From NCBI RefSeq assembly GCF_035083965.1, contig NC_089729.1, positions 12,139,464 through 12,203,463 of the forward strand: DNA of 64,000 bases, read 5' to 3'. Both the position numbers and the translations under genes were made by a program. Of this stretch, positions 1 to 64,000 are shown piece by piece (the first letter of the stretch is position 1; each line of letters begins with the position of its first letter). A model generated the notes under the pieces. The model saw only the letters and a program-made list of their open reading frames with translations, ran no database searches and was not told the DNA's origin. This DNA comes from Branchiostoma lanceolatum. Its lineage: Eukaryota; Chordata; Leptocardii; Amphioxiformes; Branchiostomatidae.

Positions 1-183
1 AAGAAAAGGAAGCATGTAAATTTGTATGCATATCAAATAACAAGATTGATTGAATGTGTAACATCTAATCAAATTAACAAAGGATTTGTGTGTTATACTG
101 CATGTATTTCCTTTCCTGTGGATGAAGTATAGTACATACTTGTAATATTTATTTTGTGACATCTTTGTGTCTACTGTAACAGT

Positions 184-372
184 TACTGTAAATGCGTGGG
201 TTTTATTTTGCGCTAATGAAAAAATGGTGTTTTTAAGTTCGCGGCAGCGCTAGTCACATACTGCTAACAGTATTGGACAGAAATGTTCATGGTGGTTTTA
301 TGTTCACTGTGAAACGGTCACCGTGAAAACCGCGAACATAAAACCACCGCGAACATTTCTGCATTTACAGTA
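184..372. mobile_element. MITE-like element with TACTGTAAATGC terminal inverted repeats
   Basis: It starts TACTGTAAATGC and ends GCATTTACAGTA, exact inverted copies. Inside, 'gttcatggtggttttatgtt' is mirrored by 'aacataaaaccaccgcgaac'. No coding capacity. Confidence 0.88.
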
Positions 373-1900
373 TATGTAGCAAGCATTACTATCACAAGAT
401 AAATGAATAACCTTAGAAACAGCGAGTACATCCAACTCTAACAAGGACAAACTAAATAAGAATTCCTCCAGTTTTCTAAAGATTTATAGACTCTGAGTAC
501 AGAAACATTTAGAATGCAGGCAGCAGCAAATAACTGTAGTCCTGGGGGAACTTTTCCTTGCCTTCCAACTGACAGAAACCCACACAAGTTAATCCCAGCA
601 ATAACTTCTAATCAGTTAACTGGCAAGACAAACAGCCCGAGTCTACACACACCGGGTGGTGCAACATTGATCATCAAGCCAAATCAAAGTCTTCTAAATG
701 CATGTGAGGGCACACTGGATCTGAGAGCACATTTCAACCACAGAGTGGGCAATCGGAAACGTCCACCAGACCTACATACAGTAGTCATTAGAGAAAAAAG
801 TCCTGTAGCTTTAGGCCATTTGTTCAATCAATACTGTATCTATATCTACAAGATTTTCCTCTAAGTCTAACTTGAGTCAGAGAATTGCTATGTAAAGCAC
901 ACAGTGAGCACCAGATCTAGAGACATTAACCTACTATACACAAGACATTAGTAACCTGGGTGAAATCCACAGGCAGTCACCAGAGAAAATAAGTCCTGTA
1001 TGCCATTTGTTCAATGAACACTTAAAGATTTTGCTCTAAATTGTCAGTCTATAAATGCTACAGTGTGATCGCCAGGGACATTAACCTACTGTGCACATGC
1101 CACCTGAGTGAAATCCAATGCACCCTGCAGTAAAAAAAAGGCCATTTAGCTATGGACATTGGGAATGAAGCCAATCATGCCCCACTAGTAGCCGACCAAT
1201 TACCTCGGAGGTGCAGCGAAAGTAGGCAATTCTCCTTAACGAATTCCAGAAGGACAGGGGGTCTGTCCGCAGTGAAACTTTCCATAAAAGGGCTTGTATT
1301 ATAGAGACAGGAAACATTTTTCAGTGGCAAAATTAAAGGGATGTGTCAACATCAAGTTCGCTCATATGATCGATGACGCAAGAAAAATGCATCCTAGGAG
1401 TCTCCCCCTTTTCTCTTGGCTTCTCTTTGCAGTCAGACACATTCATCATATGAACATTAATTACTGTATATTACTCATTGTATCATTAGTTCCTGTCATG
1501 ATATTGTCAGTACAAACAAAGAATCACTAGAAATTATCCCAATTGGTTTCCTTCGATTTAACCGTACTGGGAGTATTTCAGCTGCAGAGCTAGTCAGAGT
1601 TACAAGTTCAGAAATTACATGAAATTACTTGTTTTGGTACATGTAAAACCTGTAAGATATGATGTCTCCATGCCAGGGTATCCAAGAATAAACACAGAGG
1701 TCTAACAATTTAGTCTAAGTCCCACTATGATCAAACTGTGATGTTACAGATGTTAACCGGTAAGTAGCAGTAAAAAATTACAATTAATTTTCTTAATGTT
1801 CTTGGTGGGAAATGTGAATTTCTTGGCACCTTGGCACACTAAATCAGAGTGTATATCCTTGTCAGTTTTAGGACACACTTTAGACAAATGGATAAGCCAT

Positions 1901-2090
1901 TAGCTGAGAGGCCCGGTGGGCGTCACTCCACCGTCAAGTAAGGAAAGTCGTGTGGAGTGGCTTTTCAAAGGGCACAACACCCTGGGGCATGTCAGAGGAC
2001 CAAACCCTCCATGGACCTCTTGGTTCTGAGAGCAACGCTCTAACCGGTATGCCACACGCCGCTGAGGCAAGAAGTAGTGATCTCCAGAAA
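1901..2090 (-). mobile_element. tRNA-derived SINE, minus strand
   Basis: The reverse complement reads a tRNA-like head (gtggcataccggttagagcg; B-box-like gggtttggtcctc), then 'gttgtgccctttgaaaagcc' and 'acacgactttccttactt', the same plan as the SINEs at 37, 48 and 59 kb. Confidence 0.7.
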
Positions 2091-4739
2091 GGCCAAGGTT
2101 TTCGTGCAGATGGAGAGAGCACATGTACAGCACTAAAAGTAAATTTATACATCAAGTAGCTATAAAGGATTTTAAACAAGGCAATCAACCAAGAACCTTT
2201 TACCCTGATGTAGTGGGGACTTATCTCTCCATTACTGCGGACGTACCTCTGCACTAACCTTAACCTTTTACGTTCACTGCTGTGCAGGCTGGCCTTATCT
2301 TCAGCTGAACACCAACTTTGCAACACATACCGTACATGTATATAGTCTACATCAGATACTAGAGACCTTGCTTTTAGATGCAGAGACCTTCAAGTCCAAG
2401 TATTTGAATGGAGACAATTTGCAACTCAAACCGAGATAGAAACATTTGAATCTCGGTTTTGTCAAATCTTCACAGTTGAGATCTTCAGGGCTTAAGTTGA
2501 CTTGACACACAAGAAAAGACTAATCCTAATGTATGACCTTGTCTCTTGAAGCAAAGACGTTTAGTTTAGCTCTTAGCTTGGATGTTTGAGATACTGCAAC
2601 TCAGTCAAACGGAAGCCATAAATATTCAGTGCAGACACTACTGTGTGGAGATCTTCACAGCTTTCAAAGATTACAAAAAGGAAAGAAGATGTTGCAACTA
2701 ATGAATAAGAAGAGTTTAAAAAAAATATTGGTTAAAGGTAAATTTCGGTAAAAATATATTCACTGCCTTATTAGTGTCTTTGGCAAACAAAAAAGAGGTC
2801 TTAGAGAAAGAAAGGTCCAATGACCTTTATTCTGGAGGTTGTAACTCACAAGAAGATAGTGTAAAAAACGTTAAAATATTGGTAAAATAAAATTCTGTAC
2901 AAAGTTTATATTCACAAAAGAAAATTCAAATGACCTTGTCTCTTGTAACAACGACCTCTAGCCCTTACACGGGAGATATTGCAGCTCATATGAGAACATA
3001 AATATTGGTACGGGCAATTTCAGCACAGCCTCTCTACTCTGAGGATCTGGGTCATCATCGGAAAAACCAATAGTGGAACTATCAGCCATGGTCAGGAAGA
3101 TAATATCCGACTGGGCTGAAAAGAAAATTACGCTGCTTTGCCAACTGTAAATTGCTGATTGGTCAACTCTGAAAATCAGCCGGGGGCTGTGGTGTGATGG
3201 TGTGTGGAGACTTTACCTGCTATCTGTCTAGGACCGATGAGGAAATGATACTAGAAAGAAATCAATTATATAAATTTGATAAAATCGTATAATATAATAT
3301 CACTAGAAACTCTTCCCATTGGATGCTAAAATTATCAAAATCAGCAGGTGGGAAACATTCAGTCTGAAGATTATGATTAATATGAATTCCTCATCATAAA
3401 CAGTGAAAACACATTCTCAAGATTTTTTTTGGTGTGGTTTTGTAATTAAGTCCCTAATACCATTATATATATTTGCAATAAGAATGCCTCTCCTATCAGT
3501 GATAATTCTTAAACACTAGGATTCACTGCAAGCAAATACGCGCAGTTATACAAATTCAAGTAAAATAAGAAATAATAATGCCTGTCTAGATATTCAGAAT
3601 CCATCAGCCAGACTATGGATCAATGTGATATTCATACACCTATGTCTAGTGTCTCCATGTGTCATCCATAATGCAGAGAAAAGGCTGCAGGGCCTACTGT
3701 ACATGTATGAGCAGGTCAACCACAACATGGAGGTGGATATGCCGGCTTACACAGGTAAACAGGATCAATCTCAGTCTCTGACTTTGACTATGGCAGTTGC
3801 AAAATCTATACATGGAGAGTACTGGGGATCAATGGTAGTATCAGAACTATGGAAATAGCTGGAGCCTTTGGGGTTTCTATTTGATTGGAATTACATTAAG
3901 GACACTGTGTTTCAAATTATCATACTGATTGACAATGCACAATAAATTCAGTGTAAATTTTAGACATACATGTAGTCAGCCCCCAGTCTCTGACTATGCA
4001 CTTGTAATAAAATCAACTGTTATTTTGTATATACATTGGAGGGATGGCAATATCAGAACTGCTAAAAAGAATATCTCAAGGTTTCTATCTGACTGGAAAT
4101 TATCACACTATGAATATGATTGACATTGTACATCTACTGTAATTTTAGAAATAGTAGTAAACTTAATATACTGGACCCAAGACAAGACCCAAGAGATGGA
4201 ATTCGAACAAATTCAATTTGGTAAACTGTTTTGACTTTGAGTTGACTACAACACTCCCAAAAGTCATAATTATATGTCACATCATTGTCACATTCAGGAG
4301 TGCCGGCAGTATCAGTATTGAACTTGGCATATGGAAAGGAGTATCATTGTATGGTACTGCCTGATGACCCTTGCTTTTGCCCAATGCACTGGAGTTTGGA
4401 AAGGGGTTTATGACAATTGTGCATGGATATGTGTGCAATTACTGTAAGCTTATAGGGACTACAACTTGAATAACACCCAGAGTTCTATCAATTACAAAGC
4501 TCTCAAGTAACAATTTGAAGAGCATGTAATGCGATTATTAATGATGCTTTTATGCAGGCAGTCATTGGAAGAACTCTTTGCCCTCACATGGAGCAAGCAC
4601 TAGTACTGCAAAGCCACTCTACTAGTATATAAACCATACACGTGTAAAAAGCCTTTTCGCCACTCTGGGAGAATACCCCAGCAGCAAGCCAACGAGGCTA
4701 ATGCATATTTCAGGAGACAAAAGGTAAAGTCTGTGCAGT

Positions 4740-5050
4740 CATTAATTAGCTGACACCCTGCCCCACGAAAATCCTTTACTTCCTCGATTCATTCCGAAGC
4801 ATCTCCGGAGGATTTTGGGTCCCGGCTGTTATCGCTTTTAGAGTGGGCCGGGATTTATCGCTCCGAACCCGTGGTCACAGGTACGGCGGAACGCACCATT
4901 ACACACGGAGAGGCGCCCGTTTTTCACGCGCCTGACAAACCCCGATACTGCAACAGGAGGGGCACCCACCTGCCAGCAAAAGGGCAAAGGTCGCCATTGG
5001 GAATTCCGGCAACATTTTCCCGAGTTAGGTGCACCCCGGTTTTCCAACCA
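4740..5050. other. GC-rich non-repetitive island (candidate regulatory element)
   Basis: An abrupt rise in GC within an AT-rich presumed intron. Frames are open on both strands (69 codons minus, 60 plus) but show no splice-bounded coding pattern or domain. A homeodomain-type cattaattag word lies at its left edge. Enhancer function is a guess from composition. Confidence 0.35.
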
Positions 5051-5589
5051 TGAAATACAAGTTGGCCAGAAGACTTTGCACTTCAGTGAGTACTTTCAAA
5101 GTCGCATTGTAAATGATTTAAGGCAAGGCAAGCAGATGTGGTGAGCATTTCTAGGTGAGCAGATGAGGTGAGCAATGGTGAAAAATTTTAATTCTTACAA
5201 TCTTAGAAATCTATTTCTGCATGATAGAAGTAAATTGCATAGGACATTGGACCACTGGCATTTGAATTAAAGCATCCGGATAATTTTTGAGAGCTTTGTG
5301 GGGAAGATGGTGACCCGTTGATGAAGGTTAGACATCCAGGTAATACGCCAAAAATGATTATTCAAGCAACTGGAAGATCGTGACCGTTTTATCATATGCT
5401 CCGTTTTTCGTCCGCTAACCAATCTCTGCTTGGAGAGTAACATTTTCAACAGTAAGTACTGTAACTTGCCTGGTCAGAATTTTCACCCCCATGAAGAAAT
5501 TTCCCCATTTCAACATCATACTGCTGCCATGCTATAATATCCTCTGCTATATATACATGCATCCCCCTAATAGAAACCCAAAATTATTA

Positions 5590-6090
5590 CCTACTGTAGT
5601 ACCCCAAAATGACACCAATCTCCAAATATCATACCAGACAGCATGGATATTATGGATGTTATAGTTTGGACCGTAACATTGTCACAATATCTATTACACC
5701 GTCAGGCACTATTTAACAATTCTTAAATGATCTTTCTTTCCTGAAATATACAGTCTATACTGTACTATTACCACAAGAACCCCTGCTCTATATCATCCTA
5801 GTCCTCAAAATTACACCAATCTACACATATTCTCCCAGACAGCATGGACATTATGGATGCTATAGCTCGGACTGTAACATTGTCACCTACTTCACTGTCA
5901 GACACAACTAAACAATTCTAACGTCTTTCTCTCCAAAACTATACACTGCACTATTACCACATATACAAGAACCCCTTCTATCTAATATATCTTCTTAGTT
6001 CTCAAAATTACAGCATGGATATTATGGATGCCACATGTATAGCTTGGACCGTAACATTGTCACCTATTCCATTGTCAGGCACAATTAAAC
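5590..6090. repeat. Three-copy tandem repeat, period about 180-220 bp
   Basis: 'acagcatggatattatggat' or near copies occur three times, each followed by 'ggaccgtaacattgtcac' and 'gtcaggcac/gtcagacac' with 'aacaattct' in the first two. Intervening text 'ctattaccaca...agaacccc' is also repeated. Confidence 0.85.
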
Positions 6091-6390
6091 AGGTGCTGCC
6101 AACCCGACACCCCACAAGGCGGGGCGCAACACCGGCGGAGGCCATCAACTAGCAGACACGACCATTCCTCTTCATGACCCGCCCCATTGCCTCGGCAAAT
6201 TAGATTTCTATCGGGCGGGCCGGTCGATCGCGACGGCAAACAGGGAGTAATAAAGCTGCGCCAAGGTCGTGTTTCCGCGCCCTTCGATCTCAACATGGAG
6301 GAACGGTGTCCGCCGTATAACTGATAAGGCTTGTCGCCGCCTTGCACGCGATTGTTTGTAAGGCATGAAGACCATATATCACTGGACAAT
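6090..6390. other. GC-rich non-repetitive island (candidate regulatory element)
   Basis: GC-rich, low-repeat sequence with several CpGs (for example gggcgggccggtcgatcgcg) between AT-rich stretches, directly after the tandem repeat. A 104-codon minus-strand open frame shows no recognised domain. Confidence 0.3.
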
Positions 6391-8291
6391 TCTATTGATC
6401 TAGAAGCTTAAGTATAAAAAATTAGCAGGGATCTCCCTAAAGAATGGTGCAATGGTACCCCCCCTTCTACATTTGTATATATAGTTGCAAGTGAGTGTAT
6501 TCTCAGTACCATCAATCTAAGAAAAAATACAAAATAGAAAACCTTACAGTGTGTGTATTAATTCTAATAGGGTTTTCTATTTATTCTTGTTTCCTAAAAT
6601 GCAGTAACAAAAGTACATCTAAAGGAAAAGCTGCAGTCTTTTGCACTTCTGCCCATTGGCAAATACTTGCTTGTCTTGAGAATTGAAGGCTTTAATATAA
6701 TCATGTATATTCACTAAATCATCAATTTTTTATAGCAAATGCCTCACATACCATATAACGATAGTCTTAGAATTAGCTGACATTAAGTGCAATGCCCATT
6801 CGCAAGTACTACATGTACCAGTCATGACCCTCCTGGGGGTTATTCAGGGAGTTCTATAGCTTCCTCCACCTGTCATTAGCACTCATCAAGGTATCGGGAA
6901 AACATTAAGGGATGGTCGTGTGCAATCAGACGTACAATTGGGGGATTAATTAAGCTGTGACCTAATTTTGCACATCCCATGACATATTGGGGGATGCTAC
7001 ATATTTTTGTCCATGAAAGTTGGAAACAGAGGATGTTTAAATCGTCATGAAGGACATTGCCATCAATTGAATGAAGGCAAATTTGATTGTCATGATTTTA
7101 AATCATATGATTTAAATCTTCTTTAGATCCCACTTTTTTTATCACATGATAGATCTTCAAGATCCATTTTTTAACATTGCATTGCCAACTGTAAATTCTA
7201 AAGTTGATTCATATCATATTAGCTAGTCTTCTTCAGACTCTAAGTACTTTTTCTATAGATATTCAAGATCCATTTTCAATGGCGTATTGCAATAAATTGT
7301 TTTCACAAGATTAGATTGCACTGACGCAAGCTATAAAATGAATATTCTAGAAAATAGACTTGGAAGAAGTACATGTACTAGTACATGTACATGTATTAGT
7401 CATCACATTTAGTACATTCACAAAAAACAACACTACCGGTAATATTATTTTTCCTGCTCTCTCTGGTCCAATAGAATCATCAATTCCAAATAATGACAAA
7501 TTCTAAAGATAGGCCAGCAAATATACATCATTTATCATGTTGATTGATAAGCATTGATATAGATCTCATTTCCCAGGGTATTGCCTCCATTGTTCATTAC
7601 AAAATCAATCTCAATATAAACTGACCACCAGAACAAATACTCTCATCACATTATTACATAAGCCTAGATGGAGATGTTCACTTTAATGACCACTGTAAGT
7701 TGAAACGTACATGTATATCGTTCAATAGCAACAAAAATTTATCTCCAATGATGCTGCAGAAATTGAGTCAAAAAAATTATAAAATTATAGCCAGTGCTAC
7801 TAAAACAACTTTTTCAATCGGGTCATTTCCCTTCAAAGAGTTACAAATATAGAATGCTGATACTGATCTGCACTTAACAGCATGGAAGTCCACATAAATT
7901 CAGCTTCACACTCGTTAACTTTCCTCCTTTCTTCGTTTCTCACAAAGAAAAGCTCAGGCACATTCCATCACCATTGATATTTCCTCCCAGTTGTGAAAGG
8001 TGGAGATCAGTCCCAATGATGTCCTAGACAAGTTTCCATCTCAGACATTGTCGTTTGAAAGATGCGGAGTTGCAAGTTTGTTCAACAGTTGTCAGTTTGT
8101 GAAAAGAAGACGGATACACCCGAGGTGCCCCACCGCCGTTTCTGGTCATTAAACCTACAATCTTCCTCCAAAAAATCAATATGGTAAGTACACCAGCCAT
8201 CATCCCAGCAGACGCAGATGCTCTCCTAGCCAGGGGTGGATCAAAACTGGCATCGCTAATGGTGGACATGCATCTTACGCCAGGAACGGTC

Positions 8292-8520
8292 CCAGAAATC
8301 GCAGGTTTGAAAGGGTCCAGAAATTGTGAGTTTAAAGCCCAAACCACAGCGAAACACACGACGTACATCACTGCACATGTGTCCGACACTCGCTGCCTGA
8401 TAAAGACAATAACACCTGTTGTTTGAATGTTTCCAGAAATCGCAGGTTTGCAGCCGAAACCACAGCGAAACATCGGAGTATATATATCATCACGGCGCAT
8501 GTGTCCAATATTCGCTGACT
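8292..8520. repeat. Tandem duplication containing paired AACCACA words
   Basis: 'ccagaaatcgcaggtttg' occurs at 8292 and 8433, 'aaaccacagcgaaac' at 8341 and 8457, and 'catgtgtcc...ttcgctg' type ends follow both. AACCACA is the RUNX-type core. Confidence 0.75.
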
Positions 8521-8629
8521 TATGAGGGTAATATATACTCCTGCTGGTTGAGTGATTGCAGTGATGCATCCATCTACCTGCCCAGGACTACTGATCTACC
8601 TGCTGGCGTAAATAGGTCCAGGTAATCTG

Positions 8630-8712
8630 TTTCACACCTGTCCATCGGCGGGGACACCTGCTGACTGATACAGGTGTTCCCTCACACCTGTTGAGTTGGT
8701 TTCACACCTGCG
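8630..8712. promoter_or_regulatory. Cluster of T-box-like half-sites (TCACACCT)
   Basis: TCACACCT occurs exactly at 8632-8639, 8682-8689 and 8702-8709; GACACCT at 8653-8659 and the opposite-strand form AGGTGTT at 8672-8678. Each also makes a CACCTG or CAGGTG E-box. Five such words in about 80 bp are far from background, though function is unproven. Confidence 0.45.
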
Positions 8713-8832
8713 CTGTAGCAGCATGAACCTTACAGGTCCATCTGTCCGTCCATTTTTATACAACTAACTTGCTGGGATCTATATGCTTTTTTGGGGGGGG
8801 GGGTCATAAAATTGCTACTTAAAATTATTCTT

Positions 8833-9021
8833 AGGCCATACCAATTTAATTTCTTGGTTAACGGATTTTTATTTTCAAAAAAAAAAATTTTAGAAACAAA
8901 AAAAAATCATGAAATCAGAAGGCTGGCCCAGCCTTCAATTTTCATGAATTTTTTTTTCTAAATTTTTTTTTTTTTTGGAAAATAAAAATCCGTTAACCAA
9001 GAAATTAAATTGGTGTGGCCT
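8833..9021. mobile_element. Foldback (MITE-like) element
   Basis: The arm 'aggccataccaatttaattt' + 'cttggttaacggatttttat' is mirrored almost perfectly by 'ataaaaatccgttaaccaag' + 'aaattaaattggtgtggcct'. A-rich and T-rich inner arms and a palindromic centre (aaggctggcccagcctt) complete the hairpin. Confidence 0.9.
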
Positions 9022-9654
9022 TACCTACATTTGTACATGAAAAGGTATCTTAAAGTTTGTATTAGCTTAAAATGATGAATTTAACAATGAAAATACAAAA
9101 CATCGGCTCCCAAACAATGAGTGGGACAGAAATAAATTAAAAGCTGGAGAGGGCCCTCATTTGTAGTAATGCCAAATCGTATCCATGAATCTTTCTATTC
9201 AAGTCTGCTATCTCATAATAATTAAACCCACAAATCTCAAAACTCTGATAAATCTTGAAATTAAAGTTGCAGTAATACCATCCTTCTGATACCCTCTCCT
9301 GGCACGTTTTCCTTATCAAAACTGAAATGAGAAAGAAAGCCTGGCAGCTAATAATGTACTGAGTGTCCATTATTGCTTCTGGTAGGGAACATTGGGAGGA
9401 TTTACAGGCAATAATGCCAGCCATCTCCTCAGCTGACCTTACAGTTCTAAACCTGTATCATCCAAGACACTTTCCACTTGAGTGAACATCATGTAGATTG
9501 GACATTTGTATGCTCAGTCAGCGAAAAAGAGCCAAGCTTACTCTCAGAGGGGTGAACCTCAGACCACCCCTGGAGTTGATACGTTTTTGAGTTTAGTTCA
9601 GGTGTGAAGAAAGGCTCAATATATGTTAAGTCTCAAACAAAGCAGCTTGTCTGC

Positions 9655-9840
9655 ACATATGGCCTCCTTCGGTCAATACTGACCATGGTAAAATCCCAAT
9701 TGATATCAACCCTCCAGCTTTGGCTATGGCTAAACAGTCCTATAGTGTATACGAGAATGGCAGGTAGGGCGCATCTGTGAGCTGACTCAGGTCTGTTGCC
9801 AAGTTCTTTTCTCTGTATCTGCTTCTCTTCAGCTTGTCTG
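9655..9840. repeat. Dispersed repeat, copy 1 (see 61622-61805)
   Basis: 'tggcctccttcggtcaatac', 'gaccatggtaaaatccca', 'gagaatggcag' and 'gctgactcaggtctgttgcc' recur in order near 61.6 kb. Confidence 0.8.
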
Positions 9841-10989
9841 TAAACACACTAATAAATGCAATGATGAAAGTTAGACACCCAGGTAATAAGAATTATAGCA
9901 GAGCAGTAACTGAAGCAACTGGATAGATTTTTTTTTTCAACAGTCAGACATATCAGGTTGCATCCAATACCTTTTATTTTTTCAGAAACTGAAATAACAC
10001 TACAATCATGTTTTAATTGAGAACATACAAAGTGTATTTGTGGTCAATGGCTTTCATGTACATTTAAAGTATAGATGAAGGAAAACCCTGATTCAAAAAC
10101 CTCCGCTGCCTTGTGGCTATAACCAGTCCAGGAAAAGGCTACGGGAGTAAACCCAGACGGAAAATCAGGAGTGGAATTTAAAGTGTGTGGGGGATTACAA
10201 ACAGTATAAAAATGATGTGAGTGCAGGATTCTAGAAATGGGGTCAATAACATCTAGATTTGTTGAAGTCATACAAAAGTTCACTTGTGTGTATCATGGAA
10301 AGTCGCTCAAACACAATTAAAAATGACAGCTTGCACAGGCATGAGTTAGCAGCCAGGTCAACAGTAAAACCTTTTCTCTTCCCCCAGTGAAGCCTTGCCT
10401 GATAACACTTGAGGTATAGCGCACACTGTTGGACGTTGTTCAATTACAAATGGACCTACAGCCAGCTGAACAGGTCTTGAAAGATAATGGAACTTCAGAC
10501 ATTAGACATTCAGATCACATTCTGCCATACAGAATTCGGTTATTTTTACACGCCTGGATTGATTTTTCAAAGAAACCTGTTTGGTCCAGATAAGAGGCTT
10601 TGCACGCATCAATAACCAATTTCTCCCCCCCAACACAATAGAAACTCCAGAGTGATACCTTAATCCCGCCTGCATTTCAAAGACCAACACGTAAAACAAG
10701 GACATCCATCTCTGGCTGGCAACTCAAACTTTTCTTACCGGCCGAGGTAAAGTCTTTGCGTCTGCTTTCTGGGACTTAAACTTCTACTTAGTATAAAATT
10801 TCCTTCTTGACAGCGGAAAATCTTATTCAGCAGCCTCAAAGCAAGACAATCGAGGGAGTGTTTCACAAAATTTGGGGATGTAACCGACTGTCGTAGTGTA
10901 TGGAGCCCAGCCAGACAGCCTGGCACCGATGTGAGATTACAACATTTGTACCCTGCTGGGCAGTTTTGTGACAAACCTCAACTAATGCC

Positions 10990-11350
10990 GCGATTCATCA
11001 TCATCTGCCCATAAAGATTGGATGGGCACTTATATAATCCTTGTAATAAGCCCCGAGTGCATGACCAAGTTACGCATATTACAGAAGACCATCGCTGGAA
11101 ACAAGCCATTCACGGCTACCTCATTTGATGATGATCGGCTCCATTAACCGGCGGCACAAAACTGCGATGATCAGACGCGTGACAGTGAAGACCTCCGTCT
11201 GCATTATCAGAGAGCTCCTGACACATGAAAGGCGGACAGACAGAATTGCATTTCACGGATCCCGAGGTCCCCTAATCTAGTTCAGGCCTTCTCTATATCA
11301 CGGTACATCTCCATTAGGGGATGCACCACACAGCCCATTCCGTCTGCTCC
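10990..11350. other. GC-richer non-repetitive island (candidate regulatory element)
   Basis: A balanced-composition stretch with many CpGs and no repeats or splice-bounded frame (for example 'cattaaccggcggcacaaaa', 'gatcagacgcgtgacagtga'). It differs clearly from surrounding AT-rich DNA. Regulatory function is inferred only. Confidence 0.3.
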
Positions 11351-14300
11351 ACAAGGTTATACATGTACTCATCCGCAGCCTGGAGAAGAACAGGGCAGAC
11401 AATTTCTTTCTTCTTCAACATGAAAGTTCTCATTAGCATACTTGGCTGCATACTTAGCTGCTATGAATTCAAAGGTTAAGGCAATGCAAGGGTATTGCTT
11501 CATCCACGTCTTTCTAATACACACAAGCACGCGTCACAATCGCGTGACCATAAGAGTGACGTCATTGCAGATAAACTCAAGTCACTTATTCACCTCGTCG
11601 GCATACTTGACACAAGTTGACAGCAATGGTGCATGCAAAGCAAGACGACATGCTTCGCTGAGATCTTGGTGTGAACTGAGTGTATTTACTAAATCCCGTC
11701 TTTCTAGATACACAATCACGTCATTATAAGATGCAGATCTTAAGAGTGACGTCAGCATACAGACAATCCAACGTCACTTCTTCAGCTCATCTGCATGAGT
11801 TATGTATACTTGACGGCTATGGAACATGTAGAGCAAGGTTAATACTTCCCTCACATCTAATTTTGATGGACAAATAATTCTTATGAATTTACCATGTATA
11901 TTATCCATATCCATATGTTTTTGATACACATGTTATTACCACATCCATGTACACTTACACATGTTCTTGTGACTTCAATTCCACTCATCTGCATCTCAAA
12001 GGGGTACGTTGCTAGATAACAAAGTACTTCCCACACACTTTACTGGGAAGGGACACTGTACATCAAAGTAAACATGCCACATCGTCCCTGAGCTATCCTA
12101 TATCCGTAATCCTTATGAATCTGTTCATGTATACATATGCGTGTTAGGCACATTGCCAGCCTCCTGAGGCACTCGGCTGCAAAGCAGCAAGAAAACATCA
12201 TTTCCACTTTACTGGTGCTTAATCAGGAGTAAAGGACCATGAAAGTGCCTTTGATTCAGATTTACATATTAAATTGTATACCATACATGTATGTATATGC
12301 AAAATTCACACTTTGTCAGAAAATACAAAAATCAATACTTTTCTTGATTATGGTAGACTTTTTACATTGTATGTCTGTTGCTTAATGTACATTAGCAATA
12401 TTACTGAGCTGATATCTACATGCAGATTTAATGGAAATGCACATTTACTCTCCCATTCTGATATATCTTCATATTTATGTATATATTTTTTTAAACTATA
12501 TCACGTTCCTGGACTTAAGAGCTATGGCTAGAAGAGAATATCACATCAATGTTGCCTACTCCGCAAACATAAGTCTCACCAACATGAATTGTTTCAACAT
12601 GACGTGAACTGGATGTGCCACAGGGGCTCAGGTTTGATCTGCTCACTGGGAGACAGGCTCTAGCACCTGTCAGAATTCACCAGGCTCTTTAATTGACAAC
12701 AGCCTTGAGGGCGTGGCTTTTATGACATCTCCAACAGGAGACCTTGCCCCCTACTGCTTGCCTACATGCAGAGGAGCAGAGTCCTGCAGTGAAAATGCCT
12801 AGGGCGTGGCTTTGACGACATATCCAGCAAAAGACTGCTCCACTACATGAACGTCATACCAACATTATGGAGATATGCCTTGCTTAGACTTAGATCCTCC
12901 TGTGCCTAGTGGCACTCTGAGCAAGAAGCTTTCTGCACTTATGTCAGCTCTGGGCCAGGGCCTCTAGCCTACACTATACTTTCCACGTCCATTTTTGTAG
13001 CATTATGTTAAGTTTTGGTTGTAAACGCTTTCTTTCCCCTTTGTTGGCCTGCCAATGCAGCGCTACTTTTTGCCTCGCCCTGTCTTTCTACTGGTATCCG
13101 AAGGACGGGAAGATATGAAAGTATAGACATATACCTGAATAATTCAAAGGCTCCTTCATATAAGCTTTGCTATTTTGCAACCAAGGCCTTATCATATATT
13201 CCATTAAGAAACCTGATATTTGCTTATTGAAATCCAAACAGATGGCTTGTCTGTCCTTGGTGCTAAAGTGCTGCTGTTAGGCAGTTGTGCCTTCCGGCCA
13301 AATCTACCTTCTTTGATAAGCCGGTTTTCAGAATTACCACGCATAACATACATATAGCGGCATACATGTATGTCAAAAACTAGTGCATTTATTACATCTG
13401 TGCCATGACTGCATTCACAACTATGCCTTTTTCATGCATGAACCATTAATCATATCTATTCTCATATTTGACATGAATGGACTGGAATAACAATTGTATG
13501 CAAATTGTACAAGATGCAATGACAGAAGCAATAACATTATTATTACAACAACATTTGTATACTGATATGAAAATAAGGTATAACAGTATATTTACTGATT
13601 TGATCCTGCTTTTAAAATATGTAATCCATACATTTTGTTTATTTACCTACATATACAGATAGACAAATGTAAGAAAGTCGACATTATAGCAACCTATCAG
13701 TATTAAGATATTCAGGTCAATTGCATATCGGAAACTCTGTGTGCCTATATTAACTGCAATAAAATGCACATGTACCATAATTCAATAATGCACACTACAC
13801 AAAAGTCTACCAGCAACCGGCCTTTACTTGGCTTTAGTATGTGCATATTAAAGTCAGGTTGCCTTAGGGCCATTTTGTTAAGAAGTGAGATCTATTCTGT
13901 TAATCCAGACCCATGTGTGTGTTGTGTACTACAGGCAAGAAGGCATAAAGTTAAGCCTACATCCAGGCTGAATTATCACGAAAATCAATACTGTGGTATT
14001 AAGTGTATATGTGCCTGACATGTGTAAGTAACTTGCTTATCCCCGAGGCATACAACAGCGGTAAAGGTCTATCACCAACTTCATGTAGCAAACACAATTT
14101 GCAATGCATCAGCTGTGCATGCACTGTGTCGCTGCCACCCAAGGATGATAACGCACCAGGCTTTTTCTAGAAAAAAAATTGCAAGGGGGAGTATTTCGTG
14201 GGAGTGGAGCAATCAAGCAGGGGGATGGTGTGGAAGGGTTTTTTTACTAATTTTAGTTAAAATGGGGCATTCTATGGCTTCCTGAGGGGTGAAATTATTG

Positions 14301-16301
14301 TCAGACAGGTCACAGTTGAAGACTGTGGTAACATGTGTCCTAAGTACCAGTAGCATCCCTGGTCAATCAGAATTTTATGCTTGTTAGAGAATCTGCTCCT
14401 TAGGGTAAGGGGGGCATGGTCAGGGCATGAGGCCGCTCGGCCCCTGTTCCCCTTGGCGCACTGCTGCAAACTATACTCCAGTCAAAATGCTACCAACCTT
14501 TGCAAAGTACAGGCATCAAAAATATGTCCTCTAAAAAGGACAAAGCACTTAATGTTGAATTTATCCACAGTACACAAAATTGCTGTAATAATACTTTACT
14601 GCTATTGCATGTGTGTGATTTGAACAATAACTAAGATCATTATAAGCCACTTCAACACCAAACAATGACTATGCAGAGTTATATAGCCCTCTGATGGTCT
14701 CATGGGTCCAATGTTACTATAACATCATGAGCAATTTCATCCCAATCATTTTTACGGTAACGCCTTGATGTTCACCTTGTTCATACAATAAAACCTGAGC
14801 GCTCCCTGATCGTAGTGCGATATTGATTACTTGTCCCCCTAGTCAGTAACTGCCGGAATTTATTGAACTATCAAATTACAATCGGACGCCGGCTTGAGCA
14901 GGATTTCGATTGCACCTTCAGTTTTATGTCAATGTGCCACTTCCATGCCAGGCTCTTTTGCCAGGGATGTGCACAGTAATCTTTGTCAGATCCCAAACTT
15001 GGCCGGCTTCCAAAATGACCGTACAGGTTGCACCATAAAATCAATGTCTTTCTCTGATAGAGGCATTCATCCGAAAAACCATTATTTGATGTTGCAAGCA
15101 GGAATGTGCAGTAAATTAGAGAGCTGCAAGGATCTAGCAATGGTACATGGCCTTCTGAAGACATGAAACATTCAAGTTGAAAGTTTTTTTTACCCTTTTT
15201 CATATACTAGAGACAGTTTTCGGAGTGTGTGCTAACTTTGTTGGAAATGGTCCAAGACATATTTGCCCTTGTGAATCCCCAATTTGGAAGATTTGAACTA
15301 CAAACTTTAACAAAGAGAACCCTGTGAATTTCTCAAAGTTTTCCACGCATCATAAGGCGGCATATCATGAATGGCAGTGTAAACCACTTCTCACAAAGGA
15401 AAAAGCAAAAAGGTCATGACAAAAAATATGGTTGCCCTTTTACTGGATTACTCTTCAAAAGTGATCATTATCAAACTTAGATCTACAGCCTAACTGTTGC
15501 GACTGTCGAGTCAAGTACGAGTAAGGTCAGTGACTGGCTTCTTGATCCATTGGTATTTGGTAATTGGTTCATCCATCATATAGCAACAAGGGATATTCTC
15601 TGTCTCTCTGTGTTACTGATTATGCCACAGATATAGCTATGTCTGTGGCAGTGATCTTGCCTCTAGGCTAATCTTCAAGGTTTTACTCGTACTGTAGCTC
15701 TGTTTTCTAGACAGAACAAAGAGCCTAAGATGTTACTTTGAAGCACAGACAGTCTTTCTTTCAACTCACAGCAGTTCAACATGTTCAGTCATAGTCCAGG
15801 ACCTTACTTTCCATCCAAGTTTCCGACTGTAAGTCTCATACATTGTAATCGTGCCGGAACTACATGTTAGACCACCACATTAAAAAAAACAGTGAATCTA
15901 AACTTTAAGGGATCTACTAATAATGCACATCAGTAATCCCTGAGTTCTGCACACTTCAGGCATCCAGGTGTTCAAGACATTTTTGGAAAAGGCCTTGATA
16001 ACACAACGTCATGCAATTTTACTCTTAGTATCCTGGGTGGAATTAGTATATTGATGTTATAATGTCTATAATTTTTCCGGAGGAAAATGCTGCCTGTGAG
16101 GGCAACTGTCTTCCATACTTTAGGAGAAGGAAATAATAAATTTGTGAGGTACAAATAACTTCTAATTTCTTCATTTTACGGCATCCCCCCAAAGACCCCC
16201 AGACGCCCTCTTAGCTAAATTCTTGTGGTAAATATCAGTCAATTGTTTTGCTTGAAGGCCTGCTTGAAGGCCTTTCTTTTATCTATAAACAAATCATTTA
16301 C

Positions 16302-19300
16302 CTTTGTCATGGTCCGACTCGAAGCCCCCGACCATCCTCTTCATGCCCTCGTAGAAGTCTTCAAATCCGATCTCTCCCGTCCCTGTAGGGTCCAAGTGGG
16401 AGGTGATCTCACCCAAGTCCTGCACAACAACATGGCATATATAGTCTGTCAATGGAAAATTTCAAGCAAAAAGCGTCTGCTAATGTTGTACATAACATAT
16501 GTAATATGTTACATCTTTTTAATAAAGTGGCTAAAAAGCATTACTAGATCAGACCACAATGACTCAAGTCCTGTAAAACAACATGTCAAAGTCTCCGCCT
16601 AAACTCTTTGTTTCAAAAGAGAACATTTTCAGCCAAAATTGTCTACTTAAAGGTTCTAGATAACATGTGGAATATGTTACTACATTATTTGAAAAATAAA
16701 TTAAAAGTTAACCTAAAAAGCATTACTAGATCAGACCACAATAAATTTTTCACTTGGTCGTTGGAAATTTCCTTATCCAGATTCCTATATTCAACATAAA
16801 CATACATGTATTGGATTCACAATCAAATGACACATATTCATATACAGTGTACAATCATGTATATCCTTGACAGTAAACACACACAGAAGACATTTATACA
16901 CAACAGGTATGACTCTGTTGATACCTCCCTGGCAAAATGTTAAGAATCACAATAATTATTGAAGTAATTGGAGATGACAGAAGCAATCATTCTTGGAACG
17001 CTATTAAGTATTTTATATTCATAGCTAATTTCAGACACAGCAGTCTGAATTCAAAGTTATCAAGTCATATGGAGCATTTGAAATCACATGTATCCAAGTC
17101 ATTAAAAAATCATGTAAAATGTATGGGTTTTGCATTATGATACAGAGAAGTAAACACTCACTGACAGATACTTTAACTTAGTTCAAGCACTGTATCAATT
17201 TCAAATCAGCTTCAACAGTCTAGACTGGTAATGCTGTATATGCTGTTCTCTACGCATCTTACATAACTAAGGACCAGTCTAGACAGAACAAAGACCATAA
17301 GATGTCTCTTTGAAGAACTCTCACTTTCAACTCACAGTAGATCTGCTGCTCTTTGATCATTTTAATGCAAGTCCTACAGGGCTCGAAATACCCATGTATA
17401 CAACGTGATGTCTGGAGTAGAAAACCTAAAAATCACAGAAAAGGCTAGAAATAACTTCCAATTTTGCAGATTGAAAAAATAAGTCTCTGTTGAATGGAGA
17501 TTTAGCAAAATACTTACTATCTATAGTTTTTGCTATTCAACAGAGACTTATTTTTTTCAATTTGCATAATTACAAGTTACCCCGGTATTTCTAGCCTTTT
17601 CTGTGATTAAAGCAACTTAATTGTTATACAGAATGTATTTGAAATTCACAATTCTCTGGAGGAGTGTCAGTGACAATAACACACACTCACTGAGTCACTC
17701 ATGATCACATGTATTTTGATGAAATAATGCTTCAGAATCAGAGCATTGACAACAAAGTAATAAAATTTAATTGTAATTGCATTCTTAACAGTTACAGCAC
17801 TACTGTTTCAATGTATGAAGTTGAAGACTGTACATGTAGCAGGACAACAACACCAGGTTGAGTACCGTTTATAAGAAAGTTTTCCATTTCGAGTCTTTCG
17901 AGCCCTGACCTTTTAGTGAACCCCGGTGGCATTGCATCATGGAAAGATGCTTTCAACTCTCCTCTCATCATCAGGGAAAAACTATCAACAAGCCGACCAT
18001 CATGGACACCCCCGCTGGGCAGATTCCTTCATCTCATACTGACCATAGCAGGGAATGGGGATCTCTACATGTGCAGTCTTAATGGAAATGCTACATGTGA
18101 TGACTGTATGTAATAGGTCTGAGACACCCCGTGGGGTAAAACATTCTGATTCTGTCTTTTGTACTTGCTTTAATGTAGCGGTACTGTCTGTATATGCATG
18201 TAGCTGTAGGCGATGCATTCGTGTGTGAGTTGTTGAAAATACTGGTAGAAATACTACCGGTACTGTTACATGTACATATGGATACAGCCCTGAGCATACA
18301 TACATATTACTATGTACAATACATGTGTTTTATTATGGGACTTACATGTAAGTTATTGTGCAGGAATTTCAATAAATCACAATTAGAAAACAAGTCTGTT
18401 GGAGGATAATGCTTCTTACTGGGGGTCGCAATTATTTAGACCTTACATCATTGTAAGCCTGCTGAACTTGTTTGAGATGTAACAAGACTCTATGTGTACT
18501 CCAAACACACCCAGGGCGGTCTCAAGCTTTACATTTTCTTCCATCCCTCTCATTGCTCGGGAGCCAATGCTGTTGATTTTTTTTAAATCTGTCGTTTTAG
18601 TCTTACAAAAAAAGTTAAACATTTTCTTTATTTTCATGTCTTAAAGTTAAAAGTTCAGATACTTTTTACAGACGCGGAGAAATTTTTGTTTGCCCTAAGA
18701 AGAAAAGTTCCATTCCAGGATGGAGGGATGGGTCCAGGATACATTACTACCATTTTGATGAATGTTTGGCTTGAATATCGAATCTATGTTACATAAGTGT
18801 GATGTTTGTGAAAGCACTGCAATTACATGGCAAAGTCCAGCTGCAACCCAAATGGGCACCCATCAATAAAAACAACATTTCTCACATTACAACTCCTCCT
18901 TAAATTGCACCAACCATTCATCAAAAGCCACACTTTAAGTTTAAAGTGGATATAATAAAACACTGGTGTTCAATGGCTCGGTACACTTTCCAAGCACTTT
19001 AAAAGGACTACCCGCAATGTTTTACTCAGTCTTACAGACTGTATATACCTCCTCACCAACAAGGCTGAACAGTGGGAGTGTTTGGAAACCAACACAGGGC
19101 CAACCAAAGTACAGTTTGCCAGTTTGCCTGACAAACATGGCTGATTATACACTGCGTTGTCCATTGTGGACAGTGACATGCCGGACTGCCATGCACAAAT
19201 AAATCTGCCAGGACTGTCCTTACTGCTGTTTGGGGACTGCGGACATAAAGCTGAGTAAGAGAAAATCCATGACGGGTCAAATGTAAGGTTGGTTTAACTA

Positions 19301-22300
19301 CCAACTTGTTGGTGGCAATAAAGGCTATGTTCAGTAGCTATATGTCATGGCTGTACAAGCTTGGAATCCAAGTTGGATATTCATGCAAGTACTGGTCTGT
19401 ATGATATATAACCAGTAGTGTTACATGTACAACCAATAAAATTGTACACAATGAAAATGAAAATGCATCAATGCTATTCTCAATTTCCTCGAGTCACAGT
19501 GACTGGGTCAGTTTTCAATTTGGCACCAAGGAAATGCCATTGATATATCGGACAAAAAAGGGTGCTAAAGACAGCACTAAGCATGACCATGTTATGTAAG
19601 ATGCAAACGTGATACAAATGCCAGACGCATCTGACATGGGCTGTCGATAAATAACAATAAAATGCCATCCAATAGATACTCACAATACCCTCAGTGACCT
19701 ACAAACGTTACAATGGGCTGAAAAGAAAATCCAATTGGCAATCGGATATACATGTAGGATGTTTATCCAATCCAGTGGAAGATTTACACAGCATTCCACA
19801 GTTATGATCCTGGTGTGTGTAAACAGAGCGATATTGATGTACAATAACAGACCAGGGCTTGAAATATATTTTTGGAAATTGGTGCACTGGTGCTCACAAC
19901 CAAAAGAATTACGTAGGTGCACAGAAAGAATGCACCACACAAAATAAAGTTAAATGTTAACAAAAGAAATTACTTCCTTCAATCTGGAGCTAATTTCAAA
20001 ACAAGTAATACAACAAACAAAGTACAAGCAAAGCTTATATATATACTTATATTTCAAGAATATTCAGTATAATATTAATAGTGCAAAGCTCCAATTTTGG
20101 GTGCACACAGGTGCAAAAAGGCCCACTATTTCGAGCCCTGCAGACCATATGGCTATCCATGCGGGGACACAACATGATCATGGCTTAATCAGGAAGCCAA
20201 TGCTGCGGCCACAATAGAGGCTAAAACAGATAAGGCCATTTCAGACCTTTGTAGAATCGAATTAAGGTTGAATAGACTGAAAATGGCCCATTGCCACAGT
20301 CCAATAATGACCATCTGGACAGGAAACTTATGTCTTATATTTTATCACTAGACAGAACTTTGAGAGGTATTCTTCACAATTATGTCACAAACACTCAGAG
20401 GCTGTTAACTTACATGATAGATATCTATTCTGTACTATAATATATACAGTGACAAATCATTGACAAGGAGTCTTAATTTACATTCAATATAGAAGAATTG
20501 TGTTGAGAGCTTTAGTAGTTCTTCAAGTCAGCTTAAGTCTTATGGGATTCGCTGCCATTATGAACAGCTCAAAGTTCACTTAGACTGGAGAAGTAAAGAA
20601 CAATGACATGATTGACACCTGCGACCAAAGGTGGCCGTTCTCTACCAAAGTATCAACAGAGAGAAGGGGCGGAACAGGTCACACGTGCACCTGCAGCCAG
20701 GAAGCAATATTATTGGTTTACAATACCACAATAAAAAAGGGCTGGCAAAGCTATATATCATTCTACTATTTCTAGTAAGCATGTACCTTTCCCATCCATA
20801 TGTTACTCGAGATAAATGAAGTCAACCTAAGGCCTACATATATTTTAACATAATTATGCTATATCCTTTCGAGTATGAGGCTAAAACATTCTCCACTGAT
20901 GAAGGTATCTTAGTAGTATGAGTAACTTTTGTTCTAAATTCAAGTAAACGTTGCTACCTTCACTTAAAGATTTAAAGATCTAAAGTGAACGTGACTACCT
21001 TTACTTAAAGATTATACACCTGGGTTCACAAAAATAGAGCATTCCTCCAAGAAGCAGAAATGACCTTTACTGTAGGTACAGAGGTCGTCCGATCTGTAGC
21101 TCAAGGACAAGAATGACACATTGCATTGTGCGTGAACTGCTGATTCTTCACACCTCACTGTCTTGCATGCTCATGCATTATTTACACCTGGTGACCCACA
21201 CAAGACCTTTATACACAACAGGTATCACTGTTGATACCTCCCTGGCAAGAGAGCAGAGTTTTATTTTGTGGGTAACTGCATGTCTGTGTGGCAGTCTGTC
21301 TAGATCTGTGTCTGCTTCTGACCTAAAGCAGTACAAATGTACATGGCTTTGTACATGTGAAGGGGATGAAGTCTGCCATCTCTGGTGTGTTTTGGTGGTT
21401 AGGAACATTACACCCACTTAGATAATTGCTAAATGTAGGGTCTCCAAATGAGATTTGAGTGCTACTGCTTTTCAAAATTGTCTCTTTAAATTGTCTCTTA
21501 AGATCTTGTGGTGCACCATAACTCTCCATTAAAAACAAAAAGTGTAATCATGAACTTCTTTGGGACACTGTCCAGGTTCTACTTTAACTTGTTTTGAAAC
21601 ACTGTTGAAATATAGCCAATTTTATTCCTGTTTAACTGAAAAACTGCGGGCACCAATTTTCCTTCCACTTGGTGAACACAAAAAGCACAAGTCAATTGTT
21701 AACTCCATTGAGAATCTTGCGCGTTATTGCAAAATTAAAATTGATATCCATTTCAAGGTTACAACAGAACTGGAGACTCCTTCCCTTAGAAATGTACCGT
21801 GTATCATGATGAACCAATAATTAAATCAGGATAATGCTGGCCAGGGTAACACAATCCATTATACTTAGGTCATAATACACCGTATGTATAATGTAGCCAT
21901 AATATTAATCTACTCTCTCAGCTCAGTAAAAGACAGACATACCAATTTCAAATATTCCTCTAACTCAGTGAACACAAAGTAACTTGCAAATCATGTCTAA
22001 ACTCTAAGCATTAAGCATCATGTAAGTGTCCAACTTAAGATTGCAGCCCCCCCCCCCGACACCTCCCCCTTGTCACGTACTACAACTGTTTACCTTCCGC
22101 CACTCTACGCAATAACATGGGTAGCAACTACAATTCAGTACAAACAGTTATATAACTTGTTAGAAAATACTTAAATGTCATAGCAACATGTACATGTAGC
22201 ACAAAATGTCAACGTATAAGATTCACTCAAGTTTCACTTTTCAAAATCAGTCAACTTCGTAGATTGTGCACTACAGGAAATTATATTCCACGATATTCAA

Positions 22301-25300
22301 CATACAAATGTATACCGTGGTTCTATATCTTCCCAGCTGCCATAAATCTTGTGTACAAATCCTGTCGTAAATCTTGATGCTCTCTATGGACCAAAAATCT
22401 CTCACCTGCTATCGAACTGACAGATGTACAATCGCGATAACAGCTTCATTGTGACTTTTTAAAACCTTATCATTGGCAATAGATAAAAAATAGTAGTATT
22501 TTGGACCAGGTACATTTTTCAAGACAAGTCATTAAGCTTTGAAACCACATTCAACACCAAGTTTGACTATGATTTTTAAACACACATTCTTGTACAACTA
22601 CAATACCTTTGCATAACGAGATTAGTATCTACAGGAAGACAAATCGTTGATATATTTAGCACTTTCAAATGACATCTCAAGGGATAGCCATCGGCATTGA
22701 TATACAACCTCTCCTTGGTGAATATACTTTAAAGGGGAGAAAACATGCAGATAACAATCTATGCACATCCTGAGGGCTGCATATCATCCAGTTCAAAAAG
22801 AGGCATATGGGAGTATAGCTGCTTTTGATGTAAGTGTGTTCAGCTATTAACTATCCCAGTGTGAGCTTTCGTTTCTATGCATTCTCTTAATTCTCAGATG
22901 TAAACATTAACCTATCTTGTATGTAGGTGCCATTGATTGAAACTTGGTTATCAAGAAATCATAGGAGAGTCAGACTATGACACACAATGAAAAGAACACA
23001 AAGTACTGCTCTGAGATATAGAGACTAATTTGTCGGAAACCAAACAGCCTTGGAAATTGCCATCCGATTTTGCATCGCTAGTATCCTAACAGTAACCATG
23101 GGAAAACCTTGCATCTATATGCATGTAAAAATCACATTGTAAAAGTCTCACCATTCCCCTGGAGAGCCCAAATGTACTGCTGATGTTCTTTAATTTAGCA
23201 CTACAAGGTCAGGAAATGTAAAAGGCCGATAGTTAATGGGCCCGCAACACCCTAGTGTCACAGGGGTGGATCTCTATTATGTCATAAATGCATATTTAAT
23301 TGTTAACAATGTTAAACTTAAATATGATAGAACATAGAAACTTTAATGGGAAGCAAATCTAATGCTTCATAAAACATGAAAACAAAAAGATGAGCAAATG
23401 TCATCCCATATACAACCTATATGTGTCTCTAGCAGTCAGACCCTCAAGCGAATGCCTCATTTATTATTTATTCCACGTTACGCCCGTCTTTTTACTTGAT
23501 CAGAGATGGGCATCACAAGCAACAGTTTCCCCGAGAGGACCGAATGGGAGTAGAGATAAATATCGCCATGCATATCACCACTTTATAATAGTGCGGTCGA
23601 TGTTGATGTATGGCATACGCATAAAAAAAGGCTTGTCTAACATTTTGTTATGCCTCCAAAAAAATCTCTGACTGGAATTAAATCCACAGAACTGAAATAT
23701 TCATGCTTCATGTATTGCATATAAGCTCTATATAATGATACAGTCGAGTTACCATTAAAAATGGAATTCATGATGTGGTTTTTGTCCTTCGCTCCAGTTG
23801 TATTGTCCTTCCTAATATGACCCCATGGCATGACTAATTACCATTCAGTCCCCTACTAAGATATGACCTCAATGTGGTCAATAATGCATTCACAACTTGA
23901 ATGAGTTCAAAAACACCAGAGTGCTTTGTTGTTTTTCAGTAACCTTCAACCATCCTGTGGTAAAGTCTATTTTCTGTCAGAATTTTTTGCCATGCACATA
24001 AGATCTACTGCATTTTCTCACATAAACTGGTAGTCTGTGTTGTTGCAGGAGTGCCCATGGCTGTTCCATAAATTCAGGCCAGAAGAAATAGATCCTACCC
24101 ACAGATATGATAATAATCCTGCATATACCCAGAAGGCATGGACTGTGCTGTTTTACGTGTAGTGCCATCAATAGAAAAACAAATTACATTTGTACCAATG
24201 TTACTTTGTATCTGATAATACACTAGAAAATCTGACAATGCAACTGATTTTTTAAGGCAAATCAATGCCAGACATTGGAAATAACGGGTATCTTTTTACA
24301 AAACTGGACTGAGTTACAGGCATAGTGGATTGCCATTCACAATCAATGGAAGTCTTTCAGAGAACTGGCATGTCATGTACAGTCGCAAAAGTTCAAACTC
24401 AATTCAGAACAAAAAGATTTCGGCTGTGCCCCTGAAGTTCAATGACCCTGTTACTAGTGTTAGTGAAGTCACGTGTTACCGTCAAAATAAAATAATAACG
24501 TCTTTCACGGAACTGGAATGTTGCATACAGTCCCAAACTTCAAACTCAATTCTAAGTGAAAATATTATGGCTGTGCCTCTGAGTTTCAATGACTCTGTTA
24601 CCTTAAAAATGAAATAATACCTTCAATCAAAGAAAATCTACTGTAATTTTCATAACACCACGTCATGCCTTTGTTGAAGAGGAAACATGGGACAATAAAC
24701 CAGGTATTGGGTGGGTGAGTAATATGAGTTATCATTATGGTCAGTAGATTTCTATGGACCGCAATATATTTACCTTTCAAAATTTACTCAGTCAAAACAT
24801 GACCCTGTCCAAAACATGAGCCTGTCATCCATGATTGAGAAACAGCTGTGATATATATAATATGGGTCTATATTGCAGCATCCAGAAAGTGTATTTCAAA
24901 CATTGATAAACAGCTGTAAAAAATGGATACAAACTTAGAAACTAGCTCTCCATGCAGAGATGTAATTCTGTCAAAAGACACTTTCCTGGAACATATATCA
25001 TCAATCTGTAAAAAAAAAGCACCTGGAAATATAAGCGGAGGACAATCAATCATACATTTTAACTAACGGTTAAATGTACATGTAACAAATGAATAAAATG
25101 TGACAAACAAAACAACTTTGTAGGGAAGAAACATCAATATCTCTGACAATGCCCCCAACACTATTTCCTACATCAGACCACTCAAAGCACTTAGTGCAGC
25201 AGTTAATGTCCACATAATGGACACAGAATGCAATAAATTGGTGGAAAAATCCATATCTCATGTCCAACACTGTCTGCCGATGCTATCTCATTCAAGGTAA

Positions 25301-26543
25301 ACCAATATCAACCCACAGATGTACATTTGCACAATGCACAAATTCTAATAACGTTCACATTTCAATATCCTACAGAAATATACAATGTATTCGTATATGC
25401 TTATCGTAACTAGGCTTTCCATCATAAAACGGTACATTACCATACATAACTTCAGAGTTATACCCTTGTTAGCACAGCGTGTGTACCGGACCTGTTGATA
25501 AATTGAAGGAAGTTGCGCAGTGGTGCTATGGAGGTCTTGATGCACTTTTAACAACACCAGTAAATCTCCTAAACAGTCTGGCGACTCCAGTCCTCGCATT
25601 AACAACATCCCAGCACCATTATCGAGTCTGGGGTTCAAATTCCAGCGTTGCCGCTACCATTTACACAGAGAACTGTCCAGAGTGAACTATGAGCAAGAAA
25701 CTGCATCTCTTTAAATCTAAAAAGCATCCTTCTACTTAAAAATCCAATGCCGGGTGGCATTTATACTTCAAGATCTTGCAAGGTATACGTTTAGAACCAA
25801 ATCATATGTATTGATCTTAATTGTAATGGAATGATATAATTATTTTTCAGGGCTATTTCTACAAGTTCTGCTGATGAATTTGACTTAAGTTTCTATACTT
25901 GTACTGTAAATGCCTTTAAGTTTAATTTTATTTCGTGACGAAGAGAATGGTGTGTTTGCATTCATTTTAATATCACGGTAGCACTTTAGTCACATATTAA
26001 TAATACTGTACCATATTGATTAAGGGAAGCACCAGAGGTTCAAAACCGCAAGCGTAAAATAAAATTTCCAGTATTTCTCCTTACCAGTACGCTCGAATGC
26101 TCAAGTATGGGTGCCTTCAAGTTCAAAATCTTGCACTTGGCAGTCGTTTAGAATCAAGTCATGATTATGTTGATGTTGTTGTTGTTGTTATGGAATGATT
26201 ATCATTTCTTCAGTGCTATTTCTACAGGTCATGCAAACAAATTATACAGAAGTTTGTGTCCTTTTCCTTACTTGCAAATGAATTTTACAGAAGGCAGTCT
26301 ATTTCTCCTTACCTGTTCTCCGGAGTGCTCCAGTATGAGTGCCTGGAGATGCTCCACGCTGATCGTCCCTCTCCCATCCTTATCGCACACCTGGAACACC
26401 TGGATCATCTGCTCACGAAAATCCGACTCCGGAGAACTCATAACTCCTCTTCTTACCCCCTCCCGTGCGTCCAGGTGCTCTGTGGTACTAGTAGTTCTGC
26501 TTGAGGCGGAAGAAACATCTTGGAACGTACTCTCTCCCAGCAT
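16302..26543 (-). CDS. Rab11-FIP3/4-like EF-hand protein, first two coding exons (partial gene)
   Basis: Two exons are visible. Exon 1 (26543 to 26313, 77 codons) begins at the first ATG after an in-frame stop and ends in a donor read as CAG|gtaagg. Exon 2 (16419 to 16302, 39 codons plus 1 nt) has a cag| acceptor and an AAG|gtaaat donor. Both flank a phase 0 intron of about 9.9 kb. Exon 1 ends in an EF-hand-like loop (IQVFQVCDKDGRGTISVEHL) and exon 2 carries a second (HLDPTGTGEIGFEDFYEGM). The spacing and the 'LDP.G.G.I.FEDF' signature match the N-terminal EF-hand pair of vertebrate RAB11FIP3/RAB11FIP4, endosome and midbody adaptors that bind Rab11 and Arf GTPases. Loop 1 has Arg at position 5 and His at position 12, so calcium binding is doubtful. 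The long coiled coil and Rab-binding domain of the family are not seen; they should lie at lower coordinates or beyond the window edge. The gene is divergent from DDX47. Confidence 0.72.
16430..16745. repeat. Tandem duplication next to exon 2 of the Rab11-FIP-like gene
   Basis: 'aaaaagcattactagatcagaccacaat' occurs at about 16533 and 16715, and 'caagtcctg.a.aacaacatg' at about 16416 and 16565. The duplicated unit (about 150-180 bp) begins inside the exon edge: 'caagtcctg' is the complement of the splice acceptor and first exon bases. Confidence 0.75.
17377..17907. mobile_element. hAT-like non-autonomous element with a nested foldback
   Basis: The ends are CAGGGCTCGAAAT and TTTCGAGCCCTG, the same termini as at 19853-20140. 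Inside, 17431-17608 is a separate hairpin (aatcacagaaaaggctagaa mirrored by ttctagccttttctgtgatt, and aagtctctgttgaat by attcaacagagactt). Confidence 0.65.
19853..20140. mobile_element. hAT-like non-autonomous element
   Basis: It begins CAGGGCTTGAAAT and ends ATTTCGAGCCCTG. Both flanks share CAGAC next to the element, a possible short target duplication. No coding capacity. Confidence 0.65.
24306..24616. repeat. Two-copy tandem repeat, period about 170 bp
   Basis: 'aactggcatgtcatgtacagtc' type and 'aactcaattc', 'ggctgtgcccctgaagttcaatgaccctgttac' type words recur once in order ('ggctgtgcctctgagtttca' in the second copy). Confidence 0.75.
25902..26075. mobile_element. Degraded TACTGTAAATGC element
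   Basis: The left end TACTGTAAATGC is intact and the internal 'cacggtagcactttagtcacatat' order matches the copy at 184-372; the right end is eroded (ccgcaagcgtaaaataaaat). Confidence 0.6.
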
Positions 26544-26599
26544 GAAGTCTGTGTGGACAGCTAAGCTGCCGGGAAGACGATAGTAGTGGACCTTAAGTA

Positions 26600-27394
26600 G
26601 CGGTGCTCTTAAATTCTAAGGTTTGTAACGGCGTACAAGGACCGCTATCTAGCCGCTACTTTTACACATTCTGTACCACATCTGTGACTATATACGGCTG
26701 TCTAAACTATCGTAGAGGAAGGATGACAACTCGGAAAATCGTAGAGAAGCCTGCGGGCCACTTGTGGCGTCCCTCCCCCCAGGCACCGTTCAGGGGGCAA
26801 ACTCCAAATCTTCAACTTCACTTCCAAAACATCAAAACTCGCGATGTTGTCAAACGCCGTCCGGAAACAATACTTTGTCGGGAGCCTCGCCAAAAATTCC
26901 ACAGAGAGAGGTCAACGCCACGGGAAGCACGGTTAGACAGTTGGCGAGTTCCCCTACTTCCTGCCGAGGAGTGTGTGACGGCAGACCCGTTGACAAATGT
27001 GGAAAACAGATCCGATCGGGTGAAAAGAGACACTGATGTGATATGCAGCGGCCATGTTGAAATCTACCCAATCATCAGTAACAACTCCGTCCTGACCAAT
27101 CAGCGAGCAGGACTGGAAAGTTGTTACAACACAAGTAGCCAATCAGAGGTGTTCAATGGTTTGAATCTACCACTATACGTATAGGTATACAATATCTTAT
27201 TGATACGGTGAAGAATTATCATCAAAAGCCTACTTTATTCTAATAAATAGTAATGACTTAAGCAATATATTTATCATCGTTGTCATGTATACTATTTTCA
27301 TTTATCTTTTTGCTATTTCTATTTTAAGGTTTTATTTTGAAGCAGACCCCGTTATTTTAGTGTACTCGTCCATTTCCGGACATTGGGCAGCAAG
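26600..27394. promoter_or_regulatory. Divergent promoter between the Rab11-FIP-like gene and DDX47
   Basis: About 850 bp separate the two start codons. Two CCAAT-box words (ccaatcag) lie near 27098 and 27139. On the minus strand near 27058 the sequence AACATGGCCGC, and on the plus strand at 27391 AAGATGGC, resemble YY1 sites of the kind found at housekeeping start sites. A 193-codon plus-strand open frame across 26603-27184 shows no family signature and is treated as chance within the minus-strand 5' leader. Confidence 0.5.
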
Positions 27395-30300
27395 ATGGCT
27401 TCCTCCAGTGATGAGAGTTCGTCAGAAATCTCTCAAGAAACAGAAGAAAAGAAGACCACTTTCAAGGATTTGGTAAGGCTATTGAGTATAATTATATCTT
27501 TTGCGAATACTTGGCTATTAAAGTCAACGTGAATGACGTCTTACCTTACAGAAATGCTTATTTTCTAAGGCTATATATCTTGTGTTCCTGTGCGCACACA
27601 TGCCAGTAGCAGACGGAAATTCTACCGCTTTTGTTCTTTAAACAAAATAATCCCGTGTCTAATGACAATTTCAGGATAGATCAAAGGATAACTGCAATCG
27701 ATTGACATATTGTAGAGTGGGACAGCCCAAGGTAATACAGTATGTAAATTTCCTTTACTAATATTTTGTGTGCCCCCCTCCCACCCTCTTACTTGTACTT
27801 CTACATGTGGCAAGTCCACAAATCAATTTTGCCATTCTTGGTATCATCAAAGAGGTTAAAGAATATTTTCAACCTCTTTGTCGCCATTGTTAACTTGCAT
27901 CAAGTAGGTTCCTTACATAGAGATTTTTTTCCTAGCATAAGATTTTCTAGCATAAGAAAAAGTATCTCCATACAAATCATAATTTGCTCAATTGCACAGT
28001 ATTTATGATTGATTAATTTGATAAGTTCTGATAAATGTGATTTCCCTGTTCCCACCAGGGTGTAGTGGATGTACTCTGTGAGGCATGTGAACATCTGAAA
28101 TGGACGATTCCCACCAAGATCCAGACAGAGGCCATACCACTGGCACTGGAAGGTTGGTGCAGCATTCAGATTATTCAAGTCACTAATGATTGTATGATGA
28201 TGAAAAATGTTGCAAGTCTATTCTTTTACATTTAATGCCATCCCTCAGAACTGCTTGAACTGATGATATTTGTCCATACTACCCCGTAATAGACTGACCA
28301 AACAATAAGAGAATATCTGGATCTAGTTTTGTATTTCACAATTTTGTTCTTTGTAAATTCTTGACCAAGGCAGGCTGGACTACATGATCTGCCTAGTGTT
28401 TTTTCCTGAAACTTGAAGGTCTTACCCCAAACTTCCTGTTCCCTCCTATATGTAAGGATTGGATTGTTTGTTTGCTTGTTTTGCATATCAACGTCTTGAC
28501 CAAAGTTGGCTAGGCTATTGTGTTTTCCCAGTACATGAAAATCTTACCTGAAAACCATCCTCTCCCCTCCTGTAGGCAAGGATGTGATTGGCCTTGCGGA
28601 GACAGGTTCAGGGAAGACAGGAACCTTTGCGCTCCCCATCCTGCAGAGCCTGCTGGAGAAACCACAGAGACTGTTCGCTCTGGTCCTCACCCCGACCAGA
28701 GAACTCGCCTTCCAGATCTCCGAACAGTTTGAGGCGCTGGGATCCTCAATAGGCATCAAATGTGGTAAGCCTTGCAACCCATATTGGTACTACTATCCTA
28801 TTCATTTACATTCTGGGACGAGATTTTCCTGTTGCAAAAGATATTTTCAGTGGAATATCATGGTGTTGGTAATATAAGAGTAGCTTGTTACAAGTTACCT
28901 TCGATTCATATCAAATCATTTGATGTTATGAGACATTTCAGAACAATAATCCCTGTTTGAAACAAATATGTAATATTTGATATCCATGCTGTGAGGTGTG
29001 ATTAGATTGCAAGTCTATTGTGTAAAAGATCTAATTTTTTTCTTTCTAGTTGTGGTAGTGGGAGGGATCGACATGGTTACTCAGGCACTTCAGCTGGCCA
29101 AGAAACCTCATGTTATCATTGGTAAGTCATGTGTGATTACATTTGTACATGCATGTTCCTTTCTCTTGATAAGAAGGGATGAGAAATGCTACATTGGGTA
29201 ATATCAGTGTCATAGATTGGCACTCCCACAAAGAAATACCACATTATTGGAATATTTACTCTGCATTTTTTGGGCTCATTTTTTGTGCCTTCTCCACTCC
29301 AGCCACCCCTGGGCGTCTGGTAGACCATCTTGAGAACACCAAAGGCTTCAACCTCAGGGCTCTGAAGTACCTGGTAAGATTGTGATAGCTTCTTACATTG
29401 TGTAAGAGTCAGTAAAATATCTACATCACATCTGTGACTTTAAGATCATTTGTGAAAATATTAATGTTTCTGTATGTACATATTAACTGATTAACATTGA
29501 AATGAGTTTCAGAAATGTAGGTAAGATATGTTTGTGTGAATTTCAACAGTTAGCACATGCGTGTGAAGCTTTGTTGACAATAGACTAGGATGGATGTCCA
29601 ATTTTAATTGAGAGCTATAAAATGTACATTCTGCCACCTTAACACTGCTACCTACATGTAAATCTATCATCATTTCTAGCATAAAAGTCCATTTGACCCA
29701 GACTGCCCCTTGTTTTGCTGTGAGTTATAGGCTGCAACCATAGAATTCCACAGAACATTCATCTTCATATTACCACCTTCTGAAAAATTTATATGTCCAA
29801 ACTGGGCTCATTTTTTTCTGGAACTGGGGTATATGCACTGCTAGCTCTAAACTGACCCAAGGCATTGATCATCATTTGCCGATGTATCTGTATCTATATA
29901 GCCGGTATAACCGCCCTTCGGTGTAACACACCAGCTTCGCAGACACGCGGCGCAGCAGCTGGTTATATTACATCGAACGACCTGTCACGTCTAACCTTCG
30001 CATATCTAACTGCATGCATTGTTTAAAGCTATCTGTTCTACGGTACTTGGTGGCAACGAGTTCCGCTCTACAATCACTCTAGGAAAATACACATTTTTGA
30101 ACACATCAACTCTAGGATGTGAAATATTCATAAATATGTAAGCAAAAGTAGCTGGTCATTTATAACAGGTGAACACCATATGCTGGTTCATGACCCGTGG
30201 TTCACCCAGGTCAGCAGGGTCAACCTTATCTTTTCACAACACCCGGCATCAATGGACACATGTAGAAACTGTTACAAAACTTGTTAGCTTATGTTTAACT

Positions 30301-33300
30301 TAAGGGCTTTTGAGTGTGAAGTTTTCTTTTTCATTTATTTTTATTGACATTAACAGTAAAGTTAATACATCAACTGTGTGAGGGTGTGGGCTGTACTCTG
30401 GAAGGCTTGCCCAGAGCAATGGAGGATAGGGAGTGCTGTAGGAGGAGGGTGATAAACATCCGTGACACCTTCATGACCAGATGATGATGATGAACAGTAA
30501 TGTAATTTTTTAACTGTTTGTCTCCATGTAGGTGCTGGATGAGGCTGACAGGATACTTAACATGGACTTTGAGGCTGAGGTAAGACAACTGTTTCATACA
30601 ATATCATGTGTGTTGTCTTTTTTTTTTTACATTGAGATTTACATGCAGGCCTCCTTTGATTTTCATTAAATATTATATGATGTACCAATAACAGACAGTT
30701 CCCAGAGTCTTTTAGAATAAGATGCCAGCTGTTTCATACAATATCAGATGTACAACTGTATGTTGTCAAGTGTTTTACAATGAGATCTGTTTGGTAGACA
30801 CACATAACAATTTTAGTGCCCAAAGTCTTGTAGAAGCAGAGACCACTGATTTTTCTTGTTGCTCTTTTTGCAGGTAGACAAAATCCTGAAGGTGATCCCC
30901 AGAGAAAGACACACCTATCTGTTCTCAGCAACCATGACCAAAAAGGTAAATACTGGTACAAAACATGTACTGTGATCAGTTTTACTTCCTGTTTTTGGTG
31001 TCTACGATAGCGTAAGGCATAAGCAGTTACATAGGTGACATATTTAAAATGTGGTTCTTTTTAAAGGAGGGTGCAGTGTGATTCTCTTATTCATTCAGTT
31101 ATCCTTTGGCAGAGGTCATGCCTGCATGCAATGAGGATTTTAGATAACACATGAAGGACACCTACTGGTTTGCATTAAAAGTGCAGCATTTAGATCTGTT
31201 GAACCTTCAATGACCTTTCATTCCAAAACCTTTTCAGTGTTGTGCCCCCATCATAACCCCTGGTCAGCCATGACACTGAAAGGGCTACAGCAAAGTATTA
31301 AAAAATGGCTATTGACAATCATATTTTTGTATCCAGACTTGCTCTTGTAAACTATCACATTGCATTGTTATCAGAACATTAACATTTACACCTCTTTACA
31401 TCCAGGTGGCAAAGTTACAGCGAGCTTCCCTATCCAACCCTGTGAAAGTGGAGGTGAACTCCAAGTACAAAACAGTGGACACCTTACAGCAGTCTTATCT
31501 ATTTATACCCAGCAAATACAAGGTATGAACAGCAATTTTATAAAACTTTGTATATCTGATTCACTTACAACACTTTCTTCCACATGTGTAAAACATTTCA
31601 GCATTTCAGAGTAATTGTTGCACTGTTGGATGTGATTCTTTTATCAATGTTGCTTGTACTAGCTAAACATTTTCTTGATGGATGTGCCATGTAACATCTA
31701 CTAACATATTTCTGCCACCCTAAAAAGATACATCCGAAGTCCAAACATATCCAACACAATGTCCCCCAGTATAATGTGTTCCTGTATAATCTAAACTGTG
31801 CATACCTGGGGAGTGCTGCACTAGAGATTTCTTAAACTGTTTTTCAAAGTGGCGGATTCATGTAACCCGGCGGTTCAATGTTAATGAAGGTTACATTAAT
31901 GTCTGTTGTTGTTGTATTTTTCCACAGGATGTTTACCTGGTGTCCATCCTGAACGAGCTTGCGGGAAACTCCTTCATGGTTTTCTGTAGTACGTGTAACA
32001 ACACCCAGCGTACAGCCTTCCTACTCCGGAACCTGGGCTTCAACGCTATTCCACTACACGGGCAGCTCAGTCAGGTGAGTTTTCTGTTCTCACATTGTGT
32101 GCAAACCTGTTTCTAACTGTGTCGTTTCAGAATACATGTATAGATTATACAGAGGATCTTTAGAAAATCTTAACTACAGCAATGTTAATCCAGAAGTACA
32201 ATGATGTTGTGAACATCAAGAAACTTTAGATAGGTCCCCCTCAAGAGATTGAGATGGTTCTCCTTTGATAATGTGAGGCTAGCATAATGTACAGTACACT
32301 AATGTTGGCAATATCGCATCCTAGGGACCACAACCCTTTTCAGTATCATGCCAGTGGGGTGATCAACAAGAGGCTTGGATAATGCCTGGTCGTGTAATCC
32401 AGCAACAGAGACACTGGGCCTTGCACACTACAAAATATTACATCATTCAACCGGCCTTTTATTGTCTATGCTAATACATGTATCTTGACCTCTGTTCAGA
32501 ACTCCCGACTCGGCGCCCTGCACAAGTTTAAGGCCAAGAGCAGGTCCATCCTGATTGCTACAGACGTAGCCAGTCGAGGGCTGGACATCCCGCATGTTGA
32601 CGTGGTCATCAACTTCGACATTCCTACTCACTCTAAGGTGTTGTATCATCTCTGAATTCTATAGAACTATGTTGGTATTTTATTTGTTTAATTTGACTGA
32701 TTGATCGATTGATGGGTTTATTTGTCAATTTCAGGACTACATCCACAGAGTGGGCCGTACTGCCAGAGCAGGGAGGTCAGGGAAAGCCATCACATTTGTC
32801 ACACAGTAAGGCATACATTCTTATATGTATACTCTTCTAGATGTATGATAGACAAATTAAAGTTTATGTTTTCATAAAGTATCTATGATCATAACGTCCT
32901 TATTTCCACTACACTAGAAGAAAAAGAACTGTTTTGTAAAAACTTGACCCAAAGTAAACTGTTACATCTAAAGAAATATTGTGTGAAAAGGTAGCACCCC
33001 TTTTCCCTCTATCCGTAGGTATGATGTAGAGCTGTACCAGAGGAAGAAAACTTAACTGTACTCAACAGAAGAGGAAAAAGTTTGATTAGCAAAACTAAGC
33101 TTTGTCCCATTGTTATCTGTGTTATCTGTAGGTATGATGTTGAGCTGTACCAGCGGATTGAACACCTGATCGGGAAGAAACTTCCGCTGTACAAAACAGA
33201 GGAAGAAGAGGTCATGGTGATGAATGAGCGAGTCATGGAGGCACAGAGATACGCCAGGATGGTGCGAACTCAGTCTTCACCTTATTATCAAACTAGTTCA

Positions 33301-34013
33301 ATTCAATTTTACTGTGAAATCAAACTGTCAGCAGTACAGTAAGCTAGCACATGTACATCTGAAGTCTGTCGATGTTTACATTTATTGTTTACAAGCATCA
33401 AAATACTGTACACATCATAACTATATGCCAGAATGGTGGGAACTATGTCTCATTTGTTTGTTTTCTAAATTACTTCCTTTGCACTTAGTCAAAACTGCCC
33501 AAGAATACCTCTCAAGGGACCAACAAAACTTGTCTATGTCAGTATGTGGACAGGTGGTCACTTTAGACAGGATTCTTAACACTTGTGGCAATGTATACTA
33601 TTAGGAAGAATCATCTAAAGAGTGACTTCTGCTGGTTTGACCGTATAGCAATGGCCGGGTGGTCCTTATGTAGAGGTGGTGACTTGTACAGGTTTGACTG
33701 TATAGCAATGGCCGGGTGGTCCTTATGTTGTTGTGGTCACTTGTACAGGTTTGTTGCAAAATGATATTGTTAAAACATGTTTTGTTTTGTTATTTTAACA
33801 ATGCAAGGCCGTAGGGACCATTTCTTTAAGCATTGAACTGATTGATTGGTGTTATAAAGATTTCCATTTTTTCTCTTACAGGAAATGAAAGAACAGGGTC
33901 ATAAGAAGGGAGGGAAGAGGTCTGCAGCAGCTGATGATGATGAGGATACAATGGAGGCTACAGGCATCAGGAAGAAAGTTAAAAAGTTCCAGAAAAACAA
34001 AAAGAAATATTAA
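27395..34013 (+). CDS. DDX47: DEAD-box RNA helicase DDX47 (yeast Rrp3 orthologue), complete
   Basis: Thirteen exons: 27395-27472, 28059-28152, 28576-28764, 29050-29121, 29303-29373, 30532-30579, 30874-30945, 31406-31522, 31928-32074, 32500-32637, 32735-32805, 33132-33261, 33882-34013. Every splice is GT-AG and the frame stays open for 452 aa; human DDX47 has 455. Visible motifs are a Q motif from F23, Walker [10 protein letters not shown] (65-73), PTREL, TPGR, DEAD at 171-174, SAT at 202-204, DVASRGLD at 318-325 and HRVGRTAR at 346-353. The C-terminus is a lysine-rich tail. The family is an ATP-dependent nucleolar helicase for 18S pre-rRNA processing. 'FNLRALKYL' and '[13 protein letters not shown]' are specific to the DDX47 branch and not the neighbouring DDX49. 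The start ATG follows GCAAG and gives a Ser/Glu-rich N-terminus as in relatives. A polyadenylation signal AATAAA lies at 34339-34344. Confidence 0.96.
29902..29990 (-). mobile_element. SINE tail fragment in DDX47 intron 5
   Basis: 'gccggtataaccgcccttcg' followed by 'gtgtaacacaccag' and 'catcgaacgacctgt' is closely repeated at 62280-62330 and in part at 40232-40290, so it is an interspersed repeat fragment. Confidence 0.6.
30372..30497 (+). mobile_element. 5'-truncated LINE fragment in DDX47 intron 6
   Basis: One plus-strand frame reads [11 protein letters not shown], then [16 protein letters not shown] and a stop, which resembles the C-terminus of a non-LTR retrotransposon polyprotein. It is followed at once by a tga-tga-tga-tga tail, typical of the 3' end of such elements. 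Only the last 30 or so codons remain. Confidence 0.6.
33020..33056 (+). pseudogene. Decayed duplicate of the start of DDX47 exon 12
   Basis: About 112 bp upstream of the real exon 12 acceptor there is a second 'gtag' acceptor followed by a near copy of the exon start (encoding YDVELYQR after the split Gln codon, then KKT and a TAA stop). If spliced from exon 11 it would truncate the protein after the first residues of exon 12. It has no obvious donor, so it is either a relic of a local duplication or a possible poison exon. Confidence 0.6.
33645..33765. repeat. Two-copy tandem repeat, period about 59 bp
   Basis: The words 'tatagcaatggccgggtggt' and 'cacttgtacaggtttg' (first copy 'gacttgtacaggtttg') occur twice in direct order in DDX47 intron 12. 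Confidence 0.8.
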
Positions 34014-35137
34014 CACTTTTAATGAACTTCTTTCTATTCTTATTACCTGTACTAACGTTGTGAAAGTAATGATTTAGTGCAAAAGTTGTATTCATTATGT
34101 CATATAGCATAATCTCAGATTGTAGTAACTCTAAGGTGTTTTATTTAGCAATTCAGACTGTACAAAACAGTTAAACTGAAACTTTTGGAATCATTAACAG
34201 GTGAATTTCAAGAGAAGGGGCTGAAATCAATACCTGTATGGTAAAAGGAAGAAGCACATCTTTGTGTTGCATATCAGATCACAGGTCATGGAAAGGTTTT
34301 GACATGTACTGTACATTTCCTTAAGTTTCTGCAGTCTGAATAAATAATACTAGTACAGCATTGCAGCATTTTCTTTTGTACACTACATGAGGATATGGGA
34401 TAGCTTTAAGTGTGTTGTTGGGATTCGGAAATATAGCTTCAATCTGTCATATGTGCATGTATAAAAGGATTTTCCATGAAAAGACTTTCATCAACGGTTA
34501 AATGCAAAAGTTTACCGTTCAGTAGAATTTCTATATTGCCTGTAATTGTTTTAAAGCTTCCAGCAAACACTAAAATCAAACATTACCATTTTACATTAAG
34601 GTACAATGGAGGGTTACTTACAATTTAAAAGGTGTATTTTCCTTCTGAATGACCTAGAGATTGAATACCAAATAACTAATGACAGATCACAGTCCACAAC
34701 AAGGCCAACAACTCGAATTGTCAAACGATTACTGCATTTCAGATTTTCAGTAGTCTCTTTGAAATTTTGGTCCTTGTGTGTGTTCATAGCCTGGTATCCA
34801 AACCTGTTGCAGCTGCCAACTAACTCTGTTTCCTCCTATTTACAAATATTTGCTTGGATACTAGCTTGGATACCAGACTAGTCATTTCAAGCCTAGGCCT
34901 GTCTACAATAAAACAACAGCCTACAGTGACCTTTTTATGGTCAAACACACACACGTATCACGTGACTTACCTTATTCAAACAAACATATGACTTGTGCCC
35001 ATCAAACATGTCCATACATGTCTAAGTATGACGTAATTGTAAGACCTACTCCTATAACGCAGTAGTATTGTTCAACCCACGTTCTAACAGAACCGTGTTC
35101 TTTACGTTTCTGAAAAAATTGACAACTTCTTACCGCC
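34014..35137. other. DDX47 3' region and upstream region of the first TNF ligand gene
   Basis: The region holds the DDX47 3' UTR with an AATAAA at 34339-34344, and then the upstream sequence of the TNF gene, where a CACGTG E-box (tatcacgtgac, near 34958) and a CRE-like tgacgtaa (near 35029) can be seen. No coding exon was recognised. Confidence 0.5.
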
Positions 35138-37658
35138 ATGCCTCGCATGGGCCGCCAGGACAGCGAGTGTTCCACCGCCCCGCTGGATCCCTACATGTCC
35201 AAAACCGACTACAGAGAGCCGTCTCGTGCCTTTAGCAGTGTCTGTGTGTCCACCGTCTGTGTGGTGTTGCTGTTGTTGTCCCTCGTTGCCGCCGTTTGGT
35301 TAGTTTTTACGTGGCTGTCGTTCAGTCAGCAAATCGCAGAACTTAAACTTAAGTACGAAAAAGTCGAAGAACGGCGGGGATGGGAGACGAACAACGAGAA
35401 TGTTTCAGCTCTTGTAGACGAGGTAAGGTTTACCGCAATGTACTTGCTATTATTTCTAAGTTACCTGTGACCATAAGAAGACAAGTGTTTTGTTTGAAAT
35501 AACGTGACCTTAAACACAAAGTTCTTTTAAAATCATAGTTTGCCGTGATGATTTTGCGTTGTGAAAAAAATCAAGGCTGTTCAGTCATAGATGAAAAGAT
35601 ACTGCTTACACTTTAAACTTGTCAGATGAGTCTTAAATTTACGAAAATCTTTCTGGTATGAAGATGTGTGCATCATTAAATGCATTGTTTTGCGACGGAA
35701 AAGAGGATTTAATAGATTTCTTTTTTTTCTAAGCACGGAATGGCTTTAGGAATACATGCGGATTCATAACGACAGAATGGTTCGCTCCAAAGGTCACGTT
35801 GGCGGGGAATTTTCTTTGTCATCATTGACGCAGTACAGTTCGACGAAACATTATGCAAAATCATCTTGCAAATTAAATGCACAAAAACGAGAAGTTGACT
35901 CTACTGAATTAGCTTAGTTTATCACTTTTGTCTATCTAAGTATGTATGTATGTATGTTTAAACTATGTACTGTAAATATTGTACTGTTATGTCACATACA
36001 TATCAGTCATTTTAGACGACCTGCACCTAGTCCTTCGGCGCACGAATGTACAATAAAGGTATTCCATTAGCGCAGGAAAGTTTTGCGTCGTTCACATTGA
36101 TCTGAAACTTTTACAATTACTCTACACGAAATAATTTTACGATGAAATAAAATCACATTAGCACATTTTGAAAAAAAGACATTTGAAAGTAATCTATATC
36201 TTTCACCGAAACAGACGAAGCAACTAATTCTTTAACTTGTCATTCCCTAGGCGCTACAGAAGTATCTTGCCGAGCGGGACCATGTTGAAGTCGGGCCGCC
36301 CTTACCGAGCGGCTGGGTCAGCGGGCCTGACAGACCCATGGCTCATCTCACAGGCAACCCGGAACCCAACCACTATCCTAAACGTGCGTTTCGCTAGAAA
36401 TGAAGACGATTTGAGCAAAGTATCACTGATGATGGTAGGGCATGAAAGAATCCAATAGATATACGACATACAAATAAATCACACAAATGTGCAAGTTTTA
36501 TACATGTCAGAAAGTAGTTGGTTCCAAAGAAAGACAGAATTTCTTTGATCATCTTTTTTAAAGCATGCAAACATCAGAGTTAGACATGCAAAGTTTGTGT
36601 TTGACAAGTCGCTCGATATAAACAACCAATCACTGCCATCGTGCCTGTGACTCAAAGGTATAGAAATAGATATATCTATCTTTATATAGATATCCAACTA
36701 CTCTCTGTTTTACTTGTCTTACAGGAGAAGAGAACGAGGTTATCAAGATCAGGACATGGGAGACCGAGCACGGTCTGGCCACTCTAGCTAACGGTATGGA
36801 GTACAACCGTGGGAACATAATCATCCCTGCAGACGGACTGTACTACATCTACTCACAGTTATCATACAGGTAACGGTGGTTAGACTAGCGGACATGAGAT
36901 CGGGAGGTCAGGGGTTCGATTCCTGGCGTTCCTAGTTAGACGTTGTGTCCTTGAGAAAATCACTTTACACCGCTTTCCTCGAAAACTGTGTGCATGTCTG
37001 ACTTCGGTTGTGGAAGTAACGGGTGGTAGAGGAGCGGATATGAGATCGAGGTCACGGGTTTAACTCCTGGCGTTCCAAGCTAGATGTTGTGTCCTTGGGA
37101 AAGGCACTTTATTTGAGTAAAAACGTTCCTTAAGCTTGTCTACTTGACACGACTTTCCTCGTAAAAATAGGTAAGTCAGACTTCGGTTGGGGAGGTAAAC
37201 GGCAATGTAGGAGATTGATGGACTCCGCCTTCCGATGCCGTGCCGTAGACACAGTATATACAAACCCACTGCCCCTGCATCCCCCAATAGGCCAAGGGAA
37301 TACATTTGCCTTTACCTGACTTTTCTTCATTTCTGCTTAGCCTCGTTATTAATCTTAAACATTTTCGTCCTACAGGTTCAGAAACGACTTACCTGAAGAT
37401 GTCAATAAGGAGGAAAGAATCTTCCAGATCATCCACTACACCTACAAGAGAAACTCTTACCCAGAGCCCAAACAGATCATGAAAACGGCCAAGAGCACGT
37501 GCTGGTCCAAGCGGGTTGAGTTCGGGCTGTACACGTCGTTTCAGGGCGGCGTGTTTCAGCTAGAGAAGGGCGACAGAATCTGGGTCTCCGTGTCGAACGC
37601 TCCTCTGATCTGCTTTGACGAAACGTCCAGCTTCTTTGGGGCATTCATGTTGTATTGA
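35138..37658 (+). CDS. TRAIL/TNFSF10-like TNF ligand, copy A
   Basis: Four exons (35138-35422, 36251-36383, 36725-36869, 37376-37658) join in phases 0, 1 and 2 to give 281 aa. The product is a type II membrane protein: cytoplasmic residues 1-33, one transmembrane helix at about 34-60, a charged stalk, and a TNF homology domain from AHLTGNP (126) to the C-terminus. Strand signatures include LYYIYSQLSY (178-187), KSTCWSK (227-233), FGLYTSFQGGVF and SSFFGAFM. 'SYPEP...MK...S.CWSK.' and the ending closely follow human TRAIL. Cys230 sits in the same context as the zinc-binding cysteine of the TRAIL trimer, and the length equals human TRAIL. The family binds death-domain or decoy TNF receptors as trimers. 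The gene lies directly upstream of a tandem paralogue. Intron 3 is packed with SINE sequence. The assignment to the TRAIL-like branch is by recalled motif similarity; orthology to one vertebrate ligand is not claimed. Confidence 0.88.
36873..37320 (+). mobile_element. tRNA-derived SINE sequences in intron 3 of TNF ligand copy A
   Basis: Two tRNA-like heads occur about 150 bp apart, each with an A-box-like start (ggtggttaga / ggtggtagag) and a B box (ggttcgattcc / ggtttaactcc). Both are followed by the word 'gttgtgtccttg' and a SINE body (gactttcctcgtaaaa, cttcggttggggaggtaaa). Matching bodies occur at 48.1 and 59.1 kb. Confidence 0.75.
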
Positions 37659-38686
37659 TGTACCAAAAATTGTAGTTAGTAATATGTATTGTTATCAGCT
37701 ACTCTGTTATATATAAAATATGTATGAAATTTATAAAGGAACATAATTACGGATGGCTTAACATGCCAAGGGCATGAATTATGAAAAATACGTTGACAGA
37801 TTCATCACTTTTTAAGGAAAACTCTCCTTTTATACTTTGTCTAGCAAAAAAAGTTCAAACTGCCTCAACGGCCAACCAATGGGACGACGCTGTAGAATTA
37901 AAGTGTCTTGTCATGTACCTATTGTAGCTCCTGTAAGCGTTCTGACGAAATAAGTTCACTACGTCATTTGCTGTAATGCCACAAACATTTTTTTTGCATA
38001 TCTGTTCACATTTTGCAGCTCATACCAATGATCCTTTCTCATACGGATTTAACTATGTAACGAATTATCTAAACTACATAGAATTACAAGGCGTACGAAA
38101 GTTTGTTACTGGTATTCATTTTTAATGTAATGTTCATTTATAAGAACAAAAATAAACTTTCTTTTAATTCAAACAACTTTTTATTCGTATGTATATCTGA
38201 ACTATGTTGCTCTAGGTGAATGTACCTGATATGAAGAAATTCAGTCATTCATTCATTCGTTCATTCTTTCAAAAGTCATTGAACAGTAATATAAAGCTTG
38301 CCGAATATTTGTTGGTTTTGTGTTCCAGACCATGAAAAAAAGCCCTCTACCAGCACACTGCGTCACAAATCAAACTAAACATGTTCCTACAAGTATAGGT
38401 GTGATTGATTTGTATACGCATTGTCCTATTTTCATACCATAGCAGTCACACTGTAAGTTACGTTTGCTGACAGTGTTATTGTTATTGCCCTCTGCAACCA
38501 AAACACGTCACTAACGTGATTGGTAGGTTAAAGTTTGTTTATAGGTGAACCTTGCAACCAGTGTATATTTGCTCAACACCCCACTAAGTTAAACATTGCA
38601 TCAGATTGTACCGAACGTAGGCGCAGGTAGAACTCGCTCTCGACAGGCCCATATTTTCCCCACCGAAAACGGACAGCAAGGCAAGA
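37659..38686. other. Spacer between the two TNF ligand genes
   Basis: The spacer contains the 3' UTR of copy A, an AATAAA near 38151 and the upstream region of copy B. No coding exon was recognised. Confidence 0.5.
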
Positions 38687-41059
38687 ATGGCAGCACGCAG
38701 TTCAAAGCGTCAAGACAGCGAGTGTTCCACCGCTCCTCTCGATGAGGAGTTCCTCGAGCCGAAGGCCTGTAACGGCCACTGCACGCTCGTGGTGTTGTGC
38801 TCCGTCCTGACGGTTTTCTGCGCGGGCCTGTTTGCCGGACTGGCCGTGATGTGGGTGTACTTCGGCCAGCAGCTTGACCAGCTGAGGAGCGCCTACGAGA
38901 AGCTGGACCTCCCAGGACACGGCGGTGACCGCTGGAACATCACTGCTACCGTGGATGAGGTACGGAGGTTTGCAAAAGTTGTTTTTAAGAGCCGGTATCA
39001 TTGTAGAAACTACTAGTCAAAGTCCGACGTGTCAGCGGTCTGTTTTGTTTACAAGGTGAGCATTATACAATGTAATAGAGCAGCGTGGAATTTACAGCCG
39101 TTTTCGTCTTGTTGCAAAAGAAACTCACCAAACCTTTGAATTGCCGAAATTTCAATGCCTCAACTCTTTACGAAAACAAGTTGAAAACTGTTTCACTTTC
39201 ACAAAGGTGAGAATTTTCTTACGTGTCTTTACTGTTTCCCTGTTACAATCTGAGACAAAGTCATTCCCAACTTTTTAAAAGGACATGATCATGATATACT
39301 CATTCATACACTTAATCAAAAAGAAAAATGTGAGTCATTCCTAGATCCTATAAACGAATTGATTTCATATTTCATACCTGTAGATAAACAATAGATATTG
39401 CCCACTAATGGCGTATGGTGGTACAAGGGTCGACAAGTTGTTTTTCAGTGAGAGTAAAGTCCGCTTACATAAGCCTTCTGCTGAGATTGTTGCATCAAAA
39501 ATAGCACGATCTCCATTCACGGCAATTTGTTGGGTAGTTTGATCAAAGTAAAAGGGGTTGCGTGATTCTTTCTACCATCGATTTAGTTTTGAGTAACATA
39601 ATTTGACATTGGAAGCGCACTTTAACCTTCTCCCTGCTGCCTAACTCTGTAACCAGTATGGAATTGGGTGTCAAACGGGTACTGCAGTGTGCTAAAGGTT
39701 AAAGAAGCGCCATTCTCTCGTATCTTTCAATCTTCAGTACGACTAATAACCAGTCTTTTCAATTTCTTTTCTGAACTGTGAAAAGAATAGTGCGAAATCA
39801 AGATGTACCAGGTGTTGGAACGAAATAAATAATGAACGAAGATGTTTAACTGACTTAAAAAGGTGAATGTTTTCTTTAAGCGCACTAAGTGTTGAATGGC
39901 AATGATCAGAAAGAGACCTGAAAGAAATGTGGCCATCACATAGCTTTGACTATCATGCTTGGCATAATCATTAATTAAGGATTAACCAAAAAATTCCATT
40001 TTTCCGATCCACCAGGCTGTGAGACTGCTCCTGGAGGAGGACGACCAGAAAGCGTCCCCGGACCGAGCGCAGGTCGGCCCACTCATCCCGGCCGGCTGGT
40101 CCCCTGGCTCCAGGAAACCCATGGCGCACCTTACGGGAAACCCGCGACACAACTTAAGGAGTGAGTCACAGTTACGATGTTCAACTGGAAGACTTTTTTC
40201 CTGAACGATTTATTTGTTTGTATTGCATACCCGGTAAACCGCCCCTTGGCGTTACACACCAGGTTCGTACTGAAGAGTACAAGCTGCATACTAGTACCTG
40301 GACAGATTATTGCAGCATATTGTTGATCAAATGAAATAGACCGGACCATTTAACGTTTTCATAAACAAGGCAAATAGTAGGTTACGTAGGTCGAGTATCC
40401 TAACCAGCATCAAAATGTAAAGGAATTAGATCTCTGCATCTTTTAAAGAGATTTTCATCAAGTATTACAATCTGTAAATGTTACCATATGTGTCTGCTTT
40501 TCTTTTGCCTGAAACACTAACACTTTCTTGGACCATTCACATTCAACTGGCAGCTAAATTGATGTAACATCAACAAATCTTTCAAATACCACATGTTTTT
40601 TATATGAAAGTAAACTTCTCTTTTTCTAAAACAGAACACCACGGAGAAGTGAAACTGCGGTCCTGGGAGAGTGAACAAGGCCTGGCGACCCTGGCGAACG
40701 GGATGAAGTACAGAGGGGGAAACCTCGTTATTCCAACAGATGGACTCTACTACATCTACTCACAACTGTCATATAGGTTCCTCAACGAAAATCCAGAAGA
40801 AAATACCGACAAAGAAGCTAACACCTTTCAGCTCATACATTACACGTATAAACAGTCTTCTTATCCGGAACCTCAGCTTATCATGAAAAGCTCCCGAAGC
40901 ACGTGCTGGTCAAAGAGAACAGAGTTTGGACTCTACACGTCTTTTCAGGGCGGGGTGTTCAGGCTAGAGAAAGGGGACAAGGTTTCGGTTTCGGTCTCAA
41001 ACGCGCAGATGATCTCCTTTGATGAGTCCTCTACCTTCTTCGGTGCTTTTATGATTTGA
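38687..41059 (+). CDS. TRAIL/TNFSF10-like TNF ligand, copy B
   Basis: Three exons (38687-38959, 40016-40160, 40635-41059; phases 0 and 1) give 280 aa. The layout is a type II membrane protein with its cytoplasmic tail at 1-31, a transmembrane helix at about 32-58, a stalk, and a TNF homology domain from AHLTGNP (128) onward. LYYIYSQLSY, SSYPEP, STCWSK with Cys230 in the zinc-ligand context, YTSFQGGVF and STFFGAFMI are all present. An N-glycosylation site (NIT) lies in the stalk. Compared with copy A the two THD exons are fused, so intron 3 is absent. The cytoplasmic box RQDSECSTAPLD is identical to that in copy A although the rest of exon 1 has diverged. Same orientation and shared intron phases show a tandem duplication. 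Confidence 0.88.
40232..40290 (-). mobile_element. SINE tail fragment
   Basis: The word 'ccggtaaaccgccccttggc' and the following 'gttacacaccag' match, inverted, the SINE end seen at 48.40-48.44 kb and the fragments at 29.9 and 62.28 kb. It lies in an intron of TNF ligand copy B. Confidence 0.55.
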
Positions 41060-42085
41060 ACTGAAATATAAAGTTGACAAGCAAATCGAAATGGCGAAAT
41101 GATTTATACCTGTTACAAAAGTTACTTTCTTCAAACAAATATGAATATTCCTTATCATGACTTCATCTTAGTTGTTGGAAGTTATTTTGTAGATCTAAAT
41201 TTCATATTGTTAAAAGTTACAGTTTATAATTAGTTTCCTGATGTACACATCTCTTAGCTTGTTGGTAGAAATGACACGACTTGGATAAGTCTACATTCCA
41301 TCTTGCTGAAAGCTACCGTTTAGAATCCATGTCATGATGTAAATATCTCTTGTTGTTGCCAAATAAGCAAGTGTAACAGATTCACTGCCAGCATTTAGAT
41401 TGACAATGTACTGTGTAAATAGAACATTAAACCTTATAAAACAGTATATTCTAAAGATACTATAGTACAGATATACACATGGTGTATATACATATATTAG
41501 TAATGATAAAAAGGTAAAGAGGTCGAATCCTAGACTGAGGACGAAGCGGGACACTTTTTCGTTAGCTATCAGTGCAATGCGGCTTCGCTACGGCTCGTGT
41601 GTTTAGCCAAGCACACCGGGTCACCCCTACTTTTCTTGATAAGTGTGTTGGGTTCTTTTACGTGCAAAGGTTTGACGCTTGAGGCTTCCGCCTGAAGCTC
41701 CCTCATTCTATACAAATGGGCATAACATCTCCCTTGCCCTCAATGGATCAATATTTTTAGATAATTACCTATATAATAATCTAAATCTATCGCGGTTTCA
41801 ATCAAAATTTGTCAACTTTATTGCAAAGCAATAAGAAGGATTAACGATTATGCAACGAGACTTATGGAAGCATCTGCTTTGGACATTAAAGTAAGCGTTG
41901 TATGTGTTACATGCATTTATTTTGTTTTAGTTCATTCACTATTATATAGCAACATCATGGTGTACCGTATTGTCACCGGTAGCGGTTCTTTGTAAAGTTA
42001 GTCATGTTTGTAAATTGCTTTCTCCTGATCGCCAAATGACAAGACAATGTCCGAATGTGCCATATGGTATCCTTACACACTTTTC
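41060..42085. other. Intergenic region with a repeat-like GC-richer segment
   Basis: After the 3' UTR of TNF ligand copy B, the segment about 41566-41720 (containing 'gggttcttttacgtgcaaag' and 'gcttccgcctgaagctccct') has the look of an interspersed SINE or LINE 3' body. No gene was recognised. Confidence 0.4.
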
Positions 42086-42870
42086 TTAATTCTGAATGGC
42101 TGTGCCAAGTAGCTTATTGATTCCCCCTGACTCATAACGAAACTGACGGTAAGATGATTCCATGTTTTCAAGTACGCCAGCAATGCCCGGATGTGACGTG
42201 TTGTCACCATGTACTGTTCTTTGCATCGCCAGTGACCGTTGATAATAGTTCATAGCCTTTCTGTGATAGCCGAGTTTACTCAAGCAAAACCCAAGATGGC
42301 TAAGTGACGCAGCAATGTCCGGACGTATACCGCGCTATCGCCGTAGATAGTTTTCATTATATCAAGCCTGATCGATATCCCCGAGTATTTTCCATTAATA
42401 ATCCCAAGAAGTGAAGCAATTCTGCAATGTCCGGATGTGCCGTATCAGCTCCATGGATAGTTTTCTTCATCTTCAGAGACTGTTCGAGGTAGCTAATTGC
42501 TTCTTTTTCATTGCCAAACTGACTCAAGCAGACTTCCAAATTTCGAAGTGAACTCGCAATGTCCAGATGTGCCGTGTTGTCTTTCCGTGATAGCTTTCCA
42601 CATCGTTATTGAGTTCTCGTAATAGCTGACTGCTTTCTTCTTGTCACCGAATCTATTCCAAGATAGTCCAAGTGCCGAGTGCGGCAGCAATATCTGGATG
42701 TGGATCATCCCCGCGGATATTTTTTAACATCTTTAATGACTGCTCGTGGTAGCTTATTGCTTGCATCTGGTCACCAAGTGCGCCCCAACATGTTCCCATT
42801 GTGTCTAGTGCCCCCGGCAATGTGCGAATGTACTGCGTTGTCTCCCAAAATAGTTAGAGACAACACAGAT
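42086..42870 (-). pseudogene. Degenerate TPR-repeat (kinesin-light-chain/nephrocystin-like) fragment
   Basis: Reading on the minus strand from about 42870 to 42086, four or more units of about 42-44 aa recur, with the signature 'GD..KAISYYEQSL.M...IHG', then 'HPDIA..L..LG' (for example EAISYLEQSLKMKKTIHG, AMNYYQRSLAMQRTVHG and HPDIAELLHFLGLL). The units fall in different frames and are separated by stops and frameshifts, so no intact protein is possible. Such repeats occur in kinesin light chains, nephrocystin-3 and many lancelet NB-ARC/TPR proteins; the parent cannot be told. A very recent broken copy or an undetected spliced gene are the alternatives. Confidence 0.65.
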
Positions 42871-43887
42871 TCGCAACATGTTGGACCCTTTAATTACACT
42901 GCTGGGCACCTTATAAACTAACGTGGAAATGAAAACATGTAAAAAAGTTAAACCGGGCTTCTACTATAAAACAGGTGTGGCCATCCCAGCGCGGTTTCGT
43001 CTAACGTAACGTTACCATTTAACGTCCGATATTCAAAACGTTATTCATCTTAAAACCGCGCGGACAGAGCCAAATGTTAAACCAATGGGCAGAAATATCA
43101 GCTCTTTTAGCAAGAAAATGCATGGTCTGTAAGTTTTTCTCCGCCTGTTTAACGCCGTGTGAGCATGTATTTATACTGGAGTTTATGATGCAGAATTGTG
43201 CTAGGGTAACCCATTATCGTCCACCTCGGTATTTTCCCTTCTAGCGCTATGCTTGAAGAACATAGACCATAAAAAAATGCACAGTAACTGTCGAAAGTAG
43301 TCTACAGACAAATGACAGTAAAGTCACTATGTTTGTTCATCCGCTTGCCTGACGCGGTGGAAGAATGCAATGTTTGTGTTCTGAATTTCCCCGACATCAG
43401 CAGCACGTGGCGTTCACGTGATAAACGTATGGCCATTATGTCATGCCGTACAAAAATGTATCATCTGAGCGGGGGTCGCTAGGTTGTATCAAACCTTCCT
43501 AAAATTGGCAAGAGTTTCAAACCTCGAATCACCATGGATAGTCTGAATATCAAAGAAAGGTTTAACGTCAGCTACGTTTAAAAGATACTAGATATCGTGT
43601 AAGTTAGAAAAACATTATGAAGTATGCGGTGTCGAATTTCATATGAAATACGTCATGCATAACGCTTCCGTGCAACTTGTTGTTACCGGTTCAGGAGTTT
43701 ATTCTGTTATGTCGCTGGACGTAAACATTTTCATTGTTTTTTTATAAAAGAGAGAGATGGCTAAGGATCATACTTATGACTTTCTTTGTTGCTCATGAGA
43801 ACAGGCTTCGGTATAATACAACTCGACATGTGGACATGACCCAAAGTGAACGTAAACTGCTCCCGCACGTAATTAGGTTATGTTACG

Positions 43888-43995
43888 TTAGCCTGGGTGC
43901 CATCCTATTCATACCGGGGCTCCTACATTCGCTATCCTATTTTTTCAGGGTAGCGAATGTAGGAGCCCCGGTAGAAATAGGATGGCACCCAAGTT
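43888..43995. mobile_element. Short foldback (MITE-like) element, family 'GCCTGGGTGCCATCCTATT'
   Basis: Left arm 'gcctgggtgccatcctattc' and right arm 'aataggatggcaccca' are inverted copies, with a second inner palindrome (ggggctcctacattcgctat against atagcgaatg/ggtagcgaatgtaggagccc). A shorter member with the same arms lies at 60211-60275. Confidence 0.8.
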
Positions 43996-44424
43996 AGGTT
44001 TCGTCCCCTTTACCTTGTGCTTACTTCCGGGTACACCACGGTCTGGCGCAATATCTTCCGTCAGTCTTTGCTCGAAAGCACCTCTAAAAGTCATTGAAGG
44101 GGCGACCGAGATAGGGTATCAGGTCTGGATAATTTTGTGTAGCACTGGGGATCTTAAACTCTCTGCTGTCGCTGGCATATTTGGCTTGGTGTATGGGTTC
44201 TTGCTGTACGGCCCCTGGGTTATGTGGGGCCAAGTGAAGCAGCTGCAAAACGATTAATCTCCGCACGAGGGCGCTACAAGTGCATTGTTAATGCATTGTA
44301 TGCGTCATACTTCTTTGTCATGGTAACAGTAACAATGTCGTGGTCAGTGTTTGATAAGTCAAAGTCGGACATTAGGTCCAGAACTTCATGTATGTATTTA
44401 TTTACTTATTTATTTTGATTGATT

Positions 44425-44575
44425 ATCTATGATTGTGCTGATATAATTTATGTAAAGTTTATTTTGTACTCCGTGACTCCTCCCCCTCCACTTTGACCTT
44501 GTTGAAAAGCGGCCTGTGTGACCGAACAAGCGAAAGGAAATAAAGGCTTTGATTGATTGATTGAGGGAAAGCTCT
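44425..44575 (+). mobile_element. 3' end of a non-LTR retrotransposon (probable)
   Basis: The segment ends in a (GATT)n tail, 'gattgattgattgagg', directly after 'gaaaggaaataaaggctttg'. This is a common 3' architecture of CR1/L2-like LINEs. No coding part is visible. Confidence 0.5.
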
Positions 44576-45122
44576 GCAACTGTTTAGAATGTTATTGGTT
44601 TAGACCGACAGTAGTGCATGAATTATCCTGTCTGAAACGGAGATGATACTTTGTCACAACGCATGTTTTATTTCAACCCAACACTGTTTGTACATTCAAT
44701 TACAATCACAGCAGTTAGGGTGTAACACAGAGAATAACTACATAGATAATTAATACAGGCATCTTCTCACTAGCATGTCGTTTAGAACACAACAGGAATA
44801 TATTTACATGGAACTTTGAATAAAAGAGACAACCAACTGTTGTGAATATGTCGACACTGTAGCAAGTACTGTGTTATTTTTTGACTTGGCTGTCTTGAAA
44901 CTTTTTACATCTTCATCAAGTCAGATCGGACCGTCCAAGTGTCTTCGTCTTCCGTGATGTTTTCTGGTGTAATCACTCATATTTACATATATCATATATT
45001 AGATTTTTGACAAGCTATGTCATTCCTATATTATCTTGGTACAAACTTTAAGGTAATGAGTTGTATTGTTCTGGGTTAATTTTCATCTGGTCACTTCGTC
45101 AACCTTTCTTTTTCACGATCTG

Positions 45123-47821
45123 CTACGGTACGTAAGGACGGTATGCGTAATCAAACTTCGTGCTCTTTATGTCTGAGAAACTCGTGTTAGTGTTCTGGTT
45201 GTTGTTCTCTGGCTCGTACTCTCGCACTTGTATGATGGGGTTCGTCTTGTTGACCGTTTTCCGGTACTTCACACAGAAGCAAATAGCGACGATCGTCATG
45301 ATGAGAAGGAGGCCAGCCAAGACGCCCATCACCACGATATAGACAAGGTATCTGTCGCCGGCCGTGGGCGCGTTTGTTGTTGAGCTTGGTGTTGTCGTTG
45401 TAACAAATGTGGTTGTGGTTGGTGTAGTTGTTGTAACTGTTGTTACAACCGTAGTGGGCTTGGTTGTAGTCGTCGGTGCAAGGGTTGTAGGCACTAACTC
45501 GACGTTACAGAGGTCTGTTCCGCAACATTGCGAGCCGGCTGCAATTCATGAGAAAGGAATATTGAAATATGCAAAAATAGAGGGTTCAAAATCATCTTTA
45601 TTCTGTATGAAATGAATAATATACATACACTCTAAGAACAATAGGTCAGCCCTTTGTCTCATGACTTCTCGTCAGGATGGCACAAAGCAAAAAAGTCATC
45701 GGACGTTTCAGGGCGTTCTCCACAAAATATTACATATAAAAAGGTCCATAGCGTACTATTTGATTACAAACTTCTTTTTAATGCTATTAGTTTACGAGTT
45801 GAGATACTTACTCGCGCTGGTAGAGTTCTGTATTGATGCGCAGACCGAAGAGTTGGCACACCTTCTCTCGATGACCCTTAGCCAACTTAGTTCCACCAGC
45901 ACCGACTGAAAAAGGGCAAACGTAAACACTAAGAACATGTCTGATTTAGGCAGTAGACGTAATAATCAAGCTACATAGCAGATATCGCTGTTTAAAAAAA
46001 TCATATCCGTGACATATATTCTTGAAGAATATGACCCTTACTGTGTACAAATAGGTAAATATATTAAAGAATGTTTAGACCTTAGGACTAGTAGCATAAG
46101 TCATACGTCAGACTCAATATGTTTATCTATTCATATACCTGTACTAGGTTAATCAATTTGTAGCGATTTGTTCATTTGTATGTATAGTTATAGAAGATCT
46201 TACGCAAGACGCTGTGCTTTCTTGTGTCAATAAAGATTTCGTATGACGTAACACGGATGGCATTTGTTCACGGAACACCGTGTATTTATCAGTGACATAA
46301 AGTTGTCAAAATCGATCGTGTGTCAATCAAATGCAAGATAAGGCTGTAAGATTTAAGTTGTAGAGGGAAAAGATAATAATAAAACCTTTGCCTCAACACA
46401 TCTTTACAGTAGCTGCCATGGAGTATGCTTTGCCTTTTTCACACAGTGTTTACTTTGTAATTCACCTTTCAAAAGTAGCCTTTGGCCTAGAAAAAGAAGG
46501 TGTTGCTGTTCTGTCTTGTTCCGCTAGGGTAAACAAAAGTTCCCGAATGGGACTGTTTTTCTTCCCTTTCATGTGAAGTTGCGAATCAACATAGTGACGC
46601 ACCGCGGCGCCGTTCCGCGGCTGGTCTTCAATACTCAGGAACTGTTGCTTTAGGCCGTTTTGTTGTGTTCCATTGTTATTGTTATTTCTGACGTGGCTAC
46701 GACATTGCTGTTTCAAAGTCGCACAAAAATCACCCTCATATCTGCTATTAAAGTTCCTATACCTTCCTTGTATTGAAGATCTGAATTAGCGAGAAAGAAA
46801 AATAGAAATCTAGAGAAGTTTCTAAAAGCGTTTTTGTTTAGGAAATATTTACAATATATCATGAATACTTCGATTTTGGTACCATGAAATTGCTCCTATG
46901 ACGATTTCAACACATTTTACAGGCGCCATTTTGTTCGCTCGTATAGTCCTCTTTGCCAAAACCAGACATTACCATTTCTGTTTGTAGTATGTTTTTCAAA
47001 GGTGGTTTCTCAAATACTCCCGTGCACAGTTTATACAAAACCCGCTTAAACTTCCTATATTTCAAAAGCTAGCTAGCAACCGCAAGTTGGCAGGTGTATT
47101 TACACGCATGACTGAACGCACACCTTACACACCTGTCGAAAGCTTACTTTCACTTTCCCCTATCTACTTGACTCACCTGGCAGGTGTCTTCGGACGGAAG
47201 ACATGTCTGGTTGCTGGCGGAGGTAGGGTCATATAGGCAGCTGGTGAAATCAGTGGAATTGGAGCCCCCCTCTAGGGCATTACAGGTGTAGCATGTCAAT
47301 GCGCTGGTGGGATCGACTGGAACAAACGTTTCTCTTTTTATTGAAATGAAGACATTTTAAACATCATCGGGCAAGTAGATGAAGATCAAGACATTTTCTG
47401 ACTGCTGTCGCGAATTTAAACGTCCTTGAAGTCACTTTTGCGGCTTTCGCTAATTTCCTTTCTTGAATACAATTGTTGGAAAGTGGCACAAGAACGCGAA
47501 ATTTTAAACCTATCTACTGCACAGTTGACATTTGCTTTTTCGTCTGCTTTTTTTCCTTAACAAGTGTGGCTCTCTCTTAATTACAAGCCTCTCCCTTCTA
47601 CAAAATGTAGTGGCCAGCTTGAACGTTTTGTATCCACCATTTCACATACACATCCCTCCTAGCGCGCTCAAACAAACAACCTTTTGCCAGAACGAAAACA
47701 TTCCAACAAGTTGGAATGTCTCAAAAGTTAGCACAACAACAGTACAACCACAAAAACACAACGAAAATTTCTCACCGATAAACACAACCAATAAGATACA
47801 CCAGCCAGCAGAAAATGCCAT
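45123..47821 (-). CDS. Single-pass membrane protein with one LU (Ly6/uPAR) domain
   Basis: Four exons (47821-47776, 47316-47177, 45905-45812, 45538-45123) join in phases 1, 0 and 1 and give 231 aa. Residues 1-21 are a signal peptide (CILLVVFI core, cleavage likely after TSA). The domain has exactly ten cysteines (24, 27, 42, 54, 61, 78, 84, 98, 99, 104), starting with TCYTC and ending with CCGTDLCN, the hallmark of the three-finger LU fold. Then come a Thr-rich stalk (about 110-152), a transmembrane helix (about 158-182) and a 49-residue cytoplasmic tail with several tyrosines (YEPE, DYAYRPY). Most family members are GPI-anchored, whereas this one has a true transmembrane helix and tail. The N-terminal secretory exon ending in phase 1 is usual for the family. 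Partner and role are unknown; adhesion or receptor modulation is plausible. Potential N-glycosylation sites are NST (35), NQT (51), NSS (80) and NST (89). Confidence 0.85.
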
Positions 47822-48069
47822 CTTGAAGTTTGATTTGTGACGACGTACGTGGGGCGATGTTCGCCAAGAAAGACTCCAAGGCAAGAATAGAATATTACCC
47901 AGCATGCACTTTTTACAAGCATGCGCAGTGGTGTTTTATGTAAAAGAATATTTGACCCGTAAAAGTGTTAACATTTCGTGTCTTTGTTCCTTCAGCTATA
48001 ACCAGTTGAAGTGAAACAAGGCTCTGAAAAGACAGGATCTCTGTTGTCCATCCGTAGTGAGAATAGAAT

Positions 48070-48440
48070 CTTTCGCCGCAGGGTTAGGGTTGTTGATTTA
48101 GAATCTAGAGGTTCAGGGTTCGGCTCCTGAGCAGACCCTAACGTTGTGTCCTTGGGAAATTAAATGCACCTTGCATCATTTTCTCCCTCGACTGATAATG
48201 AGCACTCAGGCTCTGGTTAGGGACGTCCTCTTGGATGGGACGTATAGTCGTGTAGGTTCCGTGTGTGAAGAGAGCCACACCTCGAGCACGTTAAAGAGCC
48301 CACCACACTTATCGAAAAGAGTAGGAGTCCATCCCTAGGCCTGTGTGAGTGTGGATCAAACATATCAGCCTGGTCTTACGCAGCTTATACCTGCTGTACA
48401 GAATTGGTGTGTTACGCTGGTGATTTACCAGTTATATGAA
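48070..48440 (+). mobile_element. tRNA-derived SINE
   Basis: A tRNA-like head with a B-box-like 'ggttcagggttcggctcctg' is followed by 'gttgtgtccttgggaaa', then a body ('ttggatgggacgtatagtcg', 'gtaggagtccatcc') and a tail 'ggtgtgttacgctggtgatt'. The body recurs at 51871-52045 and the head spacer at 36.9-37.1 kb and 59.1 kb. Confidence 0.75.
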
Positions 48441-49684
48441 ACAAACAAACAAACAGACAGAAACAAGCAAGTTTGGATGGAGTTATAGTGATGAGGTTTT
48501 TATCATTCTTGAACACTATTTGGGATCCACCAACTCCTGCGATATGCGTATTTAGTTATTCTCCACGAGTAACCTCTGCTTGAAGAATAACATTAAGTAA
48601 AGGCGACACAGGGGAATGAAGGGGTGGAGAAGGGAAATAAAGGAAAGGACCTTTCTTTTTACACCCATGTTAGGGATATCTTATTCGAACAACACTATTT
48701 ACATGTTAAAATCCATGGTCTATTCCTGTGTAATTGATTGTGCTTGGGTTTTGAACTAAGAACATGATATCCCCTTCGATCCTAGTGGCTAAGGCCATGT
48801 TGATTCGATCATATGGACGACATCCACGCGCGCATCAATTTTCATCCGTTTGCAAAAAAAAAAGAGAAATTTTTCAACCATACGGTAAATCGTACAAAGC
48901 AGCTGCAAAATGAGAACATATATGCTGCAAATTGGAAAACAAAATTTAGGAAAACGGATACTAATGTCGTGAAATGCCAAAGTTGATTCCAAAGTCAAAG
49001 AAGAAGATGTGAAAGAACAAAAATGAAGAATCCATATTTCGGTATACCACACTTAGTGTATTTAGTTCTGGTCATCCTTCCTGGCCACGTATATTTCATA
49101 ATGAAGGCAACTTTTTTATTCGCACGCTCGCATTAGTTTTGGGGTACCCGGAGGATCCATATATTCAAATCAACATGGCATAAGCATAACTATGAAATAC
49201 AACGGAACGGGATACGGGATCTATCTAAGGGCTTCCCTCTAGCGGACGTCATTTTTTTGCATTCATACAAATTTCACTGACGTCAATATTGTATAAATGG
49301 TTGAAAGAGAATCAAAACAAGCAGACGTTTTGTTACTAACTGTTACTTTGCTCTTTAATATCAAAATTCAAATATTCATGCATTTACAACATTATAGTGA
49401 TACCAGAAACACAACAGCGAATCTAACTTACTTCGGCCTCTATGACAACAAGGGCCACTGAGTATAATTATACGTGCAGACAAAAAAGTAAAGCTACACT
49501 TCTCGACCAGCGAGTCTCGATAATCTAATAAAAAAACTCTGATCTTCCATAGAAATATCCATAATTTGAATATATTAATGCACTTTCAATTATCAAACAC
49601 AGGCTCAGTAGTTACATTCAGCGTATCATATAATTTATGTTATAATATACATATTTTCCAAGTTTTTCGTTCTAGTATGTATGG

Positions 49685-49698
49685 TAAATTTGATAAAT
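49685..49698 (-). promoter_or_regulatory. Two ATTTA words in the 3' UTR of copy 1
   Basis: On the minus strand two ATTTA pentamers lie about 85-100 nt after the stop codon. Such words mark unstable cytokine mRNAs, but they are common by chance in AT-rich DNA. Confidence 0.3.
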
Positions 49699-49783
49699 AA
49701 AGTGCCAATATTTATGGAAAACATGATAGATTGATACATGTGTATTGATGCATCATGATACATTTAACATCTGCGACATCAGT

Positions 49784-51267
49784 CTATTGACTTTCCGCAC
49801 CCGAGGTATGCCTCTGAAGTTGTACATAGACGGTTTTCGTGGCGGTTAGGAAGAACTGATACCACTCTAACAACCCGAGAGTCGAGTGATCTAACTCATA
49901 CTTAGTCCATAGCCGCAGTTGACTTGGAGAAGCTGTGGTAGCTTCCGATGATGCTTCAATTACATGCCCAGCCTGCAAGGAAATGTACAAGTTACGCAAG
50001 GGCGTTGTACAACAATACATCATTCTGTCCCTGGCACAAACCGTTGTTGGTAACTTAACAGGTTGTCCCAAAATGACAGCGGTTCGCGCGATATACGTGA
50101 TCTACAGCATCGTATCATAAGCTCCATCTGGCCTTACATGGCCTTAGGAAGCGAAAAGAGGTTGAAGATGTACTTAGAATATACATTAGTCTTAGTTTGT
50201 AGGTGTAGGAAGATATCACATTCTTATATCACTGTACTTGTACGCAGCTTCAAGCATAAACGTACAATAAAGGTCATCCATTCATTATGAGAACAAAGTC
50301 CAACCTACCAGCGAGTGTACGTTCCACTGCAGACTCTGCGTGAACGTCTGAACGGGCACACTGGGGTTGTACTGTTGGTACTGATCCGGGATGGCCGCGA
50401 TGCTCGCGGTGAAGTTTTGCAGGCCGGCGTGCACTCCTGTCAGGAAGTCCTCAAAACTCTGGAAAAAAAAAAGACGCCAGACAGAAATCCTGTTAGACTC
50501 TACGGTCATAACCAGCGTTTTGATTATAGTCGTTTAGAAGAGCGAAATTGTGCGTAGATCCTTGGCCATATTGACGGATTCAGGAAGTAGAAGTTTTACT
50601 TTGGACAGAGCAAAAGGGGTATTTCCCCACCCACGATCCCTGCACTTGGAACACAGCTCGGTTCTACCCCCTTACCATAAGGTGGCGACCGCTTAGGAAC
50701 TAAGATTAGTAGTTCAAACAAATGTCATTGATATAGAATAGTATTTTTTTTTACTTTTGTTGTCTTTCTAAACATACTTTATTCAATATTTCACCACCGG
50801 GATATAGAGAGTATAGTACATTCCCGAAGTCGTTTAGACGAGCGATGGCAAAAACAACCATAAAAGGAGGGGGAATAAAGAAGTGATCAAAGTCTAAGTG
50901 ACGTTCTTGCAATTTCTCATTTTTTTCATAACCAATTTTTTTTTCCGTTAATTCTTTTCCCTGGCAGACATCAGTTCAGTGTACTTTTCTCTTCGTGACC
51001 AGATCCCCCCCCCCACCATACGTCACACAGTGACGTCATGGTAATGGCAAATAAACTTACCCCTGAACAGAGGCTGTCGGCGTCCTCGGCCTGCGTCACG
51101 ACGCGGTAGTTAGGGTCTTTAAAAAGCACGATTCGCTGGAAAACGTCATAAAAAGTTACGTCATTTGTTACGTCGACTTTGCAATGCACAGCAAAGTCTT
51201 TTGATTCTGTGTCGTTTGTCAAAGCACTCCTTTCAGTCCTTTGTTGTTGTTTTTTTACTTCGCCCCA

Positions 51268-51319
<52 letters not shown>

Positions 51320-52942
51320 TGTGTGTATGTGCTCATGTGTGCATGTATGTGTGTACACGTGTGTATGTGTGTGTCTGTGTCTGTGCGTGTGTGTTAACTT
51401 TTTTTTTGTTTCTGACATACCTGAATAAAGTAAAGTCTGCCATTTCTGAATGCCTTGTTTAAGAGTTTGCAATAACGTTACCTTTTTTGCAGACTTTTTT
51501 CAACGTTTAAATGGCAGCGTATGCTGACGGCTTTATAATGCAAAAAAAAAAACAGGCAACAAAGAGACATACCATGGTTTGTATGCTTCTCTTGAGTAAA
51601 GACAATAGGCGGTTGATCAGCACGACGCCCTTCCCCAAAAGTTCGGCACAAGGGTGCTGTATTTCCGCGCTGTCTTCAGAACGGGAGATCTGAGTACAGG
51701 CCATGGTGACGTCAGAGCTAGTCTGCAAATAAAGTTGGGATCTGAGGATTACGACTTTTATATCGGTATGCCTGTACTTGCCTACAATGGCAATAAAGGT
51801 TATCGATAATTAATCTATCGTCAATGCCCACAATGCAGCACCCAAAGAAATGCGTTATTCTGGTTTAAATGAGTACCTAGCTTCAGATAGGGACGTTCTC
51901 TTGGATGGGACGTAAAGCCGGGGTCCCAGTGTTTGAGGAGAGCCATACCAAACTTATTGAAAAGAGTAGGGGTCCATCCCGGTCTCATTAGTGGATCAAA
52001 CCTTACACAGCATATACTTACCGGTTTACCGGTTATGCGAAAGAAACACACTACCGACTAAACAGCTATGCGATGCCCTGCTGGTCTCATACATGTATGG
52101 GGTAGAGTCCGTAGCCAAAAAATAAACGGCTGCATGAAGGTGTGTTTATGTCGGTGGGAAATGTCCTTTTAGCAAGCCCAGCTGATCTCAAGCGTCATGA
52201 AAGCTTGTTTGTAACTGAAGAAATAAGCTGGCAGCCGCGCACGAGGTCGGACGTGCACAACCCGGCATTGTGAGTGATGCGGCCGTGCGCTTACAGCTGG
52301 AAAGTGCCTTTTTGGGGGGTGTAGCTAAGTGCAGTTTGTAACTGCCATTAAAGAAGATTGTATGGAGTGAAAATGTTGGCAATTTGTTTCTAGGGTAAAT
52401 GTTCTCAACATAAAACGAATAACATTGGTGCATTTTCTATAGCTTCATTACGATCGCGCCCATGTAAAACACGTATCATAACATGTAAGCCTATATGGGA
52501 CGAAAAAGCTCATGAATGAGACCTTAAGATTTCTTTAATCTTTGATATATCATTGATCAGCCAATAATGTTTTTTTGTCATTCTCATACTTTGACCGCTG
52601 TAAATGCCTTCAAGTTCCTGTGGTTTTAATTTTCGCGGTAGGGAGAAAATGAAGTGTTCGCGGTGGTTTTCTGCATATTACTTCGTTTCAATCGCATAAA
52701 AAACTGCTATTGTGCGACAAAGTTGCAGAAAAAAGTTATTTCTGGTCCATCGTGAAAATAAAATAAAAACAGAGATAAGGTAACCACAAGTTACTCACAG
52801 ACGCAGGCGTTGGCTGGGTGTTCTCGCGGTCTCCGTGCGGGGCTGTGCTGGACACCTCGGTGGAGCGCAGCGGTGCCGGCGTCACCGGTAGCAGCACGTC
52901 GCAGCCGAGTAGAAGTGTCACTGCTAGTAACGAAGCCAGCAT
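49784..52942 (-). CDS. Candidate secreted four-helix-bundle cytokine, copy 1
   Basis: Five exons (52942-52799, 51722-51573, 51135-51061, 50458-50309, 49972-49784) code for 48+50+25+50+62 = 235 aa. All introns are GT-AG and phase 0. The start ATG is the one conserved in the tandem copy and opens a clear signal peptide (MLASLLAVTLLLGC). Exon 2 ends in a long amphipathic helix (AELLGKGVVLINRLLSLLKR, about 74-103), exon 3 has NYRVVTQ and a Cys (121), exon 4 holds a helix (FEDFLTGVHAGLQNFTASIA, with NFT glycosylation at 138) and another after a Pro-rich break, and exon 5 ends in a strong helix (LGLLEWYQFFLTATKTVYVQ, about 205-224). Cysteines in the mature chain are 57, 73 and 121. Length, secretion, helix spacing and the five-exon phase 0 layout match IL-6/G-CSF/growth-hormone-type cytokines. 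Primary sequence alone does not assign a family, and a different secreted helical protein remains possible. Confidence 0.68.
51271..51393. repeat. (TG)n microsatellite in intron 2 of candidate cytokine copy 1
   Basis: A perfect TG run at 51271-51318 is followed by imperfect TG/CA-rich sequence. A related, more degraded TG tract lies in the same intron of copy 2. Confidence 0.95.
51871..52045 (+). mobile_element. SINE body fragment in intron 1 of candidate cytokine copy 1
   Basis: It shares 'gggacgt.ctcttggatggg', 'gagagccat/cacc' and 'gaaaagagtagg.gtccatcc' with the SINE at 48070-48440 but lacks the tRNA-like head. Confidence 0.7.
52598..52735. mobile_element. Truncated TGTAAATGC foldback element
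   Basis: The left end 'ctgtaaatgccttcaagttc' and the internal 'gttcgcggtggttttctgca' match the element family at 184-372 and 53411-53631; the right terminal repeat is missing. Confidence 0.65.
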
Positions 52943-53026
52943 GGTGTCTCTCTGTACTCGCACAGGTGGCAGCGTTCAAGAGGGCCGTCTGGGGAAAGTG
53001 CTGGCACTGAGAGGGAAAGTGCTCCA

Positions 53027-53057
53027 TTTTATACTCTAAAACTTTTATTTCCTTGAA
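53027..53057 (-). promoter_or_regulatory. TATA box and STAT-type element of candidate cytokine copy 1
   Basis: On the minus strand, GTATAAAA (53027-53034) lies 85-92 bp upstream of the ATG. The palindromic TTCN3GAA word TTCCTTGAA (53049-53057, palindromic frame so readable on either strand) lies about 15 bp further upstream. The same arrangement occurs before copy 2. Confidence 0.6.
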
Positions 53058-53410
53058 GTTTTATTTCTTCGTGCTGGGACGCGATAGGACGACGTCTGAC
53101 TCAAGAACCAACCCACGTAAAAGTTTATTTTTGTGTACGAGTACGTACGTACAGGCGGCGCGAAGAAAGTCTTATCTTACGTGTAATGGTAGTCGTGGGT
53201 GGGATCGCGCCATGTATAATGTCCAGATCTAGATTCCAAGTTTGATTTCCTGGAAAGGAGAAGATTCATTTCCTATCTGCAGTTGACTCAACGGTCAAGG
53301 GAGAAGTCAGCGACAAAAATAAAATTTGTTTCACCTCTGACGTTATCAATTAAATATGATCCATGATGTAAAAATAAATTAGAAAGACAACAAAACTCAC
53401 AAAATACAAT

Positions 53411-53631
53411 TACTGTAAATGCATCTAAGTTCGCGTGGTTTTTATTTCGCGCTAAGGGGAAAACGGAGTGTTTGCGGTGGTTTTTAGTTTGCAGCAGTGC
53501 TATAGTCACATAGTGCTACAGTATTGGACAGAAATGTTCGCGGTGGTCTTATGGCCGCGATGAAATGGTCGCCGCTATAGCGCTAAAACCGCGAACATAA
53601 AACCCCCGCGAACATTGCTGCATGTACTGTA
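53411..53631. mobile_element. MITE-like element with TACTGTAAATGC terminal repeats
   Basis: The left end is TACTGTAAATGC and the right end GCATGTACTGTA. The inside is rich in 'gcggtggtttt' and its complement 'aaaaccgcgaacataaaa'. It is the same family as 184-372. Confidence 0.8.
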
Positions 53632-54550
53632 TTCTATATAAATGACATCTGTTAGATCTACTACGTTTAGTTCCTCAGCGGACGCCATCTTATGGAAAGA
53701 GGGTATAACTGAGTTGTGCCCGAATTGCAGAAATGTGGGTGGTGAAAACGCCCCATTTGCTCTGTCCAAAGTACAACTTCTATTTCCTGAAGCTGTCACA
53801 TTCCAACAGGATGACGTCAAGTCCAAGGCCATGAACCTGCGCACCATTTCCTCACAGATGTGTAAAGGCTTAATGAGCTTCCGAGTTGCCGGGTGTGACG
53901 TATGAAGTATACGTCATAATCAAGTTTATTGCCAATCCATGCCCGTAGGCTAATTGCAAGTTTGACAACAATTACTGACAATGCACAGACACGAAATGAA
54001 ATATAAGGCATATATGTCATACACGCGTCGAAGATTAGATAAACTACGTAATACGCGTAAAAAGCGATGTTTGGGCCCTATCACGCCTGTGTATATATTC
54101 CAGTGCATATGAGTTGCATCAACATTTTTGGGGGTTTAAGTAAAGTTTGCGGGGAAGAAGTTGTTTTCTACTTTGACCCACCGTTGTGCAGCCTACTTAT
54201 CGTATCGAACCAAATGAATCACTTCTTCGGCTACAAACTTCCCCCATAACAAAAACATGCTAATACGCAACTCACGTCTTATTTTCGGAGTCAATTGCAG
54301 GGCAAAGTCATCCATTTTGGCAAGATTTCCAAAATACACATATATCTGTCCTCCCCAGCAGAAAACTGGGCCTTTCTGATCAAACTTTGTCCAGGAAAAA
54401 AAAATATTTAGAACATAAGTCGAGAATTCAATGACTCAATGGCCAGCCCGTGCCTCAGACAAACTCAAAGCACCCTCACCGGATGCACCACCATGCCGGT
54501 GTCAGGCCAAATAATCCTCAAAGGTACTAGTATAAAGGGGGGCGTGACAT

Positions 54551-54763
54551 TCTCACTGGACCCGCGACACGTTGGCGACCTCACTGCAACACTGCAACCG
54601 AGCAAAGACGCGCTAAACGAATTTTACCGATGAACAACGAATATTTTTACGCTTTCTTGACTTTTTAGAAGTACTTACAATTTATTTCCACTGTAAAGTC
54701 AAAGGTAACATAAATCCAATTTAGGACGCAGCGAGGTCGCCAGCGTGTCGCGGGTCCAGTGAG
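54551..54763. mobile_element. Inverted repeat element with GC-rich arms
   Basis: The arm 'tcactggacccgcgacacgt' is mirrored by 'gtgtcgcgggtccagtga' about 200 bp later, and 'tggcgacctc' by 'gaggtcgcca'. A diverged single arm ('cgccagcgtgccgcgggcac') lies at about 57313-57335. Confidence 0.75.
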
Positions 54764-55738
54764 AGGGGGGCTTTTTAGCCCACTTCTCTCCTCTTACTTC
54801 CTGTATATGTCTTTTTTTATATTTCACTCCAAACTGCAGGTATATGAGTGAACTATATTGTTTGTTGATCCTGACGTTTCTTTTCCTTCTCCTCCTGTCA
54901 AATCTTCATTCATCTCTGTCATCTCTGATATTTGGCACAAAGTTAAAGTGGGTCAATATCTCTGCCTTTATACATGCCTTCAAATGATTTTATAATTTTT
55001 TCCATCTTAGACCAAACATGCACGTTCCGGAAGGTTGCATTCTTGAATGGGGGGGGGGGGGCAAGTTTTTAAAACTCCATTTGTACTGGGTGATCTTAGA
55101 ATAGTTCTTGTTTGGGCCGTAGCAATTTTGGACTGGCCCATTTTACATGTGAATGCCACTACAATAGTCCATTCTTGAATGGGGGATTTTTATAAAATTC
55201 AATTTTGGACTGGGGTGATTATAGGAAAAGTCTAACTTTCAAGTGGAATAGTCCACTGTGCATGGGGGTTCCCGTCCATTCGTGCATAGGGGAAAGCTTC
55301 ATTCGGACTAGAATGCCTTTTGAATGCTCTTGAAAGGTCGCAGAACATAGCATTTATCTACGACCCCCTTGGTCAATAGTAGTTCGGGTATAAAGTAGTG
55401 CGTCACGGTACTTGAAAAGCTGTTCTGGCTGATAGCATCAGAGGGATACGTCAGCTTTGAGAGTGTATCATTTGGACTACGATGTTGTTGGGTCGGTGGG
55501 AATTTGCGCTTGGATACTAGTACTGTTTTGCGTCGGTTGCAGTTATCATGAACTCCGCTGGGCGTCGTATAAAAGTGGATTTTAAAAGAGCAAGAGCAGA
55601 CAAACTTTGGCCCATTTTTACAGAGTCTGCAGATTGTACCCGGAACGTAAACATTTTCAATTCTTGCACCTTGTTTATGCAATCCACTATGAGTTTTAGT
55701 CGAAGCTTCTCATGTTTGGGTACTTAGTAATAGGTAGT

Positions 55739-56020
55739 GTACCCTGGGGGCCAGGCACCGTATATCGGCTAGCCACCAAGCGCCGCACGCGCGCCCAAGC
55801 TTTCCCGGGCCACCCTCCCGCTGTGCCCCGAAGACCGACCCCGCCCCACTCTCCGCTGTAAACCCAAGATCTGCTAGCGGAGTAATCGGATAGCGGAGTT
55901 TGGGTCTGAGCGGAGAGTGGGGCGGGGTCAGTCTTCTGGGGGCAGCGGGAGGGTGGGCCGTGAAAGCTTGGGCGCGCGTGCGGGGATCCGATTACGGTGC
56001 CTGGACTCCCAGGGTATAGG
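55739..56020. mobile_element. Large GC-rich foldback element
   Basis: Arms of more than 100 bp fold back on each other: 'accctgggggccaggcaccg' with 'cggtgcctggactcccaggg', 'cgcgcgcccaagctttcccg' with 'cgtgaaagcttgggcgcgcg', and 'ccgccccactctccgctgta' with 'gcggagagtggggcgg'. It lies in the 3' flank of candidate cytokine copy 2. Confidence 0.85.
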
Positions 56021-56327
56021 TAGTGCACCGGGACAAAGTTCTAGCATTACTTCGGTCTCTATGACAACTAGAGCCATTAAGTATAAATAAAGGCACAAAC
56101 AAACAAATACAGCTACACATCTCACCCAGCCAGTCTCAATAATTTAATGCAAAAAATATGGATATTCCATAGAAATCTCCCTAATGTAAATATATATCAA
56201 TACACTTTCAGTGGCCCATAGTTACATTCCACGTATCATATACATATTTTGAAAGTTTAAAATTCAAGTATATAAGATAGATTTTATAAAGTTCCTGTAT
56301 GTTTGATAAACAGGATGAATAAAAATA

Positions 56328-56344
56328 TAAATATCTACATAAAT
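56328..56344 (-). promoter_or_regulatory. Two ATTTA words in the 3' flank of copy 2
   Basis: Two ATTTA pentamers on the minus strand, about 130-150 nt after the stop codon. The region is very AT-rich, so the match may be chance. Confidence 0.25.
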
Positions 56345-56351
56345 GGTTTAT

Positions 56352-56372
56352 CTATATATACATATTATATAT

Positions 56373-56408
<36 letters not shown>
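56352..56408. repeat. (AT)n microsatellite
   Basis: A near-perfect AT dinucleotide run just downstream of the stop codon side of candidate cytokine copy 2. Confidence 0.9.
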
Positions 56409-56410
<2 letters not shown>

Positions 56411-56476
56411 AAATATCGGTGCGCCATAGTACTAATCACGAAAATATAAATAGTCTGCGTATAACACGACAAGAGT

Positions 56477-59400
56477 CTATTGACTTTCCGCAGCTGAGGT
56501 TTGCCTCTGAAGTTGTACATAGACGGTTTTTGTGGCGTTTAGGAAGAACTGATACCACTCTAACAGCTCGAGAGTCGAGCGCTTTAATTCATAAGTAGTT
56601 ACAGTTGTCCATAGGTGCAATTGACTAGGAGAAGTCGTGGGAGATTCCAACGTTGTCTCTATGATATGTCCAGCCTGAAACGAAATATTTACACAATTAA
56701 GAGGATTATACCAAAATACAGCATTCTATCGCCTGTGCAGTACCAACTAATGCTGGTAACTTATGCTAAGATCACAATTCTCAACCCGCGGCCCGATGTA
56801 AAGCCAAATCCTTGAGCTGCCAAATGCGTGAGAGGTCAGCTACTACACCTGAGCACGACACTTTTGGGGAGATACCAGTAAACGTGAGAGGAGCACCTGT
56901 GTGGAGTTAGGGCTGGGGTCGATGGTGGCAGGGCAAGATTTACAGGTAGAGGTTAAGATTAGGGCTAGGGTTATGAATAGGATTAGGGAAGAGGTTTTGG
57001 GCTAGAGTTAGAGTTAGGGTTATGGTTAGACTTATGATAGAAAGTTACCACGTCCCACGAATGCTTTCAACTTAGAGTACTCCTCTCACGTATACTGTAA
57101 TCCCCCCCCCCCAAAGTGTCGTGCTTAGGTGCAGTAGCTGACCTTTCACGTATTTGGCAAGCTCAGAAATTTGGCTTGATACCAGCCGATCGAATTGAAT
57201 TTCATCGACAAAAAAGAAAAATCTTTCAGTGTGCTGTGTGTGTTTTGTTGTCGTTTTGAATGATATTCCCATTACAAAGTGAAGGGTAAGACAAATCCAG
57301 TTTAGGACCCAGCTACGCCGCCAGCGTGCCGCGGGCACAGTGAGAGGGAGGCCTAAGGTCTTCAAATGACATTTCAATGATCTTTTAATGTCCTCAACTA
57401 AAAGATTTTGATTTTTTTGTCGATCATAGGTTGCCCGGTTTTCGCCCGTTTAATGCTTAGGTCTCAATTGGAAAAGGGGCCCGCCGGCTAGTTCACGGGC
57501 TGCTTTTTGGGCCCGGCCGGGCACCGCGGTGACTTTAATTCGGACTTAAAGCCAACGCGGTAACACATAATCGTGCAGGCACCGGCAGTCCACCGGGACG
57601 AAATTTCTGGCTTCGCGGCCCGACCGGAACTAAACCCCCGGCATTACGAGCACTGGCGCAATTGGGACCAAAGCATAGAATGGGGGACTGGGAGAAGTTT
57701 ATGGAAGAAAAGTCCAGCCTACCAAGGTGCGAACGTTCAATTGCAGACTCTCGGTGGAAGCCAGGATGTTCTGTCTAAGCGGCACGCTGAAGTCCGAGAC
57801 CCGCCCGGACTGGTCCTGGATAGCCGCGAGCTGCGCGGTGAAGTTCTGCAGGTAGGCGTACACTCTTGTCAGGAAGGTTTCAAAAGTCTGTGAGAAAAAG
57901 ACGCGAGAAAAAAATCACAGTTTTCAATCTCACATCCACCAGGATGCAGCAAATATGAAACATTCGCGAAGTCGTTTGCAAGAGCGAATGGGAAAAAAAT
58001 TACAATTAAAATAACAGCAGGAACACAGCATTGACGAAAGATGAAGCAATATTGTTGCGAGTTTTCTTTCGTATCTTTTTCAATAAGTCTTTTCCCTGTG
58101 AGAATTTCAAGCATTAGTACGGTGCACCTTTCCGCCCCTTCGTCACACAGTGACGTCATGGTAATGCCAAATAAACTTACCCCTGAACAGAGGCTGTCAG
58201 AGTCCTCGTCCTGCGTCACGACGCGGTAGTTGAGATCTTGAAAACTATCGTTTCGCTGTAAAAAAAAAGGCATAAACTTTATCATTAAAAGAAACATAGG
58301 TATGCAATTCGTAAAACAACTGGTCACCTTTTCAACGCGACGCGAAGAAAAGTACTTTTAATTAGGCCTTTACGAAAATACGAAGTGAAGTAATGATTTG
58401 AAAGTGTCAATCTGTGTGCCACTCTCTCTCTCCCTCTGACTCGAGTGTGTGTGTGTCTTTGTGTGTCCGTTTGTTTGCTTGCGTGTGTGTGTATCTGTGC
58501 ATGCGTGTTAATGCATGTGTGTGAGTGCGTGTGTGTACATGTATGTGTGTGTTTCTGACCTACGTTAATGCTGTGAAGTCTGCCATCTTCGATTGCCTTG
58601 TTTATACAATTATAAAAAAGTTTTCATTACCTATTTTGTAAGCATTTCTGACTTTTTGAAGATCAGCGTATTTAGCAGAAATAACATGGCAAGTGCCTGC
58701 AATGCACTAACAACAAAAAGTTACTTTTGTACATAAGTAGATTTAAATCTTAACGATCATGACCAAACGAAATCATCATTACTTACCATGGTTTGTAGAC
58801 TGTCTCCGACTCTATCGAGTAAGCGGTAGATCAGTACTGTGCCTTCCCGCACCAGTTCAGCACGAGGGTGGTCTCCAGGCGAGCCGTCTTCAGAACGGGA
58901 GGTCAGGTTGAGTGTCCGGGTACAGGCCGTTCTTGAAGTAACCCCAGATGTTGTCTGCAGTCGATGACAGGATTTTTTAAATACTTATACAGATATGGCC
59001 TCCGTAGGTCAATATTTACAATGATAAAATCCCAATTAACATCACCCAATACTAGCTGAATGGCGTCGTGTTGGTGTGACGGTTAGGTGTTCGGCACAGA
59101 ACCCAGTGGTCCTGGGTTCGAGTCCTTAAATTTGACGTGTCTCTGATACTGTGCCCTTGGGAAAGGCACTTAACACGACTTTCCTCACTCCACGCAGGTG
59201 CAAAAATGAGTACCTGGCTTCGAATTTGGTTGGGGAGGTAAAAGGTGGTGGAACGAGAAAAACTCCGCTGTTGTAGGAAAATATGAAATGGTCAGAAATA
59301 TTTTCTAACCTATCTCGAAAAAAAAAACAACAAAAAAACACGTTACTCACAGACGCAGACGTGGGCTCGAAGTTCTCGCGGTCTCCGTGCGGGGCTGTGC

Positions 59401-59494
59401 TGGACACCTCGGCGGAGCGCAGCGGTGCCGGCGTCACCGGTAGCAGCACGTCGCAGCCGAGTAGAAGTGTCACTGCTAGTAGCAAAGCCAGCAT
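56477..59494 (-). CDS. Candidate secreted four-helix-bundle cytokine, copy 2
   Basis: Five exons (59494-59351, 58954-58787, 58255-58181, 57887-57723, 56674-56477) code for 48+56+25+55+65 = 249 aa, again with GT-AG, phase 0 introns throughout. The signal exon is nearly identical to copy 1 (43 of 48 residues by eye), as is the last helix (LELLEWYQFFLNATKTVYVQ). Exons 2 and 4, carrying the presumed helix A and the middle helices, have diverged and differ in length by 6 and 5 codons. Cys59 and Cys127 match Cys57 and Cys121 of copy 1, while the third cysteine of copy 1 (73) is Arg here. Glycosylation sites are NLT (64), NFT (144) and NAT (230); only NFT is shared. Same orientation, homologous 5' and 3' flanks and the same splice sites show a tandem duplication. 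The open frames of both copies are intact, which argues for two working genes. Confidence 0.68.
56826..57155. mobile_element. Foldback element with telomere-like filling, in intron 4 of candidate cytokine copy 2
   Basis: The left arm 'aggtcagctactacacctga' plus 'gcacgacacttttgggg' is mirrored by 'ccccaaagtgtcgtgc' and 'aggtgcagtagctgacct'; inner arms 'gtgagaggagc' and 'actcctctcac' also pair. The centre holds degenerate TTAGGG-like words (attagggctagggtta, gttagagttagggtta). Confidence 0.8.
58440..58560. repeat. Imperfect (TG)n tract in intron 2 of candidate cytokine copy 2
   Basis: Interrupted TG-rich sequence at the position corresponding to the perfect TG run of copy 1. Confidence 0.85.
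59056..59260 (+). mobile_element. tRNA-derived SINE in intron 1 of candidate cytokine copy 2
   Basis: A tRNA-like head with an A-box-like 'gtgtgacggttaggtg' and a B box 'gggttcgagtcc' is followed by 'gtgcccttgggaaaggcact', 'aacacgactttcctcact' and 'ggttggggaggtaaaa', the same body as in the TNF ligand intron. Confidence 0.8.
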
Positions 59495-59576
59495 GGTGTC
59501 TCTCTGTACATGAACAGGTAGCTGCATTCAAGGGCGCTGGGTCGGGAGTGGTAGTAGTGAGAGGGGATGTAACCCA

Positions 59577-59622
59577 TTTTATAACTACACTGACGCAGAG
59601 GAAAACGTTTTATTTCCGTGAA
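59577..59622 (-). promoter_or_regulatory. TATA box and STAT-type element of candidate cytokine copy 2
   Basis: On the minus strand TATAAAA (59577-59583) lies about 83-89 bp before the ATG, and the TTCN3GAA word TTCCGTGAA (plus-strand reading, 59614-59622) lies about 30 bp further upstream. The middle three bases differ from copy 1 while the half-sites are kept. Confidence 0.6.
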
Positions 59623-60210
59623 CTTTTTTCCGTACCAGGACGCGCCAGGACTTGAAGATATCAAGAGCCAACCCACGCTGTTTTCTTAGCGAAAGCAATT
59701 CTTGAAAGTGCCCGCCGAAGTGTTGAGGTAATGGGTTGCAAAAAGTCCGTATTGCGCTGTCTATTTCCTGAACCAGGAAGACGTCAAGAAACCAACCCAG
59801 GATGGAGACTGCAGGTTTAAGCTTTTATTTCCTGCAGTTGGTTACACCACGACCCCGCCCCTATACGTCAATAAGCGTCGACGCCGCCCAGAAGGCCTGC
59901 AAAGGAGGCTAATGTATAGCGACCCACCGAACCGCAGTCATTGGCAGCGGGCAACTTTCAACATGTGTTTTTTTGTACGGTGGTGCCTGGGTGCCAGACC
60001 ACCGTGCTCCTGGCGCTAATCCTTCGGCCGGGGAAGCAACTTGCGCCGCCGCCACAGTTAGCACACGGCCCCCTAATTACCTCGCGATAGAAATTGAGTT
60101 CGGCTGCCAAGAGCGCCCGGGTGCCAACTCTATCCCTACTAGGCCTTCCCCGCCCAAAAGGGGTCATCGCGTTGCATCGCGCGAAAGGTCTGGTATCCAG
60201 GCTAGTACGG

Positions 60211-60275
60211 TTAGCCTGGGTGCCATCCTATTTCTACCGGGGCTCCTGGTAGAAATAGGATGGCACCCAGGCTAA
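60211..60275. mobile_element. Short foldback element, same family as 43888-43995
   Basis: 'ttagcctgggtgccatccta' is followed by 'tttctaccggggctcc' and its inverted copy ending 'ggatggcacccaggctaa'. The loop is only a few bases. Confidence 0.85.
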
Positions 60276-61206
60276 GTACGGTGGACGCCGTGAGGGAAAA
60301 CTGTCTGTGGTAGGGGAGGGGGGTTGTTTGGGGACTTTCCCAAATTTTGTGAATGTTTTTTTTTTACAAGCTCATGCCAGCAAGACGTCATCACCAACCG
60401 CACGAGTCACTTTCCCTTTTTCCTGGAAATGGTCCCGGAAGGAAATCTCAAAGGAAGGTCACCGAATGTTCTCTCCCTCCGGCGTACATGTGAATTCTAA
60501 TCATTATTAGATTATACCCCCACTGCGATAAGGAACAGCAATGACGAAAGCTAGGACTGTGCCGTAAGACTCTACATTGACTCTGTGGCTTAGGTCTCCG
60601 CTTGTCTTGGCTGATTCGAATAATCTATACGTTGGTGTGTTATCGATTGAAGCACCTTCTCGATTACGGGACCCCTATTTTACGCCCTTTCTCAAAAATG
60701 GGTGCAGAAACATTTTTACCCCACTTCTTAAGGTTTCCCCTTTAGATACTTTCTAAGAAACGGCGGCACCCGAACTGCCGACAGCTGTTATTGCATTTAA
60801 GCACCCATCCCTTAGCTTGCCGATAGGGTCTATTAAAGTTGAACGAACTCCTAAATACGCCCGGGCTGTGAAGCTAAACTACAGCTGGGTCAAGCGTTGA
60901 TGAATTCCAGAGCGCCGGATCCACATGCCTAATGTCCAAGCAGATGTTGGGTTGGGACATGGTAACGTTTACTGCCTGCCCGGCTTCTCTTACATGCTAG
61001 ATGACTGTCAGAAAATCCGGACTGTCATAAAAAAAGGATTTCCTACCCCAACATCTGCATGGATGTAAGAGAATGCCTACAGCAGCCCTGAGGTCACTTA
61101 ACCTGTCGCTCAGAGACTCGCTCACATGTCCACCAACTGCGGGTCGCTCGAAACTCAAAATTAACAGATTATTGCCTTCACCAAGAAGATTGTGTTTTCG
61201 CGTACA

Positions 61207-61232
61207 TGTGTGTGTGTGTGTGTGTGTGCGTG

Positions 61233-61275
<43 letters not shown>

Positions 61276-61292
61276 GTGTGTGTGTGTGTGTC
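61207..61292. repeat. (TG)n microsatellite
   Basis: A TG run with a few CG and TA interruptions. Confidence 0.95.
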
Positions 61293-61621
61293 TATCTGTC
61301 TGTGCACAACATAACTCGATCTAGAAGTCGTGGAGAATTGTGAGGATATTTGGTGTGTTGGTAGTGGTTTGTAAAAGGAAGAAACGATTATATTTTGGCC
61401 CCCTATCGGCTTTCTATGGTACTTTCTATGAACTTCACATTAAAGTTGCGATTTAGTTTGACATTAGCTTATAAACTGTAAATCATCGAGTAGGCGCGAC
61501 ATTCAAATGGAAGGGGAGTCAGGGATATGGCAAACATACAACGTTCTTGACCGTTCTTGATCATTTTGTTTACGCTAGTCACGTGCTGTACAAAAGTTAT
61601 TGAGAAGAATAGCGTTTCATG

Positions 61622-61805
61622 TATATGGCCTCCTTCGGTCAACATTGACCATGGTAAAATCCTAATTGATATCAGCCCTACAGCTTCGGCAATGGCTAAA
61701 CAGCCCTATACGAGAATGGCAGTCTCTGCAACATAAATCACATCTATATTTAAAGCTGACTCAGGTCTTGTCAAGTTCTTTTCTCCGGATCCGCTTCTCT
61801 TCTGA
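61622..61805. repeat. Dispersed repeat, copy 2 (see 9655-9840)
   Basis: 'tggcctccttcggtcaacat', 'gaccatggtaaaatcc', 'gagaatggcag' and 'gctgactcaggtct' followed by 'caagttcttttctc' occur in the same order as at 9655-9840. A third, truncated and diverged match starts at about 58995. Confidence 0.8.
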
Positions 61806-62321
61806 GCAGTGCATCAGTCTAGCTTCTCCTGATTTTAACTGCCTGGACAGCGTGAACCTCCAGCTGGGTCGGCCATTTTTAAGGTCTGTGTCAATGGTCA
61901 ACGGTCAAACAATACAAACAAAATCACAGTTCCGTCGTCACTGAAAACGATTTTATCAAGGTTGTCGAGGTGGGGGCTCGTATCACCTTTCATAATCTTC
62001 CACAGCTACCAAAACATCTCCACGTCAACTGAATAATTCTAGGTAAACGAGGTAAAGTTAGGCAAGAGAGCGATCGTCGCGGCTTCAAGTTTGTTCTTGA
62101 ATTATAGAAGGCGAATCAGGAAGACTCTCGTAAAAGGAGCGGGATGGTTAGGTCTGAAGAAAAGTCTGGTACATCTCACTTTCCTGCCAATCGTCATTCT
62201 CTCTGATAGACGTCATGTGTATTTCTGTAATTGAATTGTGTAACACACAAGCTTTTATATCTGTATTGTAAAGCTAGTATCACTAACCGCCCTTCGGTGT
62301 AACACACCATCATCGACCTGT

Positions 62322-62407
62322 TACATCTAACCTTAGTACATCTAACCTTTGTACATCTAGCCTTTGTACATCTAGCCTTTGTACATCTAACCTTTGTACA
62401 TCTAGCC
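62322..62407. repeat. 15-bp minisatellite
   Basis: Five to six tandem units of the type 'acatctaacctttgt/acatctagcctttgt' directly follow a SINE tail fragment (about 62283-62321). Confidence 0.9.
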
Positions 62408-62719
62408 TCTGCCATCAATGTTTTTCCAATCTCATGGGTTTCTGGTTTAAGAATCAGACATAATGGTACTGCTTTTTCTTTCCTAAAAGATGTCAAACCA
62501 TGGACCCCTACCCTTCTCAACATATTCAATTCTGTAAGTTCATCCCTCCCCCAAAGACAGCGACTGACAAGTCATCAACGTCTGATCATGAAGTACGAAA
62601 CGCAAAAAGAACTTGTATGACCTGTACAACCACGTGTAGATAGACTCATTTGGAGATAACAACACGACCCGACAGTTTTATCATTGTAATATAATCTGTA
62701 TTTACTGCATGTACTTTCT

Positions 62720-64000
62720 TCTTTTGTAGACGAGTTTGATTTGATTGCAGTTCTTAGTGAACTTTTCTTAGTTATTCTAGCTTGTGATCTGATGTAGTTA
62801 ATATGTATGGTTGCCTACGCTTGTTTTTGCAACGTATCGCCTTCTGCAATCTTTCTACATCACCATCCTACAAGTCCTTACTACAGCACTATAAGTAGAT
62901 GTAAATAACATATGACAGAGTCAATCAGTTGACAGTGAAAATACAACAATTGTATTATTTCTTCCCATACAGTAAAAAATACAGTAAGTCAAAGTCCATA
63001 CAGCAATATTAGGCAAGAAAACGGCACAACATTGGAGCAACATTGTTTTCAAACAATTCCATGCACGCAATTATCTCTAAGTGCCGAGTTCGATTTCTGT
63101 TTGCAGTTTTCACTCAAATTTTCTCTGACTTGTGAGCTGATGTATTAAACAAGTGTGCTCGTCTACGCTTGTTTCATCAAATGTATCGCTTTTTGTAAAC
63201 TTGCTATTTTTCTACATCATTAATCATAAGGCCTGCATACACCTCCCCTGGCTATAGAAATATAGGAGGATGTAACCAACATATGACACAGTCAATCGGT
63301 TGCAATGAGAGTAAAAGTACATCAACTGCATTATTTATTTCCATGCAGCAACAATACAGCAAGAAAACTACACATCAAATCATTGGAACAACATTGTTCT
63401 CTTGATGTTTTCTTAACAGACAACTCATACACATCATCATCTCTTGCAGAAGAGTTCGATTTCTGTTTGCAGTTTTCACTCAAATTTTATCTGGCTTATA
63501 AGCTGATGTATTAAACAAGTGTGTCCGCCTACGCTTATTTCATGCAATGCATCGCTTTTTGTAACTTGCTAGTCTTCTACATCATTATTTATAAGGCCTG
63601 CATACACCTCCCCTGACTATAGAATTATAGGGGATGTAAACAATATATGACAAAGACAATCAGTTAACAGTGAGAAGGTATACTATTATTTCTCTACATG
63701 CTGTGAAGATTAAGCAAACCTACACTTCAAATCTTTTGAACAACATCGTTCTATTGATAATGAACCGAGCAAGTTTTTTGGCTATTCTTGCTTTTGAGCT
63801 GATGAATTGAAATGTGTATTCTCGCCTACGCTTGTTTTTTTCACAATGTATTGCTTTTTGTGAACCTGATATTTTTTACATCACAATTTCATAAGACCTA
63901 AAGACCTAGAGTCAATCGGTTGACTGTAAAATGGAGTTAGTTACTGTATTATTTTTTCTTTCCATACAGCAACAATAAACCAAACTACACATAAAACCAT
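62720..64000. repeat. Degenerate tandem array, period about 300-370 bp
   Basis: The block 'gagttcgatttctgtttgca ... gagctgatg ... ctacgcttgttt ... cgctttttg' recurs about four times. The marker word ctacgc falls at 62815, 63163, 63529 and 63826. 'cataaggcctgcatacacct' and 'cagtcaatcggttg' recur as well. The array runs to the window edge. Confidence 0.8.

Follow-up and report, generated by a model that had tools for sequence, protein, structure and literature searches.

In this study, we describe two adjoining genes in a 64,000-nucleotide stretch of lancelet DNA (Branchiostoma lanceolatum; the window) and relate them to the helical cytokines of vertebrates. We consider it probable, at roughly 70%, that the pair are tandem paralogues whose secreted products are long-chain class I helical cytokines with an IL-6-like origin (the IL-6/IL-11/G-CSF branch), fast-evolving and so far found in lancelets only. 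This cytokine reading is favoured, not proven, and comparison of the sequences shows a weak, repeated relation to IL-6 and IL-11 across helices B to D. A class I IL-6-type ligand had already been proposed in a preliminary description of the locus; that idea has gained from IL11 and IL6 Pfam matches, from the first rank of IL-6 in hhalign and from the position of the exon 4/5 junction, whereas the accompanying likeness to CLCF1/CNTF and a confident fold did not materialise.

Gene structure, constraint and lancelet relatives

The pair lies on the minus strand of the window from 49784, the end of the gene 1 stop codon, to 59494, the start of the gene 2 ATG. Both genes are intact, consist of five exons and encode products of 235 aa (gene 1) and 249 aa (gene 2). 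GT donors and AG acceptors are present in 8/8 introns, and since every exon length is divisible by 3, the introns are of phase 0. Exon 1 (gene 1, 52799..52942; gene 2, 59351..59494; these and all following exons on the minus strand) encodes the signal peptide and a linker in 48 codons, the first intron of both genes following codon 48 in phase 0. In gene 1, exon 2 (51573..51722) has predicted helix A at its end, as placed by alignment to the low-confidence AlphaFold models described below; in gene 2, exon 2 (58787..58954) carries the invariant Cys59 followed by predicted helix A, which spans residues 78-108 of the model, whereas the exon ends at residue 104. Exon 3 (51061..51135; 58181..58255) encodes the AB loop with a further invariant cysteine, Cys121 in gene 1 and Cys127 in gene 2. 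Predicted helices B and C fall in exon 4 (50309..50458, again by alignment to the low-confidence models; 57723..57887), and the CD loop, predicted helix D and the stop codon in exon 5 (49784..49972; 56477..56674).

The N-termini of both products are hydrophobic (MLA(S/L)LLAVTLLLGC) and were judged by eye to be signal peptides, which gives both proteins the form of a secreted cytokine (about 180-250 aa with an N-terminal signal peptide). Past the signal peptide, gene 2 has two cysteines (59, 127) and gene 1 three (57, 73, 121), and two cysteines are invariant in 6/6 known family sequences. The preliminary description had put forward two intact five-exon genes for secreted proteins of 235 and 249 aa with few cysteines, and it is borne out in each of these respects by the exon joins, GT-AG borders and phase-0 introns, by orthologues with the same joins, by the hydrophobic start (by eye) and by the cysteine counts.

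Comparison of the paralogues over exons 2-5 gave a dN/dS of 0.55 (bootstrap 0.37-0.85), that is, purifying selection, and the helix-D exon had the lowest ratio of the exons (0.37, gene 1 vs gene 2). The lancelet pair evolves fast yet under constraint, and gene 1 and gene 2 are tandem paralogues from a duplication. Three protein searches (1202, at least 7997 and 3674 candidates scored) returned four unnamed relatives among the matches listed, all from Branchiostoma. P0002 (B. floridae x B. japonicum, 235 aa) and P0003 (B. belcheri, 218 aa) are orthologues with the same exon joins, while P0001 (B. lanceolatum, 191 aa) terminates by read-through into intron 4. Taken together, the gene structure, the exon joins shared by orthologues and the dN/dS indicate real genes rather than chance open reading frames. 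In literature on lancelet IL-6-type ligands, gp130 and class I cytokines, drawn mostly from outside subscription papers, we found no report of this gene family.

Comparison with cytokine families

Against the Pfam set (24736 models; curated cut-offs of 25.8 bits for IL11, PF07400, and 27 bits for IL6, PF00489), the top model of gene 2 was IL11 (E 0.013 for the whole protein, 0.0088 for the core), with residues 132-242 placed on model positions 63-169 of 170, corresponding to helices B-D. IL11 was also the top model of P0002 (E 0.022 whole, 0.013 core; helix D covered) and of two of the three machine-made consensus sequences (E 0.025, 0.009), the remaining one placing the unrelated SesA (0.07) above IL11 (0.14); the IL11 matches reach position 169, the model end, within helix D. 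IL6 came first with a hand-made consensus only (E 0.018; 0.011 for its exons 4-5 and 0.035 for its exon 4, each by itself), giving an IL-6-type model as the best for three of four consensus sequences (IL11 in two, IL6 in one). These scores (12.2-16.1 bits, the IL11 part being 14.6-16.1) stay below the curated cut-offs, and the pair is therefore not filed in the IL-6 or IL-11 family. In the strict sense, the preliminary description was thus right to recognise no named family, as no Pfam or NCBIfam model rises above its cut-off for any member.

As a yardstick, human IL-6 was itself compared with Pfam and matched IL11 at E 0.0019, IL23 at 0.0097 and GCSF at 0.03; by sequence score, the lancelet IL11/IL6 matches come near to the match between human IL-6 and the IL11 model (E 0.002). 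Pfam gave no cytokine match for gene 1, P0001, P0003 (B. belcheri) or P0004, nor for gene 1 exons 4-5 or consensus exon 5 alone. A search of family members against NCBIfam returned nothing useful, and no cytokine turned up among PDB sequences, whether the query was gene 2 or one of the profiles A1 and A3 (profiles: E up to 10). Unrelated Pfam families lie close behind the IL-6-type matches (TPR_ESP1 0.024, A_thal_3526 0.055), and reversed-sequence controls gave cytokine matches in 0/5 but similar E-values for other families (LRR_8 0.013).

With four lancelet sequences as the hhalign query and 19 proteins as targets, human IL-6 ranked first of the 19 (score 25.1, E 0.0043, 104 columns, 22% identity), with a probability of only 8%. 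This alignment covers residues 109-212 and is collinear along helices B-D to the C-terminus. Sixteen reversed controls peaked at 17.1, and block-shuffled controls equalled the IL-6 score in 1/400. Adding mouse to human IL-6 lowered the score to 15.4 and left the alignment unchanged, and human IL-11 alone reached 15.3 over 22 columns, out of register. Helix D had been likened to that of CLCF1/CNTF, a specific resemblance that we reject (CLCF1 17.7 in a non-collinear register, CNTF 11.9). A short G-CSF match (17.4) was set aside, its junction being about 10 residues off the position we take to be the G-CSF junction. Without gaps, gene 2 matched IL-6 best among eight human cytokines (30), followed by GH1 (22); in the C-terminal comparison with IL-6, the best diagonal holds 15/67 identities, a score matched by block shuffles in 27/1200. 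At the aligned position of IL-6 site III Trp157, 4/4 full-length members carry an invariant Tyr, part of the YEL motif. This Trp, given as the site III aromatic hot spot in the available text of PMC7378365, is not kept.

The same comparisons bear on the possibility that the pair are class I cytokines of another branch, related to amphioxus GHl or to EPO/TPO and not IL-6-like specifically. GHl is a published 208-aa amphioxus type I helical cytokine, and several other divergent genes related to type I cytokines are mentioned for the genome (PMC9010856, available portion); the second place of GH1 in the ungapped comparison points the same way. Yet in hhalign GH1 (15.1), PRL (12.4), EPO (11.1) and TPO (12.0) are at control level, the Pfam listings of the members include neither a hormone nor an EPO model, and the GHl qPCR primers given in the accessible part of PMC5376476 match family members, when translated, at 3 or 4 of 7-8 residues, a comparison that covers two primer peptides only. 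We consider this alternative unlikely.

Exon layout and predicted fold

The exon 4/5 junction of the lancelet genes falls at IL-6 157|158 in hhalign and in 5/5 overlapping MAFFT settings, coinciding exactly with what we take to be the exon 4/5 junction of human IL6. Extrapolation from the Pfam match places it at IL-6 157 and the ungapped version at 160; the alignments do not pin down junctions 2/3 and 3/4, whose offsets range from -3 to +23 and from -3 to +5, respectively. As judged from the low-confidence models, the end of helix A roughly coincides with that of exon 2, exon 3 is a loop exon, exon 4 holds B and C, and exon 5 holds D. This exon-to-helix order, with phase-0 introns 2-4, agrees with the layout of long-chain cytokines. 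In IL6, we assume exon lengths of 19/191/114/147/168, with helices B and C on exon 4 and helix D on exon 5. The first intron departs from this pattern, falling presumably inside the signal peptide (phase 1) in IL6 and after codon 48 (phase 0) in the lancelet genes. According to the available text of PMC7284502, the IL6 genes of human, chicken, pufferfish and zebrafish have five coding exons and four introns, with helix A in exon 2.

AlphaFold models of gene 2 (helices 78-108, 131-156, 165-186 and 216-247; mean pLDDT 37.7) and of P0003 (53-81, 106-131, 137-158 and 180-217, plus a short 169-177; mean pLDDT 40.2) both have four helices with long AB, short BC and long CD links. At these pLDDT values the helix packing is not reliable and the predicted fold is of low confidence; designed bundles are the structures on which the model is best superposed. 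The four helix-prone segments noted at the outset are reproduced in both models, and structure prediction, which had been suggested as a check, returned four helices with class I link lengths and no confident up-up-down-down fold.

A low-confidence fold also fits a secreted helical protein that is specific to lancelets and has a different role (gamete, mucosal or antimicrobial), and whose likeness to IL-6 would have arisen by chance from an amphipathic background of similar composition. Such proteins typically evolve fast too, every sequence match is sub-threshold, and random families equal the E-values with reversed sequences and trail closely with forward ones. Chance, however, sits poorly with top matches that among 24736 models were repeatedly IL11 and once IL6, the IL11 ones running to the model end in helix D, with an exon 4/5 junction held in common with the top hhalign match, IL-6, and with an exon-to-helix layout that is the long-chain cytokine one; we regard it as quite unlikely. 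Very improbable is a class II helical cytokine of interferon or IL-10 type: the presumed phase-1 first intron of IL6 does differ from lancelet phase 0, but class II models are absent from the Pfam listings of all members, hhalign leaves IL-10 (12.6) and IFNB1 (16.3) at control level, and the placing of helix A in exon 2 with B and C together in exon 4 is unlike IL-10 genes, where helix A presumably lies on exon 1. Teleost type I interferon genes share four phase-0 introns with the lancelet genes (PMC4929537, accessible text).

Promoters, proposed action and comparison with known systems

TATA-like boxes conserved between the genes stand 85 bases upstream of the gene 1 ATG (TATAAAA, 53027..53033, minus strand) and 83 bases upstream of that of gene 2 (59577..59583, minus strand). 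Beside them, STAT-type palindromes (TTCN3GAA) are aligned between gene 1 (53049..53057) and gene 2 (59614..59622); gene 1 has a second at 53247-53255, giving two per 500 upstream bases (0.14-0.27 expected) against one for gene 2 (0.14 expected). The AP-1-type site TGACTCA occurs twice in the 500 bases upstream of gene 1 (53097..53103 and 53284-53290; 0.07-0.12 expected) and not in 1000 bases upstream of gene 2. One NF-kB-type pattern was found in the 1000 bases scanned upstream of gene 2 (60331; 0.11-0.45 expected) and none upstream of gene 1, and the ISRE pattern is absent upstream of both. Because the motifs were picked after reading the sequence, these counts are only suggestive. AU-rich elements past the stop codons were discarded as not above chance (gene 1, 2 vs 2.1; gene 2, 6 vs 3.2, P 0.10).

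As IL-6-like cytokines, the mature proteins of gene 1 and gene 2 would each form an up-up-down-down four-helix bundle, in which the two invariant cysteines, one ahead of helix A and one ahead of helix B, would be joined by a disulfide and hold the two parallel helices together at the end that they share. Such a ligand may then cross-link gp130/Domeless-type receptor chains on target cells and so switch on JAK and STAT, and the conserved TTCN3GAA beside both TATA boxes could subject both genes to feedback from the pathway. We give even odds to the proposition that the two genes are pro-orthologous to the IL-6/IL-11/G-CSF group of vertebrates, that their exon 4/5 intron is conserved and that their receptor is of gp130/Domeless type; an IL-6-type ligand would then have existed before vertebrates and been overlooked through drift below BLAST thresholds. 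As far as the available text goes, a 2026 BLAST survey (E ≤ 1e-5, identity ≥ 30%) of metazoans including cephalochordates has IL-6 family cytokines in vertebrates only, with IL6R-like receptors, JAK and STAT predating them (PMC13203501). If the cytokine reading is true, the family's origin would become directly testable through a lancelet ligand that has the exon layout of IL-6. It would also be clear how such ligands escape similarity searches, as gene 2 shares only 52% identity with its B. belcheri orthologue and 62% with the B. floridae-type one.

Among known systems, vertebrate IL-6 (PF00489) resembles the lancelet pair in its collinear helices B-D, five coding exons, residue and phase of the exon 4/5 junction and helix-per-exon layout. 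The lancelet pair differs in a score that stays under the Pfam cut-off, an intron 1 placed after codon 48 (phase 0), an AB-loop exon of 25 codons vs presumably 38, one invariant cysteine pair against what we take to be two disulfides, and Tyr in place of site III Trp157. IL-11 (PF07400) provides the best Pfam model of gene 2, P0002 and two of the three machine-made consensus sequences, but at 14.6-16.1 bits vs the cut-off of 25.8, and human IL-11 alone gave no good hhalign match. Amphioxus GHl, which comes from the same genus, is reported as a secreted type I helical cytokine some 200 aa long (PMC9010856, available portion), although at 208 aa it is shorter than the lancelet family (218-249), and its two primer-derived peptides, the only parts compared, agree with members at best in 3 or 4 of 7-8 residues. 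The Upd ligands of Domeless in Drosophila, likened here by description, are an invertebrate case of JAK/STAT activation through an IL6R/gp130-like receptor, Upd being named from insects only in the accessible text of the survey (PMC13203501). The likeness of the lancelet pair to IL-6 and IL-11 in both sequence and exon layout hints at a signalling family older than the vertebrates.

Gene structure and genomic surroundings

Gene 1 and gene 2 lie head-to-tail between 59494 and 49784 on the minus strand: gene 2 at 59494-56477 (249 aa) and gene 1 at 52942-49784 (235 aa). Each has five coding exons and four introns with GT donors and AG acceptors, all of them phase 0, since every exon length is a multiple of three. 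Searches of 5.8 billion proteins, which require shared 5-residue words and may miss remoter relatives, returned four relatives, all unnamed and all from Branchiostoma: P0001 (B. lanceolatum Hypp5234, 191 aa, 90% identity to gene 2), P0002 (B. floridae x B. japonicum, 235 aa), P0003 (B. belcheri, 218 aa) and P0004 (B. floridae, 119 aa, cut). All five exons are joined in P0002 and P0003 as predicted for our genes, confirming the two intact five-exon genes of the preliminary description. The window would thus come from a Branchiostoma, judging by P0001 most likely B. lanceolatum or a close relation. Across all six sequences, here called the lancelet family, two cysteines outside the signal peptide never vary. 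Two public gene models are truncated: in P0001, which ends VGWTFLP after running on into intron 4, the exon for helix D, the last of four predicted helices, is missing, and P0004 stops soon after exon 3, apparently by read-through into intron 3.

The paralogues share 70% protein identity. Exon 1 (52799-52942 and 59351-59494) is almost the same in both (dS 0.05, against 0.36-0.62 in exons 2, 4 and 5, with 0.52 in exon 2 and 0.62 in exon 4), and this much greater similarity suggests, from sequence comparison, that the 5′ ends underwent gene conversion recently. For exons 2-5 together, dN/dS comes to 0.55 (bootstrap 0.37-0.85), with its minimum in exon 5 (0.37). No extra copy was found in the window, where other tblastn matches had E values of at least 0.07.

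About 9 kb from the pair, a TNF-superfamily ligand domain is encoded on the plus strand at 40568-41056 (Pfam TNF, E 8e-37), so that TNF-type and candidate IL-6-like ligand genes adjoin here. Plus-strand open reading frames at 38621-39013 and 35123-35467, which have DSECSTAPLD in common, look like cytoplasmic/transmembrane exons of the TNF gene or a paralogue. On the minus strand, 45129-45545 is the C-terminal exon of a probable Ly6/uPAR-like membrane protein, with a CCGTDLCN motif, threonine-rich stalk, transmembrane segment and cytoplasmic tail; its 12 weak Pfam matches are chiefly to membrane proteins, none above cut-off. Two further exons in the window are one of a DEAD-box helicase (28539-28874, plus strand, Pfam DEAD E 6e-17) and one with a weak EF-hand match (26274-26615, minus strand, Pfam E 2.5e-4, below cut-off).

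Similarity to the IL-6 family

Gene 1 and gene 2 are best explained as class I cytokines of IL-6-like ancestry, with a probability of roughly 0.7; that they are IL-6-type pro-orthologues is plausible, at about even odds. Both estimates were held down because the machine-made consensus sequences weakened the match to the IL6 model and because the probability given by hhalign was low.

In a scan of 24736 Pfam models, IL11 was the top match for two of the six members of the family alignment: gene 2 (E 0.013, or 0.0088 for a shortened core query; residues 132-242 against model positions 63-169 of 170) and P0002 (E 0.022; core 0.013). Gene 1, P0001 and P0004 had no Pfam match, and P0003 matched unrelated models only. 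A hand-written consensus of the four full-length members gave IL6/G-CSF/MGF first (E 0.018; exons 4-5, 0.011; exon 4 alone, 0.035), with no match for exon 5 alone. Of three machine-made consensus sequences, two had IL11 as top match (E 0.025 and 0.009) and the remaining one had it second, at 0.14 after SesA at 0.07, and the IL6 model appeared for one (E 0.12); the IL11 match is thus robust to consensus method, the IL6 match less so. None of these IL11 or IL6 matches reached the curated cut-off, and the family is therefore not filed under either model. Close behind came unrelated families, TPR_ESP1 (0.024) with the gene 2 core and A_thal_3526 (0.055) with that of P0002. For scale, human IL-6 matches IL11 at E 0.0019, IL23 at 0.0097 and GCSF at 0.03, and human IL-11 lists its own model alone. 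Reversed sequences gave no cytokine match in five controls, yet another family still attained E 0.013, so the weight lies in the identity of the matched families and not in the E-value.

When four lancelet sequences were aligned by hhalign with 19 human proteins, four of them non-cytokines, IL-6 ranked first (score 25.1, E 0.0043, probability 8%), followed by CLCF1 (17.7) and G-CSF (17.4), with the non-cytokines at 10.4-14.1. The match covers IL-6 residues 109-212, helices B to D up to the C-terminal end. Sixteen reversed controls reached at most 17.1, and block-shuffled lancelet alignments reached 25.07 once in 400. Adding mouse IL-6 left the alignment unchanged and lowered the score to 15.4, which marks the statistic as fragile.

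Predicted shape, promoters and earlier reports

The preliminary description proposed two secreted four-helix-bundle cytokines. Four long helices are indeed placed in the AlphaFold models of gene 2 (78-108, 131-156, 165-186, 216-247) and P0003 (53-81, 106-131, 137-158, 180-217); the bundle itself stays a prediction, as the modelled packing, which superposes best on designed bundles, is untrustworthy at mean pLDDT 37.7 and 40.2 (pTM ~0.3). The invariant cysteines lie ahead of helix A and ahead of helix B, positions that would be adjacent only with these helices parallel, which would fit a cytokine topology.

The two promoters match: a TATA box stands 83-85 bases upstream of the ATG and, ~15-30 bases beyond it, a STAT-type TTCN3GAA element. 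In 500 bases, gene 1 has two such elements (expected 0.14-0.27) and gene 2 one (expected 0.14), and gene 1 has two TGACTCA sites (expected 0.07-0.12) and gene 2 none, counts to be read in light of the motifs having been picked after inspection. In the simplest account, the products would be inducible secreted ligands that bridge gp130/Domeless-type receptors, a presumed pairing, and signal via JAK/STAT. A gp130-like receptor has been reported in sea squirt (PMC1963337) and a GHR-like receptor in amphioxus (PMC9010856), and an amphioxus IL6R is mentioned within a tree (PMC13203501).

As far as its accessible text goes, a 2026 BLAST survey (E up to 1e-5, 30% identity) describes IL-6 family ligands as vertebrate-only (PMC13203501); the lancelet family falls short of those thresholds in the comparisons made here. 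Lancelet type I cytokines are not a new idea: the accessible part of PMC9010856 reports one, amphioxus GHl (208 aa), and mentions, without listing them there, several more divergent related genes, among which our family could be. Two peptides translated from the GHl primers are absent from the family, and our literature search found no published report of it.

Comparison with human IL-6

The lancelet exon 4/5 junction lands on IL-6 157|158 in hhalign, an intron-blind alignment, and in all five MAFFT settings, mutually dependent, in which human and mouse IL-6 were included. The coding exons of human IL6 measure 19, 191, 114, 147 and 168 bases (sum 639, or 212 codons and stop), placing its last junctions after residues 70, 108 and 157; its exon 4/5 junction is thus at the same aligned residue as that of the lancelet genes. 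The exon 4-only Pfam match extrapolates to 157 and the match of one machine-made consensus to the IL6 model to 160 if ungapped; in helix D, the hand-written consensus match and hhalign differ in register by ~4 residues. The exon 3/4 junction is offset by 2 residues (hhalign) or -3 to +5 (MAFFT), and exon 2/3 by -3 to +23, a breadth due to the unalignable link between helices A and B. Intron 1 of the lancelet genes differs from that of IL6. IL6 likewise has five exons, exon 2 carrying helix A (PMC7284502, in the part consulted). The helix links in both low-confidence AlphaFold models, the first long, the middle short and the last long, follow the pattern of up-up-down-down cytokines. Trp157 of IL-6 (mature numbering) is described as touching gp130 domain 1 at site III (PMC7378365, in the part consulted), and the aligned lancelet residue, the same in all four full-length members, is the Tyr of a YEL motif.
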